Assembly (NCBI RefSeq): GCF_003477605.1
Contig: NZ_QUDR01000001.1
Location: 186,001-250,000 of the forward strand
Source: Clostridium sp. AF37-5
GTDB lineage: Bacteria; Bacillota; Clostridia; Lachnospirales; Lachnospiraceae
Reading direction: 5' to 3'
Length of the DNA stretch: 64,000 nt
This document shows, piece by piece, positions 1-64,000 of the stretch. The position numbers and the translations under genes were made by a program. Each line of letters begins with the position of its first letter. Position 1 is the first letter of the stretch. The notes below the pieces were generated by a model. That model did not search any database. It was given only the letters and a program-made list of their open reading frames with translations, and was not told where the DNA came from.

Positions 1-596
1 TTGGCAATGCCCTTGGCTATGGAACGAGTGTTACGGTCGGTTATATTAGTGCAAAGGACCGTGAGATTGACGCCGAAGACAGCGCAAGTGTAAAATTGAT
101 TCAGACAGACGCAGCAATTAATCCGGGAAACAGCGGCGGTGCATTAGTAAATAGCAAAGGCGAAGTGATTGCTATCAATTCCTCAAAATTTGCTTCTGAG
201 GAAGTAGAGGGAATGGGATTTGCGATTCCGATGGCAACTGCAGAGCCAATCTTAGAAGAGTTAATGAATCAAAAAGAAGTGGCAGCAAACAATCAGGCTT
301 ATCTGGGTATTACCGGCCGTGATGTGACAAGCGAATACGAGCAGGCATATGGAATTCCGCAGGGAATTTACATTTCAGAAGTTTCAGCTGGTTCACCGGC
401 AGAGAAAGCAGGATTGCAGAAAGGATATATTATTACCAAATTAAATGGAACGACCGTGAAAACACTTTCCCAGTTGCAGGAAAAACTTTCAAAGTGTGAG
501 GCAGGAACACAGGGTAAAGTCACTGTAAAAATTGCTTCCGGTTCATCCTATCAGGAAAAGACATTTTCTGTTACGTTTGGTAAAAAACAGAACTAA
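1..596 (+). CDS. htrA: HtrA-like serine protease, C-terminal part (5' truncated)
   Basis: The frame is open from base 3, so the gene starts before the window. What remains is the end of the trypsin-like domain, with the catalytic serine motif GNSGG ([12 protein letters not shown]), followed by one PDZ domain (about the last 95 residues, with [19 protein letters not shown]). HtrA/DegP proteins degrade or refold damaged proteins outside the cytoplasmic membrane and are usually anchored by an N-terminal helix, which is not visible here. The catalytic His and Asp also lie outside the window. The stop codon is 12 bp before miaB, so the two genes are probably co-transcribed. Confidence 0.93.
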
Positions 597-608
597 TGGA
601 GGAACAAT

Positions 609-2057
609 ATGTTTGATTATGAACGTTTGGAGGCACTTTCCATCGAAGGAGAGGCTCCACAGTCAGAACCGGAGAGACAGTATTATTTTATGAAAAAGTG
701 CAGGCAGTGGGCAGAGGAAGAGAAAGAGCGAATCGGACATCCTCTTACCATGTCAATTCAGACGCTAGGCTGTCAGATGAATGCAAAGGACTCGGAGAAG
801 ATGACAGCAATTCTTGAATATATTGGATACAAAGAAGTAGAGGAACCGGTTGCGGATTTTGTTTTATACAATACGTGTACTGTTCGTGAAAATGCCAACT
901 TAAAAATCTATGGACGGCTTGGTTATCTCAAAAACCATAAAAAGAAAAATCCGTCAATGAGGATTGCTCTCTGCGGATGTATGATGCAGGAAGCGGATGA
1001 GGTAGAGCGGATTCGCAAGAGTTATTCGTTTGTTGATTTAGTGTTTGGTACACATAACATTTATAAACTGGCAGAGTTATTGTATACACAGGTGCAGTCA
1101 GCACGTCCGGTGATGGATGTGTGGAAGGAGGCCAAAGAGATTGTGGAAGATTTGCCGGGAAAACGTAAATATCCATTTAAGACCGGTGTCAATATTATGT
1201 ATGGCTGTAATAACTTTTGCAGTTACTGCATTGTACCATATGTGCGCGGGCGGGAGAGAAGCAGAGAGCCGGAGGATATTATTTCCGAAATCAAAGGTCT
1301 TGTAGCCGACGGCGTGGTAGAGGTAATGTTACTTGGACAAAATGTAAATTCTTATGGAAAGACTTTGGAAAATCCGGTCACGTTTGCTAATCTATTGCGT
1401 CAAGTAAATGAAATTGAAGGACTTAAGAGAATCCGGTTTATGACATCGCATCCGAAGGATTTGTCGGATGAGCTGATTGAGGCGATGGCGGAATGTGATA
1501 AAGTATGTACCCATCTGCATTTGCCATTGCAGTCGGGAAGTACGGAAATCTTAAAGAAAATGAACCGTAAGTACACGAAAGAATCCTATCTTTCTTTGGT
1601 GGAGAGGATTCGGGAAAAGAATCCAAAACTATCGCTTACGACGGATATTATTGTTGGATTTCCGGGAGAGACAGAAGAAGATTTTGAAGACACATTAGAT
1701 GTAGTAAGAAAAGTTCGCTATGACAGTGCCTACACCTTTATTTATTCAAAGCGCACCGGTACGCCGGCAGCTGCAATGGAAAATCAAGTGCCGGAAGAAG
1801 TAGTGAAAGAACGGTTTGACAGATTGCTGCATGAAGTGCAGGGGATTTCCACAGAGATTACAAAGAGTATCGAGGGAGAGACGGTTCCGGTTCTGGTAGA
1901 AGAGATAAATACACAGAACGAAGAACTTTTAACCGGACGCTTATCCAATAATGCGGTCGTTCATTTTCCGGGCGATGTCTCCTTGATTGGAGAAATCTTA
2001 CCGGTAAAATTAGTAGAAAGCAAAGGCTTTTATTATATGGGAGAAATCGTGAAATAA
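609..2057 (+). CDS. miaB: tRNA-2-methylthio-N6-dimethylallyladenosine synthase MiaB
   Basis: A 482-residue radical SAM methylthiotransferase that adds the 2-methylthio group to i6A37 in tRNAs reading UNN codons. The N-terminal UPF0004 domain has cluster cysteines near C55 (TLGCQMN), C90 (NTCTVREN) and C124 (CGCMMQ). The radical SAM cluster is C200/C204/C207 in YGCNNFCSYC, and a TRAM domain closes the protein (about residues 410-480). The RBS ggagg is well placed before ATG 609. An N-terminal extension of about 45 residues before the first domain is usual for clostridial MiaB. The mutS/mutL genes that often follow miaB in clostridia are absent; a bidirectional terminator follows instead. Confidence 0.97.
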   Translation: MFDYERLEALSIEGEAPQSEPERQYYFMKKCRQWAEEEKERIGHPLTMSIQTLGCQMNAKDSEKMTAILEYIGYKEVEEPVADFVLYNTCTVRENANLKIYGRLGYLKNHKKKNPSMRIALCGCMMQEADEVERIRKSYSFVDLVFGTHNIYKLAELLYTQVQSARPVMDVWKEAKEIVEDLPGKRKYPFKTGVNIMYGCNNFCSYCIVPYVRGRERSREPEDIISEIKGLVADGVVEVMLLGQNVNSYGKTLENPVTFANLLRQVNEIEGLKRIRFMTSHPKDLSDELIEAMAECDKVCTHLHLPLQSGSTEILKKMNRKYTKESYLSLVERIREKNPKLSLTTDIIVGFPGETEEDFEDTLDVVRKVRYDSAYTFIYSKRTGTPAAAMENQVPEEVVKERFDRLLHEVQGISTEITKSIEGETVPVLVEEINTQNEELLTGRLSNNAVVHFPGDVSLIGEILPVKLVESKGFYYMGEIVK

Positions 2058-2115
2058 AAAAAGAAACTGCAATTCATTTCCTAAAAAGGGGGATGAGTCT
2101 GCAGTTTCTTTTTTG
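2056..2115. terminator. Bidirectional terminator between miaB and the cyclophilin gene
   Basis: A perfect inverted repeat pairs aagaaactgca (2061-2071) with tgcagtttctt (2100-2110). It is flanked by an A-run on the left and a T-run on the right, so it works as an intrinsic terminator for both convergent genes. Confidence 0.85.
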
Positions 2116-2640
2116 TTAAACTGTTTTTGGCTCCGGATAATCTTCTCCAAAAGTTTCTACTGTTACTTTTTCCATAATAACCGGTGTGAGCGGCATATCA
2201 CTCCAGTCAGTAGCAACTTCGGCTAATTTATCTACAACATCCATGCCCTCAATAATTTTACCAAAAGCGGCATAAGAGCCATCAAGATGAGAGGCTTTCT
2301 TATGCATAATAAAAAACTGGCTTCCGGCGGAGTCCGGATGCTGGGAGCGTGCCATGGAGATGACACCCGGGTCATGGCTTAATGAGTTGTCATAGCCATT
2401 TAAAGAGAATTCTCCGGGGATGCTGTAACCGGGACCGCCGGTTCCGTTTCCATCCGGGTCACCGCCCTGAATCATAAAACCACTAATGATGCGGTGAAAG
2501 GTGAGTCCGTCATAAAATCCTTTGTTTACCAAAGAAATAAAATTGTTTACTGTGTTCTCTGCAACTTCCGGATAAAGTTCAAGCTTCATAACATCGCCGT
2601 CATTCATCACGATTGTTACAATGGGATTTTTTTCTGCCAT
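2116..2640 (-). CDS. ppiB: Peptidyl-prolyl cis-trans isomerase, cyclophilin type
   Basis: A 174-residue single-domain cyclophilin that catalyses proline isomerisation during protein folding, probably in the cytoplasm because no signal peptide is present. Family motifs are FHRIISGFMIQGGD, the GTGGPGYSI loop and SAGSQFFIMHKKASHLDGSYAAFGKI. The frame is open upstream to 2736, but ATG at 2640 is preferred: the minus strand shows aggaaagga about 8 nt before it, and the protein then starts directly at MAEKNPIVTIVMNDG, as expected for the family. It is monocistronic and convergent with miaB. Confidence 0.93.
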   Translation of the reverse strand: MAEKNPIVTIVMNDGDVMKLELYPEVAENTVNNFISLVNKGFYDGLTFHRIISGFMIQGGDPDGNGTGGPGYSIPGEFSLNGYDNSLSHDPGVISMARSQHPDSAGSQFFIMHKKASHLDGSYAAFGKIIEGMDVVDKLAEVATDWSDMPLTPVIMEKVTVETFGEDYPEPKTV

Positions 2641-2724
2641 AATGATAGTTCCTTTCCTATTCAAATTCCAGCGGTTAAAACCGCTTTTTTTATTGTAAAA
2701 GATTTTTGCGGCAGATGCAAGCCT

Positions 2725-2882
2725 TTCGACAAACAATGATAGTGAGAAATGTAGAAACTCTACTGTCTTGATTGGATTGTGTCTAACGATGTCAGATGAA
2801 AGAATGATTTGGCTGACAATAATGGGAAAAGGGAGCGGCCGTTTGACAAGCTTTGCAGAGTCTATCGTCTATAATGAGCCTA
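2725..2882 (+). promoter_or_regulatory. Spo0A-type promoter of spoIIGA-sigE
   Basis: A perfect -35 TTGACA (2843-2848) and a perfect -10 TATAAT (2870-2875) are separated by 21 bp instead of about 17. The B. subtilis spoIIG promoter has the same architecture (22 bp) and depends on Spo0A~P. A perfect 0A box in reverse orientation (TTCGACA, 2725-2731), a one-mismatch box (TGTCTAA, 2780-2786) and a one-mismatch box overlapping the -35 (TTTGACA, 2842-2848) are visible. The predicted start site is near 2882. Confidence 0.7.
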
Positions 2883-2904
2883 CACAAACGGAAAGGGGAT
2901 GAAG

Positions 2905-3732
2905 ATGCCAATGAGAGTGAAGTTATACTTAGATGTATTCTTTCTGATTAACACAGGGATGAATCTGGTGGTTTTTCTGACACAGAGTTTATTGATGCAA
3001 AAAACCATTCGGTTGTGGCGCCTTATCCTTGCGTCAGTATTAGGAGCTGTGATGGCGTGTCTTTTGGTATTGTTTCATGTGCACAGAAATCTCCTGTTGC
3101 TTGTTTTGTCCTATTTTTTTGTTAGTGTTTTTCTTGTCCGGTTTGCTTTTGGTAAAATGACGACTGCAAGAACGGTGATGCACCTTTTACTTTATTATGC
3201 ATGTGCTTTTATTCTGGCGGGGCTTTTGCTTCAGGTACAAAAAAGTTTTCATTACCCGCTTACCGGGGCATCGATGTTAGGGCTTATGCTTTTTGTTCTC
3301 TTTCTTTTTCGGTATTTTATGCCAAAACTAAAAAAAGAAAAAGAACGGGTGTCATATCTTTACCGGATGCGGATATATGACCGGGGAAATAAAATCGAAG
3401 GAATGGCACTTTTGGATACCGGAAATGGACTTTACGATGCAATCAGCAAAAAGCCGGTTATGCTCGGCAGTAAAAAATTTTTGGAAAAATTGTGGAAGGG
3501 AAAAGACCCTCCGTTGATGCGGATGATTCCCTACCATTCTGTAGGGAAAAAGATGGGAATGCTTTGTGCTTTTCGGGCACAACGACTGGAAATTGAATGT
3601 GGGGGAGATTGGCAGTTTGTGGAAGATGCGTGGGTGGCGGTATGCGAAGAATGTGTTTCTGTGGATGGAGAATATGAAATGATACTGCATCCCGATATGT
3701 TGAATAATGAAAAAGGAAAGGAGAAATCATAG
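2905..3732 (+). CDS. spoIIGA: Sporulation sigma-E processing peptidase SpoIIGA
   Basis: A 275-residue membrane-embedded aspartic protease that cleaves the pro-sequence of sigma-E at the asymmetric septum, in the mother cell. The N-terminal half has about five hydrophobic segments (residues 5-140). The C-terminal cytoplasmic half carries the active-site motif LDTGNGLYD with the catalytic Asp near residue 171. ATG 2905 is preferred over ATG 2899 because the gaaagggg RBS (2891-2898) directly abuts 2899 and is 6 nt from 2905. It lies 1 bp upstream of sigE, its substrate's gene. Confidence 0.93.
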
Positions 3733-3733
3733 T

Positions 3734-4480
3734 ATGCTGCTTAAGATTTCGATGCCGGGACAGTTTCAGTTCCGGATGATTCAGGATTGGAAAAGTGTAT
3801 TTTTTCACCGCGGAGGTGATATTCATTATATTGGAGGGGCAGAGATTCTGCCGCCGCCTTTAGAGCCGGGAGAGGAGGCAGCCTGCATTGAGAAATTGGG
3901 GGGAGAGCAGAACGACAAAGCGAGAAATACACTGGTAGAACATAACCTTCGCCTTGTTGTGTACATAGCGAAAAAGTTTGATAATACAGGTGTCGGCGTG
4001 GAGGATTTAATCTCGATTGGAACAATTGGTCTGATGAAGGCAATTAATACCTTTAACCCGACGAAAAATATCAAACTTGCAACCTATGCGTCACGCTGTA
4101 TTGAGAATGAAATTCTTATGTATCTGCGTAGAAATAATAAAACGAAATTAGAGGTATCCATTGATGAACCTTTAAATGTTGACTGGGATGGAAACGAACT
4201 GCTGCTCTCGGACATTTTGGGAACAAGTGAAGATATTATTTACAAAGACATTGAAAAAGAAGTTGATAGAAGTTTACTGCGTAAAGCATTGGAAACATTA
4301 TCTGAACGAGAACAAACGATTATCCGTCTTAGATTTGGAATCGACGATAAACTCGGACAGGAACTCACACAGAAAGAAGTCGCAGACCTCTTAGGCATCT
4401 CCCAAAGCTATATCTCACGATTAGAGAAAAAAATAATGAAGCGGTTAAAGAAAGAAATCTTGCGCTTAGAGGGACGTTAA
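3734..4480 (+). CDS. sigE: RNA polymerase sporulation sigma factor, pro-sigma-E
   Basis: A 248-residue mother-cell sigma factor. The first 30 or so residues are an amphipathic pro-sequence, followed by [17 protein letters not shown], which matches the conserved processing region. Region 2 contains [17 protein letters not shown] and the core-binding/-10 recognition segment. Region 4 contains the helix-turn-helix [24 protein letters not shown]. The start is ATG 3734 with aaggag at 3717-3722. The gene is expected to be silent until Spo0A~P activates the promoter upstream of spoIIGA. In many Firmicutes sigG follows immediately; here sigG is 20 kb away on the other strand. Confidence 0.96.
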
Positions 4481-4501
4481 AAATAAGGTGCTTTCAATAA
4501 A

Positions 4502-4578
4502 AAAGAAGTTACAAATCAGCGAGAAACTTTATTCGCGAAAGCGAATCTTTTGTTTCGAGTCGATTTGTAACTTTTTTT
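4502..4578. terminator. Bidirectional multi-stem terminator between sigE and the GH43 gene
   Basis: The outer arms aagttacaaatc (4506-4517) and gatttgtaactt (4562-4573) pair perfectly, with an A-run before and a T-run after. Inside lies a second perfect hairpin, ATTCGC-GAAA-GCGAAT (4531-4546), closed by a GNRA-type tetraloop. It serves both convergent genes. Confidence 0.85.
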
Positions 4579-4590
4579 ATAGTAACTATC

Positions 4591-6168
4591 TTATTTGTTA
4601 TCATCCTCATACAAGAAGTGATCGAATGCTGCGACGGTGCTGCTTTCCTCACCGTTTGAGGTTGCATACAGTCCGATGGTGTTTCCGACAAAGCCACCGG
4701 CTACATCAGTAGACAGAATTCTTGCATCTACTTTATCCGCAAGTATTTTCTCAGATTTACCATCGACAGAATAAGCAAAGGTTAAATCCTGTTCATTTTC
4801 CGTGATGCGAAGTGTGAGGTCAGGATAAAGGGCATCCAGTATTTCTTCTTTTAAGACAGTGACCTTATCACGTTCTGTCTTAACAAGAGAGAGAACAGTG
4901 GCGTCTCCTTTTTTGCCGGCCAAGAGCTGGTAGTTAAATGACTGGCTCTGGTAAATGGCAATTCCTGCCTGCTCGTTTTCTACAGCAGGAGAAAACGAAA
5001 GTTTTGTTTCTGCTGTAAAATCAAAACTAAGCTGGCGCTGACACACATAGGAAGGAGTTCCTTTTGAGGATAACGTATCAGCATCCGGTTTCATTTCTAA
5101 ATATCCCGGACGATTCGTAAGAGAATAGTTTTCCTCTTTCGGATTGCGTAAGTACATAAAATGAAGTGGAAGCGTATCGGTGTCAAAATCTTCTTTTGCA
5201 GGAATTTCTTTCGCTTCATAAGCAGGAAGATTAGGCATTGGGAAAGTATCTTCCAAAATACCTTTTCCCGGATTGATTACCGGCCATCCATCTTCCCAGA
5301 TAAATGGTACTAGGTAAGTTTCGCGTCCTAAATTTCTATAGTAGCCGCCACGTGGACGGGATGCTAAGCATACCATCCACCACTCACCATTCTGGGTTTC
5401 AACGATATCCGGATGTCCGACATTTACAATCGGATAGTGGTAGCCAAGATGACGGTGCGTGAAAATTGGATTTGCCTTATGACCGGTAAAAGGTTCTGTC
5501 AAACTTTTGCTTCGTGCAATCGAAACTGCATGGTTGTGTCCGGTTCCGGCCTCGGATATCAAAAGATAGTAATAGCCGTCTTTCTTGTAGATATGTGGTC
5601 CCTCCGGCCATTCCACACCGCGGAGAGCACCATGCCATGCCGGGTAACTTTCGCCGACAAGTTTCATCGTATTTAAATCTAATTCCTGAATATAAATTTC
5701 ATTATCACCGAAATAGCGGGAGCCTTCTCTGCGGTTCTGTGTACCACAGTAGTAGCATTTGCCATCATCATCAAAGAAGAGAGATGGGTCAATTCCGGCA
5801 GAATCCAAAGGATATGGATCCGACCAAGGACCGGCAGGGTCCGTTGCAGTGACAATAAAATTATTGATATCATTCGTTGGTGTTACGTTTGTTGTAATCA
5901 TGTAAAAGGTTCCATCGTGGTAGCGCAGTGTCGGTGCAAAGATACCCTCACTTGTTTCTGCATTTACCAAAGGAAGCTGTTCTTTTCTTTCTAATATGTT
6001 ACCAATCTGATTCCAGTGTACTAAATCACGGCTGTGAAAGATTGGAACACCGGGGAAATAAGCAAAAGTTGAAGTTACCAAATAATAATCATTGTTTACA
6101 CGGCAAATCGATGGATCCGGGTAGAAGCCAGGAAGTATCGGATTCATGCCTGTTTTTTTGTTGCCCAT
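4591..6168 (-). CDS. xynB: GH43 beta-xylosidase, intracellular
   Basis: A 525-residue glycoside hydrolase of family 43. A five-bladed propeller occupies about residues 10-310. Candidate catalytic residues are Asp18 (FYPDPS, base), Asp127 (GIDPSLFF, pKa modulator) and Glu189 (WPEGPH, acid). The last 200 residues resemble the beta-sandwich domain that closes many GH43 beta-xylosidases. There is no signal peptide, so it should release xylose from imported xylo-oligosaccharides in the cytoplasm. ATG 6168 is chosen over the longer frame because ggagg lies about 8 nt upstream and the protein then begins at the family's usual position. An alpha-L-arabinofuranosidase activity cannot be excluded from sequence alone. 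Confidence 0.88.
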   Translation of the reverse strand: MGNKKTGMNPILPGFYPDPSICRVNNDYYLVTSTFAYFPGVPIFHSRDLVHWNQIGNILERKEQLPLVNAETSEGIFAPTLRYHDGTFYMITTNVTPTNDINNFIVTATDPAGPWSDPYPLDSAGIDPSLFFDDDGKCYYCGTQNRREGSRYFGDNEIYIQELDLNTMKLVGESYPAWHGALRGVEWPEGPHIYKKDGYYYLLISEAGTGHNHAVSIARSKSLTEPFTGHKANPIFTHRHLGYHYPIVNVGHPDIVETQNGEWWMVCLASRPRGGYYRNLGRETYLVPFIWEDGWPVINPGKGILEDTFPMPNLPAYEAKEIPAKEDFDTDTLPLHFMYLRNPKEENYSLTNRPGYLEMKPDADTLSSKGTPSYVCQRQLSFDFTAETKLSFSPAVENEQAGIAIYQSQSFNYQLLAGKKGDATVLSLVKTERDKVTVLKEEILDALYPDLTLRITENEQDLTFAYSVDGKSEKILADKVDARILSTDVAGGFVGNTIGLYATSNGEESSTVAAFDHFLYEDDNK

Positions 6169-6191
6169 AAAAACCTCCAAGTTATGAAATA

Positions 6192-6231
6192 TGTATACCT
6201 GCATTCTACTATATGGATTCTCTCTTGTAAA
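6192..6231 (-). promoter_or_regulatory. Promoter of the GH43 gene with a TGTATAC motif near its start site
   Basis: On the minus strand, TTTACA (6226-6231) and TAGAAT (6203-6208) are separated by exactly 17 bp. The motif TGTATAC (6192-6198, plus-strand reading) falls at the expected transcription start, where a repressor could act. The same heptamer occurs next to the divergent promoter. Confidence 0.6.
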
Positions 6232-6302
6232 TACAAAACATTTTTCAAGGGAAAAACAATCATTTTTTAGCAAAAATACATAAAAAAATCTATCAAAAAC
6301 TA

Positions 6303-6359
6303 TGGACATGTTACAAAAATGGTGATATACTTTATAACAAACTGTATACATATTATACA
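6303..6359 (+). promoter_or_regulatory. Promoter and candidate operator of the carbohydrate import operon
   Basis: TGGACA (6303-6308) and TATACT (6326-6331) are separated by 17 bp. Just downstream of the predicted start is a perfect 6-bp inverted repeat, TGTATA-CATAT-TATACA (6343-6359), a typical operator position. The 278-bp space between the two divergent genes (6169-6446) holds this promoter, the GH43 promoter and otherwise AT-rich sequence; I see no small gene in it. Confidence 0.6.
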
Positions 6360-6446
6360 AAAAAACATTATGTGTTTTGCTCCGATGGCTTATTTCACTG
6401 GCAGAATGCATAAAAAGAGAAACAACGAAAGGAGATTGCGACAGCT

Positions 6447-9400
6447 ATGTCAAAGTTGATGAAGAAAAAAGGCTTACGGACATTCTTGATTGTAGTACTG
6501 GTGATTATCGCTTTTGTACTATTTTTCAAGTTAAAAGGTTCTTCCGTAAGTGACAACTCCGACAAGTACGCAGGTGTGGATTTTGACACTATGAACAGCG
6601 AATATCAGCGTGAAGGCCAGTACAGTGATTATGTGGCTAAGCGCACGGACGCCAATACACCAAGTGGTTCCTATGATATTCCGGTTGCCGGTTTCGTGAA
6701 GAAAGAGACAACCAAAAACGTCACTGTACATAATGATCTTGGTCCGGAGAATGAAAAATCAGAATCGGTGTTGATTCCGGAAGGAGAAAGCGCAGTGTAT
6801 TCTGTTAATGTGGAAGAGGAGGGTTATTACAACTTGAACCTTGAGTACTATCCTTCCACAGGAGACAAGGACGACCGAGGAATTGCAATTGAGACCAAGG
6901 TAGAACTTTACAATGAAAAAACGGGTAAATACGAAACTCCATTTAATGGTGCCGAGGGTATTGACTTCGAACGTGTCTACACGGATGATGGCAAACCAAG
7001 CAAGGATAACCAGGGAAATGAGATTCGTCCTTCCCAGATTGAGGATCCGACACGCGGATGGATTTCTTCCTATTTTGAAGACCCAACCGGATATGAGATG
7101 GATCCGTATTACTTCTATTTAAAGAAGGGTGTCAATAAGATTCGCTTAACTGGTGTCAACGAACGTTTGATTATGCGTAAGTTCACAGTAGGTAATATGA
7201 AGAAGATTCCTACCTATGCAGAGTACGCAGCAGAGAACAAAGGAAAGACAAATAACGTTGACAAATCTTACGTTCAGAAGATTCAGGGTGAAAAGTCGGA
7301 CAGACGTTCATCACCATCTTTATATGCTACTTATGACCGTACATCGGGAGATACCGAATACGAGGATGAAAAAGGAAATGTTACCAAGCATAATACAGAC
7401 AAACAGGTTTTGAATGTAATTGGTGGTACACAGTGGAAAGTTGCCGGTGACTGGCTGGAATGGACTACGAAAGTAGAAAAAGAAGGCGATTATGTAATCG
7501 GTATTAAAGGACGTCAGGGATATAACCGTGGTTATATCGCAAACCGTTCTTTGTACATTGACGGAGAGGTTCCTTTTAAAGAGGTAGCTAGTCTGCAATT
7601 TACTTACAGCAATGTTTGGGAAATGCTTTGCTTACAGAATGATAAAGGCGAGGCATACAAATTCCACCTCACTGCTGGAGAACATAAAATTCGTTTGAAA
7701 ATTACACTTGGTGAGCTTGGTGAGTATCTCTCCCAGTTGTCTGAAAGTGTATACCGTATGAATCAGTACTATCGTCAGATTCTTGTATTGACAGGTACAG
7801 AGCCGGATGAGTTCCGTGATTACCAGATTGAAAAAGTATATCCGGATATCATTAAGGCAATGGGCGATGAGTCCAAAATCTTATATCGCTTAGTTGATGA
7901 AGTTACTGCATATACCGGTGAACGTGGTGGTGAAATCGCCGTAGCACAGACACTGGCTGCACAGATGGAAGAGTTTGTTGACCGTCCGGATAAAATTCCT
8001 CAGACGTTATCGAACTTCAAAGAGAATGTATCTTCTCTTGGTACATCAATTAACAACTTAAGTGCAACGGCGATGGATATTGACTATATTGTTCTTGCCG
8101 GCGACAAATCTTCAATTGAAGAAGTAAACGAAGGAAGTTTTGACCGAATTGTACATGAGTGTACATTGTTTATTAACTCCTTCCGTTCCGATTCCTCTGC
8201 ACTTGGTAATGTGTATGATTCGGATGATCCGGATGTTATCGATGTATGGATTACTGCCGGACGTGACCAGAGTAATATTTTGAAGAACATGGTAGATCAG
8301 CAGTTTACTCCGACTTCAAAAGAAACATATGGAAAAGAAATTAAAGTAAATGTTAAATTGATTGATGCTGCAGCGTCAGCAAATACAGTTACAAACTCTG
8401 CCGGTGCGGTAAATGCGATGCTTCCTGCCGTTATGTCAGGTAATGGTCCGGATGTAGCGCTTTGTATTTCGCAGACAGAGCCTGTCAACTACGCACTTCG
8501 TGGTGCGACTGTGGATTTGACCCAGTTCTCGGACTATAAAGATGTACTTTCTGAGTACCAGGCAAGTTCTTATGAGCCTTACTGGTTGAAAGATAAGTCC
8601 GGACATAAAGGTTTGTATGGTCTGCCGGAGACAGAAAACTACAACGTATTGTTCTATCGTACCGATATTATGGAAGAACTTGGTATTGATGCGACACAGA
8701 TTAATACATGGGATGATGTAATCAAAGTACTTCCGAAACTGCAGAAGAACAGCATGTCGTTTGCAATTCCTTCGGTAGAGCGTAAGATTAACAACGCATC
8801 CAACCCTGACCTTGCAAACTACTATGCTCAGCTTGTTCAGCGCGGCGGTTCCTTGTACCGTGATGACGGTATTGAGACAACAATTGGTAGTACAGAAGGT
8901 ATTCAGGCATTTGAATTCTATACCAAATTATTTACCAACTACAAACTGGTTAAACAGTACGATTTCGCAAACCGTTTCCGAAGCGGTGAGATGCCAATCG
9001 GTGTAGCAGATTACAGTACATTTAATACATTGTCTGTATTTGCTCCTGAGATTAAAGGTCTTTGGAACTTCGGTATGGTTCCTGGTGTGAAACAGGAAGA
9101 TGGCTCAATCAACCGTTCCGTTCAGTCATGGGGTACTGCTTCTATGATGCTTAAAGGTGCGGAACAACGTGGCAAGAAAGAAATCGCATGGGATTTCTTG
9201 AAATGGTGGGCAAGTGCTGATACACAGGCTACCTACGCAAGAGAGCTTGAGGCTGTTATGGGTGCTGCGGCACGTTATGCAACAGCAAACAAAGAAACCT
9301 TTAAGACATTGTCTTGGAGCAGCAAAGAGTCCACTGTACTGGATGAACAGCACAAATGGGCATTTGGTATTCCTCAGGTTGCCGGCGGATATTACACAGA

Positions 9401-9566
9401 GCGTCATATCACGAACGCAATCCGTAAAGTCATGAATAACAACGAGGACCCTCGAGAGACGATTCTTGATTATGTTATTACGATAAATAAGGAGTTATCA
9501 AACAAACGTGAAGAGTTTGGGTTGAAGACTCTGGAACAAGAAGAAAAAGAAACAAAACAAAAATAA
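6447..9566 (+). CDS. Large membrane-tethered extracellular solute-binding protein with CBM-like N-terminal domains
   Basis: A 1039-residue protein, more than twice the usual size of a family 1 ABC binding protein. Residues 9-28 form a membrane helix without a lipobox, so the rest should face outward as a tethered protein. Residues about 100-255 and 317-430 look like two beta-sandwich carbohydrate-binding-like domains (for example AVYSVNVEEEGYYNLNLEY and GDWLEWTTKVEKEGDYVIG). A helical linker follows (about 430-590), and then a complete type 1 solute-binding fold (about 593-1010). The RBS aaggaga precedes ATG 6447. The gene heads the import operon directly before a permease pair. The sugar bound is unknown; a xylan fragment is inferred from the neighbours. 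Confidence 0.85.
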   Translation: MSKLMKKKGLRTFLIVVLVIIAFVLFFKLKGSSVSDNSDKYAGVDFDTMNSEYQREGQYSDYVAKRTDANTPSGSYDIPVAGFVKKETTKNVTVHNDLGPENEKSESVLIPEGESAVYSVNVEEEGYYNLNLEYYPSTGDKDDRGIAIETKVELYNEKTGKYETPFNGAEGIDFERVYTDDGKPSKDNQGNEIRPSQIEDPTRGWISSYFEDPTGYEMDPYYFYLKKGVNKIRLTGVNERLIMRKFTVGNMKKIPTYAEYAAENKGKTNNVDKSYVQKIQGEKSDRRSSPSLYATYDRTSGDTEYEDEKGNVTKHNTDKQVLNVIGGTQWKVAGDWLEWTTKVEKEGDYVIGIKGRQGYNRGYIANRSLYIDGEVPFKEVASLQFTYSNVWEMLCLQNDKGEAYKFHLTAGEHKIRLKITLGELGEYLSQLSESVYRMNQYYRQILVLTGTEPDEFRDYQIEKVYPDIIKAMGDESKILYRLVDEVTAYTGERGGEIAVAQTLAAQMEEFVDRPDKIPQTLSNFKENVSSLGTSINNLSATAMDIDYIVLAGDKSSIEEVNEGSFDRIVHECTLFINSFRSDSSALGNVYDSDDPDVIDVWITAGRDQSNILKNMVDQQFTPTSKETYGKEIKVNVKLIDAAASANTVTNSAGAVNAMLPAVMSGNGPDVALCISQTEPVNYALRGATVDLTQFSDYKDVLSEYQASSYEPYWLKDKSGHKGLYGLPETENYNVLFYRTDIMEELGIDATQINTWDDVIKVLPKLQKNSMSFAIPSVERKINNASNPDLANYYAQLVQRGGSLYRDDGIETTIGSTEGIQAFEFYTKLFTNYKLVKQYDFANRFRSGEMPIGVADYSTFNTLSVFAPEIKGLWNFGMVPGVKQEDGSINRSVQSWGTASMMLKGAEQRGKKEIAWDFLKWWASADTQATYARELEAVMGAAARYATANKETFKTLSWSSKESTVLDEQHKWAFGIPQVAGGYYTERHITNAIRKVMNNNEDPRETILDYVITINKELSNKREEFGLKTLEQEEKETKQK

Positions 9567-9581
9567 GAGAGGAGTGAAAAA

Positions 9582-10517
9582 ATGAATTTTCTGGGAAAAT
9601 ACATGCAGATTAAAAAGCGCAATGCTAAAATCGCATGGAAGAAAGCTAAGATGTCAAAGACATGTTACCTTTTCCTTCTGCCGTATTTGATTGTGTTTAC
9701 TGCATTCTACATTTTGCCCGTGCTGATGTCAGTATTTTACAGTTTCACGTACTATAACGTACTGGAACCGGCAAGATTCGTTGGTGTAGACAACTACATC
9801 AACCTGCTTCTTGCAGATGATGTATTCTTGATTGCGGTTAAAAATACATTCTTACTGGCAGCAATTACCGGACCGCTTGGTTATATCATGGCATTTTTGT
9901 TCGCTTGGTTCATCAACGAACTGCCACGTTATATCCGTGCTTTTGCCGTAGTTGTATTCTATGCACCGACAATTTCAGGTCAGGCATACTTAGTATGGTC
10001 TATCTTATTTAGTGGTGATGCATATGGATATGTAAATTCATTTTTGATTAAATTTGGTTTTATCAGTGAGCCGATTCTGTGGCTCACGGATACTGCCTAC
10101 ATGATGAATGTTATTATTATCGTCGTATTGTGGATGAGTCTTGGTCAGGGATTCCTTTCCTTCGTAGCCGGACTTCAAGGTATTGATAATTCGCAGTTTG
10201 AAGCGGGTTATGTGGACGGTGTTAAAAACCGCTGGCAGGAACTTTGGTACATCACACTGCCTGGTATGAAACCTATGCTTCTGTTTGGTGCCGTAATGGC
10301 AATAACACAGACATTCGGTGTCGCCGACCAGACGATGGCGCTTTGTGGTTTCCCTAGTACGGACTACGCGGCGCGTACCGTAGTTACCCATCTGATTGAC
10401 TATGGTACTACACGATTTGAGATGGGTTATGCTTCCGCAATTGCAACAATTTTGTTCGCCGTGATGCTGTTGTTGAATAAGGCAATTCAGTCACTGCTTA
10501 GCAAAGTTGGAACTTGA
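9582..10517 (+). CDS. Sugar ABC transporter permease, MalF/LplB type
   Basis: A 311-residue inner-membrane permease with about six hydrophobic segments. The EAA loop that contacts the ATPase is EAGYVDGVKNRWQELWYITLPG, about 90 residues from the C-terminus. It forms a heterodimer with the next gene product and presumably takes substrate from the large tethered binding protein encoded just upstream. The RBS is aggagtg. No ATPase gene lies nearby, so a shared MsiK/UgpC-type ATPase encoded elsewhere is likely, as is usual for this transporter class in Firmicutes. Confidence 0.92.
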   Translation: MNFLGKYMQIKKRNAKIAWKKAKMSKTCYLFLLPYLIVFTAFYILPVLMSVFYSFTYYNVLEPARFVGVDNYINLLLADDVFLIAVKNTFLLAAITGPLGYIMAFLFAWFINELPRYIRAFAVVVFYAPTISGQAYLVWSILFSGDAYGYVNSFLIKFGFISEPILWLTDTAYMMNVIIIVVLWMSLGQGFLSFVAGLQGIDNSQFEAGYVDGVKNRWQELWYITLPGMKPMLLFGAVMAITQTFGVADQTMALCGFPSTDYAARTVVTHLIDYGTTRFEMGYASAIATILFAVMLLLNKAIQSLLSKVGT

Positions 10518-10534
10518 TAGGAGGTATAGCAAAG

Positions 10535-11398
10535 ATGAAATTAATTAAATTAAAACGAAGAAAACCAAACCGCTCAGTCGGTGGTGATATCGGTATTTAC
10601 ATTTTGCTGATTTTGTTTGGTATCTTCTTTGTACTTCCGTTGGTATATTCCATCAGTAGTGCATTTAAACCGCTGGATGAGATTTATCTGTATCCACCGA
10701 GATTTTTCGTGAAGAACCCAACATTTAATAACTTCCAGGATTTGCTTGTTGTTATGTCAAGCTCCTATGTACCATTTACCCGTTATGTCTTTAACACGGT
10801 ATTTATTACATTGCTTGGTACGGTAGGTCATTTGATTATTGGTTCAATGGCTGCTTATGTTTTGGCAAAGTATGAGTTCCCGGGAAGCAAAAAGATTTTC
10901 AAGATTATTCAGGCTGCAATCATGTTCAATGCTTATGTATTGCAGATTCCTACTTATATCATTATGAGTAAGCTTGGATGGATTGATACGTACTTAGCAC
11001 TGATGGTGCCGGCGTTCGCACTGCCGATGGGATTGTTCCTTATGAAACAGTTTATGGAGCAGATTCCGGATGCATTGATTGAAGCGGCTAAGATTGATGG
11101 TGCGAAAGAGGGAAGAATCTTCCTTCAGATTGTCATGCCTAACGTAAAACCGGCATGGTTGACAGTAACAATTTTCTCTGTACAAAACCTTTGGAACATG
11201 AAAGGTCAGGTGTATATCTACTCGGAAGAATATAAGATGCTGCCATATGCATTGCAGCAGATTATGGCCGGTGGTGTTGCCCGTGCCGGTGTAGGTTCCG
11301 CTGCGACAATGGTCGTTATGATGGTGCCGATTTTAATCTTTATTTTGGCAGAGAGTAACATTCTGGAAACAATGGCTAGTTCCGGAATTAAAGACTGA
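10535..11398 (+). CDS. Carbohydrate ABC transporter permease, MalG/YtcP type
   Basis: A 287-residue partner permease with about six membrane segments and the EAA loop EAAKIDGAKEGRIFLQIVMP. ATG 10535 is preferred over the upstream in-frame ATG 10514 because aggaggt (10519-10525) sits at proper distance from 10535 and the family begins there. The hydrophilic N-terminus (KLIKLKRRKPNRS) fits cytoplasmic-side insertion. With the preceding permease it forms the first of two permease pairs in the locus. Confidence 0.92.
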   Translation: MKLIKLKRRKPNRSVGGDIGIYILLILFGIFFVLPLVYSISSAFKPLDEIYLYPPRFFVKNPTFNNFQDLLVVMSSSYVPFTRYVFNTVFITLLGTVGHLIIGSMAAYVLAKYEFPGSKKIFKIIQAAIMFNAYVLQIPTYIIMSKLGWIDTYLALMVPAFALPMGLFLMKQFMEQIPDALIEAAKIDGAKEGRIFLQIVMPNVKPAWLTVTIFSVQNLWNMKGQVYIYSEEYKMLPYALQQIMAGGVARAGVGSAATMVVMMVPILIFILAESNILETMASSGIKD

Positions 11399-11413
11399 TA
11401 AGGAGGAAAGAAA

Positions 11414-12901
11414 ATGAGAAAAATGAAACGACTTACTTCGGTATTTGCGTTATTACTCGTTGCATCCCTCCTTGTAAGCAACGCGGAGGTCCTCGCGAAC
11501 AGTTCTGATGGCAAACATTATACATATACTTATGATTGCTGGGATGTTGACCGTGAGTCTCCGGATGCTTATTCGGTTGAGCGAGTAATTTCCGGTTCTG
11601 ATTTTAAAGATTGTGGCAACTTTTCTGAGCCACAAGGTCTTTTCTCGACTGGAAATAAGATGTATGTTGCAGATACAGGAAATAATCGTATTTGTGAATT
11701 TACATATGAAAACAATGAGTTTACTTATGTAAAAGAGGTAACCGGTTATAAAGATGCTGAGGGAAAAGATGTAAAATTGAATGGTCCTCAGGATGTATTT
11801 GTAACAGATGATGGACAAATGTACATTGCCGATACCGGTAATAACAAAATTGTTCACTTGGATGCAGACGGCAATATGGTAAAAGTAATTGGTCGTCCAA
11901 ATGATAAAACCTATACGGATGCAAAATTTCTCCCACAAAAGTTAGTTGTGGATGGTGCAAAACGTATTTTTGCTCAGGTTCAGAACGTAAACAAAGGTTT
12001 CCTTGAGTTTGATGACGCCGGAGACTTTACGGGATTTGTCGGAGCCAGTGAAGTAACTTATGATTTCTTTACTTATTTGTGGAAAATGGTTGCTACAAAA
12101 GAGCAGCGTGCACAGATGGATTTGTTCGTTCCGACAGAGTATTCGAACCTTTGTCTGGATTCCGAAGACTTCATTTATGCAACAATCAGTACATTTGATG
12201 GAGCTGTAGAGTCGGCTGAACCGATTCGTAAATTGAATGCAAAGGGAACTGACATTTTGGTACGTAACGGTTACAATGATCCATATGGTGATTTGCGTTA
12301 CACCGAAAAAGGCGAGATGAAAGGACCTTCCAAGTTTGTAGATATCTGCTGCTTGTCAAATGATGTTTATTATGCACTGGATAATACAAAAGGCCGTATC
12401 TTTGCTTATGATTTCCAGGGTAATATGCTGTATGCCTTTGGCGGACATGGTTATAAAGCCGGATTGTTTATGAATCCTTCGGCAATTGAAGATCTTGGAG
12501 ATTCTCTCTTGGTTACAGATCAGAAGTTAGGAACGATTACCCAGTTTACTTTGACTGATTATGGTAAAATGATTAACGATGGCCTGGCTGAGTACAAGAA
12601 AGGTAATTATGATGAATCCGCTAATATCTGGCGTGAAGTTCTGAAGCATAATGGTAACTACGACCAGGCATATATTGGAATCGGCCGTGCACTTCTTCGT
12701 GAGAAGAATTATAAAGAGGCAATGAATTACTTTGAATTAAAACTTGATGCCAAGAATTATTCTAAAGCATTTAAGCTTTACCGAGAGGTTTGGTTTGAGG
12801 AGAACATTGGTACGATCTTGATTATTATTGCAATCCTCATTCTCCTTGGATTTGGTGTTGGATTTGTGAAGAAAGCCAGAAGGGAGGTTGAAAAAGGATG
12901 A
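11414..12901 (+). CDS. NHL-repeat beta-propeller/TPR protein, exported, C-terminal membrane anchor
   Basis: A 495-residue protein. Residues 1-28 are a signal peptide. Residues about 50-385 contain NHL-type repeats (PQGLFSTGNKMYVADTGNNRI, PQDVFVTDDGQMYIADTGNNKI) expected to form a beta-propeller. Two TPR-like units follow (about 390-455: GLAEYKKGNYDESANIW, GIGRALLREKNYKEAMNYF). A single hydrophobic helix (about 465-487) precedes a basic tail, which predicts an extracellular propeller held in the membrane. The RBS is aaggagg. It overlaps the next gene by 4 bp, so translation is coupled. Its function is not known to me; NHL propellers usually bind proteins, RNA or glycans, which suggests a scaffold role. 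Confidence 0.8.
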   Translation: MRKMKRLTSVFALLLVASLLVSNAEVLANSSDGKHYTYTYDCWDVDRESPDAYSVERVISGSDFKDCGNFSEPQGLFSTGNKMYVADTGNNRICEFTYENNEFTYVKEVTGYKDAEGKDVKLNGPQDVFVTDDGQMYIADTGNNKIVHLDADGNMVKVIGRPNDKTYTDAKFLPQKLVVDGAKRIFAQVQNVNKGFLEFDDAGDFTGFVGASEVTYDFFTYLWKMVATKEQRAQMDLFVPTEYSNLCLDSEDFIYATISTFDGAVESAEPIRKLNAKGTDILVRNGYNDPYGDLRYTEKGEMKGPSKFVDICCLSNDVYYALDNTKGRIFAYDFQGNMLYAFGGHGYKAGLFMNPSAIEDLGDSLLVTDQKLGTITQFTLTDYGKMINDGLAEYKKGNYDESANIWREVLKHNGNYDQAYIGIGRALLREKNYKEAMNYFELKLDAKNYSKAFKLYREVWFEENIGTILIIIAILILLGFGVGFVKKARREVEKG

Positions 12902-13563
12902 AAATAAAAGAAAGACTGACCAATAAAGATGCATGGATTCGTTACCGCGATTCTCTGCGTTATGCCCTTCATTGTATCGTAAGACCTTTTGATGGTTTTT
13001 GGGATTTGACACATGAAAAGAGAGGGTCTATGGCGGCAGCCAATACAATTGTTATTCTGGTCCTTTTGACAAACCTGATTAAATTAGGTGCAACCAGTTT
13101 CGTGTTTAATCCGGTAAACTGGGATAAGGTAAACCTGATTTTAGAGATTGCAACATTCCTTGTACCATTTATTGTGTATGTTGTTGCAAACTGGTGTCTT
13201 ACCACCTTGTTTGATGGTAAAGGTACATTAAAAGATATATGGATGGGTACCGCTTATGCAATGACACCATATGTAATTATTCAGTTGATACTGATTCCTA
13301 TGAGTAACGTTGTTACTGAAGAAGAGGGTGCATTTTACACTGTGTTCAGCAACTTCTCCATGATTTGGTGTGGATTGCTGATTATCGCATCTGTAATGAT
13401 GATTCATGACTTCATGCTGGGTAAAGCATTTTTATCTTTGATTTTCTCAGCGGTAGGTATGTTGATTATCGTATTTTTGCTTGTACTGTTCTTCAGTTTG
13501 ATTAGTGATGGTTTCTCCTATTTCTATTCGATTTACAAAGAAACCATTTTCCGAATGTATTGA
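12898..13563 (+). CDS. YIP1-family integral membrane protein
   Basis: A 221-residue protein with a hydrophilic N-terminal segment (KIKERLTNKDAWIRYRDSLRYALHCIVRPFDGFWDL) and about five membrane helices from residue 45 on, the layout of YIP1 domain proteins. PFDGFWDLTHEKRGS is the characteristic entry into the first helix. Its ATG overlaps the stop of the NHL gene (ATGA), and the DUF5696-like gene starts 20 bp downstream, so the three are translationally linked. The bacterial role of YIP1 proteins is unclear; here it may hold the NHL and lipoprotein partners together at the membrane. Confidence 0.75.
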   Translation: MKIKERLTNKDAWIRYRDSLRYALHCIVRPFDGFWDLTHEKRGSMAAANTIVILVLLTNLIKLGATSFVFNPVNWDKVNLILEIATFLVPFIVYVVANWCLTTLFDGKGTLKDIWMGTAYAMTPYVIIQLILIPMSNVVTEEEGAFYTVFSNFSMIWCGLLIIASVMMIHDFMLGKAFLSLIFSAVGMLIIVFLLVLFFSLISDGFSYFYSIYKETIFRMY

Positions 13564-13583
13564 TGAAAGGAGGAAATGACAGA

Positions 13584-16175
13584 ATGAAAAACAAGTTGTA
13601 TTTGCTCCTGATTACAGTTATGGCGTGTTTCGCTCTTAGTGCCTGCGGTGATTCCGATGAGGGTACGAAAGAGATGAAAACTTATGAGTATGACAACAGC
13701 GGAGATGTAGTAATTGAAAATGATTCATTGAAACTCTCAGTGAGTGGTTCTTCCACACAGCTTGAGGTTACAGACAAGGCAACCGGAAAGGTATATCGTT
13801 CCAATCCGACCGCTGAGGATGTAGAGAAGTATGCAAATGCCGATGGACATTACAAAGATGTGTTAAGCTCAACTTTGAACCTTACTTACTCCAACAGTAC
13901 TGATACGAAGAAAGAGATTGATAACTACTCTCAGTGTATTCGGGACAATAAGTTTTATAAAATCGAGAAAGTAAACGATAACGAAATTAAAGTAAGTTAT
14001 TCCGTAGGTGATTTTGAAAAAACCTACACTTGTCCGGTCGCAATCAAAGAGTCCAGAATGAAGAAGTATCTGGATAAGATGTCAAGATCGGCACAGAAGT
14101 CAGCACTCAGAAGTTATGTTTATTTTAACTATGAGGAACTTAGTAAGTCGGATGATTCTACCGACAAGCAGCTGTTGACAAAAGGTGAAAAACTTTTCCC
14201 TGACTTGAAGGATGAGCCAATTTATTATTTGGATGAGTCGGTTACCGATTCCCGTCTTCAGCAGTTGGAAGACAAATTCGTAGAAGCAGGATATACTTTG
14301 GAGGACCGTACAAAAGATATGGGCAATTACAAAGTATCCCGTAACGAAGGGAAACCAATTTTCGATATTAGTGTTCACTATGTATTGGAAGATAACCAGC
14401 TGGTTGTAAAAGTACCGATGAAGGAAATCTCCTACAACGAAGATTATCCGATTGTTAAACTTCAGGTTCTTCCATATATGGGAGCATCAAATGTTGATGA
14501 AAAAGGTTACATGATTGTTCCGGAAGGAACCGGTGGAAAAATTAACTTCAACAATGGTAAGACCGGACAGCAGAGATATCAGAGTGATGTTTACGGCTGG
14601 GATTATGGTCAGGCACGAACAACGATTGTCGATGAGACAAAATCCAATTTCCCACTGCTTGCCATTGCAAATGAGACTACCCAGAGTTCATTCCTTTGTG
14701 TTGCTGAAGAGGGAAGTTCTTACGCAACCGTTCAGGCGGATATTTCAGGAAAGAACAATGGATATAACTATAGTACATTCATTTACAGTCTGATTCACGG
14801 CGAAAACATGGATGTATCCACAAAATCGGATACAACCGTTCGTGTTTATGAAGACGGGCTGCCAAATGAAACACTTTCCCAGAGATACATTTTCTCTGAT
14901 AAAACCGATTATTCGGATTTGGCAAAAGAGTACCGCGGATATCTTCAGAAGAAATATCCAAGTCTTGGTAAAGTTGACAGTGATAAACAGGCATTGGCTG
15001 TTGAGATGATTGGTGCCGTAGATGATACCGAGCATATCCTTGGTTATCCGGTTGTTCGCTCTCAGTCATTGACTTCTTACACACAGGCCAAATCGATTTT
15101 GGAAGATTTGCAGAAAGCCGGCATTGGTAATATTAATGCGAAGTATACCGGATGGTTTAATACCGGTGTGAAACAGACATCTGCTGCTAAAGTAAAAACA
15201 GTAGGACGTTTGGGAAGTTCTTCAGATTTGGAAGATTTGACTGCTTATGCAAATAAGACAAATGGTATGCAGCTTTATCTGAATGGTACATTTAACTATG
15301 TATACAAAGACAAATGGTTTGACGGATTCAGTTCCACAAGAAATGCAGCGAAGTTTGTCAGCCGTGAAGAGTGTGAGCTTTATAACTGGGATCCAATTAC
15401 TTACCAGGCAAATGATGATTACACCGATTATCATAATTACGATAGTTATTACTTGGTAAAACCGTCGTATGCAATGGATTCGGTTGACACTTATGTAGAA
15501 AAAGTAAATGGTTACGGCAGCAAGAATATCGGTATGGAAGATATCGGTAATACACTTGCCGGTGACTACAATCCAAAAGACAGAGTATCGCGTGAAGCAG
15601 CTTTGAATCTTCAGGTTAAGAAATTACAGTCACTGAAACAGGGCGGAAACAAGGTTATGATTACAAGTGGTAACCAGTATGCAGTACCTTACGCAGACTT
15701 CGTTACAGACATGAACTTAGATGCCCGTGCCGTAAACATCATTGATGAGCAGGTTCCATTCTATACCATGGCATTGCATGGTTTAGTAAATTACTCCGGC
15801 GGTGCAATTAACTTGGCAGATGATGAGAAGGAGAATATCCTGAAGTCCGCTGAGTCCGGTGCCGGATTATACTTCACTTACATTGCTGAAAAGACAAGTG
15901 TTTTACAGGATGGTAAGTACACAAGATACTATGCTTGTAACTACGATGACTGGAAGAAAGATACTTTGAGTCTGTATAACAAGTTTAATGAAACATTCGA
16001 AGGAACATACGATAAAGCAATTGATAAGCATGAAAAAATTGCAGAGGGCGTATATAAGACAACCTTCGAAGGCGGAAAAGCAGTTGTTGTAAACTACAAC
16101 TATAGCAACTATCAATATAATGGCCAGGAAATCGCGGCCAGAGATTTCGCAGCTGTGAAGGGAGGTGAAGAATAA
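13584..16175 (+). CDS. Large DUF5696-like surface lipoprotein
   Basis: An 863-residue protein with a lipoprotein signal (lipobox LSAC, Cys at about residue 20). The central part (VPEGTGGKINFNNGKTGQQ, then SDVYGWDYG) recalls the conserved core of DUF5696 proteins. The following region (about 480-790), with AGIGNINAKYTGWFNTG and a stretch rich in acidic and aromatic residues (WDPITYQANDDYTDYHNY), looks like an alpha/beta barrel of the glycosidase kind, but I cannot name catalytic residues with confidence. ATG 13584 is chosen because of aaaggagga 10 nt upstream. It sits at the outer face between two permease pairs. It could process or present the transported glycan; this is inference. Confidence 0.72.
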   Translation: MKNKLYLLLITVMACFALSACGDSDEGTKEMKTYEYDNSGDVVIENDSLKLSVSGSSTQLEVTDKATGKVYRSNPTAEDVEKYANADGHYKDVLSSTLNLTYSNSTDTKKEIDNYSQCIRDNKFYKIEKVNDNEIKVSYSVGDFEKTYTCPVAIKESRMKKYLDKMSRSAQKSALRSYVYFNYEELSKSDDSTDKQLLTKGEKLFPDLKDEPIYYLDESVTDSRLQQLEDKFVEAGYTLEDRTKDMGNYKVSRNEGKPIFDISVHYVLEDNQLVVKVPMKEISYNEDYPIVKLQVLPYMGASNVDEKGYMIVPEGTGGKINFNNGKTGQQRYQSDVYGWDYGQARTTIVDETKSNFPLLAIANETTQSSFLCVAEEGSSYATVQADISGKNNGYNYSTFIYSLIHGENMDVSTKSDTTVRVYEDGLPNETLSQRYIFSDKTDYSDLAKEYRGYLQKKYPSLGKVDSDKQALAVEMIGAVDDTEHILGYPVVRSQSLTSYTQAKSILEDLQKAGIGNINAKYTGWFNTGVKQTSAAKVKTVGRLGSSSDLEDLTAYANKTNGMQLYLNGTFNYVYKDKWFDGFSSTRNAAKFVSREECELYNWDPITYQANDDYTDYHNYDSYYLVKPSYAMDSVDTYVEKVNGYGSKNIGMEDIGNTLAGDYNPKDRVSREAALNLQVKKLQSLKQGGNKVMITSGNQYAVPYADFVTDMNLDARAVNIIDEQVPFYTMALHGLVNYSGGAINLADDEKENILKSAESGAGLYFTYIAEKTSVLQDGKYTRYYACNYDDWKKDTLSLYNKFNETFEGTYDKAIDKHEKIAEGVYKTTFEGGKAVVVNYNYSNYQYNGQEIAARDFAAVKGGEE

Positions 16176-17090
16176 ATGGCTCGCAAGAATAAAAAGAAAA
16201 AGACATTAGCATTTAAAAATGCGGTTGCAGGCTATTTATTTATTGCACCATTCATCATCGGTTTTATCCTGTTCTTGGTTGTGCCGTTAGTACAATCCTT
16301 AAGAATGAGTTTCAGTACGGTAGAACTTGAAGGTGGATTGTCCATGACATGGGCGGGACTTGAAAATTACCGTCAGGCATTTTTGGTAGATGAGAAGTTT
16401 GTACCAAACCTCATTTCTGAGTTGGTAAAAATGCTGACAAACGTTCCGGCAACACTGATTTTCAGTTTCTTTATTGCGTTACTTTTGAATCAGTCTTTCA
16501 AAGGAAGAGGTGCGGTTCGTGCGATATTCTTCCTGCCGGTTATTCTTTCATCCGGTGTTATTGTTGGTTTGGAAAGTGGAAATACACTTTTGGCTGACAT
16601 GAAAGATGCGATTGAAGCAACAAACAATAATACAAGTATTACAGGTGTACTTGAGAGTATCCTGATTACATCAGACTCAAGTCCGATGTCACAGATGTTT
16701 AGTTATGTATTTGATATTATTAATAGTGTATATGATATTGCGATTGCATCTGGTATCCAGATTATCATTTTCCTTTCTGCATTGCAGACGATTTCGCCAA
16801 GTATGTTCGAGGCGGCAAAAATCGAGGGATGTACAGCCTGGGAAAGTTTCTGGAAGATTACACTTCCAATGGTAAGTTCCATGATTTTGGTAAATATCGT
16901 ATATACGGTAATTGACTTCTTCTTGAAGACAGACAACACAGTTATGGAGCGTATCGATGCAATCGGTATCGGTGGACGAATGGACTATGGTCAGGCGTCG
17001 GCGATGGCGTGGGTATATTTCCTTTGTGTAATTGTTGCGTTGGGTATTGTTTCGTTGATTATTTCTAGGAGGGTATATTATTATGAGTAA
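16176..17090 (+). CDS. Sugar ABC transporter permease, MalF/LplB type (second pair)
   Basis: A 304-residue permease with about six membrane segments and the EAA loop EAAKIEGCTAWESFWKITLPM. The RBS gggaggtg lies 9 nt before ATG 16176, inside the end of the lipoprotein gene, which it abuts without a gap. Compared with the usual family it carries a longer periplasmic-side loop (about residues 125-175, rich in Asn/Ser/Thr). It overlaps the next gene by 8 bp. Confidence 0.92.
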   Translation: MARKNKKKKTLAFKNAVAGYLFIAPFIIGFILFLVVPLVQSLRMSFSTVELEGGLSMTWAGLENYRQAFLVDEKFVPNLISELVKMLTNVPATLIFSFFIALLLNQSFKGRGAVRAIFFLPVILSSGVIVGLESGNTLLADMKDAIEATNNNTSITGVLESILITSDSSPMSQMFSYVFDIINSVYDIAIASGIQIIIFLSALQTISPSMFEAAKIEGCTAWESFWKITLPMVSSMILVNIVYTVIDFFLKTDNTVMERIDAIGIGGRMDYGQASAMAWVYFLCVIVALGIVSLIISRRVYYYE

Positions 17091-18075
17091 AATGAGTAAG
17101 TTTAAAGCCTTCAGGGAACGTAATAGAAAATCCAACGGCTATCTGTTGCGCAAGGTATCCTTTAATGTAGCTTACAAAATCGTGCGTTTTGTATTGTTGT
17201 TTGGATTGTGTTTCTTGATTTTGCAGCCACTCTTAAATAAGATTTCCATTAGTTTTATGGAAGAGCGTGATTTGTACGATTCGACAATCAACGTAATTCC
17301 ACGTCACTTCACATTGGATAACTTTAAGATTGCCGCTGATTTGATGGATTATTGGGCTGCTTTAGGTAACACATTATGGATTTCTTTATTGGTAAGTGTT
17401 TTGCAGATTATATCCTGTACATTAGTTGGATACGGTTTTGCGAGATACAAATTCCCATTGAAGAACCTTTGGTTTGCAATGGTGGTACTTGTTATCGTTA
17501 TTCCACCTTCAACCATTCAGTCTTCCCTGTATTTGAATTTCCGTTATTTTGATATTCTCGGAATATTCAGCCTGATAACGGGGCAGCCACTGAACTTATT
17601 GGATTCCTTTGCACCATACGCATTTATGTGTCTTGGATGTATGGGATTGAAAAATGGTTTGTACATTTACATGCTTCGTCAGTTCTTCCGTGGTATTCCG
17701 AAGGAATTGGAAGAAGCTGCTTATGTAGATGGATGTGGTAAGGTTAAAACATTCGTGCGTATTATGCTGCCGGATGCAAAACCAATGATTACATCATGTT
17801 TCCTGTTCTCCTTTGTATGGCAGTGGACGGATAGTTTTTATTCAGGAATGTTTCTTCCAAACTATTCGATTCTGGCAAACAAAGTGGCTCGTTTGTCTGA
17901 GGTGCTGAACTCTTATGTGAAAGCAACCACTGGTCTTGATAAAGCGTCGACCGCTTATGCATCCGCCATGATTGGTACAGGTACATTGTTGGTAATTATT
18001 CCTTTGATTGTTGTATATTTATTTGCACAGAAGGGCTTCGTAGAAAGTTTGAGCCAGTCTGGTATCAAGATGTAA
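17083..18075 (+). CDS. Carbohydrate ABC transporter permease, MalG/YtcP type (second pair)
   Basis: A 330-residue permease with six membrane segments and the EAA loop EEAAYVDGCGKVKTFVRIMLP. It is slightly longer than the first-pair partner because of a basic N-terminal extension (KFKAFRERNRKSNG). The RBS taggaggg is followed by ATG 17083 inside the end of the upstream permease gene. It works with the preceding permease and most likely with the binding lipoprotein encoded 125 bp downstream. Confidence 0.92.
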   Translation: MSKMSKFKAFRERNRKSNGYLLRKVSFNVAYKIVRFVLLFGLCFLILQPLLNKISISFMEERDLYDSTINVIPRHFTLDNFKIAADLMDYWAALGNTLWISLLVSVLQIISCTLVGYGFARYKFPLKNLWFAMVVLVIVIPPSTIQSSLYLNFRYFDILGIFSLITGQPLNLLDSFAPYAFMCLGCMGLKNGLYIYMLRQFFRGIPKELEEAAYVDGCGKVKTFVRIMLPDAKPMITSCFLFSFVWQWTDSFYSGMFLPNYSILANKVARLSEVLNSYVKATTGLDKASTAYASAMIGTGTLLVIIPLIVVYLFAQKGFVESLSQSGIKM

Positions 18076-18087
18076 CAAAAATAATTT

Positions 18088-18164
18088 GCCCTATTTGGCA
18101 TCTGCCTGTTTTGGCAGGTGCCGTTGGGCAGTAATGACTTAGGTTATCACCGGGATTTTCCGGT
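18088..18164 (+). promoter_or_regulatory. Strong intergenic stem-loops before the binding-protein gene
   Basis: GGCATCTGCC (18097-18106) pairs with GGCAGGTGCC (18113-18122) with one G-U pair and a 6-nt loop. Outer arms GCCC (18088-18091) and GGGC (18126-18129) extend it. A smaller hairpin, ACCGG-GATTTT-CCGGT, follows at 18149-18164. No T-run follows either, so this looks more like an mRNA-stabilising or processing structure than a terminator. Confidence 0.6.
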
Positions 18165-18200
18165 ATAGCAATATATTATATAATAAGGAGGCAAAACAAA

Positions 18201-19634
18201 ATGAAAGCAAGCATGCAGAAGCTGATTGCGATGGGTCTTTGTGTTGTTCTTGCAGTAGGTTCTCTTACTGGATGTGGTGGCTCCTCCAATGATGCAGGTA
18301 GTGCATCGGGCGATGGCGCAAAAACATCATCTTCTTCAAACAAGAAAACATTTAGTGACCTTGGTGGCATGGATATCACGGTAGGTGACTGGTATACTTC
18401 CAAAGATACCCTTGCAGACAGAACCGACGAGTTTGGTAAAAAGCAGAATGAGTACTGGAAGAGTATTCAGGAGAAGTACAATTTCAAAATTACTCGTGAT
18501 TCTGTTTATTCCTATACAGATGCAAAATCAGATTATGTAAATGACGTTATGGCAAGTAGTCCAAAATACGAAATTTACTATCTGTATCAGGAATTTGTTT
18601 CTGAGCCTTTGATGAAAGGCTTGATGTATGATTTGTCAACTCTTCCGGAGTTCAATTTCGATGAAGAAAAATGGAACCCAACAGTTAAAGAGTTGATGAG
18701 CATTGGTGATGGTATCTGGGGTATGAGCCCAGACAGTGAGCCACGTGGTGGTATTTTCTACAATAAACGTCTCTTCAAGGAAGCTGGTATTCCGGAAGAT
18801 GAGCCATATGATTTGCAGAAAAACAATCAGTGGACATGGGACAAGTTCGAAGAGTATTGTAAGAAACTTACAAAGGATACCGATGGTGATGGTAAAACAG
18901 ACCAGTATGCTATGGCAAGTTTCTCAAAATACTATCTGCCAATGTGTGCAGCTAACAACAATGCAACATTTGTATCTCGTGACAAAGACGGTAAATACGT
19001 TGATGCAATTACATCCAAAGAGTTCAAAGATGCTATGAACTGGGGTGTTGACTTGATTAAGAAAGGTTATATTAAGCCAAAACCATCAGAAAACGTAGCA
19101 TGGGATTGGTATAAAGCTGCATTCCGTGATGGCGAAGCTGCTATGCAGACTGCTGAGGTTTATGAGATTAGTGCGTTTGCTGATATGGAAGATGACTGGG
19201 GATTCGTAATGTTCCCATACAACCAGGATCAGAAGGGTGCTACAAATAAGACAGTACCAAACGACAACATCGTTGTTATGCCAAGCTGCTTCGATCAGGA
19301 AAAAGCTGAGAAGATTGCATTTGCTTACGATTTGTACACAGAGCCTGTTGAAGGATATACTCCTCATGATCAGATTCTTGAGCAGTATTACCCACAGTTC
19401 AGAGATGACCGTGCAGTAGATGAAACAATCGCTATGATGTTGGAAGAGAAGCATAAATCTACTTCTTATCTGCCAATGATTAGTGAAATCGACTATGGTG
19501 ATTTCTGTTATCCTGTATATGCAAATGCAACAACACCTGCTAAGAAGATTGAAGAGCTTTCAACCAAATGGGATACGAAGATTAGCAAAGTTAATGCTGA
19601 GTATGAGAAGTTTGCAAAAGAGCATACAAAATAA
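18201..19634 (+). CDS. Extracellular solute-binding lipoprotein (LplA-like, family 1)
   Basis: A 477-residue ABC binding protein with a lipoprotein signal (LTGCGG, Cys near residue 25), a Ser/Asn/Gly-rich tether, and then the two-lobed binding fold. Motifs include DGIWGMSPDSEPRGGIFYNKRLF and DTDGDGKTDQYAMASFSKYY, common in oligosaccharide-binding proteins of this family. The RBS aaggaggc lies 9 nt before ATG 18201. Its position after the second permease pair, with a stem-loop in between, fits the usual need for more binding protein than permease. Aldouronate or xylo-oligosaccharide binding is inferred from the neighbouring GH67 and GH43 genes. Confidence 0.92.
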   Translation: MKASMQKLIAMGLCVVLAVGSLTGCGGSSNDAGSASGDGAKTSSSSNKKTFSDLGGMDITVGDWYTSKDTLADRTDEFGKKQNEYWKSIQEKYNFKITRDSVYSYTDAKSDYVNDVMASSPKYEIYYLYQEFVSEPLMKGLMYDLSTLPEFNFDEEKWNPTVKELMSIGDGIWGMSPDSEPRGGIFYNKRLFKEAGIPEDEPYDLQKNNQWTWDKFEEYCKKLTKDTDGDGKTDQYAMASFSKYYLPMCAANNNATFVSRDKDGKYVDAITSKEFKDAMNWGVDLIKKGYIKPKPSENVAWDWYKAAFRDGEAAMQTAEVYEISAFADMEDDWGFVMFPYNQDQKGATNKTVPNDNIVVMPSCFDQEKAEKIAFAYDLYTEPVEGYTPHDQILEQYYPQFRDDRAVDETIAMMLEEKHKSTSYLPMISEIDYGDFCYPVYANATTPAKKIEELSTKWDTKISKVNAEYEKFAKEHTK

Positions 19635-19666
19635 TAACAAAAAGAAACAGGTAATTTAGTTTCATG

Positions 19667-19713
19667 GGGCTGTTCAGAATAAGCGAAAGCTTTGTTTTGT
19701 ACAGCCCTTTCTT
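19667..19713 (+). terminator. Terminator after the import operon
   Basis: GGGCTGT (19667-19673) pairs with ACAGCCC (19701-19707), followed by TTTCTT. A second small stem, AAGC-GAAA-GCTT (19681-19692), lies in the loop. It separates the import genes from the aguA transcription unit. Confidence 0.65.
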
Positions 19714-19739
19714 AAAATCTGAAGATTGAAAATTAGGGA

Positions 19740-19769
19740 TTGAAAAACCATTTATATATAGATTATAAT
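19740..19769 (+). promoter_or_regulatory. Promoter of aguA-uxuA-uxuB
   Basis: TTGAAA (19740-19745) and TATAAT (19764-19769) are separated by 18 bp, in the 237-bp gap after the binding-protein gene. The predicted start site is near 19776, which leaves a leader of about 95 nt before aguA. Confidence 0.65.
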
Positions 19770-19786
19770 AATAAAGTCATAAGGCT

Positions 19787-19813
19787 ATGCTATAACTTGA
19801 ATTGTTGTAGCAT
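19787..19813 (+). promoter_or_regulatory. Inverted repeat in the aguA leader
   Basis: ATGCTATAAC (19787-19796) and GTTGTAGCAT (19804-19813) form a 10-bp stem with one G-U pair and a 7-nt loop, starting about 10 nt after the predicted transcription start. No T-run follows. It could be a repressor operator or a leader hairpin. Confidence 0.5.
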
Positions 19814-19871
19814 TTATGGTAACTTATTAAAGACAATTGATTTAAAACCTGATGAATAAGAGGAGAAACAG

Positions 19872-21839
19872 ATGGATTATAGCAGATGCTGGCTGGATTA
19901 TCAGCCCGTAGATACAATTGAAAAAGAATGGCTGACATATTTTCAATCCTGTGAGGGAGAAATCGTAGAAAGTGCTATTAGTGAATACAAACTTGCTATG
20001 GAAAATATGGCAGGAAAAGTTCCTCAGTTAGTAAAAAAAGAAGAGGCAGGCGTGGTATTTTCCGTGGATTCTTCTATAAAAGAGGGAAAAGACGGATATA
20101 TTATCACGAAAGAGGAGAGCCGGTATCAGATTACCGGGAAGTCAGAGAGCGGACTGTTATATGGTGTATTCCATTTTCTTCGTTTGATTCGTACTAACAG
20201 TCTTGACAGTCTTCCGGTGCATAATAAACCGGAAATGCCGCTTCGCATGATGAATCACTGGGATAACATGGATGGCAGCATCGAGAGAGGTTATTCGGGG
20301 GAATCTTTTTTCTACAAGGATTACGAAATTTTATGGAATGAGCGCATTGTGCAGTATGTGAGAATGATGGCATCAATTGGGATCAATGCGATTGTAATCA
20401 ATAATGTTAATGTTCATGAGAATGAGACTTATTTGATCACGGACCGTTATTTGCAGCAAGTAAAACAATATGCCGACTTGTTTGCAAAATATGGAATTAA
20501 ATTGTATACAAGTGTAAATTTTGCTGCGCCGATGGAGTTAGATGGTTTTACGGATTGTGACCCATTAAATCCTATGGTAGCAGACTGGTGGAAAAAAACG
20601 GTGTCACATGTGTATGAGGTGATTCCAAACTTTGGAGGCTTTTTGGTAAAGGCAGATTCTGAGGGAAGACCGGGACCATTTACGTATGGAAGAACACATG
20701 CAGATGGAGCTAATATGTTAGGTAAGGCACTTGCTCCGTATGGCGGAATTTTAGTATGGCGCTGCTTCGTATATAATTGCGGGCAGGACTGGCGTGATAA
20801 AAAGACAGATCGTGCCAGAGCGGCATATGACAACTTTATAGAATTAGATGGAAACTTTGATGACAATGTTATTTTACAGATAAAAAACGGACCGATGGAT
20901 TTCCAGGTGCGTGAGCCGGTTTCACCGTTGTTTGGCGGCTTGAAAAAGACCAACATGATTTTGGAAGTGGAGATTGCACAGGAATACACCGGACAGCAGA
21001 TTGATTTGTGTTATCTGCTCCCGATGTGGCGTGAAATTCTTGACTTTGATACGTATGCTGCTGGCGAAGGTTCAACCGTGCAGAAAATTGTAGATGGCTC
21101 TGTTTATGGACAGCATTTGTGTGGTATGGCAGCTGTTATTAATACTGGTAATGACTATAATTGGACCGGAAATGATTTAGCGGCAGCAAACACTTACGGC
21201 TATGGAAGATTGGCGATGAATCCGTCCGAAGATTCGGCGGTTATTGCAAAAGAATGGGCAGAACTTACCCTTCCTAAATCGCTTTCCGACGGCGTCGTTT
21301 CGATGCTTATGAAGTCCTGGTCCACATATGAAAAGTATACGTCTCCGCTAGGTATTGGCTGGATGGTGACACCGCATTATCATTACGGACCGGATATTGA
21401 CGGATATGAGTATGACCGCTGGGGAACTTATCACAGAGCGGATAGAAATGGTCTGGGTGTTGACCGTACACCAAATGGTACCGGCTATACAACTCAGTAT
21501 AATGAGCCGTGGTGCACAAAGTATGCAGATAAAAAACAGTGCCCACAGGAGCTTTTGTTATTTTTCCATTATGTCCGCTATGATGAAGTGTTATCTTCAG
21601 GGAAAACACTGATTCAGCATATATATGACACGCATTTTGAGGGTGTTAATGAAGTGGAAGAAATGATTGCTGGTTGGAAGGCATGGAAAGAGGAGATGGC
21701 AGAGGATGTCTATGAGAGAGTCCTTTCCCGCATGGAGAGACAGCTTTCTAATGCAATCGAATGGAGAGACCGCGTAAATACATATTTTTACCGGAAGAGT
21801 GGAGTAAAAGATGCACTTTCCCGAAAAATATATGAATAG
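19872..21839 (+). CDS. aguA: GH67 alpha-glucuronidase
   Basis: A 655-residue enzyme of family GH67 that removes (4-O-methyl-)D-glucuronic acid from the non-reducing end xylose of aldouronic acids. Candidate catalytic residues are Glu264 (KADSEGRPGP, acid), Asp343 (GPMDFQVREP) and Glu371 (IAQEYTG). Their spacings of 79 and 28 residues match the Geobacillus enzyme as I remember it (E285, D364, E392). The N-terminal domain (about 1-130) and TIM barrel are both present; length is slightly below the usual 680-700. There is no signal peptide, so it acts in the cytoplasm on imported oligosaccharides. It is followed by uxuA after 68 bp. Confidence 0.95.
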   Translation: MDYSRCWLDYQPVDTIEKEWLTYFQSCEGEIVESAISEYKLAMENMAGKVPQLVKKEEAGVVFSVDSSIKEGKDGYIITKEESRYQITGKSESGLLYGVFHFLRLIRTNSLDSLPVHNKPEMPLRMMNHWDNMDGSIERGYSGESFFYKDYEILWNERIVQYVRMMASIGINAIVINNVNVHENETYLITDRYLQQVKQYADLFAKYGIKLYTSVNFAAPMELDGFTDCDPLNPMVADWWKKTVSHVYEVIPNFGGFLVKADSEGRPGPFTYGRTHADGANMLGKALAPYGGILVWRCFVYNCGQDWRDKKTDRARAAYDNFIELDGNFDDNVILQIKNGPMDFQVREPVSPLFGGLKKTNMILEVEIAQEYTGQQIDLCYLLPMWREILDFDTYAAGEGSTVQKIVDGSVYGQHLCGMAAVINTGNDYNWTGNDLAAANTYGYGRLAMNPSEDSAVIAKEWAELTLPKSLSDGVVSMLMKSWSTYEKYTSPLGIGWMVTPHYHYGPDIDGYEYDRWGTYHRADRNGLGVDRTPNGTGYTTQYNEPWCTKYADKKQCPQELLLFFHYVRYDEVLSSGKTLIQHIYDTHFEGVNEVEEMIAGWKAWKEEMAEDVYERVLSRMERQLSNAIEWRDRVNTYFYRKSGVKDALSRKIYE

Positions 21840-21907
21840 GATGATTTAGACAAGGTCATTCGTAACATAATAAGAAAATATAATAATAAGAAAAGAGGTT
21901 ATTGATT

Positions 21908-22978
21908 ATGGACATGACATTAAGATGGTATGGAGAAGGAAACGATAGTGTGACACTGGATCAGATTCGCCAGATTCCCGGCGTGACCGGTGTAATTACA
22001 GCACTTCATGATATTCCTGCAGGAGAAGCATGGACGTATGAAGACGTCATGAAAAGAAAGCAGGAAGTAGAAGCAAAAGGTTTGAAGTTAGTTGGTGTGG
22101 AAAGTATTAACGTACACGAGGATATTAAAATTGGTCTTCCGACAAGAGATGAATTGATTGAAAACTACTGCAAATCGTTAGAAGCTATTGGAAAAGCAGA
22201 TATTCATCTTGTATGTTATAACTTTATGCCGGTCTTTGACTGGACACGTACGGATTTGGCTATGCCTTTGGAGGATGGTTCTACAGCACTTGCTTATGAT
22301 TCATCTATTATTGACGGTATTGATGCCAGCGAGATGTTTGACCGCATTGAAAAGGCAAGTGGCGGCTTTGTAATGCCTGGCTGGGAGCCGAACCGCCGTG
22401 ATGAGATTATGGATTTGTTTGAGAAATACAAAGACGTTGATGCAGACAAACTGCGTGAAAATTATAAATATTTCTTGGATGGTATTATTCCTACCTGTGA
22501 AAAATACAAAATTAAAATGGCAGTTCACCCGGACGATCCGGCTTGGGATGTATTCGGACTTCCACGTATTGTAACATGCGAAGAGGATCTTTTAAAAATT
22601 GCCGATATGAATCCAAGTATTTACAATGGATTTACACTTTGTACCGGTTCTCTTGGAAGTAATTTGAACAATGATCTGCCAAAGATTATCCGCAATCCGA
22701 AAATTGCAGAGAGAATTCACTTTGCTCACCTGAGAAATATTAAGTATGAGAACAAAGATTTGTTCCATGAAGTATCTCATTTGTCAAGCGATGGAAATCT
22801 TGATATGTATGAAATTGTAAAAGCATTGATTGATACCGGATTTGACGGATGTATTCGTCCGGATCATGGACGTATGATTTGGGACGAGCAGGCAAGACCT
22901 GGATACGGTTTGTATGACCGTGCTCTTGGTGTCGCTTATCTGAATGGTTTGTGGGAAGCAATTCATAAAAATAAATAA
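21908..22978 (+). CDS. uxuA: D-mannonate dehydratase
   Basis: A 356-residue TIM-barrel enzyme that dehydrates D-mannonate to 2-keto-3-deoxy-D-gluconate. Motifs are MTLRWYGEGND at the start, VGVESINVHEDIKIG, HLVCYNFMPVFDWTRTDL, KMAVHPDDPAWDVFGLPRI and IRPDHGRMIWDE, covering the metal-binding His/Cys/Asp region. ATG 21908 is preferred to the TTG at 21902 because aagaggt lies about 8 nt upstream. It acts one step after UxuB, encoded 13 bp downstream. Uronate isomerase (uxaC) and the KDG kinase/aldolase are not in this window. Confidence 0.96.
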   Translation: MDMTLRWYGEGNDSVTLDQIRQIPGVTGVITALHDIPAGEAWTYEDVMKRKQEVEAKGLKLVGVESINVHEDIKIGLPTRDELIENYCKSLEAIGKADIHLVCYNFMPVFDWTRTDLAMPLEDGSTALAYDSSIIDGIDASEMFDRIEKASGGFVMPGWEPNRRDEIMDLFEKYKDVDADKLRENYKYFLDGIIPTCEKYKIKMAVHPDDPAWDVFGLPRIVTCEEDLLKIADMNPSIYNGFTLCTGSLGSNLNNDLPKIIRNPKIAERIHFAHLRNIKYENKDLFHEVSHLSSDGNLDMYEIVKALIDTGFDGCIRPDHGRMIWDEQARPGYGLYDRALGVAYLNGLWEAIHKNK

Positions 22979-22991
22979 GAGGTGACTAGGC

Positions 22992-24596
22992 ATGAAATTA
23001 TTAGATTTACAAAATGGCGAGACAAACGTCTGGGAGGAGAAAGGATATCTTCTTCCCAAGTATGACAGAGAAGAGTTAAAGAAAAAAACAAAGGAAAACC
23101 CGACATGGGTTCACTTTGGTGCCGGTAATATTTTCCGTGCATTTCCGGCTGCAAAATTACAGGATTTGCTGAATTTAGGAGAATATGACCGCGGTGTTGT
23201 TGTGGCAGAGAGTTTTGATCATGAGATTATTACAAAGGCATACAAGCCGTATGATGGTTTGAGTTTGTCGGTTGTGTTAAAAGCTGAGGGAACCATTGAG
23301 AAACACGTGGTTGGAAGCGTAACGGAATCGTTAGTTGCTGACCCGGTGGCACCAAAAGATTTTGCACGTCTTACCGAGATTTTTGAAAATCCTTCCCTGC
23401 AAATGGTAACATTTACCATTACGGAAAAAGGTTATTCGTTAGTTAATGGTAAAGGGGAAAAACTGCCGGGTGTAGAAGATGGATTCTTAGCAGGTCCGGG
23501 AAATCAGAGTCATCTGATGGGACGTATTGCCTCTCTGTGCTACGCACGTTTTGTTAAAAATGGTACACCGCTTGCCCTTGTCAGCACCGATAACTGTTCT
23601 CACAATGGGGACAAGTTAAAGGCCGGCGTTATGGCATATGTAGATGCTTGGAAACAGGCCGGAAAAGTGAATGATGATTTTGTTTCTTATATGGAAGAAA
23701 AGGTATCCTTCCCATGGTCAATGATTGATAAAATCACGCCAAGACCGGATGAGAAAGTAAAAGAAATGCTCGAAAAAGATGGTTTTGAAGATACCGACTT
23801 GATTATTACAAGCCGCAATACGTATACAGCTCCGTTCGTAAATTCAGAGGAAACCGGTTATCTTGTTATTGAAGATAACTTCCCGAATGGACGTCCACCA
23901 TTAGAAAAAGCTGGCATTGTATTTACAGACCGTGAAACGGTGGATAAAGTAGAAAAAATGAAAGTTTGTACCTGCTTGAACCCGCTGCATACAGCACTTG
24001 CTATTTATGGCTGTATGTTAGGACATACTTCCATTCATGATGAGATGGAAGACAAAGAACTTTCTCGGTTGATTCAGAAGATGTGTTATGAGGAAGCAAT
24101 GCCGGTTGTTGTAAATCCAGGTGTTATTGATCCGAAAGAATTTGCAAACGCAGTATTGACAAAGCGTCTGCCAAATCCATTTATGCCGGATACGCCACAG
24201 AGAATTGCCTGTGATACGTCACAAAAACTCCCAATCCGCTTTGGCGAGACAATTAAGTTCTATGAGAACAGAGAAGACTTAGATACAAAGAGCCTTACGT
24301 TAATTCCACTTGTATTAGCAGGCTGGTGCCGCTATCTGATGGGAATTGATGACGAAGGAAACGCTTTTGAACAGAGTCCTGACCCACGTTTGGATGAAGT
24401 GAAAGCTCATGTCGCTGGAATTTCCTTTGGTGACACGGATGTACATGATAAATTGCAGCCGATTTTGAGCGATGCATCGATTTTTGCCGTAGATCTTTAT
24501 TCGGTTTCTCTTGGTGAGAAAGTGGAGAAGATGTTTGTGGAATTGATTGCCGGAAAAGGTGCAATTCGCAGCACATTAAAGAAGTATGTAGACTAA
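22992..24596 (+). CDS. uxuB: D-fructuronate reductase (mannitol dehydrogenase family)
   Basis: A 534-residue long-chain dehydrogenase that interconverts D-fructuronate and D-mannonate with NAD(H). WVHFGAGNIFRAFPA near residue 37 is the nucleotide-binding segment, and VSTDNCSHNGDKL is a family signature. The C-terminal helical domain holds the catalytic Lys/Asn region (around residues 320-420: CTCLNPLHTALAIYGCMLGH). The RBS is aggtga before ATG 22992. It closes the uronate operon; a bidirectional terminator follows. Confidence 0.92.
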   Translation: MKLLDLQNGETNVWEEKGYLLPKYDREELKKKTKENPTWVHFGAGNIFRAFPAAKLQDLLNLGEYDRGVVVAESFDHEIITKAYKPYDGLSLSVVLKAEGTIEKHVVGSVTESLVADPVAPKDFARLTEIFENPSLQMVTFTITEKGYSLVNGKGEKLPGVEDGFLAGPGNQSHLMGRIASLCYARFVKNGTPLALVSTDNCSHNGDKLKAGVMAYVDAWKQAGKVNDDFVSYMEEKVSFPWSMIDKITPRPDEKVKEMLEKDGFEDTDLIITSRNTYTAPFVNSEETGYLVIEDNFPNGRPPLEKAGIVFTDRETVDKVEKMKVCTCLNPLHTALAIYGCMLGHTSIHDEMEDKELSRLIQKMCYEEAMPVVVNPGVIDPKEFANAVLTKRLPNPFMPDTPQRIACDTSQKLPIRFGETIKFYENREDLDTKSLTLIPLVLAGWCRYLMGIDDEGNAFEQSPDPRLDEVKAHVAGISFGDTDVHDKLQPILSDASIFAVDLYSVSLGEKVEKMFVELIAGKGAIRSTLKKYVD

Positions 24597-24622
24597 AACA
24601 ACGTATCGCTTTAAGATATGAA

Positions 24623-24692
24623 AAAGAAGTTCAATTTGTGAGAGATTTTAACATGGGGTGTTATCACATCTTAAATCAAATTGAACTTCTTT
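24623..24692. terminator. Bidirectional terminator between uxuB and sigG
   Basis: The 15-bp arms at 24623-24637 (aaagaagttcaattt) and 24678-24692 (aaattgaacttcttt) are perfectly complementary, with A- and T-rich flanks. It fits termination of both convergent genes. Confidence 0.8.
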
Positions 24693-24695
24693 ATT

Positions 24696-25475
24696 TTATG
24701 CCTCTAAGTGATTTTTCATAATTTTCAGGGCGTTTTTTTCCAGTCGTGAGACCTGTGCCTGAGAAATATGGATTTCGTTTGCCACTTCCATTTGTGTTTT
24801 ACCTTCCAGATAGCGGAGTTTTATAATGTGGTTTTCCCGTTCCGGCAGATGGCTCAACGCGTCTTTTAAGGAGAGATGTTCGACCCAGTTGGATTCCTTG
24901 TTTTTTTTGTCACTGATTTGATCCATGACATACAACGTATCCCCGCCTTCAGAGTAAACCGGTTCATACAGGGAGACCGGACTTTGGATGGCATCCAGTG
25001 CAAAAACAATGTCTTTTGGTGGAACATCAATCATTTTTGAAATTTCTTCTAAGGTTGGTTCTGTTTCTTGTTTTTTCATCAGTGCTTCTTTTGCATAAAT
25101 AGCTTTGTAGGCAGTGTCGCGGAGAGAGCGGCTCACACGAATCGCATTGTTGTCGCGAAGATAGCGCCGTACCTCGCCAATAATCATCGGTACTGCATAG
25201 GTTGAAAATTTTACATTCTGTGTAACGTCAAAATTATCAATTGCCTTCATTAAACCAATGCATCCAATTTGAAATAAATCGTCTACATTTTCGGTACTGT
25301 TATTAAACCTTTGGATGATGCTTAACACGAGACGGAGATTGCCGTGGATGTAAGTTTCACGTGCCTTTTTATCACCCTTTTTTATTTTATCGAACAGTGT
25401 CTTTTTTTCTTCATTTGACAGAAGTGGGAGTTTGCTTGTATTAATGCCGCAGATTTCAACCTTGTAGTGTGCCAT
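24696..25475 (-). CDS. sigG: RNA polymerase sporulation sigma factor sigma-G
   Basis: A 259-residue late forespore sigma factor. The N-terminal VEICGINTSKLPLLSNEEK is the conserved sigma-G start, region 2 contains DDLFQIGCIGLMKAIDNFD, region 3 starts at AIRVSRSLRDTAYKA and region 4 ends with the HTH KTQMEVANEIHISQAQVSRLEK. The RBS ggagg precedes the start at 25475. In Bacilli and many Clostridia sigG directly follows sigE on the same strand; here it is inverted and 20 kb away, beyond the xylan locus. Confidence 0.96.
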   Translation of the reverse strand: MAHYKVEICGINTSKLPLLSNEEKKTLFDKIKKGDKKARETYIHGNLRLVLSIIQRFNNSTENVDDLFQIGCIGLMKAIDNFDVTQNVKFSTYAVPMIIGEVRRYLRDNNAIRVSRSLRDTAYKAIYAKEALMKKQETEPTLEEISKMIDVPPKDIVFALDAIQSPVSLYEPVYSEGGDTLYVMDQISDKKNKESNWVEHLSLKDALSHLPERENHIIKLRYLEGKTQMEVANEIHISQAQVSRLEKNALKIMKNHLEA

Positions 25476-25513
25476 GGTATGTCCTCCATTTTGTCCATTG
25501 ATTTCCTTTCTTT

Positions 25514-25543
25514 TATCATGAACAGATGAAGCACAAATTATGC
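25514..25543 (-). promoter_or_regulatory. Sigma-G-type promoter upstream of sigG
   Basis: On the minus strand GCATA (25539-25543) is followed after exactly 18 bp by CATGATA (25514-25520). This fits the B. subtilis sigma-G consensus (G[A/C]AT[A/G], 18 bp, CATN[A/C]TA) at every defined position. It suggests sigma-G activates its own gene. Confidence 0.6.
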
Positions 25544-25584
25544 GTTTGTTACATATAATATTTTAGAAAGAGAAGGAGATTTTT

Positions 25585-25845
25585 ATGCGGATTTGTGATT
25601 TGAGGGAGAAGGAAGTTATTAATATTTGTGATGGCGAGAGACTTGGTTTTGTAGAAGACGTCGAGTTTGATTTGTGCACCGGAAAAATTACACATATTAT
25701 TATTCCGGGCCCATGCAAATTTTTTGGTGTGCTGGGTAGAGAAGAAGAATACGTCATTGAAATATGTCATATCTGTAAAATCGGAACAGATTTGATTCTT
25801 GTGGAGGTAAATAAGGAGCGCGTTACAAACAAATGTGGAAACTAG
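25585..25845 (+). CDS. ylmC: YlmC/YmxH-family PRC-barrel protein
   Basis: An 86-residue single PRC-barrel protein (MRICDLREKEVINICDGERLGFVEDVEFD, then KITHIIIPGPCKFFG), as in YlmC/YmxH. Family members are small sporulation-associated proteins in Firmicutes without a clear biochemical role. The RBS aaggaga is 5 nt before ATG 25585. It diverges from sigG, and in B. subtilis ylmC lies near sigG too, so this neighbourhood is ancestral. A CATATAAT sequence at 25552-25559 may be its -10 element, but I see no convincing -35. Confidence 0.88.
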   Translation: MRICDLREKEVINICDGERLGFVEDVEFDLCTGKITHIIIPGPCKFFGVLGREEEYVIEICHICKIGTDLILVEVNKERVTNKCGN

Positions 25846-25847
25846 TC

Positions 25848-25876
25848 TTTACTTCATGTGAAAAATTCGATATACT
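25848..25876 (+). promoter_or_regulatory. Promoter of nrdR
   Basis: TTTACT (25848-25853) and TATACT (25871-25876) are separated by 17 bp, 30 nt before the nrdR start. Confidence 0.55.
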
Positions 25877-25905
25877 TACAGTAGTGAAAAGAAGGAGAGA
25901 AGACT

Positions 25906-26370
25906 ATGAAATGTCCATTTTGTGCAGAAGAAAATACGAAGGTAATTGATTCAAGACCGGCCGATGACAATAATTCGATTCGTCGCCGTCGCCAGTGTGA
26001 AAAATGTGGGAAGCGTTTTACAACTTATGAGAAGTTGGAGACGATTCCTCTTGTTATCATAAAGAAAGACCGGATGAGAGAGCCGTATGACCGTTCAAAA
26101 ATTGAACGCGGTGTATTCCGCTCATGTATAAAGCGTCCAATTTCGGTTGACCAGATTAATGAATTGGTAGATTCTGTGGAAAGTGCAGTTTTTAATCTCG
26201 GAGAAAAGGAAGTTGAGAGCAAAAAAATCGGAGAAATTCTGATGGACAAGCTTCAGCAGTTAGACCCGGTTGCCTATGTTCGTTTTGCCTCAGTATATCG
26301 CGAGTTTAAGGATGTAAATACCTTTATGGATGAAATTAAAAAATTGTTGGAAAAGCAGCAAAAGAATTAA
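25906..26370 (+). CDS. nrdR: Transcriptional repressor NrdR
   Basis: A 154-residue repressor of ribonucleotide reductase genes. The N-terminal zinc ribbon (CPFCAEENTKVIDSR, then RRQCEKCGKRFTTYE) binds NrdR boxes. The central ATP-cone (about residues 49-139, starting PLVIIKKDRMREPYDRSKIERG) senses ATP/dATP. Length and start match the family. No ribonucleotide reductase gene is nearby, so it acts in trans. Confidence 0.97.
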   Translation: MKCPFCAEENTKVIDSRPADDNNSIRRRRQCEKCGKRFTTYEKLETIPLVIIKKDRMREPYDRSKIERGVFRSCIKRPISVDQINELVDSVESAVFNLGEKEVESKKIGEILMDKLQQLDPVAYVRFASVYREFKDVNTFMDEIKKLLEKQQKN

Positions 26371-26377
26371 AAAAGAC

Positions 26378-26406
26378 TTGCGTCCTTCTGACCTGTGTGT
26401 TATAAT
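26378..26406 (+). promoter_or_regulatory. Promoter of comM-dprA
   Basis: TTGCGT (26378-26383) and a perfect TATAAT (26401-26406) are separated by 17 bp. The leader to the comM ATG is about 30 nt and ends in the RBS aggagga. Confidence 0.6.
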
Positions 26407-26440
26407 GTGCTTGGTTCGTTCCTCAGGTTAGGAGGAATTT

Positions 26441-27973
26441 ATGTTTAGTCAATCGTTTGGCGCGGATGTCTATGGTACAAAAGCCAGAGTAATCCGCATT
26501 GAGGCAGATGTCAGTGATGGTCTGCCCGTTTTTGATATGGTGGGATTTTTAGCCTCTGCCGTGAAGGAGGCGAGAGAGCGCGTGCGGATTGCTGTGCGCC
26601 AGATGGGGATTCGTTTTCCCGCAAAACGCATTACGGTGAATCTGTCGCCTGCGAATGTAAGAAAGGAAGGCACAACATTTGACCTTCCCATTGCAATTTG
26701 TCTGTTGACCGCATTCGGTCATTTATCCAAAGAATGTATCAAAGATACGATGTTTATCGGGGAACTTGGTTTAGATGGTTCCGTACAGAGTGTAAATGGT
26801 GTATTAGCTATGGTTTTAGAAGGAAAGAAGCAGGGACTTCGACAGTTTCTTGTGCCAAAAGGAAATGTAAAAGAAGCTGCCGTATTAGAAGGAATTTCTC
26901 TTTATGGGGTGGAAAGCCTTTCAGAAACGCTGCGTTTTTTACGAGGAGAAATTTCCCTGAAGAAAGTGTATATTCCTTTTGAAAAGTGGGATGAGTCACA
27001 GGAAGAAGGACTTGATTTTTCTGATATTAAAGGACAGGAAATGATGAAGCGTGCGGCAGAAATTGCGGTGAGTGGAAGACATAATCTTTTGATGATTGGA
27101 CCACCGGGAAGTGGGAAGACGATGCTTGCGAAAAGACTTCCAACGATTCTGCCACCGATGACGTTAGAAGAAAGTGTGGAAGTGACGAGATTGTACAGTG
27201 TGTGCGGACTTTTAGGAGAACATGCGTCTGTACTGAAAAAGCGGCCGTTTCGTGCTCCCCACCATACAACGACGGCAGCGGCACTTACCGGAGGCGGCAG
27301 AATTCCAATGCCGGGAGAGATTACATTGGCTTCAAAAGGAATTCTGTTTTTAGATGAACTTCCGGAATTTTCAAGGAGTGCGCTAGAGGTGCTCAGACAG
27401 CCTTTAGAAGAACAGAAAGTAACAATTGCACGTGTTGGGAGCAGTTATGAGTATCCATCGGACTGCTCGTTTGTGGCGGCGATGAACCCATGCCGGTGCG
27501 GTTATTATCCAAACCGAGATAAATGTCGATGCACGACAGCAGATATCAAGCGCTATTTAGCAAAAATCAGTGAGCCGTTGTTAGACCGGATGGATTTATG
27601 TGTAGAAACAGGACTGCCGGAATTTTCCCTGTATGAGAAAAAAGGAGAGACAAGTAAGCAGATAAGAGAGAGGGTGAAGAGGACTCACAGGATACAAAAG
27701 AAACGCTATCGAAAAGAAAACTTTTCCTATAATAGTGAGTTGACACCACAGGCAATGAAAAAATACTGTATCATGGGTACAGCGGAGAAAGAATTGTTAG
27801 AATTCTTATTTCACGAGGAACAGATGAGCGTGAGGCGGCTTTGCCGGATTGTACGTGTGTCGAGGACAATTGCGGATTTAGAGGAAAGTGATACGATTTT
27901 AGAAAGCCATATAACCGAGGCAGTTCGTTTTCGCAGTGTGGACCGCAAATACTGGGGGGTGGAGACGATATGA
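26441..27973 (+). CDS. comM: YifB/ComM family Mg-chelatase-like AAA ATPase
   Basis: A 510-residue protein. The N-terminal Lon-protease-like domain (about residues 1-165, SFGADVYGTKARVIRIEADVS) is followed by an AAA+ Mg-chelatase domain with Walker A GPPGSGKTMLAKR and Walker B ILFLDELPEF, and a C-terminal helical domain. In naturally competent bacteria ComM is a hexameric helicase that promotes branch migration during integration of incoming DNA. It overlaps dprA by 4 bp, an arrangement that supports a joint role in DNA uptake and recombination. Confidence 0.93.
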   Translation: MFSQSFGADVYGTKARVIRIEADVSDGLPVFDMVGFLASAVKEARERVRIAVRQMGIRFPAKRITVNLSPANVRKEGTTFDLPIAICLLTAFGHLSKECIKDTMFIGELGLDGSVQSVNGVLAMVLEGKKQGLRQFLVPKGNVKEAAVLEGISLYGVESLSETLRFLRGEISLKKVYIPFEKWDESQEEGLDFSDIKGQEMMKRAAEIAVSGRHNLLMIGPPGSGKTMLAKRLPTILPPMTLEESVEVTRLYSVCGLLGEHASVLKKRPFRAPHHTTTAAALTGGGRIPMPGEITLASKGILFLDELPEFSRSALEVLRQPLEEQKVTIARVGSSYEYPSDCSFVAAMNPCRCGYYPNRDKCRCTTADIKRYLAKISEPLLDRMDLCVETGLPEFSLYEKKGETSKQIRERVKRTHRIQKKRYRKENFSYNSELTPQAMKKYCIMGTAEKELLEFLFHEEQMSVRRLCRIVRVSRTIADLEESDTILESHITEAVRFRSVDRKYWGVETI

Positions 27974-29043
27974 CAAAGGAAGAAGAAAAATATCTGTTTT
28001 GGCTGACTTCCCTTTCCGGACTTGGTTTGCCTTTTGTACAGAGGTTCTTTGAGCGGTATAAAAGCATAGATAAGGCGCGTTCTCTTTCTGAAACGGATAT
28101 TAAAAAAGCAGAGTGGATGAAACCACGTGAAAAGAATTACTTTGCCAAAGCATATAAGCAGGAAGGCTGGCAGCATGAGTGGGAGCTGTTGGCGAAGAAT
28201 CATATATCATTTTATTCCTATTTTCATGAATCTTATCCGGAGCGGCTAAAGCACATTGATTCCCCGCCAAAGAGGCTTTTTGTAAAAGGGAAACTGCCGG
28301 ATGCATCAAAACTTTCTGTAGCGGTTGTTGGGGCGAGAAATTGTACGCCGTACGGACGGGATATGGCACGGATGTTTAGTTATCGTCTGGCTGCGGCAGG
28401 CGTTTTTGTGATTAGCGGGATGGCTCTTGGAATTGATGGATGGGGGCACCAGGGGGCATTGGAAGCCGGGGGTGAAACTTATGCTGTTTTAGGTTCCGGT
28501 GTGATGCGGTGTTATCCTTCGTGTCATCAGAATTTGTATGAAAGTATTGTAAGGCATGGAGGAGTGATTTCAGAATTTCCGGTGTATGCTCGTGCCAAGC
28601 CTGTTTTTTTCCCTATGAGAAATCGTATTATCAGCGGTCTGTCGGATGGAATCCTAGTTGTGGAAGCCAGAGAAAAGAGCGGATCTTTGATTACAGCAGA
28701 TGCGGCACTTGAGCAGGGAAAAGATGTATTTGTTATCCCCGGACGGATTGGAGATGAATTAAGTGTCGGTTGTAACCGGCTGATTCGTATGGGAGCAGTG
28801 CCGGTTTTGACACCGGATGATATACTGGATTATTATGGAGTTAAGACGTCTGACGGCTCGCAGAATGTGAATGAGACAGAGCAGAAAATCCTTGCTTTTC
28901 TCGGTGGAAAAACGATGCATATGGATGAGATTTCAGCAGGGTTATCTCTGCCAATGACACAGTTATTAAAGTGCATGATTGTACTTCAGAAAAAAGGATA
29001 TGTCATCGAGGTCGGCAGAAATTTTTTTATGAAAAAAATATAA
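27970..29043 (+). CDS. dprA: DNA-processing protein DprA
   Basis: A 357-residue protein that loads RecA on incoming single-stranded DNA during transformation. An N-terminal SAM/HhH-like region (about 1-70) is followed by the Rossmann-like DprA domain with VAVVGARNCTPYGRDMARMF, SGMALGIDGWGHQGAL and FPMRNRIISGLSDGILVVEA, and then a C-terminal winged-helix segment (about 300-355). ATG 27970 overlaps the comM stop (ATGA). In B. subtilis the orthologue (smf) also precedes topA, so the neighbourhood is conserved. Confidence 0.95.
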   Translation: MTKEEEKYLFWLTSLSGLGLPFVQRFFERYKSIDKARSLSETDIKKAEWMKPREKNYFAKAYKQEGWQHEWELLAKNHISFYSYFHESYPERLKHIDSPPKRLFVKGKLPDASKLSVAVVGARNCTPYGRDMARMFSYRLAAAGVFVISGMALGIDGWGHQGALEAGGETYAVLGSGVMRCYPSCHQNLYESIVRHGGVISEFPVYARAKPVFFPMRNRIISGLSDGILVVEAREKSGSLITADAALEQGKDVFVIPGRIGDELSVGCNRLIRMGAVPVLTPDDILDYYGVKTSDGSQNVNETEQKILAFLGGKTMHMDEISAGLSLPMTQLLKCMIVLQKKGYVIEVGRNFFMKKI

Positions 29044-29050
29044 ATATTGC

Positions 29051-29079
29051 TTGAAAGCCCGATTAAAATGGTGTATGCT
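29051..29079 (+). promoter_or_regulatory. Probable promoter of topA
   Basis: TTGAAA (29051-29056) and TATGCT (29074-29079) are separated by 17 bp in the 110-bp gap after dprA. Confidence 0.45.
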
Positions 29080-29153
29080 AGAGTTTGTGAAAATTTTTGG
29101 AAGAATATGATTCATTAAATAGAGAGCATTTATCATTAGCAATGGAGGGTAAT

Positions 29154-31217
29154 ATGGCAAAGAATCTTATTATTGTAGAGTCTCCGGCAAAGTCGAAGAC
29201 GATTAAAAAGTTTTTAGGGAAAAATTACGAAGTCGTAGCATCCAACGGTCATGTCAGAGATATGCCAAAGAGCCAGATGGGTGTTGATTTCGAAAATGAT
29301 TTTGAGCCGAAATATATTACAATCAGAGGAAAAGGTGAGCTATTGGCTTCTCTGCGAAAAGAAGTCAAGAAGGCAGATAAAATTTATCTCGCAACTGACC
29401 CCGACCGTGAGGGAGAGGCAATTTCCTGGCATTTATGTCATGCTTTGAAGTTAGACCCGAAAAAAACAAGCCGGATTACCTTTAATGAAATTACAAAAAA
29501 TGCGGTTCGCCAGTCGTTAAAGCAGTCGCGGGAAATTGATATGGATTTAGTGGATGCCCAGCAGGCAAGACGTGTTTTGGACCGTTTGGTTGGTTATTCG
29601 ATCAGCCCGTTATTGTGGCAGAAGGTAAAAAGAGGTTTGAGTGCCGGCCGTGTGCAGTCGGTAACACTGCGTCTGATTGCTGACAGGGAAAGTGAAATTG
29701 ATGCCTTTATTCCGAAAGAATACTGGTCGATGGAAGCAAAATTGTCAGTGCCGGGTGTAAAAAAGCCATTGGTGGCTAAATATTATGGTAATCCGGGCAA
29801 ATGTGAAATTGCTTCCGGTGAAGAGGCAGAAAAAATCCGCAAAGAAATTGAAAAAGAAGATTTTAAAGTAAGCAGTATTAAGAAGGGTGAGCGCACCAAG
29901 AAGCCACCTCTTCCTTTTACAACGTCTACGTTGCAGCAGGAGTGTGCAAAACACTTGAATTTTCCAACGAGAAAGACAATGCAGATTGCCCAGCAGTTAT
30001 ATGAAGGTGTGCAGGTAAAGGGACATGGAACGATTGGTCTGATTACGTATCTGCGTACGGATTCGGTCCGTATCTCGGAAGAAGCGGATTTAGCTTGTAA
30101 AGATTATATTCGTGAAACATATGGAGAAGAAAATATTATTGAAAAGGCAGCAGTGTCAAAAACAAAGGGCAAGATTCAGGATGCGCACGAAGCAATCCGT
30201 CCGACATATGTGGATTTGACACCGGTTCAGGTAAAGGAATCTTTAACGAGAGACCAGTTCCGTTTGTATCAGCTGATTTGGAAGCGCTTTGTGGCAAGCC
30301 GTATGCACTCAGCAAAATACGATACGATTTCAGTTCGTATTATGGCAGGAAAACATCAATTTGCAAGTTCCGGTTCCAAACTTGTGTTTCCGGGCTTTTT
30401 GTCGGTGTACCAGCAGGATGATGATAAAGAAGAGCCAAATGCTGTGCTTGCTAAAGTAACAAAGGATTCTGTGCTGTCTTTAAGTGAATTACTGCCGGAA
30501 CAGCATTTTACGCAGCCGCCGGCGCATTTTACCGAGGCTTCTTTAGTAAAAACTCTTGAAGAGTTAGGAATTGGACGCCCAAGTACCTATGCGCCAACAA
30601 TTTCAACATTGATTTCACGCCGCTATGTGGCAAAGGAACAGAAGAATTTGTATTTGTCAGATTTGGGAGATATTGTAAATCAGATTATGGTGAGTGCATT
30701 TCCTAGTATTGTGGATGTAAACTTTACAGCAACGATGGAAGCTTTGCTAGATGGTGTTGCCGAGGGTAATGTGGAATGGAAGACCATTGTGAGAAACTTC
30801 TATCCGGATTTGGAAAAGGCTGTTTCACATGCAGAAAAAGCACTCGAAAAGATTAAAATAGAAGATGAAGTAACCGATGTCGTGTGTGAATTATGTGGAC
30901 GCAATATGGTAATTAAGTACGGACCGCACGGAAAGTTTTTGGCGTGCCCCGGATTTCCGGAGTGCAGAAATACCAAACCATATTATGAAAAAATCGGTGT
31001 GAAGTGCCCGAAATGCGGCGGCGAGATTGTCATTAAAAAGACCCAGAAAGGCCGTCGTTATTATGGCTGCGAGAACAATCCGGAGTGTGATGTGATGACT
31101 TGGCAGAAGCCGTCGAATGAACGCTGTCCAAAGTGTGGCGGCATGATGTTGGAAAAAGGCAGTAAGTTAGTCTGTGCCGATAACACATGCGGTTATATTG
31201 AAAAGAAAGAGAAATAA
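29154..31217 (+). CDS. topA: DNA topoisomerase I (type IA)
   Basis: A 687-residue enzyme that relaxes negative supercoils. The TOPRIM domain starts the protein (NLIIVESPAKSKTIKKFLG, then ATDPDREGEAISWHL), the active-site tyrosine is Tyr299 in GLITYLRTDSVRIS, and three C-terminal zinc ribbons are visible (CELCGRNM, CPKCGGEIVIKK, CPKCGGMMLEKG). ATG 29154 is chosen over the in-frame ATG 29097 because ggagggt sits 6 nt upstream and the family starts there. Confidence 0.97.
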   Translation: MAKNLIIVESPAKSKTIKKFLGKNYEVVASNGHVRDMPKSQMGVDFENDFEPKYITIRGKGELLASLRKEVKKADKIYLATDPDREGEAISWHLCHALKLDPKKTSRITFNEITKNAVRQSLKQSREIDMDLVDAQQARRVLDRLVGYSISPLLWQKVKRGLSAGRVQSVTLRLIADRESEIDAFIPKEYWSMEAKLSVPGVKKPLVAKYYGNPGKCEIASGEEAEKIRKEIEKEDFKVSSIKKGERTKKPPLPFTTSTLQQECAKHLNFPTRKTMQIAQQLYEGVQVKGHGTIGLITYLRTDSVRISEEADLACKDYIRETYGEENIIEKAAVSKTKGKIQDAHEAIRPTYVDLTPVQVKESLTRDQFRLYQLIWKRFVASRMHSAKYDTISVRIMAGKHQFASSGSKLVFPGFLSVYQQDDDKEEPNAVLAKVTKDSVLSLSELLPEQHFTQPPAHFTEASLVKTLEELGIGRPSTYAPTISTLISRRYVAKEQKNLYLSDLGDIVNQIMVSAFPSIVDVNFTATMEALLDGVAEGNVEWKTIVRNFYPDLEKAVSHAEKALEKIKIEDEVTDVVCELCGRNMVIKYGPHGKFLACPGFPECRNTKPYYEKIGVKCPKCGGEIVIKKTQKGRRYYGCENNPECDVMTWQKPSNERCPKCGGMMLEKGSKLVCADNTCGYIEKKEK

Positions 31218-31237
31218 AAAACAGACGACATAATGCT

Positions 31238-31266
31238 TGTCAATAAGGTGAAATTGTGATAATATT
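31238..31266 (+). promoter_or_regulatory. Promoter of codY
   Basis: TTGTCA (31238-31243) and TAATAT (31261-31266) are separated by 17 bp. The -10 is preceded by TGA, an extended -10 (TGN). Confidence 0.55.
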
Positions 31267-31287
31267 GTTCCATGGGGGACAAGCAAT

Positions 31288-32067
31288 ATGAGTATTCAAT
31301 TATTGGATAAGACTCGAAAAATAAACCGTCTCCTCAACGACAAACATTCATCTAAGGTGGCATTTGCGGATATTTGTTTTGTGCTGGGACAGATGCTTTT
31401 AGCAAATGCGTACATAATCAGCAGTAAGGGAAAGTTGTTGGGAACTTATGTGAATGATGACGGGATGATTCCGAGTTTTCAGAGTAAACGGGGCAGTTAT
31501 ATCGAGACGATGTTAAATGAACGTTTCCTTAATGTGCTGTCAACAAAAGAAAATGTGAATCTGGAGACTCTTGGTTTTTCCAAAGAAGAAAGACAGGGAG
31601 TTGAGGCACTGATTACACCGATTAGTATTGGTGGCGAGAGGCTGGGAACGTTGTTTCTGTGCCGGTGTCAGAAAGCATTTTCGATTGAGGACATTATTTT
31701 AAGTGAATATAGCACGACTGTGGTAGGGCTTGAAATTATGAGGTCCATTCAAGAGGAATCAGATATTGAGCAGCATAAGAAGAGCAATTTCTCTTCTGCC
31801 TTGACGACGCTTACGCCACTTGAGCAGAAAGCGGTCAGTTACGTATTCCATGCAATGGGGGGAGAGGATGGTACCCTTGTGACGAGCAAGCTTGCCGGAA
31901 AAATTGGCATTACAAGGACTGTTATTGTCAATGCTTTGCGAAAATTAGAGAGCGCTGGCTTAATCAAGACAAAGTCATCCGGAGTGAAAGGAACGCACAT
32001 TAAGGTTCTGAATGATATTGTCTATACCGAGTTTAACAGTTATTATCGTGAGAAATGGAATTCGTAA
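31288..32067 (+). CDS. codY: GTP- and branched-chain-amino-acid-sensing repressor CodY
   Basis: A 259-residue global nutritional regulator of Firmicutes. The N-terminal GAF domain (about 1-160) binds isoleucine/valine, and the C-terminal winged helix (about 180-255) contains SKLAGKIGITRTVIVNALRKLESAGLI. Full length for the family. It sits directly upstream of flgB as in B. subtilis, where CodY represses motility genes. No clear CodY box is visible in the 81-bp gap to flgB. Confidence 0.97.
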   Translation: MSIQLLDKTRKINRLLNDKHSSKVAFADICFVLGQMLLANAYIISSKGKLLGTYVNDDGMIPSFQSKRGSYIETMLNERFLNVLSTKENVNLETLGFSKEERQGVEALITPISIGGERLGTLFLCRCQKAFSIEDIILSEYSTTVVGLEIMRSIQEESDIEQHKKSNFSSALTTLTPLEQKAVSYVFHAMGGEDGTLVTSKLAGKIGITRTVIVNALRKLESAGLIKTKSSGVKGTHIKVLNDIVYTEFNSYYREKWNS

Positions 32068-32115
32068 ACGCAAAGGGAATTGTGATGGGAAGTCATAATG
32101 CCGTTTGCGTTTTTC
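32066..32115 (+). terminator. Terminator-like hairpin between codY and flgB
   Basis: AAACGCAAA (32066-32074) pairs with TTTGCGTTT (32104-32112), followed by more T residues. The 29-nt loop makes it weak, so read-through into the flagellar operon is plausible. I could not find a convincing promoter between it and flgB. Confidence 0.45.
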
Positions 32116-32148
32116 TAGAAATAAAGAAATAAGAAAGGAAGTGCTACG

Positions 32149-32538
32149 ATGGTTTTATCCAATGCATACAATTACATCAATGTGTTAGATAAGGCAGCGG
32201 ATGCGAGCTGGACAAGAAATGATGTGCTGGCAAATAATATCGCAAATGCAGACACGCCGGGTTACAAAAGAAAAGATGTACAGTTTGAGACATATTTGTC
32301 GAATGCGGTGGCAGGAACAGATTCATTAGATGAGACGGTGGCAAATCTTGATTTGAATGATTTAAATGCAACGGTGTATAATGAACAGCCGGGGCTTAGT
32401 TATCGGAGTGACGGAAACAACGTAGATGTATCGACAGAAAACGTGGAACTGGCAAAAAACCAGATTAAGTATTATACGTTGATGAATTCTATTAGTCAGG
32501 AATTTTCACGGATGAAATCAGCGTTAAAGACTTCATAA
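32149..32538 (+). CDS. flgB: Flagellar basal-body rod protein FlgB
   Basis: A 129-residue proximal rod subunit secreted by the flagellar export apparatus. The rod-protein signature is WTRNDVLANNIANADTPGYKRKDVQF near the N-terminus, and the C-terminal helix VELAKNQIKYYTLMNSISQEFSRMKSAL is typical. The RBS aggaag precedes ATG 32149. It is the first gene of the fla/che operon. Confidence 0.96.
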   Translation: MVLSNAYNYINVLDKAADASWTRNDVLANNIANADTPGYKRKDVQFETYLSNAVAGTDSLDETVANLDLNDLNATVYNEQPGLSYRSDGNNVDVSTENVELAKNQIKYYTLMNSISQEFSRMKSALKTS

Positions 32539-32559
32539 ATCAATTAAGGAGGAATGACT

Positions 32560-33000
32560 ATGTCAGTATTTGGGGCTTTGGATGTGAGCGCTACCGGTAT
32601 GACGGCGCAGCAGCTTCGAATGGATACAATTTCGGAAAATATTGCCAATGTAAACACGACTCGTGGAAAAGATGGCAAACCATATAAGAGGAAGACAGTT
32701 CTTTTTGAGGAGAAAAGTTATCCGAGTTTTAGTGAAAGTCTTAGCATGGCAAACCGTCATAATATTGGAAAAGGTGTTAAGGCAAGTAAAATAGTGGAAG
32801 ATAATTCCGAAGGAAGTAAAGTATATGACCCTTCCCATCCGGATGCGGATGAAGATGGATACGTGACGTATCCGAATGTAAATACCGTGACCGAGATGAC
32901 AAATATGATTGATGCGACAAGGGCTTTTGAAGCAAATGTTACGGTAATGAATTCGACAAAAGGGATGGCTCTTAAGGCACTTGATATTGGACAGAGTTAA
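32560..33000 (+). CDS. flgC: Flagellar basal-body rod protein FlgC
   Basis: A 146-residue proximal rod protein with the motif ALDVSATGMTAQQLRMDTISENIANVNT and the C-terminal NTVTEMTNMIDATRAFEANVTVMNSTKGMA, where the rod domains of this family end. ATG 32560 is preferred to ATG 32554, because the RBS aaggagg (32546-32552) is 7 nt from the former and only 1 nt from the latter. It polymerises next to FlgB. Confidence 0.96.
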   Translation: MSVFGALDVSATGMTAQQLRMDTISENIANVNTTRGKDGKPYKRKTVLFEEKSYPSFSESLSMANRHNIGKGVKASKIVEDNSEGSKVYDPSHPDADEDGYVTYPNVNTVTEMTNMIDATRAFEANVTVMNSTKGMALKALDIGQS

Positions 33001-33021
33001 TTGTGAATGGAGGAAACCTAA

Positions 33022-33348
33022 ATGGATATTGCTAGTTTGTCTGCAATTAGTGGCATTGAAAATATCAGTAAATACGCAGATAATAGTTTACAGACGGAAA
33101 AATCAAAAGGAAGCGGCACAGCAAGCTTTGACAGTCTGTTAAATTCAGCGATGAATTTAGTGCAACAGACGGAAGATTATTCCAATGCAGCAGAAGTAGA
33201 AGAAGTAAAGTATGCAATGGGGCAGAGCGACAGTCTTCATGATTTGATGGTTGCTCAGCAGAAAGCAAATGTATCACTGCAATATACGGTAGCAGTAAAA
33301 AACACAGCAGTAGAAGCATATCGTTCGATTATGAATATGCAGATTTAA
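33022..33348 (+). CDS. fliE: Flagellar hook-basal body complex protein FliE
   Basis: A 108-residue adaptor between the MS ring and the rod. The C-terminal region LHDLMVAQQKANVSLQYTVAVKNTAVEAYRSIMNMQI is the conserved FliE part. The RBS ggagga precedes ATG 33022. Confidence 0.95.
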   Translation: MDIASLSAISGIENISKYADNSLQTEKSKGSGTASFDSLLNSAMNLVQQTEDYSNAAEVEEVKYAMGQSDSLHDLMVAQQKANVSLQYTVAVKNTAVEAYRSIMNMQI

Positions 33349-33380
33349 CTGACAAAGGCGTTGAGGAGCGATAGAAAACA

Positions 33381-35009
33381 ATGATGGAACAATTGATTGC
33401 ACTCAAGGACAAAATTCTTGAGTTTTGGAATAAGTATACGTCAAAACAGAAAACAATTATAATTTGTGTAGCATGCGCAATTTTGGTTGCGATTGTTTTG
33501 CTTGCTTATTTTATGACCCGCCCGGTGTATACCGACGTTGCTACGTTAAGTGGTGAAACTGCTACGACGTTTGATACGGCACTGCAGGGGGCTGGACTTG
33601 ATTATGTAAAAGAATCGGATAACAACGGAAATACAACATTTAAGGTGGAGCAGTCACAGTATTCAGATGCCGTTTTGCTGATGGGGGAAAATCAGATTAC
33701 GGATGATGAAATGACATGGGAAAAAGCACTTCAGTCAGACATGACGACATCTTCGGATGAAAAACAGACTAAAGCAACACTGGCTTTGCAGTCATCGATT
33801 CGCAAAGGACTTTTGAATTTTGATGGCGTGGAAGATGCGACTGTTTATATCAACCGCCCGAAAGATGATGGCACGATTTATGCGGACAAGCAGGATACTT
33901 CGGTGAGCGTATCATTTAAAATGGCGGGCAACAAAACCATGGACAGCGATACTGCAGATGCGATTGCTTATTATCTTGCCAATGCAGTAGGAAGCACCAA
34001 ACCGGATCATATTGTTCTTACCGACACAAAAGGAAATCTTTTGTTTAACGGACAGCAGGATGCCGGGCTTGGCGGAACAATCAGCAGTACCGAAGATTAC
34101 CGTGATAAACTGAAAAATAACTTTGCTAAATATGTGCGTGACCTTTTGACAAAAGCTGGTTATGACGATGTTGAAGTTTCTAAGAATAATATCGTGTTTG
34201 ATATGAATAAATTAACGGAACTGGTTACTACATATACGACAAATGAGGGACAGGATCAGGGCTTGTATGGCAGTTCATACGAGTATAAATCAACAGGAGC
34301 CTCCTCTTCCGGCGGCGTGCCTGGAACCGATTCGAATGGTGATGTTACGGACACGATGATTACCGATAACGGAGATAGTTCATCGGAAACGATATTAAAT
34401 AAATATGACTATCTGCCGAATAAAACCGTTCAGAATATTGAACATGAAATTGGTGCAGTAAAGAAGGATGAGTCCTCTATTGCAATTGTGCTGACACATT
34501 ACCGTGTGGTGAAAGAAGAGACTTTAGAGTCACAGGGTGCTCTTGATAATATGACATTTGATGAGTATGTGGATGCAAACAGTAATGTGACGGAACAGCA
34601 GGTGCCAACCGATTTGCCGCAGCTTGTGGCTGCCGCTACCGGTATTACTGAAAATAACATTCAGATTCGTGTAGTGGAAAAACCGGTATTTGAGGCAAAA
34701 GAAGCAAGTTCATTTGGAGATAATGTAACAAATTACCTGATGGTGATTCTCACGGTTTTGATTGCAGGTTTGTTAATCTTTGTTATTATTAAAGGTACTT
34801 CACCGGTTGAGGTTACCGAGATGGAGCCGGAGCTTTCTGTGGAAGATTTGCTCGCTACAACGCAGGATAATGCACAGACATTGGAAGAAATCGAACTGGA
34901 AGACAAATCCGACACCCGCATCATGATAGAAAAATTTGTAGACGAAAATCCGGAAGCGGTAGCTTTGCTTTTGCGTAACTGGATTAATGAAGATTGGGGG
35001 GCGATGTAA
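33381..35009 (+). CDS. fliF: Flagellar MS-ring protein FliF
   Basis: A 542-residue membrane ring protein with two membrane helices (about residues 25-45 and 450-470). Ring-building motifs lie between them (LQSSIRKGLLNFDGVEDATVYINRP), and a C-terminal FliG-binding tail ends in DENPEAVALLLRNWINED. A low-complexity Ser/Gly/Asp stretch near residues 305-335 is the usual variable loop. The start may be ATG 33381 or the adjacent ATG 33384. Its stop overlaps the fliG start (TAATG). Confidence 0.96.
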   Translation: MMEQLIALKDKILEFWNKYTSKQKTIIICVACAILVAIVLLAYFMTRPVYTDVATLSGETATTFDTALQGAGLDYVKESDNNGNTTFKVEQSQYSDAVLLMGENQITDDEMTWEKALQSDMTTSSDEKQTKATLALQSSIRKGLLNFDGVEDATVYINRPKDDGTIYADKQDTSVSVSFKMAGNKTMDSDTADAIAYYLANAVGSTKPDHIVLTDTKGNLLFNGQQDAGLGGTISSTEDYRDKLKNNFAKYVRDLLTKAGYDDVEVSKNNIVFDMNKLTELVTTYTTNEGQDQGLYGSSYEYKSTGASSSGGVPGTDSNGDVTDTMITDNGDSSSETILNKYDYLPNKTVQNIEHEIGAVKKDESSIAIVLTHYRVVKEETLESQGALDNMTFDEYVDANSNVTEQQVPTDLPQLVAAATGITENNIQIRVVEKPVFEAKEASSFGDNVTNYLMVILTVLIAGLLIFVIIKGTSPVEVTEMEPELSVEDLLATTQDNAQTLEEIELEDKSDTRIMIEKFVDENPEAVALLLRNWINEDWGAM

Positions 35010-36034
35010 TGGCAGGAAATTCAGCATCATCCTATAGTGAAATGGATGGGATTCAGAAGGCGGCAATTCTCCTCATTACGTTAGGACCGGAGAAGGCGGC
35101 TGTCGTATTTAAACATTTAAAAGAAGATGAGATTGAACAGCTCACACTGGAAATTGCCAATACCAGAAGTGTGACACCGGCTCAAAAAGAACAGGTTTTG
35201 AATGAGTTCTATGAGGTATGTCTTGCCCAGCAGTACATTGCCGAGGGTGGTATTGGATATGCAAAAGACTTGTTGCAGAAAGCTCTTGGTGAGAGCAAAG
35301 CACAGGAAGTTCTTGGCAAGCTGACGGCGTCGTTACAGGTTCGTCCGTTCGAGTTTATCCGCAAGACAGAAGCTTCTCAGATTTTGAACTTTATTCAGGA
35401 CGAGCATCCGCAGACGATTGCGTTGATTTTGTCGTATTTGTCCCCACAGCAGGCGGCCGGCATTATCAGTTCTCTTACACCGGATAAGCAGACAGATGTG
35501 GCAAAACGTATTGCGATGATGGATCGTACTTCACCGGATGTCATCAAAGAAGTGGAAAATATATTAGAGCAGAAACTGGCATCACTTGTCAGTCAGGATT
35601 ACACGATTGTCGGTGGTGTGGATTCGGTGGTCGAAGTATTGAATACAGTAGACCGTGGTACCGAGAAACACATTATGGAAAACTTGGAAATCGAGGAACC
35701 GGAACTCGCCGACGAGATCCGAAAAAAGATGTTTGTGTTCGAGGATATTCTTATGCTGGACGACCGCTCGATTCAGCGTGTGCTTAGAGAAGTGGAGAAC
35801 AGCGAACTTGCTGTTGCACTTAAGAATGCAAACGAAGAGGTACAGAATGTAATCTTTAACAACATGTCCACAAGACTTGTTGATATGATTAAAGAAGATA
35901 TGGAATACATGGGACCGGTTCGATTGAAAGACGTCGAAGAGGCTCAGCAGAAGATTGTAAATATTATCCGTAAACTGGAGGATTCTGCTGAAATTGTAAT
36001 TTCCCGTGGTGGAGGTGACGAGATCATTGTCTAA
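35009..36034 (+). CDS. fliG: Flagellar motor switch protein FliG
   Basis: A 341-residue C-ring protein that joins the MS ring and interacts with MotA for torque. The N-terminal domain (KAAILLITLGPEKAAVVFKHL), the middle domain with EHPQTIALILSYL, and the C-terminal torque helix with charged residues (FEDILMLDDRSIQRVLREVEN) are all present. ATG 35009 overlaps the fliF stop and is served by a gggggg RBS; the longer frame from 34994 is less likely. Confidence 0.97.
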   Translation: MAGNSASSYSEMDGIQKAAILLITLGPEKAAVVFKHLKEDEIEQLTLEIANTRSVTPAQKEQVLNEFYEVCLAQQYIAEGGIGYAKDLLQKALGESKAQEVLGKLTASLQVRPFEFIRKTEASQILNFIQDEHPQTIALILSYLSPQQAAGIISSLTPDKQTDVAKRIAMMDRTSPDVIKEVENILEQKLASLVSQDYTIVGGVDSVVEVLNTVDRGTEKHIMENLEIEEPELADEIRKKMFVFEDILMLDDRSIQRVLREVENSELAVALKNANEEVQNVIFNNMSTRLVDMIKEDMEYMGPVRLKDVEEAQQKIVNIIRKLEDSAEIVISRGGGDEIIV

Positions 36035-36854
36035 TCTCATCAAATATCCCTATGTGAATATGCAGGGGAAAGAAGCAAAAGTGATTTGTTATGAATCGGA
36101 GGAAGAGAAGTTTCAGCCGCTTGATGCAAAAAAGAAAGTGGTAATGAAGACCTTTGAGGAGGTTGCTAAAGAAGAAAGAGAGAGAGCACAGGAGGAGACC
36201 GGTGATGAATCTTTTCAGGAAGGACTTCCGGTAACCAATTACGATGAGGTAATTGAAGAGAAAATACAGAAAGCCGAAGAAGAGGCAGCGGCAGCTATTG
36301 CCGAGGCAAAACAACAGGCAAATGAGATTGTCGAACAGGCAAATAATCGGAAAAATCAGATTTTGGAAGAAGGCAGACAGGAAGGAATTACCAGAGGGTA
36401 TGAGGAAGGTCTTTTGCAGGCGCAGGAGGAGATTCAGGCGCAGAAAGATGAACTTTCCGGTCAGCAGTTAAAAAAAGAGCAGGAATATCAGCAGATGTTA
36501 GCGGAAACCGAAGGACGCTATGTTGATGTTTTATGCAATCTGATTCGTAAATTATCCGGTGTGATTTTGACAGACAGAAAAGATGTTATTTTACATTTGA
36601 TTCGCAGTGGAATTGCGGATATGGAACCGGCAAAACACTATATTATCCGTGTAGCATCGGATGACCTTTTGTATGTGGAAGGGGAAAAGGATGCTTTGAT
36701 GGAAAAGGCTGGAATTACCGGTACAATAGAGGTGCAGGAAGAAAAAAGCCTTTCCGAAGGAGATTGTATTATAGAGACAGATAATCAGATGATTGACTGC
36801 GGTTTTCGGACGCAGCTTGATAATATGGTTCGTACACTACGCATGCTTGTGTAA
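36027..36854 (+). CDS. fliH: Flagellar assembly protein FliH
   Basis: A 275-residue regulator of the export ATPase FliI. A long charged coiled coil (about residues 70-165, rich in Glu/Gln/Ala) is followed by the conserved C-terminal domain (MEPAKHYIIRVASDDLLYVEGE and NQMIDCGFRTQLDNMVRTL). There is no ATG at the start. I prefer TTG 36027, because ggaggtga (36011-36018) lies 8 nt before it; GTG codons at 36006-36015 overlap that RBS. The gene overlaps fliG by 8 bp, implying coupled translation. Confidence 0.88.
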   Translation: MSNLIKYPYVNMQGKEAKVICYESEEEKFQPLDAKKKVVMKTFEEVAKEERERAQEETGDESFQEGLPVTNYDEVIEEKIQKAEEEAAAAIAEAKQQANEIVEQANNRKNQILEEGRQEGITRGYEEGLLQAQEEIQAQKDELSGQQLKKEQEYQQMLAETEGRYVDVLCNLIRKLSGVILTDRKDVILHLIRSGIADMEPAKHYIIRVASDDLLYVEGEKDALMEKAGITGTIEVQEEKSLSEGDCIIETDNQMIDCGFRTQLDNMVRTLRMLV

Positions 36855-36883
36855 ATATGTACTCGCGCAAAGAAGGTAGAACT

Positions 36884-38215
36884 ATGCCACTCATTAATTT
36901 TGAAAAATACAATGTGCTCATGGACAAAAGTTACACCAGTCAGTTAGGAAAAGTTGCTAAAGTGGTTGGTCTTACGATTGAGTCCATCGGGCCAAGTGCA
37001 AAATTGAATGATTTGTGTTTGATTCGTTCAAACAACCGAACAGAACCCGTAAAAGCGGAAGTAGTTGGCTTTCGTGATGACAGGGTTCTTTTGATGCCAT
37101 ATGATGATGTCGAAGGTGTCGGACTTGGAAGCTGGGTGGAAAATACCGGAGCACCTTTGCAGGTTGCAGTTGGCGAGGAACTTCTTGGCTGCACATTAAA
37201 TGGTGTAGGAGAACCGATGACAGAACTTGAGTTATCGGAAAATTGTCCGCGGTATTCAGTAGAAGCGACGCCACCTGACCCGCTTACCAGAGAGATGATA
37301 GCGGATGTTCTGCCGCTTGGTGTAAAAGCGGTAGACGGCTTGATTACTGTTGGAAAGGGACAGAGAATTGGTATTTTTGCCGGTAGTGGTGTCGGGAAAA
37401 GCACGCTGATGGGGATGTTTGCGAGAAATACGAAAGCAGATATTAATGTGATTGCACTGATTGGAGAGCGCGGACGTGAGGTTCGTGAATTTATTGAGCG
37501 GGATTTAGGCGAAGAAGGTATGAAACGCTCGGTTGTGGTCGTAGCAACCTCGGATAAACCGGCTTTGATTCGTAATAAGGCGGCGAAGACGGCGACGGCG
37601 GTTGCGGAATATTTCCGGGATCAGGGGAAAGATGTTTTGCTTATGATGGATAACCTGACCCGTTTTTCCATGGCACAGAGAGAAATCGGACTGGCTTCCG
37701 GAGAACCACCGGTTTCGCGCGGGTATCCGCCAAGTGTATATGCGGAAATGCCGAAATTGCTGGAGCGTGCCGGAAATTCAGATAAAGGTTCCATTACAGG
37801 ATTGTATGCGGTCTTGGTTGATGGTGATGATTTTAACGAGCCGATTGCCGATACGGCGCGTGGTATTTTGGACGGACATATTGTTCTGTCGCGTTCCATG
37901 GCACAGAGAAATCATTATCCTGCAATTGATGTTTTGGCGAGTATATCTCGTGTTATGAGTGCTGTGGCGTCCAAAGAACATAAGGAGTTAGCCGGAAAGA
38001 TGAAAAATATACTGGCGGTTTACCGGGATGCAGAAGATTTGATAAATATCGGTGCTTACCGCCCCGGTTCCAATAAGGAAATTGACTTCGCGATAGAAAA
38101 AATTGATGCCGTTAATGAATTCCTTCGTCAAGGAACCGATGAAAAATTTTTATTTGATGACATTATTCAGATGATGCGGGATATTTTTGAAGAGGATTCC
38201 GCAGAGGAAGAATAG
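36884..38215 (+). CDS. fliI: Flagellar protein export ATPase FliI
   Basis: A 443-residue F1-beta-like ATPase that powers and docks the flagellar export apparatus. Walker A is GSGVGKSTLMG, Walker B is DVLLMMDNLTRFSMAQREIGL, and the family signature PPVSRGYPPSVYAEMPKLLERAG is intact. ATG 36884 with agaagg upstream is preferred over the in-frame ATG 36857. It works with FliH and FliJ, encoded on either side. Confidence 0.97.
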   Translation: MPLINFEKYNVLMDKSYTSQLGKVAKVVGLTIESIGPSAKLNDLCLIRSNNRTEPVKAEVVGFRDDRVLLMPYDDVEGVGLGSWVENTGAPLQVAVGEELLGCTLNGVGEPMTELELSENCPRYSVEATPPDPLTREMIADVLPLGVKAVDGLITVGKGQRIGIFAGSGVGKSTLMGMFARNTKADINVIALIGERGREVREFIERDLGEEGMKRSVVVVATSDKPALIRNKAAKTATAVAEYFRDQGKDVLLMMDNLTRFSMAQREIGLASGEPPVSRGYPPSVYAEMPKLLERAGNSDKGSITGLYAVLVDGDDFNEPIADTARGILDGHIVLSRSMAQRNHYPAIDVLASISRVMSAVASKEHKELAGKMKNILAVYRDAEDLINIGAYRPGSNKEIDFAIEKIDAVNEFLRQGTDEKFLFDDIIQMMRDIFEEDSAEEE

Positions 38216-38227
38216 AGAGGGTGAACG

Positions 38228-38677
38228 ATGGCACGATTTATTTTTTCCATGCAGAATATTTTGAACATGAAAGAAAAGCTTGAAGAGCAGGCGAAAAATA
38301 ATTTTGCGCAGGCGAACCGTTCCCTTCAGGAGGCACTGCTTATGCAAAAACAGTGTGAAAATAGACTGGAAGCAGGAAAGCAGACGTTGAAAGAAGCAAT
38401 GCTTGAAAATCTGAAAGTCGGGCAGATAAGGAGAAGGGAAGATGACGTTGAGATTTTTCGAATGTATTTGCGACAGCAGATATTAGTTGTAAAGCAGAAA
38501 GAAAAAGAAGTTGAGGTGGCAAGAGAACATCTCAATGAAGCAATGAAGGAAAGAAAGACCTTTGAAAAGTTAAAAGAAAAGGCTTTTGAAAAATTTGTAG
38601 CGGAAGAAAATCAAAAAGAGCAAAAAGAAGTGGATGAGCTTGTGAGCTACCGCTATGGTGCAGAGAAATTCGAGTGA
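38228..38677 (+). CDS. fliJ: Flagellar export chaperone FliJ
   Basis: A 149-residue, almost fully helical coiled-coil protein (FIFSMQNILNMKEKLEEQAKNNFAQA) with the size and position of FliJ, between fliI and the MotE-like gene. FliJ forms the central stalk of the export ATPase and escorts chaperones. The RBS gagggtg precedes ATG 38228. Confidence 0.92.
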   Translation: MARFIFSMQNILNMKEKLEEQAKNNFAQANRSLQEALLMQKQCENRLEAGKQTLKEAMLENLKVGQIRRREDDVEIFRMYLRQQILVVKQKEKEVEVAREHLNEAMKERKTFEKLKEKAFEKFVAEENQKEQKEVDELVSYRYGAEKFE

Positions 38678-38690
38678 AAGGAGATTTGTC

Positions 38691-39452
38691 ATGGCAAAAA
38701 AGGACAAGAATAAGGAAAATAAGGTTTCGACAGATGAAAGTACAGGAAGTAAAATTGTTACAATGCTTATTGTACTTGTCATTGTTGTGATATGGCTTGC
38801 TATCTTTGGTGTGCTGATTAAACTGGATGTGGGGAACTTTGGAAGTGAAGTGTTGTATCCGGTTTTGAAAGATGTTCCTGTTGTAAATATGATTTTGCCG
38901 GAACCGGCGCAGAACCAGGATGCATCGGCAAGTAAAGAATATGATAATCTGACGGAGGCAAATGCGAGAATTAAAGAGCTTGAGAGCCAGCTCGCAGCAA
39001 ATAAAAATGCCGGTAGTGCCAACCAGAGTGAAGTGTCCGAACTGCAGGCGGAAATTAACCGATTAAAGAAATTTGAGCAGGAACAGAGTGCGTTTGCAAA
39101 ACGTGTGCAGGAGTTTGATAAAAACGTCGTTTATAACGATAAGGCACCGGATACGGAAGAGTATAAAAAATACTATGAAGAAATAGAGCCGGACAATGCA
39201 GAAAAAATTTATAAGGAAGTCTGCAAGGATTATGAGTATTCGCAGGAAATCAAGGATCAGGCGGATGCATACGGCAAAATGGAACCTGCCAGCGCAGCAG
39301 CAATTTTGTCCGAGATGACCAATGATTTAACTTTGGTTGCAAAGATACTTGACAGTATGCAGACTTCGAAAAGTGCTTTGATTTTGCAGAACATGAAACC
39401 AACGACGGCAGCTCAGGTTACGACGAAGATGACGGCGATGAAAAATAAATAA
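38691..39452 (+). CDS. ylxF: MotE/YlxF-like membrane coiled-coil protein
   Basis: A 253-residue protein with a lysine-rich N-terminus, one membrane helix (about residues 23-45), a coiled coil (about 80-140) and a C-terminal MgtE-N-like segment (ASAAAILSEMTNDLTLVAKIL and ALILQNMKPTTAAQVT). The same gene lies between fliJ and fliK in B. subtilis (ylxF). In other bacteria the related MotE stabilises MotC in the periplasm. ATG 38691 follows aaggaga; the longer frame from 38655 overlaps fliJ and is unlikely. Confidence 0.85.
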   Translation: MAKKDKNKENKVSTDESTGSKIVTMLIVLVIVVIWLAIFGVLIKLDVGNFGSEVLYPVLKDVPVVNMILPEPAQNQDASASKEYDNLTEANARIKELESQLAANKNAGSANQSEVSELQAEINRLKKFEQEQSAFAKRVQEFDKNVVYNDKAPDTEEYKKYYEEIEPDNAEKIYKEVCKDYEYSQEIKDQADAYGKMEPASAAAILSEMTNDLTLVAKILDSMQTSKSALILQNMKPTTAAQVTTKMTAMKNK

Positions 39453-39456
39453 AAAC

Positions 39457-39484
39457 TAAAGAAAAGACAGGTAAATGCCGATAT
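39457..39484 (+). promoter_or_regulatory. Sigma-D (sigma-28) type promoter upstream of fliK
   Basis: TAAA (39457-39460) and the perfect eight-base GCCGATAT (39477-39484) are separated by 16 bp, within the 14-16 bp range for sigma-28 promoters. It lies in the 74-bp gap between the ylxF-like gene and fliK, with a predicted start near 39491 and the fliK RBS intact downstream. Confidence 0.6.
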
Positions 39485-39526
39485 AAAATTTGTAGTAGAT
39501 TTTTAAGAAGAAAGGAGGGAAATGAA

Positions 39527-40921
39527 ATGACGATGCAGGGAATTTCAAATGTTCTGCCAAAGGCTGCTGCAGCAGTTGCTGAGAAAAGCGAAAAGGCAAA
39601 AGGTACCTTGTTTGAGGCCGTAATGAGCAGTCAGGGAAATAAGCAGCAGACAAAAAAATCCATGGATGATTTTGCACTGGATGACAAAGTAGATGATGGC
39701 ATGGCGAGAAAAGAGTTAGCAGCAAACCGTTATCAGAAATCAAAAGCCATTCATACAAAATCCGACACAGCGGCTTCAAATGATACGCAGGATTCACTGA
39801 CGGTAAAACAGATAGCGGATGATGAAGCGGATATCGAAGAAGTTACCGTTGTTCTTGCTTCGCAGGTGACAGTTTTATTACAAGATTTACTTGGTCTGAC
39901 AAATGAAGAATTACAGGGTATCCTAAATTCATTGGATTTGCAGCCGGAATCACTCATTCTTTGTAACAGCGAGAATGGTATTATGGCAGTGAATGCAGAT
40001 GCGCTTAAACAGTTGGTTCTCAGTGTTCATGGCATAGAAGATGCGAGTGCATTTTTAACCAATGATGCGTTGAATACAGAACTTTCAGAAGTGACAGATG
40101 CAATTGCTGATTTTGTGTGTGATACGCTCGGTGTGACGAAGGAAGAGCTTGCTTCTCTTAAGGCAGAGGCGATGCCGCAACTGTTAAAGCAGGCAGTGGA
40201 TACATTGCAGGCGGCAAGTCAAACGGACACTATGGCTGCAGACAAAGATGCGTTAAACCAGACAGGAACAGTGGAGAATACCATGACCGCAATAGCGGAA
40301 GATGCAAATTCTTCAAATTTGCAAAAAGATTCACAGCAGGATATGTCTATGCGTGATGACAGTGAGATGTTGCAGGGCGATGATTCATTGGTTCCTACCC
40401 ATGCTACGATGGCGGAAACGTTTACAGACCGTCTTTCACAAGCACTTGAAAAATCAAGTGGCATGAAGGGGCAGAGTGTAACACAGACGATGAATCAGAT
40501 TGTGGAGCAGGTTGTTCGACAGGTTCGCATCCGTGTAATGCCGGAAACGACCAGTATGGAACTTCGTTTAAATCCGGCAAGCTTAGGCCGTGTCAATATC
40601 ACGGTGGCAGCAAGCGCAGGAATTGCGACAGCGACGATGGTTGTAGAAAACCAGATGGCAAAAGAAGCACTTGAAAGTCAGATGATTCACTTAAAAGAAG
40701 CTTTTAACGAGCAGGGACTTAAAGTGGATGAGGTAGAAGTGACAGTCGCTGAGTTTGGACTGAAAAAGGACGGCGAAGGACAAGAGCAGACCGGTTCCAA
40801 ACAGAGCGGAAACCGCAAATTCCGTCCGAATGAAAGTTTTTCGGATGAGGAAAAGAATGAAGATTTGACGACAGCGTCTGAACGGCGTGACGTTAATAGT
40901 ATGGTCGATTATACGGCTTAG
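39527..40921 (+). CDS. fliK: Flagellar hook-length control protein FliK
   Basis: A 464-residue secreted ruler and export-specificity switch. The long N-terminal and middle part is poorly conserved, acidic and Gln/Ser-rich, as usual. The C-terminal switch domain (about 325-425) carries LRLNPASLGRVNITVAASAG and MAKEALESQMIHLKEAF. The RBS aaaggaggg precedes ATG 39527. Expression may be boosted by the sigma-D-like promoter just upstream. Confidence 0.92.
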   Translation: MTMQGISNVLPKAAAAVAEKSEKAKGTLFEAVMSSQGNKQQTKKSMDDFALDDKVDDGMARKELAANRYQKSKAIHTKSDTAASNDTQDSLTVKQIADDEADIEEVTVVLASQVTVLLQDLLGLTNEELQGILNSLDLQPESLILCNSENGIMAVNADALKQLVLSVHGIEDASAFLTNDALNTELSEVTDAIADFVCDTLGVTKEELASLKAEAMPQLLKQAVDTLQAASQTDTMAADKDALNQTGTVENTMTAIAEDANSSNLQKDSQQDMSMRDDSEMLQGDDSLVPTHATMAETFTDRLSQALEKSSGMKGQSVTQTMNQIVEQVVRQVRIRVMPETTSMELRLNPASLGRVNITVAASAGIATATMVVENQMAKEALESQMIHLKEAFNEQGLKVDEVEVTVAEFGLKKDGEGQEQTGSKQSGNRKFRPNESFSDEEKNEDLTTASERRDVNSMVDYTA

Positions 40922-40936
40922 AAAGGAAGTGAGAAG

Positions 40937-41755
40937 ATGGCAGTAAGCAGTACAAGTGATTTGACGACAGCATTGGAAGATTTGACGTATGGAACAACTG
41001 AGCGTAAAGTTAATCAAAGAGGTTCAAGTGAACTTGGTAAAGATGAGTTTTTGAAACTTTTAGTGACTCAGCTTCAGAATCAGGATCCGTTAAATCCACA
41101 GGATGATACACAGTTTATTTCTCAGTTAGCACAGTTCTCTGCGCTTGAACAGATGACCAATATGAGTTCTACGATGTCAAATACAAGTGCTTACAGTTTG
41201 GTTGGCAAAGAAGTTATTGTACAGACAACTGATTCTGCGGGAACTTATAAAGAAGTGCGCGGAACGGTAGATTGTGTCGAAATGAAGAATGGCAAGGCTA
41301 TGTTGGTTGTTGATGGAAATTCGTATGACTTAGACGATTTGGTACAGGTAATGGATAGTTATTATGCTATTAAAGAGTATTTGCCAAGTGTTACAGCACA
41401 AACGAAGACATATGATCTTTCAAACCCATCCCTTATTGAAGTTTCTATTGATTTAGGAAGTAAAGGGTATGAGGCAAGCAGTGTGGCAGTTGCGCTAAAC
41501 GGCCAGTACATAGATTCCAAGTATCTAAAGTACGATAATGGAACGGTAACCATTTCCCCGGAAGCTTTCAGTGAATTAGAGCCGGGTGATTATTATTTAG
41601 GCTTTTACTTTGATGATCCGCTTAAAACAACAGTCAAAGATAAGGTATGTATCAAAGTAGTACGAAGCGGTATTCCAAACGGAGATAAGGATTCTTCGGA
41701 TGCGAATAAAGACACCGAAAAAGCTGAAGAAACAGAGAAGACAAAGGCTGAATAA
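40937..41755 (+). CDS. flgD: Flagellar hook scaffolding protein FlgD
   Basis: A 272-residue hook cap. The conserved N-terminal segment LGKDEFLKLLVTQLQNQDPLNPQDDTQFISQLAQFSALEQM is present, followed by a SH3-like part (VGKEVIVQTTDSAGTYKEVRG) and a beta-sandwich (about 150-245). The C-terminal 25 residues are a charged Asp/Lys/Glu tail of low complexity. The RBS aggaagtga precedes ATG 40937. Confidence 0.95.
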   Translation: MAVSSTSDLTTALEDLTYGTTERKVNQRGSSELGKDEFLKLLVTQLQNQDPLNPQDDTQFISQLAQFSALEQMTNMSSTMSNTSAYSLVGKEVIVQTTDSAGTYKEVRGTVDCVEMKNGKAMLVVDGNSYDLDDLVQVMDSYYAIKEYLPSVTAQTKTYDLSNPSLIEVSIDLGSKGYEASSVAVALNGQYIDSKYLKYDNGTVTISPEAFSELEPGDYYLGFYFDDPLKTTVKDKVCIKVVRSGIPNGDKDSSDANKDTEKAEETEKTKAE

Positions 41756-41778
41756 GTGTGACAAGGAGGTCGGGTGCT

Positions 41779-42141
41779 ATGAATGTAACGAATGGTTTTA
41801 CATCCATGGAACAGATTCGTCACCGGATGCAGACAACAGATTCACAGAGACAGGTTTCCAAACAGACTGTGCAGACAAATACAGCATCGTTTGATGAAAT
41901 CTTATTTTCCAAACATGCGTCAAAGCGGTTAGAAACCAGGCAGATTGATATGTCGGCAGATCAGAAAGAAAGACTGTTAGAGGCAACCTGTAAGGCGAAA
42001 GAAAAAGGGATGAAAGAGTCCTTAGTCATGGTTGACAATTTTGCGTTTATTGTGAATGTGAAGAATAATCTGGTGATTACTGCGGTAAATGACACAAAAA
42101 ATGCTGTATTTACCAATATCGATGGAGCGATAATTAACTAA
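41779..42141 (+). CDS. TIGR02530-family flagellar operon protein
   Basis: A 120-residue protein with the family core FSKHASKRLETRQIDMSADQKERLLEATCKAKEKG, followed by SLVMVDNFAFIVNVKNNLVITAVND. It occurs between flgD and flgE in many Firmicutes. Its exact role is unknown; hook assembly is inferred from position. ATG 41779 follows a canonical aaggaggt 8 nt upstream, so the longer frame starting at 41758 is rejected. Confidence 0.9.
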   Translation: MNVTNGFTSMEQIRHRMQTTDSQRQVSKQTVQTNTASFDEILFSKHASKRLETRQIDMSADQKERLLEATCKAKEKGMKESLVMVDNFAFIVNVKNNLVITAVNDTKNAVFTNIDGAIIN

Positions 42142-42150
42142 AAACAAATA

Positions 42151-42204
42151 TATGCTGGCCCTTAACAGGAAGCATACATGCTCTTGACTGACAGAGAGAG
42201 CATA
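42151..42204 (+). promoter_or_regulatory. Tandem, mutually exclusive hairpins in the leader of flgE
   Basis: TATGCT (42151-42156) can pair with AGCATA at 42171-42176 or with the second AGCATA at 42199-42204. ATGCTCT (42178-42184) pairs with AGAGCAT (42197-42203). The arms overlap, so alternative folds are possible in the 92-nt gap before flgE. Confidence 0.4.
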
Positions 42205-42233
42205 ACGAAAGTAAAATTGGAGGGTGATTCATT

Positions 42234-43685
42234 ATGATGAGATCATTGTATTCCGGTGTATCCGGATTGAAAGTTCATCAGACAAAGATGGACGTAATTG
42301 GTAATAACATTTCAAACGTAAATACGGTTGGTTTCCGTGGAAGTACAGTAAACTTTACCGATGTATTTTATCAGACAACACAGAATGCATCCGGTCCGAA
42401 CGCAACAACTGGCACAGCAGGAACGAACGCAGTACAGATTGGTCTTGGATCTAACGTGGCAGCAATTAGCGTGGATTTAAGTGGTACCGGAGCAACGCAG
42501 CGTACCGATCGCGGCATGGATCTTATGATTAACGGTGATGCGTTTTTGATTGTAAGAAGCAATGGAAATACATATTTCACAAAATCCGGGGCGCTGGATA
42601 TTGATGCAAATGGTACTTTATATTGCACAACAAATGGTGCTTCTGTTCTTGGATGGGGTGTTGATGAAAATGGAGAAATCCGCAAAGATACCGTATCTAC
42701 CTTGAATTTGATGGGTGGCGAGAATGCTTATTCTGACCCAAATGCGACAACGAAAGTTTCCCTTTCCGGAAATGTAGACCAAAAAGACCCTTTAGTTGCT
42801 TATAGTGCAGATGGAGCCGGTTACCCAATGGCAGTCAGCTTTTATGATAATTTAGGTAATTTGTGTACAGCAAAACTCAGTATTATCCAGACGAGTGCGG
42901 ATGCGCCAAATACATACAGCGTTCGTCTTCATGATGTTCTTGGTGCAGATGGTAAATCTATTTTGAAAAAGAAAGATGATGCGACAGGTAATTACATTTC
43001 TACCGAGCAGGTGATTAATTTTAACGAGATAGATCTTGGGGGCACAAATTATACAGTAGATCCAAGTAGTGGTGATATTTCGTTTCCTGCTGATACGGAC
43101 TGGCCGGTACTTACCTTTAATCCGGTGACCGGTGCATTTACCAGTGTAAGCAGTGCTGATGGCAAGGTGCTGAAATTAAACTTAAGTGATACCGGAAATT
43201 CGTATCCAACCAGTGGTGTGGATGTTAACTTCTCGGATTTGACGATGTATGCGAGCAATAAAACCTGTAAAGTAAAACCAAACCGTGGTGACAGCAATAA
43301 CAACGGGGATGGAGCCGGTAATGCGGCAGGAACTTTAAATGGTTTCTCAATTCAGACTGATGGTATGATTTATGGTGTATACAGTAACGGTGACAAAAAA
43401 TTGTTAGGACAGATCGCAGTGGCAACATTTGCTAATCCATCCGGCTTAGAGGCGGTTGGTAACAGCATGTATGCAGCAACCTTGAACTCCGGTGATTTTG
43501 ATGGAATTGGTGTGGATATTTCAGAAGTTGGTAAATTCTCAGTCGGAGCTTTGGAAATGTCCGATGTTGATCTGGCAACCGAGTTTACCAATATGATTAC
43601 GACACAACGTGGTTTTCAGGCAAACTCCCGTGTTATTACTACATCTGATACAATGCTTGAGGAACTCATTAATCTGAAACGATAA
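42234..43685 (+). CDS. flgE: Flagellar hook protein FlgE
   Basis: A 483-residue hook subunit. The N-terminal rod signature MMRSLYSGVSGLKVHQTKMD...NNISNVNTVGFRG, the beta-rich central domains and the C-terminal DLATEFTNMITTQRGFQANSRVITTSDTMLEELINLKR are all present. The RBS ggaggg lies 8 nt before ATG 42234. This is the most abundant product expected among the structural genes in this part of the operon, and it is flanked by hairpins on both sides. Confidence 0.97.
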   Translation: MMRSLYSGVSGLKVHQTKMDVIGNNISNVNTVGFRGSTVNFTDVFYQTTQNASGPNATTGTAGTNAVQIGLGSNVAAISVDLSGTGATQRTDRGMDLMINGDAFLIVRSNGNTYFTKSGALDIDANGTLYCTTNGASVLGWGVDENGEIRKDTVSTLNLMGGENAYSDPNATTKVSLSGNVDQKDPLVAYSADGAGYPMAVSFYDNLGNLCTAKLSIIQTSADAPNTYSVRLHDVLGADGKSILKKKDDATGNYISTEQVINFNEIDLGGTNYTVDPSSGDISFPADTDWPVLTFNPVTGAFTSVSSADGKVLKLNLSDTGNSYPTSGVDVNFSDLTMYASNKTCKVKPNRGDSNNNGDGAGNAAGTLNGFSIQTDGMIYGVYSNGDKKLLGQIAVATFANPSGLEAVGNSMYAATLNSGDFDGIGVDISEVGKFSVGALEMSDVDLATEFTNMITTQRGFQANSRVITTSDTMLEELINLKR

Positions 43686-43699
43686 TGATTAGGCATATT

Positions 43700-43742
43700 G
43701 ACCCATCCGCATGAATTATGCGGATGGGTCAGTGTGCTTTTT
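43700..43742 (+). terminator. Strong hairpin after flgE, partial terminator or mRNA stabiliser
   Basis: GACCCATCCGCAT (43700-43712) and ATGCGGATGGGTC (43718-43730) form a perfect 13-bp stem with a 5-nt loop. A T-run (43738-43742) starts 7 nt after the stem, farther than in a standard intrinsic terminator. It could trim or stabilise flgE mRNA or reduce read-through into flbD-motA. Confidence 0.6.
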
Positions 43743-43760
43743 ACAAGTAAGGAGGGGTTT

Positions 43761-43949
43761 ATGATTGATGTGACAAGAATGAATGGTTCATTACTTACCA
43801 TTAATAACCATTTGATTGAAATGGTAGAGGAAACACCGGATACGGTGATAACTTTAACAACGGGAAAAAAAATAATTGTAAAAGAAAGTAGACAAGAAGT
43901 GAAAAATCTAGTAAAATTATACGAGAAAGAAATAACATGTAACAGTTAG
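43761..43949 (+). CDS. flbD: FlbD/SwrD-family flagellar protein
   Basis: A 62-residue protein: MIDVTRMNGSLLTINNHLIE, then ETPDTVITLTTGKKIIVKES, the whole family fold. The B. subtilis member SwrD (YlzI) is needed for full motor torque during swarming. ATG 43761 follows aaggaggg; the longer frame (from 43698) runs through the hairpin and is not real. It sits directly before motA, in line with a motor-related role. Confidence 0.92.
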   Translation: MIDVTRMNGSLLTINNHLIEMVEETPDTVITLTTGKKIIVKESRQEVKNLVKLYEKEITCNS

Positions 43950-43960
43950 GTGGTGTCATT

Positions 43961-44776
43961 TTGGATATAGCTACAATTATAGGCCTCGTAGGATGTGCGG
44001 GAGCCGTAGTATATGGTATTGTTTCTGGTGACTTAGGATTTGCTGCATTGGAAAACTTTTGGGATTATCCGTCCTTTTTGATTGTTATTGTTGGATGTTT
44101 GATGTGTATGCTGACGATGTCCGGCAACATTGGAGAACTTATAAACTGCTTAAAGTCATTCCTTTTGACAATCAAAGTACAGGAATCCAGCGAGGGGGAG
44201 ACGATACATAAAATTATTGATTTGGCAAACGTAGCTCGTAAAGAAGGGCTTTTGCAGTTAGAAGAGGCAGCCGGTGACATAGATGATGATTTCCTGAAGA
44301 AGGGAATTATGTTGATTGTTGATGGCACGGATCAGGAATTGGTATCAAGTATTCTAGAGACAGAACTTGATTGCATTGAGCAGAGACATAGCAAAGTTTA
44401 CAGCTTCTGGGATAACTTGGCCGCTATGGGTCCTGCATGGGGAATGATTGGTACTTTGATTGGATTGATTAACATGTTAAAACATTTGGATGATCCAAGT
44501 TCAATTGGACCGAACATGGCGGTTGCGTTGGTTACTACTTTGTATGGTTCGCTGATTGCCAATTGGATCAGTATCCCGATTGCAACAAAACTGCGTGCGA
44601 AAAACCAGAAAGAAATTATTATGAAGGAAGTTATCTGCGAAGGAATTCTTTCTATTCAGGCAGGTGAAAATCCACGTGTGATTGAGGAAAAACTGAAATC
44701 TTTCCTTGCACCTAGTGAGAGAGAAGAAGTTCTTGGTGGTGGTAATAAAGGCAGCGGACAAGGTGGTGACGCTTAA
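43961..44776 (+). CDS. motA: Flagellar motor stator protein MotA
   Basis: A 271-residue stator subunit with four membrane helices (two near residues 1-55, two near 145-210) and the cytoplasmic loop between them that touches FliG. AAMGPAWGMIGTLIGLINMLKHLDDPSSIGPNMAVALVTTLYG is the conserved third-to-fourth helix region. The start codon is TTG 43961, with ggtggtg upstream; no ATG is available. It is translationally coupled to motB (TAATG). Confidence 0.95.
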   Translation: MDIATIIGLVGCAGAVVYGIVSGDLGFAALENFWDYPSFLIVIVGCLMCMLTMSGNIGELINCLKSFLLTIKVQESSEGETIHKIIDLANVARKEGLLQLEEAAGDIDDDFLKKGIMLIVDGTDQELVSSILETELDCIEQRHSKVYSFWDNLAAMGPAWGMIGTLIGLINMLKHLDDPSSIGPNMAVALVTTLYGSLIANWISIPIATKLRAKNQKEIIMKEVICEGILSIQAGENPRVIEEKLKSFLAPSEREEVLGGGNKGSGQGGDA

Positions 44777-45669
44777 TGGCCCGAAAGAAAAAGAAGGCGG
44801 AACAGGAGGGTATTAGCGCCGGATGGATTAATACCTTTGCCGACCTGATGAATCTTTTGCTTTGTTTTTTCGTCCTTTTGTTTTCAATGTCGACTGTCGA
44901 TGCTGATAAGTACGAACAGTTAGTAACATCCATGACGGAGCGGATTAATATCTTTGATGGTGGCGGTGCTGCTGTTGGGGAAGGTGCATTTGTATCAAGT
45001 GGAACCGATCAACTTGTTTCGATTTCGGAGTATTTTAACGAATATGAAAATTCCGGAGAGGACAATCAGAAATCGGAAGAACAGGTTGACAAGCAGGATG
45101 GTAACAAATCTGAGCAGGGCAACCAGTCAACCGGAGAAAAGCCGATGAATGATAAAGCGAAAGCAGAAGAGGGATTTTTAAAAAAACAACAGCAGGAACA
45201 AAAGGAAAAGGCAGAAAAATTGTACAAAGAACTCACACAGGATGCAGAACATCAGAACGTGGAAGACCAGATTAACATTAATATGGATAAAAAATATCAA
45301 TTTGTTCAAATTTCATTAAATGGTGCACTGCTTTTTGAATCCGGCGATATTGAGTTTAAGAAAAACATGGTGCCTTTGATGAGCAAAGTCGGAGATATTT
45401 TGAAGCGATATGCAGACCATCGGATCAAAATTGAAGGACACACGGATAATGTTCCAATTTCCGGCAGATACAAGAACAATATGATGCTTTCAACAGCACG
45501 TGCGAATACGGTGTTTGAATATTTGGTAAATAAAAAACATATGAAGCCAAAGGAGACGGAAATTGAGATTTCCGGTATGGGTGAGTATGAGCCGGTGGCA
45601 TCCAATAAAACAAGAAAAGGACGCGCTCAGAACCGGCGTGTTGAGATTAAGATTTATACAAGTAAGTAA
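44776..45669 (+). CDS. motB: Flagellar motor stator protein MotB
   Basis: A 297-residue stator subunit. The single membrane helix starts after the ion-binding Asp23 (NTFADLMNLLLCFFVLLFSMS). A long, acidic and Gln-rich linker (about 80-150) precedes the OmpA-type peptidoglycan-binding domain (about 170-290; KIEGHTDNVPISGRYKNNMMLSTARA). Whether protons or sodium ions are used cannot be read from the sequence. ATG 44776 overlaps the motA stop. Confidence 0.95.
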   Translation: MARKKKKAEQEGISAGWINTFADLMNLLLCFFVLLFSMSTVDADKYEQLVTSMTERINIFDGGGAAVGEGAFVSSGTDQLVSISEYFNEYENSGEDNQKSEEQVDKQDGNKSEQGNQSTGEKPMNDKAKAEEGFLKKQQQEQKEKAEKLYKELTQDAEHQNVEDQININMDKKYQFVQISLNGALLFESGDIEFKKNMVPLMSKVGDILKRYADHRIKIEGHTDNVPISGRYKNNMMLSTARANTVFEYLVNKKHMKPKETEIEISGMGEYEPVASNKTRKGRAQNRRVEIKIYTSK

Positions 45670-45684
45670 ATGGAGGAATTTCTT

Positions 45685-46200
45685 ATGAAGAAGAATATAT
45701 TGACCATTATTGTTATGGCGGTATCAATTGTGAATCTTGTATTGGGGATTGTACTTGTCTTTTCTATTGTACCTGCCTCAAATAAGACAGCTGCTCTGGT
45801 TGATAAAGTGGCATCGGTGATTGATTTAAATATTGATGACCCAAATTCCGAAGAGCAGGACTATACAATTGATGATTTGGTGGCTTATACGAAAACTTAT
45901 GATTCGGCAGTAAATATTAACCTAAAAAAAGATGCCGGTGACGACAGCAACCATTATGCGCAGCTTGCCGGTTTTACAATTTCTTTTAACAGCAAAGCCG
46001 ATGATTATAAAAAGGTGAGTGAATCGATTCAGACCAATGATATTTATGTAGATGATATTGTGAAAGAAACACTTGGAAGTTATACAGCTACAACATTAGA
46101 CTTGGTAAAGGTTCGTTCTGAAATTGTGAAGAAAATTCAGGCAAAATACAATACAAAGGCAGTTGTTGAGATTTCGTTAAAAGATCCATTGATTGCCTGA
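45685..46200 (+). CDS. fliL: Flagellar basal-body-associated protein FliL
   Basis: A 171-residue protein with one N-terminal membrane helix (about residues 5-28) and the FliL domain on the outer face. FliL supports the stator and motor output. Similarity to well-known FliL is modest, but size, topology and position before fliM fit. ATG 45685 is preferred because tggagga (45671-45677) is 7 nt upstream; the in-frame ATG 45670 overlaps that RBS. Confidence 0.82.
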   Translation: MKKNILTIIVMAVSIVNLVLGIVLVFSIVPASNKTAALVDKVASVIDLNIDDPNSEEQDYTIDDLVAYTKTYDSAVNINLKKDAGDDSNHYAQLAGFTISFNSKADDYKKVSESIQTNDIYVDDIVKETLGSYTATTLDLVKVRSEIVKKIQAKYNTKAVVEISLKDPLIA

Positions 46201-46222
46201 TTGTAAGAATCGAAAAAAAGAC

Positions 46223-46251
46223 TTTAGTTTATGAAGGAAATATGATATAAT
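46223..46251 (+). promoter_or_regulatory. Internal promoter upstream of fliM
   Basis: A perfect TATAAT (46246-46251) is preceded by TGA (an extended -10, TGN). A weak -35, TTTAGT (46223-46228), lies 17 bp upstream. It sits in the 83-bp gap between fliL and fliM, one of the few non-coding gaps of the operon. Confidence 0.5.
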
Positions 46252-46283
46252 AAACAACAGTGTGAGAAAAGAGGTGAGAACAA

Positions 46284-47261
46284 ATGGGTGACGTATTGTC
46301 GCAGAATGAGATAGATAATTTGTTATCCGCGCTTAATAGTGGTGAATTTGACCCAGATGAGGCGGGTGAGACGGATGATCGACAGATTAAGGATTATGAT
46401 TTTGCGAGACCATCCAAGTTCTCAAAAGAGCATCTGCGAACGCTTGAATTTATTTTTGAGCATTATGCCAGACTTCTTTCCACAAATCTGCCAGTATATC
46501 TTCGTAAGAACGTACAGGTTGAAGTGATGCATTCGGAGGCGGTTACTTATCAGGAGTTTTCCAATTCCTTGTCAAATCCGGTTATACTAGGTGTTGTAAA
46601 TTTTGCGCCACTTGATGGTAACATTATTATGGAAGTGTCAACGGAAATTGGGTTTGCTGTTGTCGACCGAATGCTTGGAGGCGGTGGAAAGCCGTTGGAG
46701 AAAAATCGCGAATTTACGGAAATAGAATTGACAATTATTGAACGCATTATGGTAGTTTGCACAAACCTTTTGGTGGAACCGTGGCATACTGTTCAGGTGT
46801 TGGAGCCGATGCTTGAGAGGATTGAGACAAACTCGCAGTTTGCTCAGTTTGTTACACCAAATGAGATGACATCGATTGTTACGATGAGCATTAAAATTGG
46901 TGAAGTAGAGGGACTTATGAATGTTTGTATTCCATATGCGGTATTAGAGCCGGTGATTGATAAGGTGAACACTAAATACTGGTACTCCACTTCTGTAGCA
47001 ACCGGAGACGGTACATATAGAGATTACCTGGAAGAATCATTGCAGAGAGCTCAGATTCCGGTTCGTGCGATTATGGGACGAAGCGCGATATCGGTGAATG
47101 ACTTCATTCATTTGCAGCCGGGGGATATTATAAAAGTAAACACGAGGCTGGAAGATGAATTGGATGTTTATGTTGGCAACATAAAGAAATTTTCTGCAAT
47201 CCCGGGAGCTTATGAAGATTCCTATGCAGTAAAAATAAAATCAATTTACAGAGAGGAGTAG
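46284..47261 (+). CDS. fliM: Flagellar motor switch protein FliM
   Basis: A 325-residue C-ring protein. The N-terminal CheY-P-binding peptide LSQNEIDNLLSAL is present, the middle CheC-like domain (about 40-230) includes the FliG-binding GGGGKPLEKNREFTEIE loop, and the C-terminal SpoA domain ends the protein (VNDFIHLQPGDIIKVNTR). The RBS gaggtga precedes ATG 46284. Confidence 0.97.
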   Translation: MGDVLSQNEIDNLLSALNSGEFDPDEAGETDDRQIKDYDFARPSKFSKEHLRTLEFIFEHYARLLSTNLPVYLRKNVQVEVMHSEAVTYQEFSNSLSNPVILGVVNFAPLDGNIIMEVSTEIGFAVVDRMLGGGGKPLEKNREFTEIELTIIERIMVVCTNLLVEPWHTVQVLEPMLERIETNSQFAQFVTPNEMTSIVTMSIKIGEVEGLMNVCIPYAVLEPVIDKVNTKYWYSTSVATGDGTYRDYLEESLQRAQIPVRAIMGRSAISVNDFIHLQPGDIIKVNTRLEDELDVYVGNIKKFSAIPGAYEDSYAVKIKSIYREE

Positions 47262-47265
47262 TGCA

Positions 47266-48459
47266 ATGGACGGAATGTTATCGCAGGAAGAGATTAATGC
47301 GTTATTAGGCAATATGGATGCGGATAGCACTTCAGAAGAAGCAGCATCGGATGCCGTACAGACATCAAGCGATATTTCGAAAGCCGAGAAGCTGACTCCG
47401 GAAGAATCGGATGCGTTAGGTGAAATTTCAAATATAAGTATGGGGACGGCGGCAACGACGTTGTCGATTTTGGTTAATAACCGGGTTGATATTACAACTC
47501 CTACTGTTTCCTACACGACACTAGAGGAATTGTCTGCACAGTGCGAGGCTCCGGTTGTTTTCATTTACATATCTTATAAGACGGGCTTACAAGGTAAAAA
47601 TTTATTAATATTGAAAGAAAGGGATGTAAAGGTAATTACTGACCTTATGATGGGCGGTGACGGAACCAACGTCGATGACACCGAATTAAGTGATTTACAT
47701 TTGAGTGCTATTTGTGAAGCGATGAATCAGATGATGGGTTCGGCAGCGACATCGATGTCATCCATGATTAATGAAAAGGTGGATATTAGTCCGCCGACTG
47801 CTACGAGAGTTGATTTTGGAGAGGGATTAGATGGGGCTGGTCTTGGTGATTTGTCCGGGCAGTTATTTGCACAGGTTTCTTTCCGAATGGAAATTGGTGA
47901 TTTGGTTGACAGTGAGATTATGCAGTTGTACCCAATCGAATTTGCCAGATTGATTTATCAGCAGTTTGTTGGTAAGACAGGTGGTGATTCGGCTGAGAAC
48001 GCTCCTGCAAGCCAGGCAGTTGCCGTAGAACCGGCACCGCAGCCACAGGCACAGCCGGCAGCACCGGCGCCACAGCCAGTGCCACAAAATTTTGCAAATC
48101 CACAACAACAACCTATGGCAGGAATGCAGCAGCCAATGTATGCTGTTCCGCCACAGGATATTAATATACAGCCGGCACAGTTCCAAAATTTTGCTCAGGC
48201 ACCTCAGCTTGACGGAATTGCACCGGAAAACATTGATTTGATTATGGATGTTCCATTGGAAGTTACCGTGGAACTTGGAAGAACCAGCAAATCGATAAAA
48301 GATATACTGGATTTTGCACCGGGAACAATCATTGAATTGGATAAGTTGGCAGGGGAGCCAATTGATGTTCTTGTAAATGGAAAATTTGTTGCCAAGGGCG
48401 AGGTTGTTGTAATTGAGGAAAGTTTCGGTATTCGTGTAACCGAGATTATTAAAGAATAA
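47266..48459 (+). CDS. fliY: Flagellar motor switch phosphatase FliY
   Basis: A 397-residue FliY. The N-terminal CheY-P-binding peptide LSQEEINALLGNM is followed by a CheC-type phosphatase domain (about 45-240), a Pro/Gln/Ala-rich linker (about 245-320) and a C-terminal FliN/SpoA domain (about 325-397). Both CheC signatures ([D/S]xxxExxN, then Pro 23 residues on) are complete: DALGEISN and SAICEAMN. It should therefore dephosphorylate CheY-P at the switch as well as build the C-ring. The RBS lies in the end of fliM, 4 bp upstream. Confidence 0.95.
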   Translation: MDGMLSQEEINALLGNMDADSTSEEAASDAVQTSSDISKAEKLTPEESDALGEISNISMGTAATTLSILVNNRVDITTPTVSYTTLEELSAQCEAPVVFIYISYKTGLQGKNLLILKERDVKVITDLMMGGDGTNVDDTELSDLHLSAICEAMNQMMGSAATSMSSMINEKVDISPPTATRVDFGEGLDGAGLGDLSGQLFAQVSFRMEIGDLVDSEIMQLYPIEFARLIYQQFVGKTGGDSAENAPASQAVAVEPAPQPQAQPAAPAPQPVPQNFANPQQQPMAGMQQPMYAVPPQDINIQPAQFQNFAQAPQLDGIAPENIDLIMDVPLEVTVELGRTSKSIKDILDFAPGTIIELDKLAGEPIDVLVNGKFVAKGEVVVIEESFGIRVTEIIKE

Positions 48460-48476
48460 AATGGAGGAAAGTTATA

Positions 48477-48839
48477 ATGGCAAAGAGTGTATTAATTTGT
48501 GATGACGCAGCATTTATGAGAGTCATGATCAAAGATATTTTGACAAAGAATGGATATGATGTCGCAGGGGAAGCAGAGAATGGACTCAAAGCTGTCGAGA
48601 AATACAACGAAACAAAACCGGACCTTGTAATGATGGATATCACAATGCCGGAGATGGATGGTATTCAGGCTCTGAAAAAGATTAAAGAAGCTGATGCGAA
48701 TGCTACGGTTATTATGTGTTCCGCTATGGGTCAGCAGGCAATGGTTATCGAATCCATTCAGTCTGGTGCAAAGGATTTTATTGTAAAACCTTTCCAGGCA
48801 GATCGTGTATTAGAGGCTGTTAAGAAGGCTATTGGCTAA
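48477..48839 (+). CDS. cheY: Chemotaxis response regulator CheY
   Basis: A 120-residue receiver domain. Asp9, Asp10 and the phospho-acceptor Asp54 (MMDITMPEMDG), the Ser/Thr-type switch (VIMCSAMGQ) and Lys104 (DFIVKPFQ region) are all present. It is phosphorylated by CheA and binds FliM/FliY, encoded directly upstream. The RBS tggagga precedes ATG 48477. The stop overlaps fliO (TAATG). Confidence 0.97.
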   Translation: MAKSVLICDDAAFMRVMIKDILTKNGYDVAGEAENGLKAVEKYNETKPDLVMMDITMPEMDGIQALKKIKEADANATVIMCSAMGQQAMVIESIQSGAKDFIVKPFQADRVLEAVKKAIG

Positions 48840-49183
48840 TGCTTGAGAATATTTTACAGTTGACCGCTGTTGTTGTTGTCTTTGTCCTTGTCCTTGCCGG
48901 GACGTATTATGTGACAAAATGGATTGCAAAATCTGGGATGATACAGAGCCAGTCACGTAATATTAAGGTGATTGAGACATTTAAAATTACGAATGGGAAA
49001 TACATTCAGATTATTCAGTTAGGCAAGAAGTATTATTCCATTGGTGTTACAAAGGATCAGATTACCTTTTTAACACCATTGGATGAAGCTCAACTGGATT
49101 TTTCAGAAGAAGTTCGTAATGGTCAGAAAGTTTCGTTTAAAGAACTGCTTGACAAGTTGAACAAAAACAAGAAAGAAAATTAG
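48839..49183 (+). CDS. fliO: Flagellar biosynthesis protein FliO
   Basis: A 114-residue protein with one membrane helix (about residues 5-27, ILQLTAVVVVFVLVLAGTYY) and a small cytoplasmic domain (VIETFKITNGKYIQIIQLGKKYYSIGVTKDQITFL). FliO helps FliP assemble into the export gate. It lies between cheY and fliP, the usual Firmicutes place. Confidence 0.9.
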   Translation: MLENILQLTAVVVVFVLVLAGTYYVTKWIAKSGMIQSQSRNIKVIETFKITNGKYIQIIQLGKKYYSIGVTKDQITFLTPLDEAQLDFSEEVRNGQKVSFKELLDKLNKNKKEN

Positions 49184-49198
49184 AAAAGGTTGGTATTT

Positions 49199-50062
49199 AT
49201 GAAGACACAGAAGAAAGCACATCAAGTATCTGTACGAGTTGTAATTCTGTTAGCCATGCTTTGTATATTAACCTTTTTTTGTAGTGCCACAATTTATGTG
49301 CATGCGGCACCGGTTAGTTCAAAATCAGATATAAGCGAAGCAAGTGGCAGTTCCAAAGGAGAAGTGCAGGATCCGGACTCTCCGCAGGATTTTCAGTTTA
49401 ATATTACTTCCAATGCCGGAAGTTCCAGCTTGTCGGCAAGTATGAAGATGATTTTGGTGTTGACATTATTGTCGTTAGCACCGTTTTTGCTTGTTATGGT
49501 AACTTCCTTTACAAGAATTATTGTCGTTCTTCATTTTGTCCGTTCGGCATTGGGAACGCAGACTTCACCACCTAATCAGGTATTGATTGGAATTGCGTTG
49601 TTTTTGACCCTTTTTATTATGGCACCTGTTATGACGCAGATAAATAAAGATTGTATTCAGCCATATGATAAGGGGAAACTTACTCAGGAAGAAGCATTAA
49701 ATGCCGGACTCAAACCAATCCGCAAATTTATGTTTGAGCAGACGAACCGGAAGGATATCCGCTTGTTTATGGAAATTGAGAAACAGAGCAATGATGTTTC
49801 CATTGAAAAAGAAGATGAGATACCGACTCTTGTTCTGATACCGGCGTTTATGATAAGTGAATTACGAATTGCGTTTATTATCGGTTTTTTGATATACTTG
49901 CCGTTTATCGTAATTGATATGGTAGTGGCATCGACACTTATGTCGATGGGTATGATGATGCTGCCGCCGACGACGATTTCGATGCCGTTTAAGATATTAT
50001 TGTTTGTCTTAGCAGATGGCTGGAATCTCGTGATTGGACAGTTGGTCAAAACCTTTTACTGA
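49199..50062 (+). CDS. fliP: Flagellar export gate protein FliP
   Basis: A 287-residue export-gate protein with a cleavable signal peptide (about residues 1-38), four membrane helices and the FliP signatures PFLLVMVTSFTRIIVVLHFVRSALGTQTSPPNQVLIG and PAFMISELRIAFIIGFLIYLPF. ATG 49199 is chosen; the track upstream to TTG 49190 adds three residues and overlaps the aaaaggt RBS. Confidence 0.96.
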   Translation: MKTQKKAHQVSVRVVILLAMLCILTFFCSATIYVHAAPVSSKSDISEASGSSKGEVQDPDSPQDFQFNITSNAGSSSLSASMKMILVLTLLSLAPFLLVMVTSFTRIIVVLHFVRSALGTQTSPPNQVLIGIALFLTLFIMAPVMTQINKDCIQPYDKGKLTQEEALNAGLKPIRKFMFEQTNRKDIRLFMEIEKQSNDVSIEKEDEIPTLVLIPAFMISELRIAFIIGFLIYLPFIVIDMVVASTLMSMGMMMLPPTTISMPFKILLFVLADGWNLVIGQLVKTFY

Positions 50063-50076
50063 CAGGGGGCGATTAG

Positions 50077-50349
50077 ATGACAGATGCAGATGTACTTGAT
50101 GTGACAGTCGATATGATTTGGTGTATCATTAAATGTAGTGCTCCGTTGTTGTTAGTTTCCCTGATTGTTGGACTGGTAATTAGTATTTTTCAGACAGTTA
50201 CTTCCATTCAGGAGCAGACTTTAACCTTTGTTCCGAAACTATTGGCAATATTCATTACAATGCTTATATGTGGTGGATGGATTATGAACAATTGCGTGGA
50301 ACTTTTTACAAAACTGTGTGAAAAATTTGCTCTTTATGCAGGAGGCTGA
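50077..50349 (+). CDS. fliQ: Flagellar export gate protein FliQ
   Basis: A 90-residue protein with two membrane helices separated by FQTVTSIQEQTLTFVPKL, the characteristic FliQ loop. It assembles with FliP and FliR around the export channel. Confidence 0.96.
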   Translation: MTDADVLDVTVDMIWCIIKCSAPLLLVSLIVGLVISIFQTVTSIQEQTLTFVPKLLAIFITMLICGGWIMNNCVELFTKLCEKFALYAGG

Positions 50350-50351
50350 GA

Positions 50352-51128
50352 ATGACATTTACGCTCGAACACCTGGAGTTTTATCTCTTGATTTTGATGA
50401 GAGTTTCCGGGTTTATTATGACAGCACCATTTTTTAGTTATTCGTCTGTGCCAATGCGGATTCGTGCGGCAATGAGCGTTTTTATGTCCTTAGTGGTGAT
50501 TCAGGTCACTCCGGTTGTCGATTTGACGTATTCCGGGGTGTTTGGATATTCAGCACTCGTTTTGAAAGAATCTATGATTGGTGTAGTTCTTGGATTGATG
50601 TGCAGTATGTGTTTTTACATTATTAACCTGGCGGGACAGTTGATGGATATGGAAATGGGATTATCCATGGCAAATATGTTTGACCCGATGGTGAATATGC
50701 AGTTTTCTGTAACCGGAAGTTTGTACAATTATCTGCTTATGCTCATGTTAGTTGTTACCAATATGCATTATTACATCATTCGAGCAATTGTGGATTCTTT
50801 TTCCTATTTCAATGTTGGGAAAGCGGTGTTTGATACCGTTTCACTGAAAAACATCGTGGTTGATTTTATTGCGAATTATTTCATCATTGCGGTGCGTATT
50901 GTTCTGCCGGTTTTCTGTTGTATGCTGCTGATTAATGTTGTGCTTGGTGTACTTGCTAAGGCAGCACCACAGATGAATATGTTTGTGGTTGGTATGCAGA
51001 TTAAGGTGCTGGCAGGACTGGCTGTTTTGGTAATTGTGATACAGAGTTTTCCGATGGTTTCAGATTACATTTTTGGTGAAATGAAGGACGTAATCACACA
51101 GGTGATTCATTTGTTTACACCGAAGTGA
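50352..51128 (+). CDS. fliR: Flagellar export gate protein FliR
   Basis: A 258-residue membrane protein with about six hydrophobic segments and the FliR motif FYIINLAGQLMDMEMGLSMANMFDP. Start ATG 50352 lies 2 bp after the fliQ stop. It completes the FliPQR gate. Confidence 0.95.
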   Translation: MTFTLEHLEFYLLILMRVSGFIMTAPFFSYSSVPMRIRAAMSVFMSLVVIQVTPVVDLTYSGVFGYSALVLKESMIGVVLGLMCSMCFYIINLAGQLMDMEMGLSMANMFDPMVNMQFSVTGSLYNYLLMLMLVVTNMHYYIIRAIVDSFSYFNVGKAVFDTVSLKNIVVDFIANYFIIAVRIVLPVFCCMLLINVVLGVLAKAAPQMNMFVVGMQIKVLAGLAVLVIVIQSFPMVSDYIFGEMKDVITQVIHLFTPK

Positions 51129-51141
51129 AAAGTCGGATGAG

Positions 51142-52263
51142 TTGGCAGGTGATTATTTGGTATATTCCTATAACCTTCAGCTTTTTGCCAAAGACGGTGA
51201 GGGCGGTGAAAAAACAGAACCCGCGACACCCAAAAAGCTGGATAAGGCACGAGAAGAAGGACAGGCTCCAAAGAGCCAGGATTTGAACACGGCAGTTTTA
51301 TTGCTTGTATTATTTGGATGCTTAAAAGTGTTCGGCAGTTTTATGATGAAGCGGTTGTATGACATGTTTCAGTTTTATTATGGAAATATCAACGACTATG
51401 CAACGGATGTATTTACCGTTAAGCGTGCTGATGGTTTGCTTCAGTTTGGCCTCAAGGAGATTACCATTACGTTACTGCCGATGTTAGCACTTGCGATGAT
51501 TGGCGCATTTGTTGTAAATGTTGTTCAGGTTAAATGGAAAGTTACATTAAAGCCGTTACAGCCAAAACCGAATAAAATTAATCCAATTAGCGGTTTTAAA
51601 CGGATGTTTTCAAAAGATAAAATATTTGAATTGATTAAGGCGGTTGTTAAAGTAGGAATTTTGTTCTACGTGGTATATCAGGCGCTAAAAGATGAATGGG
51701 GCATGATTGTCAACATTTATCAGCTTGATATCTGGTCAGCGGTTAGCCTGATTGTTAGTACCGTGTTAAATATTGCCTTTCAGATTACGGCTGTTTTCTT
51801 TGTCATTGCTTTTGCGGACTGGATGTACCAGAAACGCAAGTTTAACAATGACATGAAAATGACGAAACAGGAAGTTAAAGACGAATATAAAAATACGGAA
51901 GGAAATCCACAGATTAAAGGCCAGATTCGAAGAAAGATGCAAGAGGCGTCAAGACGACGTATGATGCAGGAACTGCCGGAGGCGGATGTAGTTATCACGA
52001 ACCCGACTCACTTGGCGGTTGCACTGAAATACGATAAGGAAGTAGCTGAGGCACCAATTGTTGTGGCAAAGGGTGCGGATTATCTGGCGGGCCGTATTCG
52101 TGAAGTAGCAAAGGAAAATAAGATTGAAATTGTAGAAAATAAGCCTTTGGCGAGAATGTTGTATCACAATGTAGAATTAGGAGAGCAGATTCCGCCGGAA
52201 TTGTACCAGATGGTTGCAGAGATTTTAGCTTATGTATATGGATTACAAGGTAAAGTAAGTTGA
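51142..52263 (+). CDS. flhB: Flagellar export switch protein FlhB
   Basis: A 373-residue export-specificity switch. GEKTEPATPKKLDKAREEGQ is the conserved N-terminal part, four membrane helices follow (about 35-215), and the cytoplasmic domain has the autocleavage site NPTH (VVITNPTHLAVAL) near residue 280. No ATG is suitable. The start is TTG 51142 or TTG 51157; the latter has aggtga only 4 nt before it, so the exact start is open. FlhB switches substrate class after contact with FliK. Confidence 0.94.
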   Translation: MAGDYLVYSYNLQLFAKDGEGGEKTEPATPKKLDKAREEGQAPKSQDLNTAVLLLVLFGCLKVFGSFMMKRLYDMFQFYYGNINDYATDVFTVKRADGLLQFGLKEITITLLPMLALAMIGAFVVNVVQVKWKVTLKPLQPKPNKINPISGFKRMFSKDKIFELIKAVVKVGILFYVVYQALKDEWGMIVNIYQLDIWSAVSLIVSTVLNIAFQITAVFFVIAFADWMYQKRKFNNDMKMTKQEVKDEYKNTEGNPQIKGQIRRKMQEASRRRMMQELPEADVVITNPTHLAVALKYDKEVAEAPIVVAKGADYLAGRIREVAKENKIEIVENKPLARMLYHNVELGEQIPPELYQMVAEILAYVYGLQGKVS

Positions 52264-52296
52264 TTTTGATAGAAAAAACGTAAAGGAGGAAAAGCA

Positions 52297-54333
52297 ATGC
52301 GTCGCGAAGATATGGTGTTAGGTGCATTTATCTTAGTGCCTATTTTGTGCTTAATTATTCCGGTTCCGCTCTTTTTGCTGGACTTGTTATTTGCATTAAA
52401 TATTGCACTTTCGATGATTATTTTGTTTAATGCATTGTTTTCTAAAGAGCCTCTTGATATGTCGGCATTTCCGACGTTGCTGCTTTTGACGACGTTATTT
52501 CGATTGTCGTTGAATGTCAGTTCTACAAGAAATATTTTGCTGAAGGCAGATGCCGGTAATGTAGTTGATACATTTGGTAACTTTGTCGGTGGTGGTAACT
52601 TAGTTGTTGGTGCTATTGTGTTCTTTGTATTGGTTATCATGCAGTTACTCGTTATCAACAAAGGTTCCGAGCGTGTGTCAGAAGTAACAGCGCGTTTTAC
52701 ACTGGATGCGATGCCCGGTAAACAGATGGCAATTGATGCTGATTTGAATACAGGTGCCATAACGGATGAGGAGGCAAAAGAACGCCGCGAAAAGATTCAA
52801 CAGGAATCGGCTTTCTTTGGTTCCATGGATGGTGCTACAAAGTACGTCAAGGGAGATGCGACGGCGGGCTTAGTAATTACGGTTTTGAACTTCGTTGGTG
52901 GTATTGCGATTGGTGTTCTGATGAATGGCATGGACATTAATGCAGCGGTTCAGAGATATTCGATTTTGACAATTGGTGATGGTCTGGTGAGCCAGATTCC
53001 ATCCCTTATGATTTCATTATCCACCGGTATTTTGGTAACGAAAGGTTCCAAAGAAGCGGATGTTGGCAATATTTTGAGAAGGCAGCTTTTTTCTACGCCG
53101 AAAGTACTTAATATTGTTGGTATTGCCTTGATTGGCTTAGGTTTGTTTACACCACTGAATATGTTGGTATTTTGTGCCTATGGAATTATGTTTTTACTGA
53201 CGGCAAGAATGATAGCAAATCAATTGGAGATGACAGAGACAGACGAGGCAGTTTCGGAAGAAGAGGAATCCGCAGAGGAAATCAGGAGACCGGAAAATGT
53301 CAGTTCACTGTTGCAGGTGGATGCCATTGAACTGGAATTTGGTTATGGAATTATTCCACTTGCCGATGTCAACCAGGGCGGTGACTTGCTAGACCGTGTG
53401 GTTATGATACGAAGACAGATTGCATTAGAGCTTGGCTGTGTTGTTCCGATGATTCGACTACGTGATAACATTCAGCTCAATCCAAATCAGTATCTGATTA
53501 AGATAAAAGGCGTGCCGGTCAGTGAGGGAGAAATTTTGTTTGACCACTACATGGCGATGAATCCTGGTTATGTAGAAGAAGAAATTTCCGGTATTCCGAC
53601 GTTTGAACCGTCGTACCATCTGCCGGCAATTTGGATTACGGAAAGTCAGCGTGAGCGGGCAGAATCCCTTGGTTATACCGTAGTTGATCCGCCATCAATT
53701 ATTGCGACACATTTGATGGAAATTATCCGATCACATCTGGATGAACTTCTCACCAGACAGGATGTACACAACTTGATTGAGAATGTGAAGGAGGCAAACG
53801 AGACGCTGGTATCAGAACTGGTTCCAAAATTGTTAAATGTTGGAGAAATCCAAAAGGTGTTACAGAATCTTTTGGCGGAAGGCATTTCCATAAGAGATTT
53901 GGTTACAATTTTTGAAACGTTAGCCGATTATGCGCCGACAACGCATGATACGGATGTATTGACGGAGTATGTCAGACAGAGTTTGAAACGTGCAATTTCA
54001 AATCAGTATTTTAATAACAATGAAACAACCAGCGTTGTGACATTGGATCCGAACGTAGAGCAGGTTATTATGGATTCGGTGAAACAGACCGAACAGGGTG
54101 CTTATCTGGCACTTGACCCGGATTATACAAACCGGCTGATGACTTCTTTACGGGAAGAGACAGACAAATTAGAGGAACTGGGACGAACGCCGATTATTAT
54201 TACTTCGCCGATTGTTCGTATGTACCTGAAAAAATTAACGCAAGAACAATTTAGGAATCTGCATGTATTGTCATATAATGAAATTGATTCCGATGTTGAA
54301 TTACAATCAGTTGGGATGGTGACGGTAGAGTGA
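52297..54333 (+). CDS. flhA: Flagellar export gate protein FlhA
   Basis: A 678-residue export protein with about eight membrane helices in the first 310 residues and the FHIPEP signature SSTRNILLKADAGNVVDTFG. The C-terminal cytoplasmic domain (about 330-678) docks chaperone-substrate complexes. The RBS aaggagga precedes ATG 52297. The stop overlaps flhF by 4 bp. Confidence 0.97.
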   Translation: MRREDMVLGAFILVPILCLIIPVPLFLLDLLFALNIALSMIILFNALFSKEPLDMSAFPTLLLLTTLFRLSLNVSSTRNILLKADAGNVVDTFGNFVGGGNLVVGAIVFFVLVIMQLLVINKGSERVSEVTARFTLDAMPGKQMAIDADLNTGAITDEEAKERREKIQQESAFFGSMDGATKYVKGDATAGLVITVLNFVGGIAIGVLMNGMDINAAVQRYSILTIGDGLVSQIPSLMISLSTGILVTKGSKEADVGNILRRQLFSTPKVLNIVGIALIGLGLFTPLNMLVFCAYGIMFLLTARMIANQLEMTETDEAVSEEEESAEEIRRPENVSSLLQVDAIELEFGYGIIPLADVNQGGDLLDRVVMIRRQIALELGCVVPMIRLRDNIQLNPNQYLIKIKGVPVSEGEILFDHYMAMNPGYVEEEISGIPTFEPSYHLPAIWITESQRERAESLGYTVVDPPSIIATHLMEIIRSHLDELLTRQDVHNLIENVKEANETLVSELVPKLLNVGEIQKVLQNLLAEGISIRDLVTIFETLADYAPTTHDTDVLTEYVRQSLKRAISNQYFNNNETTSVVTLDPNVEQVIMDSVKQTEQGAYLALDPDYTNRLMTSLREETDKLEELGRTPIIITSPIVRMYLKKLTQEQFRNLHVLSYNEIDSDVELQSVGMVTVE

Positions 54334-55577
54334 TTATCAAAAAGTTTTTAGCAAAATCAGAAAAAGATGCAATTGAAATGGCAAAAAACGAATTGGGGAA
54401 TAATGCCATTGTCATGAATATTAAGAAGGTAAAACCAAAAGGTCTTGCGAAGTTATTTGTCCGCGGAAAGGTTGAGGTGACAGCAGCATTGGATGAGACG
54501 CCACTGTACTCACAAGAGGAAGCGGCAAAAGAGAAGCGGCCGGTTGAAGCAGGCAAGTTTTCGGAAGCAGAGAAAAAAGCAGATGCACCGGATAACAGTA
54601 GTTTGGAAGAACGCATTAGTATGCTGCAAGCTCTTTTGGAGAAACAGATGATGCAGAAAGAAGGTATGACCGAGAAAGTTGAGAAAACACTCGAAATACC
54701 GGTTTCGGAGCCAAAAGAGAACGTAGAGCCAAAAGAGGTTTCTGAATCCAAAGAAGAGGATGAGGAGGATGAAAAAACAAAGGCCTATAAAGAGTTGATA
54801 TATCAGCAGTTAGTTCAGAATGAAGTGGATGAAGAAATTGCAAAATCCATTATGGATGAGGTGAATCGTTCGCTTGCTAAAAATGCACCGTTAGACCAGA
54901 TTTTGGCAAATATTTACCAGAAGATCATCTTGATGTTAGGGCAGCCTTACAGCATTAAGTCAGAGGAAAATGCAAAGACGAAATTTATCTTTTTCCTTGG
55001 TTCAACCGGAGTAGGAAAAACAACAACCATTGCTAAAATTGCTTCGAAATTAAAATTAGAGAAGCATGCAAAAATTGCACTCGTAACAGCAGATACTTAC
55101 CGCATTGCAGCGGTGGAACAGTTAAAGACTTATGCAAATATTTTATCCGTCCCGCTTGAGGTGATTTACAGTCCTCAAGAATTGGGGGATAATCTTGAAA
55201 AACTTAAGCAGTATGATGTCTGCTTGATTGATACTGCCGGACGTTCTCATAGAAGCAAAGAGCAGATGGAAGACATCCGGGCATTGCTTGAGCAGATTCC
55301 GGTGAATGAAAGACAGGTTTATCTGGTACTAAATGCAGGTACAAAATACAGTGACTTACAAAAGATTGCGTCAGTCTACTCGGTGCTTACGGATTTTAGT
55401 CTTATTTTTACGAAACTTGACGAAACGTCTTCGGCGGGAATCATGTTGAATATGAGAGTGAAAACAAATTGTCCATTGTCTTATGTAACGTGGGGACAAA
55501 ATGTTCCGGAAGACATTGGCGAGATGGATCCGCAGAGAGTGGCAAAAAAATTACTAAGTGATAATCATACGAACTAA
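54330..55577 (+). CDS. flhF: Flagellar biosynthesis SRP-type GTPase FlhF
   Basis: A 415-residue GTPase that controls flagellar placement and number. A basic N-terminal domain and a Glu/Lys-rich variable segment (about 50-150) precede the SRP-type NG domain with G1 GSTGVGKTTTIAKIA, DTYRIAAVEQLKTYA, DTAGRSHRS and TKLDETSSAG. The start codon is GTG 54330, within the flhA stop. It is paired with flhG, encoded 27 bp downstream. Confidence 0.96.
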   Translation: MIIKKFLAKSEKDAIEMAKNELGNNAIVMNIKKVKPKGLAKLFVRGKVEVTAALDETPLYSQEEAAKEKRPVEAGKFSEAEKKADAPDNSSLEERISMLQALLEKQMMQKEGMTEKVEKTLEIPVSEPKENVEPKEVSESKEEDEEDEKTKAYKELIYQQLVQNEVDEEIAKSIMDEVNRSLAKNAPLDQILANIYQKIILMLGQPYSIKSEENAKTKFIFFLGSTGVGKTTTIAKIASKLKLEKHAKIALVTADTYRIAAVEQLKTYANILSVPLEVIYSPQELGDNLEKLKQYDVCLIDTAGRSHRSKEQMEDIRALLEQIPVNERQVYLVLNAGTKYSDLQKIASVYSVLTDFSLIFTKLDETSSAGIMLNMRVKTNCPLSYVTWGQNVPEDIGEMDPQRVAKKLLSDNHTN

Positions 55578-55604
55578 TTCTATGGCGAGAAAGGAAGGTG
55601 TGGA

Positions 55605-56492
55605 ATGGATCAGGCAGAAAGCTTACGAAATATAATTAAAAAGCAGGAAATTGATGAAAAAAAACGAACAGCAAGAGTTATTACGGTTACATCCGGCAAA
55701 GGTGGCGTCGGTAAAACAAGTTTTTCTGTAAATCTGGCAATTCAGCTTCACAGACTCGGCAAGAGAGTGGTTGTACTGGATGCTGACTTTGGTTTGGCAA
55801 ACATTGAGATTATGCTTGGTATTCGCCCAAAGTATAATTTGGCAGATTTGATGTTTCGAGGAAAAAGCATACAAGATGTAATGACTTATGGACCGGAAGG
55901 GATCGGTTTTCTTTCCGGCGGTTCCGGCATCAATGAGATGGCAAATCTGAATCGTGAACAGGTTTTCTGGCTGATTCAGAAAATGGAAGAGTTAGACAAA
56001 CAGGCAGATGTAATTATTGTGGATACCGGTGCCGGAATCGGAGATTCGGTGCTTGAGTTTGTGGCAGCCAGCGAAGAAGTGCTTTTGGTGGCTACGCCGG
56101 AGCCGACGTCCATTACGGACGCCTATGCGTTATTAAAAGCGTTGAACCGCAATTCTTCGTATATGCCGGAAAAAACGGTTGTTAAGATGATTGCCAATCA
56201 GGTACGTGGGAAAAAAGAAGCGGATGAATTGTTCCAGAAATTAGGTGTTGTTGTTAATAAGTTTTTAGACATAGATATTGATTATCTGGGGGCAATTCCT
56301 TATGATGTAAATATGCAGAGAGCAGTCATGCATCAGAAACCACTTAGCGTAGCAGACCCGGATGCACTGGCTTCGCAGTCTGTGGAAAAGATTGCACTTT
56401 CTTTACTTGATATGGAGAAAGAAAAACCACGCGCTGTTGGTATTAAGCAGTTATTTTCAAATGTAATTCGTATGAAATTTAATCGGCGATAG
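55605..56492 (+). CDS. flhG: Flagellum site-determining ATPase FlhG (MinD-like)
   Basis: A 295-residue MinD/ParA-type ATPase (also YlxH/FleN). The deviant Walker A is TSGKGGVGKTSFSVNLAIQL, Walker B includes VVVLDADFGLANIEIMLG and IIVDTGAGIGDSVLEF, and an amphipathic C-terminal stretch (KQLFSNVIRMKFNRR) may bind the membrane. With FlhF it sets the flagellation pattern. The short N-terminal helix (DQAESLRNIIKKQE) is the FlhF-activator region. Confidence 0.95.
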   Translation: MDQAESLRNIIKKQEIDEKKRTARVITVTSGKGGVGKTSFSVNLAIQLHRLGKRVVVLDADFGLANIEIMLGIRPKYNLADLMFRGKSIQDVMTYGPEGIGFLSGGSGINEMANLNREQVFWLIQKMEELDKQADVIIVDTGAGIGDSVLEFVAASEEVLLVATPEPTSITDAYALLKALNRNSSYMPEKTVVKMIANQVRGKKEADELFQKLGVVVNKFLDIDIDYLGAIPYDVNMQRAVMHQKPLSVADPDALASQSVEKIALSLLDMEKEKPRAVGIKQLFSNVIRMKFNRR

Positions 56493-56506
56493 AAAGGAGG
56501 AACCCC

Positions 56507-57217
56507 GTGAAAGTTACATTTGCGATTGGAGACCGGATTGAACTGATGCATATAAAAAGTGCAATCGGGCGAAAGGTGTCAGATAAAAAATATGGCAGTC
56601 AGTTGTTGGATTTTGACGGGGACAGAACCGCCAAAATCGCAATGCCCATTAGCGAGGGGAAAGTAATTCCATTGGAAATTGATGACGATTATAATCTGTG
56701 TTTTTTTACAAACTCCGGTTTGTATCAGTGTACAGCACGGATTAAGAAACGTTACACAGAAAATCGTATGTATGTGATGGATGTTATCTTTTTGACACCA
56801 TTGAAAAAGTTTCAGAGGAGAAAGTTTTATCGTTTGGATTGTTTGTTCCCAATTCGTTACCGGATTGTTCCAAAAGAGCAGTTTGAAAAGAAAAATGAAG
56901 CGGAGCAGGACAAAGAGAAAGATGAAATTTTGTGGGAAGAAGGTACCATTTCAGATTTAAGTGGAGGCGGAATTCGTTTTCATGGTAATGTAGAATGTAA
57001 AAAAGGGGATTTTGTGGAAATTGTCCTTCCACTTTCGCTGCAAAGTGGAATTATTCCACTTTCTTTGTATATGAAGGTAGTATCCTGCGTTCATTTTGAG
57101 GGAAGCCGTGTTGCCTATGAGACAAGGGGCGAATTTTTGAATATTAATGAGAAAGAACGTGAAACGGTAATTAAGTACGTTTTTGAAGAGCAGCGAAGAA
57201 GGATGAGAAAGGAGTAG
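56507..57217 (+). CDS. YcgR-type PilZ protein, c-di-GMP flagellar brake
   Basis: A 236-residue protein. The N-terminal YcgR-like domain (about 1-95) is followed by a PilZ domain (about 100-225) with the c-di-GMP motifs RKFYR (RxxxR, in KFQRRKFYRLD) and DLSGGG (DxSxxG). It should slow the motor when c-di-GMP is high, like B. subtilis DgrA/YpfA or E. coli YcgR. An unusual run of charged residues (KKNEAEQDKEKDE) sits in the middle of the PilZ domain. The start codon is GTG 56507 with aaaggagg upstream. Confidence 0.92.
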   Translation: MKVTFAIGDRIELMHIKSAIGRKVSDKKYGSQLLDFDGDRTAKIAMPISEGKVIPLEIDDDYNLCFFTNSGLYQCTARIKKRYTENRMYVMDVIFLTPLKKFQRRKFYRLDCLFPIRYRIVPKEQFEKKNEAEQDKEKDEILWEEGTISDLSGGGIRFHGNVECKKGDFVEIVLPLSLQSGIIPLSLYMKVVSCVHFEGSRVAYETRGEFLNINEKERETVIKYVFEEQRRRMRKE

Positions 57218-58342
57218 ATGTCACAGATGAAAAAAGTATTGATTGTTGATGACTCTGCACTTATGAGAAGGGTCCTTTCTGATATAATAAATGATGATGA
57301 ACAACTGATTGTCGAAAAGACAGCGAATAATGGACTTGAAGCGCTTAATGTTTTACAGGGGGGATGTCGTCCGGACATTCTTTTGGTTGATATTAATATG
57401 CCGAAGATGGATGGCGTACAGCTCCTTAAGGAACTAAACAAATATCGAATTCAGATTCCGGTATTGATTGTAAGTTCAATTGCCAGCCAGAGCGCTGATG
57501 AAACCATTGAAGCATTGGCACTTGGTGCGTTTGATTTTGTTAAAAAACCAAATGGTTCCATTGGCGGGGGGTATCAGGAATTCCGAAAAAAGGTATTACT
57601 GAGAACCTATATGGCGTGTAAGCTGCCTCTTCCTAAAAAGGTTGAGCAGTCAATTTTAGAACAGCAGTTACAGGTTCAGAGCCAATCAAAAAATGTGGAA
57701 AGTCAGACCGAGAAGAAGGTGAAGAAAACCGCAAAAAAGAAGGTGCCAAAAAGTGGCAGGGGAAGCGGCGGTTTGGCAGTGATTGCTTCTTCAACCGGAG
57801 GACCAAGGGCATTACAGTCGGTAATTCCGTATTTTCCAAAGGATTTTCCATTACCGTTAGTCGTTGTCCAGCATATGCCGGCAGGATTTACGAAGTCATT
57901 AGCAGCTCGCTTGAATGAGATTAGTAATCTCGACGTTAAGGAGGCTGAGGATGGTGACTGCCTGAAAAAGGGCACGGTTTATATTGCGCAGGGCGGCAAG
58001 CAGTGTGAAGTCATAGAAGATGCACAGGGAAATCTGATTTTGTCGGAAAATGATAAGCCGGCAAGAGGGGGATTAAAGCCGTGTGCGGATATCTTTTTTG
58101 AATCACTGGTTTCTTGTTCGGTGGAACACATTGTCTGTGGTGTTTTGACCGGGATGGGAAGCGATGGCTGCAAAGGAATCCGTGCATTGAAAAAAAGCAA
58201 GGACATTCAGGTTGTAGCGCAGAATGAAGACACCTGCGTGGTATATGGTATGCCGCGCGCAGTAGTACAGGCGGGAATTGTAAATGAAGTCGTGCCACTC
58301 GAAGATGTGGCAGACACCATGATAAAACATATAGGAGTGTGA
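57218..58342 (+). CDS. cheB: Chemotaxis protein-glutamate methylesterase CheB
   Basis: A 374-residue enzyme that demethylates and deamidates chemoreceptors. The receiver domain has phospho-acceptor Asp58 (LVDINMPKMDG), a Lys-rich linker (about 160-185) follows, and the methylesterase domain has the nucleophile serine in VIASSTGGPRALQ, His in VVQHMPAGFT and Asp in VLTGMGSDGCKG. The RBS aaaggag is close to ATG 57218; the in-frame ATG 57227 is an alternative. Confidence 0.96.
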   Translation: MSQMKKVLIVDDSALMRRVLSDIINDDEQLIVEKTANNGLEALNVLQGGCRPDILLVDINMPKMDGVQLLKELNKYRIQIPVLIVSSIASQSADETIEALALGAFDFVKKPNGSIGGGYQEFRKKVLLRTYMACKLPLPKKVEQSILEQQLQVQSQSKNVESQTEKKVKKTAKKKVPKSGRGSGGLAVIASSTGGPRALQSVIPYFPKDFPLPLVVVQHMPAGFTKSLAARLNEISNLDVKEAEDGDCLKKGTVYIAQGGKQCEVIEDAQGNLILSENDKPARGGLKPCADIFFESLVSCSVEHIVCGVLTGMGSDGCKGIRALKKSKDIQVVAQNEDTCVVYGMPRAVVQAGIVNEVVPLEDVADTMIKHIGV

Positions 58343-58346
58343 AAAG

Positions 58347-60449
58347 ATGGATACGAGTCAATATTTAGATTTGTTTATCGATGAGACAAAAGAGCATTTA
58401 CAGAGTTTGAATGAGCATGTTCTGGTCTTGGAGAAGGAGCCGGAGAATGAAGATACAATCAATGAGATTTTCCGTGCGGCACATACGCTGAAAGGAATGT
58501 CCGGCACAATGGGCTTTGTTCGTATGCAGCGTCTGACCCATGATTTGGAAAATGTATTCTCCGAAATCCGCAATGGAAACATGAAAGTGAATGAAAAGCT
58601 GATTGATGTATTATTCCGAGGACTGGATGCATTGGAGTCTTATTTGGCTGTTATTTCCTCTGAGGGAAATGAAGGAACTGAAGACAACGAAGATATTATT
58701 AATGATTTGAATGCTCTGTTAGAGGAACAGAGTGGCGACGGTGCAGCTGCTCCGGCGCAAAAAGAGGTAAAAAAAGAAGAAACTCCCGCAAAGGAAGAGA
58801 AAGCAGAAAATAAACAGGAAAGTGCATCGGATGAAAAATGCAAATTTAAGCAGATTCCGATTTCCGAATATGAAGCGACAGCAATCAATTCAGCAAGAGC
58901 AGAAGGAAAGAACGTGTATGGAATTACCGTATATCTGCAAAAAACTTGTATTTTGAAATCTGCCAGAGCTTTCCTTGTATTCAAATCTGTTGAAAATAAA
59001 GGTGAGTTGATTAAATCCGTACCTTCGACAGAGCAGATTGAGGATGAAGAATTTGATTTTGATTTCAGTTGGATTTTTGCATCAAGTGATACGAAAGAAA
59101 ATATCAAAAAACTTGTTATGAATGTATCGGAAATCGCAGAGGTTTACATCGATGATATTGAGATTCCGGATGCACCTGCGGCAGGTCCATCAAATGATGT
59201 AAAACCGGCACAGGAAAAGAAAGAAACAGCAAAACCGGATGTCAAAGAAAAGCCAAAGAAAGCATCGGCTTCCAAAGGGAAAGTGGGCAGTCGTTCCGTT
59301 CGTGTCGATATTGATAAACTGGATGTTCTGATGAATCTTGTCAGCGAGCTGATTATTGCAAAGAATGGACTTGTGTCGGCAGGTGCTGCCTCTCCGTCAG
59401 GACAGATGGCAAATGCACAGGCATTCCATGAACAGATTGAGTACTTAGAGCGAGTGACAACAAACCTGCATGAATCCGTTATGAAGGTCCGCATGGTGCC
59501 AATTGAGAGTGTTGTTAATCGATTCCCACGTATGATTCGTGATTTGAATCGTAAATTAAATAAGAAAATGGAATTGTACATGACTGGTGAAGAGACTGAA
59601 CTTGACCGTACCGTAATTGATGAAATCGGGGACCCGCTTATGCATTTGCTTCGTAACTCGGCTGACCATGGTTTGGAGAGCAATGAAGAGCGTGTACGTC
59701 TTGGTAAACCGGAGGTTGGTTCCATCTTTTTGGATGCTTACCAGGATGGTAACAATGTTGTTATTGAAGTACGCGATGATGGTGCCGGAATTGACATTGA
59801 CCGTGTACGTCAGAAAGCAATTGAAAAAGGCTCTATTACAGAAAAACAGGCAGAGACGATGACAGACAAAGACTTTATTGATTTGTTGTTCCTGCCAAGT
59901 TTTTCAACAGCAGAAAAGATTACTGATGTTTCCGGACGAGGCGTTGGTCTTGACGTTGTAAAAACTAAAATTGAGGCACTTGGTGGTAATATTACAGCAA
60001 AGACCGTTGCCGGTGAGGGAAGTACCTTTACGATTTCTCTTCCTTTGACATTGGCAATTATTCAGGCTTTGATGGTGAAAGTCGGAGAAGAAAAATATGC
60101 GATTCCGCTTGGCAGCATCAATGGAATTGAGGATATTGCAAAAGAAGATATCAGTTTTGTACAATCCAAAGAAGTTATTAATCTTCGTGGACGTGTCATT
60201 CCGATTCTCCGTCTGCATGATATTTTGGATATGGAGCCGGTTGAAAATGATCCGGAATCTCTGATTGTTGTCATTATGCAGAAGGCAGAACAGCAGGTTG
60301 GTCTTGTGATTGACGAATTGATTGGACAACAGGAAACCGTTATTAAGTCGCTTGGACACCACATCACCTGTGATAAACTCTTTAGTGGAGCAACGATTCT
60401 TGGTGATGGTGAAGTGGCGTTAATCTTAGATACAAACACATTAATGTAG
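58347..60449 (+). CDS. cheA: Chemotaxis histidine kinase CheA
   Basis: A 700-residue kinase. Domains in order are: HPt with phosphorylated His46 (AAHTLKGMSGTMGF), a Glu/Lys-rich linker, the CheY-binding P2 region (about 165-270), dimerisation (about 315-400, SVRVDIDKLDVLMNLVSELIIAKNGL), the ATP-binding HATPase domain (LMHLLRNSADHGLE, DDGAGID, GRGVGLDVV) and CheW-like P5 (about 570-700). It phosphorylates CheY and CheB. The start is 4 bp after the cheB stop. Confidence 0.97.
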   Translation: MDTSQYLDLFIDETKEHLQSLNEHVLVLEKEPENEDTINEIFRAAHTLKGMSGTMGFVRMQRLTHDLENVFSEIRNGNMKVNEKLIDVLFRGLDALESYLAVISSEGNEGTEDNEDIINDLNALLEEQSGDGAAAPAQKEVKKEETPAKEEKAENKQESASDEKCKFKQIPISEYEATAINSARAEGKNVYGITVYLQKTCILKSARAFLVFKSVENKGELIKSVPSTEQIEDEEFDFDFSWIFASSDTKENIKKLVMNVSEIAEVYIDDIEIPDAPAAGPSNDVKPAQEKKETAKPDVKEKPKKASASKGKVGSRSVRVDIDKLDVLMNLVSELIIAKNGLVSAGAASPSGQMANAQAFHEQIEYLERVTTNLHESVMKVRMVPIESVVNRFPRMIRDLNRKLNKKMELYMTGEETELDRTVIDEIGDPLMHLLRNSADHGLESNEERVRLGKPEVGSIFLDAYQDGNNVVIEVRDDGAGIDIDRVRQKAIEKGSITEKQAETMTDKDFIDLLFLPSFSTAEKITDVSGRGVGLDVVKTKIEALGGNITAKTVAGEGSTFTISLPLTLAIIQALMVKVGEEKYAIPLGSINGIEDIAKEDISFVQSKEVINLRGRVIPILRLHDILDMEPVENDPESLIVVIMQKAEQQVGLVIDELIGQQETVIKSLGHHITCDKLFSGATILGDGEVALILDTNTLM

Positions 60450-60460
60450 GGGGTGTCGAC

Positions 60461-60931
60461 ATGGAAGATTTGATGAATGAAATGGAAACAACAATGGATG
60501 AAATTCAGTATATTGTTGTCAAATTAGGAAATGAAAAATATGGAATTGATATTTCCTGTGTGGATAATATCGTAAGAATGCAGCATATGACAAGAGTTCC
60601 AAAGTCACAGTCATATTATGTTGGTGTGATTAATCTGCGTGGTGAAGTGGTTCCGATTATGAGTCTGCGCAGACGTTTCGGATTAGAGGATGATGTCTGT
60701 CAGTCCGCAACGAGAATCATTATTATCCGTATGCAGGATCAGTCATTGATTGGTGTAATTGTCGATGAAGTGCAGGAAGTGGTAAATATCAATCCGGCTT
60801 CTATCGAGAAACCAGCATTTAAGCTGGAAGAGGAAAAAGCATCTTTCCTTGCCGGGATTGGCAAAAAAGGAGAGGAACTCATTTCTTTATTGGATATGAA
60901 TGCGGTAATTGAGGAAAAGAAAGAAGTATGA
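60461..60931 (+). CDS. cheW: Chemotaxis coupling protein CheW
   Basis: A 156-residue CheW domain protein (VVKLGNEKYGIDISCVDNIVR, then YYVGVINLRGEVVPIMSLRRRFGL). It bridges chemoreceptors and CheA. The RBS gggggtg is followed by ATG 60461. It overlaps cheD by 4 bp; the cheC gene that lies between cheW and cheD in B. subtilis is missing. Confidence 0.97.
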   Translation: MEDLMNEMETTMDEIQYIVVKLGNEKYGIDISCVDNIVRMQHMTRVPKSQSYYVGVINLRGEVVPIMSLRRRFGLEDDVCQSATRIIIIRMQDQSLIGVIVDEVQEVVNINPASIEKPAFKLEEEKASFLAGIGKKGEELISLLDMNAVIEEKKEV

Positions 60932-61413
60932 GTGAGATGATTCGTGTTGGAATGGCTGACTATAAGTTATGTGCACCGCCGGATAAAATTTCGACGTTAG
61001 GACTTGGTTCGTGTATGGGGGTCGTAATCTATGACACGAAAACAAAGTTGTGTGGAATGGCACATATTATGCTTCCGGACAGCACAAAGATTACTCATAA
61101 TCAAAACCGAATGAAGTTTGCAGATACATGTCTTTTAGATATGTATCATGAACTTTTAGCACGCGGAGGATTGAAAGAAAATCTGCGTGCTAAAATTGCA
61201 GGCGGTGCTAAAATGTTTGCGCATCATTCGGATAATGAACTGCTGAATGTTGGACATCACAACAATCAGGCAGTCAGGAAATTTTTACAGGAAAAGAATA
61301 TTCCAATTGTGGCGGATGATTCCGGAAAAGATTTCAGCCGCACGATTGTATTTGACCCGGAATGTGAGTTGTTGCATATTTCGGTGGCTGGTGTAAATGA
61401 ATATGTGATTTGA
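60928..61413 (+). CDS. cheD: Chemoreceptor glutamine deamidase CheD
   Basis: A 161-residue deamidase that converts receptor Gln to Glu. The catalytic Cys29 (GLGSCMGVVIYD) and His46 (CGMAHIMLP) are present with the 17-residue spacing of known CheD. In B. subtilis CheD is regulated through CheC; here no CheC is encoded next to it. ATG 60928 overlaps the cheW stop (ATGA). Confidence 0.96.
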   Translation: MSEMIRVGMADYKLCAPPDKISTLGLGSCMGVVIYDTKTKLCGMAHIMLPDSTKITHNQNRMKFADTCLLDMYHELLARGGLKENLRAKIAGGAKMFAHHSDNELLNVGHHNNQAVRKFLQEKNIPIVADDSGKDFSRTIVFDPECELLHISVAGVNEYVI

Positions 61414-61426
61414 CGAGGTGTAGGAT

Positions 61427-61753
61427 ATGAAAAATCGTTATATACCTGCTTTTATTATGTTGGCTGCCGGCCTTGTGTGTTGTGTTTTATGTGTGGTACA
61501 AAGGTGGCCTGTTTTAAATAGTTTAATTACGTTAGTTATTGTTTTACTTCTTTTTTATATCATTGGGCAGATTGCGGCGCAGATTGTTGGAAAAGTGCAG
61601 GCAGAGCATCTGGCTATGATTGAGGCAGAGAAAAAACGTCAGGAAGCTGAAGAGCAGGCTCGTCTTTTGAAGGAGCAGCAGGAGGCGGAAGAAAGAGAAA
61701 AGGAAGAAGCAGAAAAACAGGTGGATCAGACAGAACAAACGGAGCAGGCATGA
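61427..61753 (+). CDS. Small membrane protein with cytoplasmic coiled coil, unknown
   Basis: A 108-residue protein with two hydrophobic segments (about residues 8-25 and 32-50) and a C-terminal charged coiled coil (KRQEAEEQARLLKEQQEAEEREKEEAEK). I do not recognise a family. It lies between cheD and sigD; in B. subtilis another membrane protein, SwrB, follows sigD and activates flagellar assembly. The shared topology and neighbourhood suggest an analogous role, but sequence support is missing. The RBS gaggtg precedes ATG 61427. Confidence 0.75.
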   Translation: MKNRYIPAFIMLAAGLVCCVLCVVQRWPVLNSLITLVIVLLLFYIIGQIAAQIVGKVQAEHLAMIEAEKKRQEAEEQARLLKEQQEAEEREKEEAEKQVDQTEQTEQA

Positions 61754-61773
61754 CCTAGGAAAGGACATAGTGG

Positions 61774-62538
61774 ATGAGGGAAACAGAACGAAACCGCTTG
61801 TGGGAACAGTATCATAAGAAAAAGACCCCACAATTACGCGAGCAGCTTATTCTTGAATATGCCGGTGTTGTAAATTTAGTGGCAGGCAGGCTGAGTATGT
61901 ACTTGGGGTATACGGTAGAGTATGATGACTTGGTAGGATATGGAATTTTTGGTTTAATTGATGCCATTGATAAGTATGACATGGCAAAAAATGTAAAATT
62001 TGAAACATATGCCAGTTTGAGAATTCGAGGTGCAATTTTGGATGAAATCCGAAAGATGGACTGGATTCCAAGGACACTTAGACAGAAGCAGAAAAAAATG
62101 GATGCGGCTGCAGCGAAAATTGAAGCAGAACGTGGAAGAACGGCGAAAGGCGATGAGATTGCAAATGAATTGGGAATCTCCGTGGAAGAATATGAGAACT
62201 GGAAGGCAGAGGCGGAATTTACCAATTTGATTTCCTTAGATGATTATCTGGAACAGGGAAACGAAGGGCGTCTGGAGACGATGGGAGCAAAATTTCAGCA
62301 GCCCGATCATGCGATCCAAAAGCAGGAATTGAAGGAAATGCTAGTGGAAGCCCTCAAAAAACTGACAGAAAAAGAGCAGAATGTCATCACATTATATTAC
62401 TACGAAGAATTGACATTAAAAGAGATTAGTCAGATATTGAGTGTTTCGGAGTCGAGAGTTTCCCAGCTTCATACAAAAGCATTGAAAAAAATTAAGGAGC
62501 AGTTAGGGGACTCCGTTGATTTACTTAGTTTGTTCTAA
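61774..62538 (+). CDS. sigD: Flagellar sigma factor sigma-D (sigma-28)
   Basis: A 254-residue sigma-28 that directs late flagellar and chemotaxis genes. Region 2 contains YDDLVGYGIFGLIDAIDKYD and VKFETYASLRIRGAILDEIRKMDW, and region 4 contains LTLKEISQILSVSESRVSQLHTKALKKI. RBS aggaaagg precedes ATG 61774. As in B. subtilis the gene sits late in the fla/che operon, so it is made only if transcription runs through. Its target motif occurs upstream of fliK in the same operon. Confidence 0.97.
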   Translation: MRETERNRLWEQYHKKKTPQLREQLILEYAGVVNLVAGRLSMYLGYTVEYDDLVGYGIFGLIDAIDKYDMAKNVKFETYASLRIRGAILDEIRKMDWIPRTLRQKQKKMDAAAAKIEAERGRTAKGDEIANELGISVEEYENWKAEAEFTNLISLDDYLEQGNEGRLETMGAKFQQPDHAIQKQELKEMLVEALKKLTEKEQNVITLYYYEELTLKEISQILSVSESRVSQLHTKALKKIKEQLGDSVDLLSLF

Positions 62539-62558
62539 TTAGAAATAGGAGGATACTT

Positions 62559-64000
62559 ATGGCGGCAAATGGTTATTTTCAGGTAGTAGCAGAAGATGGA
62601 AGAATGTGGCTGAAAATTTTTGCACCGGAAGAAGGTGAAGTGGATATTTCGCCGGAGATGGTAATGAAATATTTAGATGCCATTTCGTTTCCGGATTATG
62701 ACCAGGTGGCACTTGACCAGTATTTAAAGCGTAAAGAATTCGATTCGATGTTTATGCTGTATGAAGGAGAAATTATACCGGAAAGCGAAAAATGTATTGT
62801 TACCATCACGCCAAATGGAGAGCGCGCATTTGCACGGTTTTATCCGCCGACTACAGGGGGCGCAAGCTTGACAGAAGATGATATTGTTTCGGATTTACAG
62901 ATGGCAGGTGTCCGTCATGGAATCCGCAAAAAAGCAATTGAACATTTTTTACAGAATCATGCCTATGAAAAGGACTATCTGATTGCTGAGGCAACGATGC
63001 CGGTTCAGGGATACAGTGCAAAAATCAGGTATTATTTTGATATAAATACGACTGCCCGTCCGAAATTAAATGAAGATGGCAGCGTTGATTTTCATCAATT
63101 GGGAAATATTAAGTCGGTTAAAGAAGGAGATAAACTTGCGACACTTACGCCGGCGTATCGTGGAAAAGCGGGTGTATCTGTATTAGGTAAACCAATGATG
63201 CCGAAAAAAGTGAGAAACCGTGTGCTTCGTTTTGGACGTAATATACGGATTTCAGAGGATAAGTGTACGATTTATTCGAAAGTTTCCGGACATGTAACCT
63301 TAGTTGATGATATGGTTATGGTTTCTGATGTTTACCGGGTTCCCGCAAATGTTGATTCATCAACCGGAGACATTGATTATAAGGGAACGGTAGAAGTGAC
63401 AGGAAATGTCACAACCGGATTTGCTGTTAAAGCCGAGGGCGATATTATTGTGAATGGTGTTGTGGAAGGTGCAACGCTTATTTCCGGTGGTAATATTGTT
63501 CTCAAACGAGGCATGCAGGGGATGGATCGTGGTATGCTTCAGGCAGAAGGCAATATTACTGCAAAATTTTTGGAAAACTGTAAGGTTCGATGTAAAGGTA
63601 TGCTCAAAGCCGATGCCATTTTGCACAGTGACGTGGAATGTCAGGAAAATGTTGATATATTGGGAAAAAAAGGCTTGATTAACGGCGGAAGTTTATCAAC
63701 TTATGCCGATGTTCATGCGACAACGCTTGGCTCAACAATGGGTGCTTCAACGAAAATCAAGATTATTTCAGATAAAGAATTGATTATTCGGGCGAATGAA
63801 ATCAAGGCAGAAGTGGAGAATAAGGAAGAGACGCTTCAGAAAATTGATGAAGTTGTAAATCGGGTCAAGGGGCAGTTAGCGTCTAATCAGGAGGTGCTGC
63901 CGGAACAGATGAATTATTTGAAACAGGCAACGGTGAATAAGCCGCTTCTTGTGAAACAGATTCGAGAACTGCGCGAAGAAAGAGAAAAACTATTAGTAAG
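62559..64000 (+). CDS. fapA: FapA/DUF342-family protein, 3' truncated by the window
   Basis: 480 codons are visible and the frame runs off the window. The N-terminal domain (about 1-120, MAANGYFQVVAEDGRMWLKIF) precedes the FapA/DUF342 core of right-handed beta-helix repeats (about 165-400: SVKEGDKLATLTPAYRGKAGVSVLG, then NVTTGFAVKAEGDIIVNGVVEGA). A C-terminal coiled coil begins at about 410 (KAEVENKEETLQKIDEVVNRV). FapA proteins are linked to flagellar assembly or to polar localisation in several bacteria; the mechanism is unclear. RBS aggagga precedes ATG 62559. Confidence 0.9.
   Translation, partial: MAANGYFQVVAEDGRMWLKIFAPEEGEVDISPEMVMKYLDAISFPDYDQVALDQYLKRKEFDSMFMLYEGEIIPESEKCIVTITPNGERAFARFYPPTTGGASLTEDDIVSDLQMAGVRHGIRKKAIEHFLQNHAYEKDYLIAEATMPVQGYSAKIRYYFDINTTARPKLNEDGSVDFHQLGNIKSVKEGDKLATLTPAYRGKAGVSVLGKPMMPKKVRNRVLRFGRNIRISEDKCTIYSKVSGHVTLVDDMVMVSDVYRVPANVDSSTGDIDYKGTVEVTGNVTTGFAVKAEGDIIVNGVVEGATLISGGNIVLKRGMQGMDRGMLQAEGNITAKFLENCKVRCKGMLKADAILHSDVECQENVDILGKKGLINGGSLSTYADVHATTLGSTMGASTKIKIISDKELIIRANEIKAEVENKEETLQKIDEVVNRVKGQLASNQEVLPEQMNYLKQATVNKPLLVKQIRELREEREKLLV

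Follow-up and report, generated by a model that had tools for sequence, protein, structure and literature searches.

A nine-gene block joining an NHL-TPR, YIP1 and DUF5696 core to two permease pairs: a candidate capture-and-relay chassis for plant cell-wall oligosaccharides

Nine genes at positions 6447..19634 of a 64,000-nucleotide stretch of Clostridium sp. AF37-5 (contig NZ_QUDR01000001.1; hereafter the window) form one unit, a conclusion well supported by the comparison with relatives. The reading slightly favored here is that this unit is a chassis at the cell surface that captures plant cell-wall oligosaccharides and relays them to two ABC importers. We infer the physical complex, its cargo, the sharing of an ATPase and the role of the DUF5696 protein. 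A giant binding protein (SBPbig), whose sugar-binding domain stands on a helix bundle and two beta-sandwiches above a single transmembrane (TM) tether helix, would catch an oligosaccharide and pass it to permease pair 1; a second binding protein (SBP2) would serve permease pair 2, and an MsmX/MsmK-type ATPase shared within the cell would most likely power both importers. The NHL propeller, TPR and YIP1 parts, encoded by two genes here and by one fused gene in many relatives, would make up a membrane scaffold with the propeller outside, keeping the DUF5696 lipoprotein, with its GH129 fold, next to the importers and especially to pair 2. The DUF5696 protein would bind and orient the glycan en route to an importer, and might also trim it, using an active site distinct from the GH129 one. 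For the window genome, the oligosaccharide would come from glucuronoxylan, with GH43, GH67 and UxuA to process it.

Layout of the nine-gene block

The ORF list confirmed nine genes, all on the plus strand and in the order given by an earlier sequence-only reading, and Pfam backed their naming. Importer 1 comprised the membrane-tethered SBPbig (6447..9566; 1039 aa; Pfam SBP_bac_8) and the permeases P1A (9582..10517) and P1B (10514..11398), both with Pfam BPD_transp_1 and an EAA-type coupling loop. P1B has a TTG start in the ORF list and an in-frame ATG at 10535. The middle genes encoded an NHL beta-propeller and TPR protein (11414..12901; Pfam NHL and TPR), a YIP1-domain membrane protein (12898..13563; Pfam Yip1, 6e-12) and a DUF5696 lipoprotein with a GH129-like fold (13584..16175; Pfam DUF5696, 8e-185). 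The DUF5696 start is most likely the ATG at 13584 (863 aa), 20 bp past YIP1; the ORF list gives a TTG at 13560. Importer 2 comprised the divergent permease P2A (16176..17090; BPD_transp_1 below the Pfam cut-off), P2B (17083..18075; Pfam BPD_transp_1) and the sugar-binding lipoprotein SBP2 (18201..19634; 477 aa), which had no Pfam match and was assigned by phmmer similarity (8e-14) to the arabino-oligosaccharide-binding protein of solved structure 6rjy.

The tight spacing with short overlaps claimed for the whole block held for much of it: NHL/YIP1 overlapped by 4 bp, P2A/P2B by 8 bp and, if the TTG is the P1B start, P1A/P1B by 4 bp. SBP2 is less tightly joined, because 125 bp separate it from P2B. 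A promoter and terminator scan of 6000-20000 was uninformative, since its 38 promoter-like and 10 terminator-like sites were close to the numbers in shuffled sequence (38.9 and 9.2).

The predicted fold of SBPbig placed a sugar-binding domain (about 592-1026) on a helix bundle (424-539) behind two beta-sandwiches (75-249 and 275-419) and a TM helix (5-31); the fold of these N-terminal domains was barely tested, because the fold-search matches span the sugar-binding part alone. The NHL-TPR protein had two hydrophobic segments, an N-terminal signal or TM segment (10-28) and one C-terminal TM segment (467-485), and the YIP1 protein had five, corresponding to five predicted TM segments.

Co-occurrence, order and fusion in relatives

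Two sets of loci were compared. Set 1 took the 80 most similar of at least 577 relatives; set 2 was 40 of 45 over-cut-off places, drawn from 25 of 26 genomes with G010, already in set 1, excluded. No DUF5696 protein was common to both sets, and set 2 is the fairer test because the profiles were trained on set-1 loci.

Among 299 Bacillota_A genomes, the DUF5696, YIP1 and NHL-TPR proteins occurred in the same 26, the exceptions being a weak match to YIP1 and a fragment of NHL (Fisher p 1.4e-36 and 5e-38, uncorrected for kinship). Seven genomes with below-cut-off DUF5696 matches were left out of the DUF5696 count. A further tally gave over-cut-off matches in 4 of 149, the fourth of which (L167, 27.3 bits) was an alpha-amylase; four short matches of this kind, taken from both tallies, proved to be three DUF6259 proteins and one alpha-amylase. 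In all 40 set-2 loci (25 genomes), NHL-TPR preceded (YIP1-)DUF5696, and permease pair 2 lay directly downstream of DUF5696 in each of the 38 loci free of contig-end cuts. NHL-TPR and YIP1 were a single fused protein in 28 of the 40, with YIP1 as its C-terminal part, and PF04893 was present in 120 of 120 listed relatives (the best 120 of 588) of one such fusion. Rare co-occurrence of the middle genes with the transporters had been named as the result that would speak against a joint system; the outcome, 26 genomes of 299 and a constant second permease pair, was strongly the opposite.

In testable set-1 loci, each gene was at its expected position almost throughout: SBPbig in 67/68, P1A in 70/71 and P1B in 67/72 on the importer-1 side; NHL in 77/78 and YIP1 in 76/78; and P2A in 80/80, P2B in 77/77 and SBP2 in 70/73 on the importer-2 side. 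Of 81 loci (set 1 and the window), 54 had the full set of nine complete genes in this order. In set 2, SBPbig-P1A-P1B lay directly upstream of the core in just 17 of 40 loci, and SBPbig followed P2B in three more. Of the two importers placed in the joint system by the first reading, pair 2 is thus constant, whereas importer 1 stands outside the invariant core. The distance matrices of the nine genes correlated at 0.70-0.93, values that lack a species background and hence were not used as proof.

The module was found in Treponema as well as Clostridia, its order fixed across two phyla. Order, phylogenetic profile and fusion all point the same way, so the grouping is far beyond chance, and the view that the three middle genes belong with the transporters in one unit stands. 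A chance neighborhood, in which unrelated genes happen to separate two ordinary sugar ABC operons, retains almost no probability: importer 1 is absent beside the core in many set-2 loci, as it would allow, but the near-identical sets of genomes containing the three families, the fixed order and the fusion contradict it, and it was rejected.

The fusion, which keeps NHL-TPR and YIP1 in one polypeptide, also bears on a second alternative, that the two are chaperone-like assembly or membrane-organizing factors for importer 2 and DUF5696, making no contact with the glycan. TPR and Yip1 domains elsewhere belong to scaffold or membrane-shaping families, which suits such a role. Against it, the YIP1 model had at least 10 matches in each of four genomes, and in the 40 set-2 loci each YIP1/NHL paralogue adjoined its own DUF5696 locus. 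Many paralogues, each with its own DUF5696 locus, point to a role tied to particular cargo more than to assembly in general, and the assembly-factor explanation is considered improbable.

The DUF5696 protein and the GH129 fold

The predicted structure of the DUF5696 protein had the GH129 fold, namely a beta-sandwich, a (beta/alpha)8 barrel and an Ig-like domain. A DUF5696 profile (A2) matched the PDB sequences 5opq (1.5e-15) and 5wzq (2.4e-7), so that fold and profile similarity point to GH129 NagBb (5wzn, 5wzp, 5wzq, 5wzr) and GH129-like DagB (5opq, 8rzk). Unlike these, DUF5696 proteins are about 200 residues longer, sit in an importer operon and keep the catalytic pair inconsistently. Against Pfam, the window protein had no match to the GH129 model PF11308 and matched PF18952 only, at E up to 0.1. 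A genome search with PF11308 (0 of 249 Bacillota_A genomes) was uninformative, because all 14 controls were silent too.

These observations bear on the strongest rival to the chassis reading, in which DUF5696 is an active, GH129-like cell-surface glycosidase with a partly relocated acid, trimming or debranching the glycan before import, and NHL-YIP1 merely anchors it. Fold and profile homology favor it, as does the label GH129 given to the similarly placed Caldicellulosiruptor bescii gene (PMC8579813). Residues were compared across 120 DUF5696 proteins (80 from set 1; 39 of 40 from set 2, L163 being truncated where its contig ends; and that of the window). The presumed nucleophile position, D654, was Asp in 91 of 120 proteins, among them that of the window, and another residue in 29; its equivalence to NagBb D435 and DagB D486 rests on a weak alignment via a DUF6259 protein. 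For the second acid (DagB E517/E531), the aligned position 695, where alignment is weak, was acidic in 20 of 120, together with D654 in just 11. A looser span, 694-699, paired D654 with an acid in 60 of 120 (42 of them at 699), and the window protein has no acid there. D341, D662, D722 and E758 were near-invariant, leaving room for an active site.

Another register fits the strand count of the model, with beta4 at 622-626 ending in Lys, Ser or Arg; the DUF6259 alignment tentatively favors D654 for the nucleophile. The C-terminal barrel half alone, searched against PDB sequences, gave just two chance matches to nanobodies and no residue mapping.

By these presumed equivalences, the GH129 catalytic pair is not consistently kept across the 120 proteins, and the suggestion that the complex perhaps processes its glycan is not supported as it was put. 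A lost pair is not proof of lost catalysis, since DagB and NagBb themselves have just one catalytic residue in common, and 5opq (DagB) was placed outside GH129 proper by its own authors (PMC5698469). Weighing further against a glycosidase, one activity is hard to square with loci carrying GH43/67, GH26, GH28, GH42 or GH31. The glycosidase explanation is accordingly held to be possible but clearly less probable than a glycan-binding receptor within the chassis.

A simple lipobox motif was found in 35 of 80 set-1 and 8 of 39 set-2 DUF5696 proteins. Cys22 was present in 43 of 46 close relatives (alignment A1: the window protein and 45 of 120 listed homologues, 282 having been found); the lipobox counts are probably an undercount for close relatives, and anchoring may vary among relatives generally.

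Transport, cargo and likeness to published systems

As had been claimed, the block is without an ATPase, none being found among the nine genes by Pfam or NCBIfam. The best NCBIfam similarities of P2A (UgpA) and P2B (UgpE/MalG) were below cut-off. In complete module copies the EAA-type coupling loop was kept in P1A (91/91), P1B (87/88), P2A (102/116, the other 14 falling outside the loop pattern used) and P2B (114/114). The absent ATPase as a sign of non-ABC function was rejected, the loops being kept in most permease copies. An OB_MalK-type ATPase domain was present in 12 of 13 other genomes containing relatives. A lipobox-like motif was found in 57 of 69 set-1 copies of SBP2.

Upstream of the block, on the minus strand, lies a divergent GH43 beta-xylosidase-type gene (4591..6411; Pfam Glyco_hydro_43 and GH43_C2), whose true start is probably some 80 codons downstream of that in the ORF list. 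Downstream, on the plus strand, are a GH67 alpha-glucuronidase (19872..21839; Pfam GH67 N, M and C domains), the mannonate dehydratase UxuA (21902..22978; Pfam UxuA) and a mannitol-dehydrogenase-family protein (22992..24596; Pfam Mannitol_dh and Mannitol_dh_C), probably a fructuronate reductase to judge from its UxuA neighbor. GH67, GH10 or GH43 occurred in the flanks of 49 of 80 set-1 loci, as far as these were retrieved. The proposed xylan-derived cargo thus fits the window copy but is not general, because less related copies adjoin GH26, GH28, GH42, GH31 and GH5 genes; these contexts rule out a xylan-only system as a general statement. Glucuronoxylan as the cargo is itself not secure, since the C. 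bescii genes for glucuronoxylan accompany another transporter, BxgLFG (PMC8579813). At one locus (L132), GH26, CBM35 and a LacI regulator lie beside the module.

AraC-type regulators were the second largest group of flank proteins beside relatives (23, 21 of them upstream), and no sugar regulator was found among the scanned neighbors of the window copy. The flank Pfam tallies covered 74 of 153 eligible set-2 ORFs and 66 of 361 eligible set-1 ORFs; they show variety rather than frequencies, because the random draw was hand-thinned without a strict rule, mainly of cut and opposite-strand ORFs. Propellers and inactive glycosidase folds can act as sensory domains, and the regulators would suit a core that senses extracellular glycan and controls the importers or the locus instead of serving as an import-path subunit. 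The window NHL-TPR, YIP1 and DUF5696 proteins, however, had no cytoplasmic signaling domain by Pfam, and the constant partner of the core is P2A-P2B, not a regulator. A sensory role is regarded as very unlikely, and the chassis reading is retained.

A literature search on the NHL-YIP1-DUF5696 core found nothing, and to our knowledge no other CUT1 importer has this core or a 1000-residue tethered binding protein. To call the system undescribed was nevertheless too strong, because an operon of the same order is in print: the xylan-induced C. bescii locus xloEFG-X-GH129-axoFGE (PMC8579813). With its subunit letters E, F and G read in the usual sense, this XDL-type string (SBP-perm-perm-X-GH129-perm-perm-SBP) matches the window order, the comparison being one of order and not of sequence homology. 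There too, xylan enzymes follow the second binding protein and the CUT1 importers are without their own ATPase; deletion of MsmK impairs growth on xylan (PMC8579813). A single X gene in C. bescii takes the place of two genes in the window, as would be expected of an NHL-YIP1 fusion, and the available part of the paper gives no function for X or the GH129-labeled gene. The block resembles the shared-ATPase CUT1 importers of Bacillus subtilis (MsmX; PMC7658222) and C. bescii (MsmK; PMC8579813) in its binding proteins, permease pairs, EAA-type loops and lack of a local ATPase, and differs in having the core and the giant binding protein, which the available parts of those descriptions do not include.

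The gpPULs of Lachnospiraceae combine glycan enzymes, an ABC transporter and a regulator in one locus (PMC5320581). Set against this definition, the window has GH43, GH67 and transporters, and AraC-type regulators occur beside relatives; the main text of that paper, in its available part, contains neither "NHL" nor "YIP1". Gram-positive gut bacteria such as Roseburia are without SusCD (PMC5320581).

How long glycans are held at the surface for ABC import in Gram-positive gut bacteria is poorly known. The core described here tracks as a unit across two phyla, adjoins several kinds of plant-polysaccharide enzymes and holds three protein families without a role assigned here. It offers named genes for study, along with a fusion protein that occurs naturally and a possible case of a glycosidase put to a new use, in a group relevant to fiber fermentation. 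We tentatively suggest, at somewhat less than even confidence, a class of Gram-positive and spirochete glycan-uptake machine whose invariant core unites an NHL-TPR-YIP1 membrane scaffold, a permease pair of its own and a GH129-fold protein repurposed as a glycan receptor. Some genomes would have many copies of this core, their accompanying enzyme sets varying with the plant polysaccharide handled. SusC/SusD pairs of Bacteroidota likewise have a conserved core, swapped enzymes and many paralogues per genome. The importers here are ABC-type, with no TonB porin, and no homology to SusC/SusD is claimed, but the proposed class would work alike, as their functional counterpart.

Gene content and order of the module

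Nine same-strand genes occupied positions 6447-19634 of the window, namely: a 1039-residue membrane-tethered binding protein (SBPbig); the permeases of importer 1 (P1A, P1B); an NHL propeller and TPR protein (NHL); a YIP1-domain membrane protein (YIP); a DUF5696 lipoprotein; the permeases of importer 2 (P2A, P2B); and its binding lipoprotein (SBP2). Pfam and NCBIfam similarities agreed with the gene names given in the sequence-only reading, all permease matches to NCBIfam models falling below cut-off. The most likely start codon of the DUF5696 gene is the ATG at 13584; residues of the protein were numbered from 13581, one codon 5' of that ATG.

Set 1 comprised the 80 loci with DUF5696 genes most similar to the window's, on one-genome-per-species contigs from Lachnospiraceae, other Clostridia and Treponema. 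Gene order was determined from ORF calls and profiles trained on these loci themselves. At testable positions the expected upstream gene was present as follows: SBPbig 67/68, P1A 70/71, P1B 67/72, NHL 77/78, and YIP 76/78; downstream, P2A was present in 80/80, P2B in 77/77, and SBP2 in 70/73. All nine genes were complete and correctly ordered at 54 of 81 loci, the window counted (46 of 81 under a cruder ORF choice), and the remainder mostly reflected contig-end cuts or ORF-calling errors. NHL and YIP had a median spacing of -4 bp and overlapped in 34 of 46 loci measured; P2A and P2B overlapped in all 46.

Co-occurrence and invariant core

A fairer sample than set 1 was provided by 299 Bacillota_A genomes drawn around a module carrier (G010). 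The three middle genes co-occurred across genomes: DUF5696 exceeded the Pfam cut-off in 26 of the 299, including G010; the NHL-TPR model (at least 300 bits) identified exactly these 26; and a module-built YIP1 model (1e-10) identified 27, the additional genome being G224 (51.6 bits). Fisher p values for YIP1 and NHL-TPR with DUF5696 were 1.4e-36 and 5e-38, uncorrected for kinship. Outside the carriers, NHL-TPR matches among those listed reached at most 70.1 bits, apart from a 190-bit fragment in G256 (contig C103, locus L205), a genome with neither a DUF5696 nor a YIP1 match; this fragment could reflect incomplete assembly or a relic. Full-length DUF5696 was found in 3 of 149 Spirochaetota genomes, a fourth over-cut-off match being rejected as an alpha-amylase.

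Set 2 contained 40 of the 45 DUF5696 places among the matches listed, from 25 of the 26 carrier genomes, several being paralogues. NHL lay 5' of DUF5696, with or without YIP between, in 40/40 loci, and P2A-P2B lay directly 3' in all 38 loci free of contig-end cuts, whereas SBPbig-P1A-P1B lay directly upstream in 17/40 and SBPbig directly followed P2B in three more. The invariant core is therefore NHL-YIP, DUF5696 and permease pair 2, and importer 1 is a frequent yet exchangeable partner.

NHL and YIP formed one fused gene in 28 set-2 loci and separate genes in 11; in the remaining locus (L126) the YIP ORF was overlooked by the ORF caller and recovered by genome search. One fused protein had 588 relatives, and all 120 of those listed carried PF04893; Limnochordia and Halanaerobiales were among the named sources. 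The fusion is widespread. Five genomes of 2-3 Mb held many YIP1-model matches (at least 10 each in G053, G075, G095 and G148, 8 in G178), most of which fell in fused frames roughly 700 residues long or longer; this abundance is a lineage-specific expansion.

Fixed order in set 1, core order in set 2, co-occurrence of the three families in 26/299 genomes and the fusion support the earlier view of the nine genes as one system. The import module is real and widely shared, with a three-family core. Its genes very probably act jointly; for the mechanism, a scaffold plus glycan receptor is the best inference, held with slightly better than even confidence.

Neighbouring enzymes and genomic setting

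In the window, Pfam placed a divergent GH43 gene beside the block and GH67, UxuA and mannitol-dehydrogenase-family genes downstream, a combination that, by pathway logic, typically handles methylglucuronoxylan oligosaccharides. One or more of GH67, GH10 and GH43 lay in the covered flank of 49/80 set-1 loci and only 9/40 set-2 loci, both lower bounds because the flanks were short. Sampled neighbours in set 1 included GH10, GH67, GH3, GH43, UxuA and GDSL enzymes. Those in set 2 included GH43, GH10, GH42, GH31, GH26, GH28, GH5 and beta-helix proteins, and L132 carried GH26 with CBM35 plus a LacI regulator. The chassis is therefore reused with differing enzyme sets.

In some loci (L035, L037, L038) an HlyD-type protein and a large FtsX-type permease followed the module, relatives of this permease occurring in 9/80 set-1 loci; this suggests an exporter or MacB-type system adjoining the importer. 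Part of the DUF5696 barrel was weakly matched by DUF6259 proteins (L120, L121, L170), which may represent a related glycosidase-like family.

Module and enzymes sat between spoIIGA with a sigma factor (2899-4480) and an opposite-strand sigma factor (24696-25475), presumably SigE and SigG. Sigma factors of this kind also adjoined the module in relatives (11 flank proteins, the window's among them, formed one cluster, 6 upstream and 5 downstream), so this sporulation region appears to be a common site of insertion. In the right half of the window (33381-60449), ten scanned ORFs included FliF, FliG, FliH, a FliI-type ATPase, a hook/rod protein, FliM, FliN/CheC, FlhB and a CheA-like protein; with these flagellar and chemotaxis genes, the host is probably motile.

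Published counterpart

In open-licence PMC literature, no mention of DUF5696 was found, nor anything on YIP1, NHL and a solute-binding protein together. YIP1 with xylan and permease yielded only fungal work there, and YIP1 with carbohydrate ABC transporters only a eukaryotic YIPF review; NHL repeats were absent from the literature found there on Roseburia, glucuronoxylan and ABC transporters.

A regulon study of Caldicellulosiruptor bescii places an operon, xloEFG-X-GH129-axoFGE-xynF-..., in the xylan degradation locus Athe_0174-0185, with proximal genes of the locus about 10- to 100-fold up on xylan versus cellobiose; deletion of the shared ATPase MsmK impaired growth on xylan, and glucuronoxylan oligosaccharides were assigned to another transporter, BxgLFG (PMC8579813). 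Counting names from Athe_0174, Athe_0181 would be AxoE, the SBP2 counterpart; Athe_0181 is cited in a review as a noncatalytic protein aiding lignocellulose hydrolysis (PMC10492685). The earlier view of the module as the best candidate for an undescribed system holds in part: nothing was found in these searches of open-licence PMC literature on the conserved core, X as NHL-YIP1 or DUF5696 catalytic positions. The locus type, in contrast, already has a published example, since the order xloEFG-X-GH129-axoFGE is that of the window module (PMC8579813). The module is a variant among known Gram-positive ABC glycan loci.
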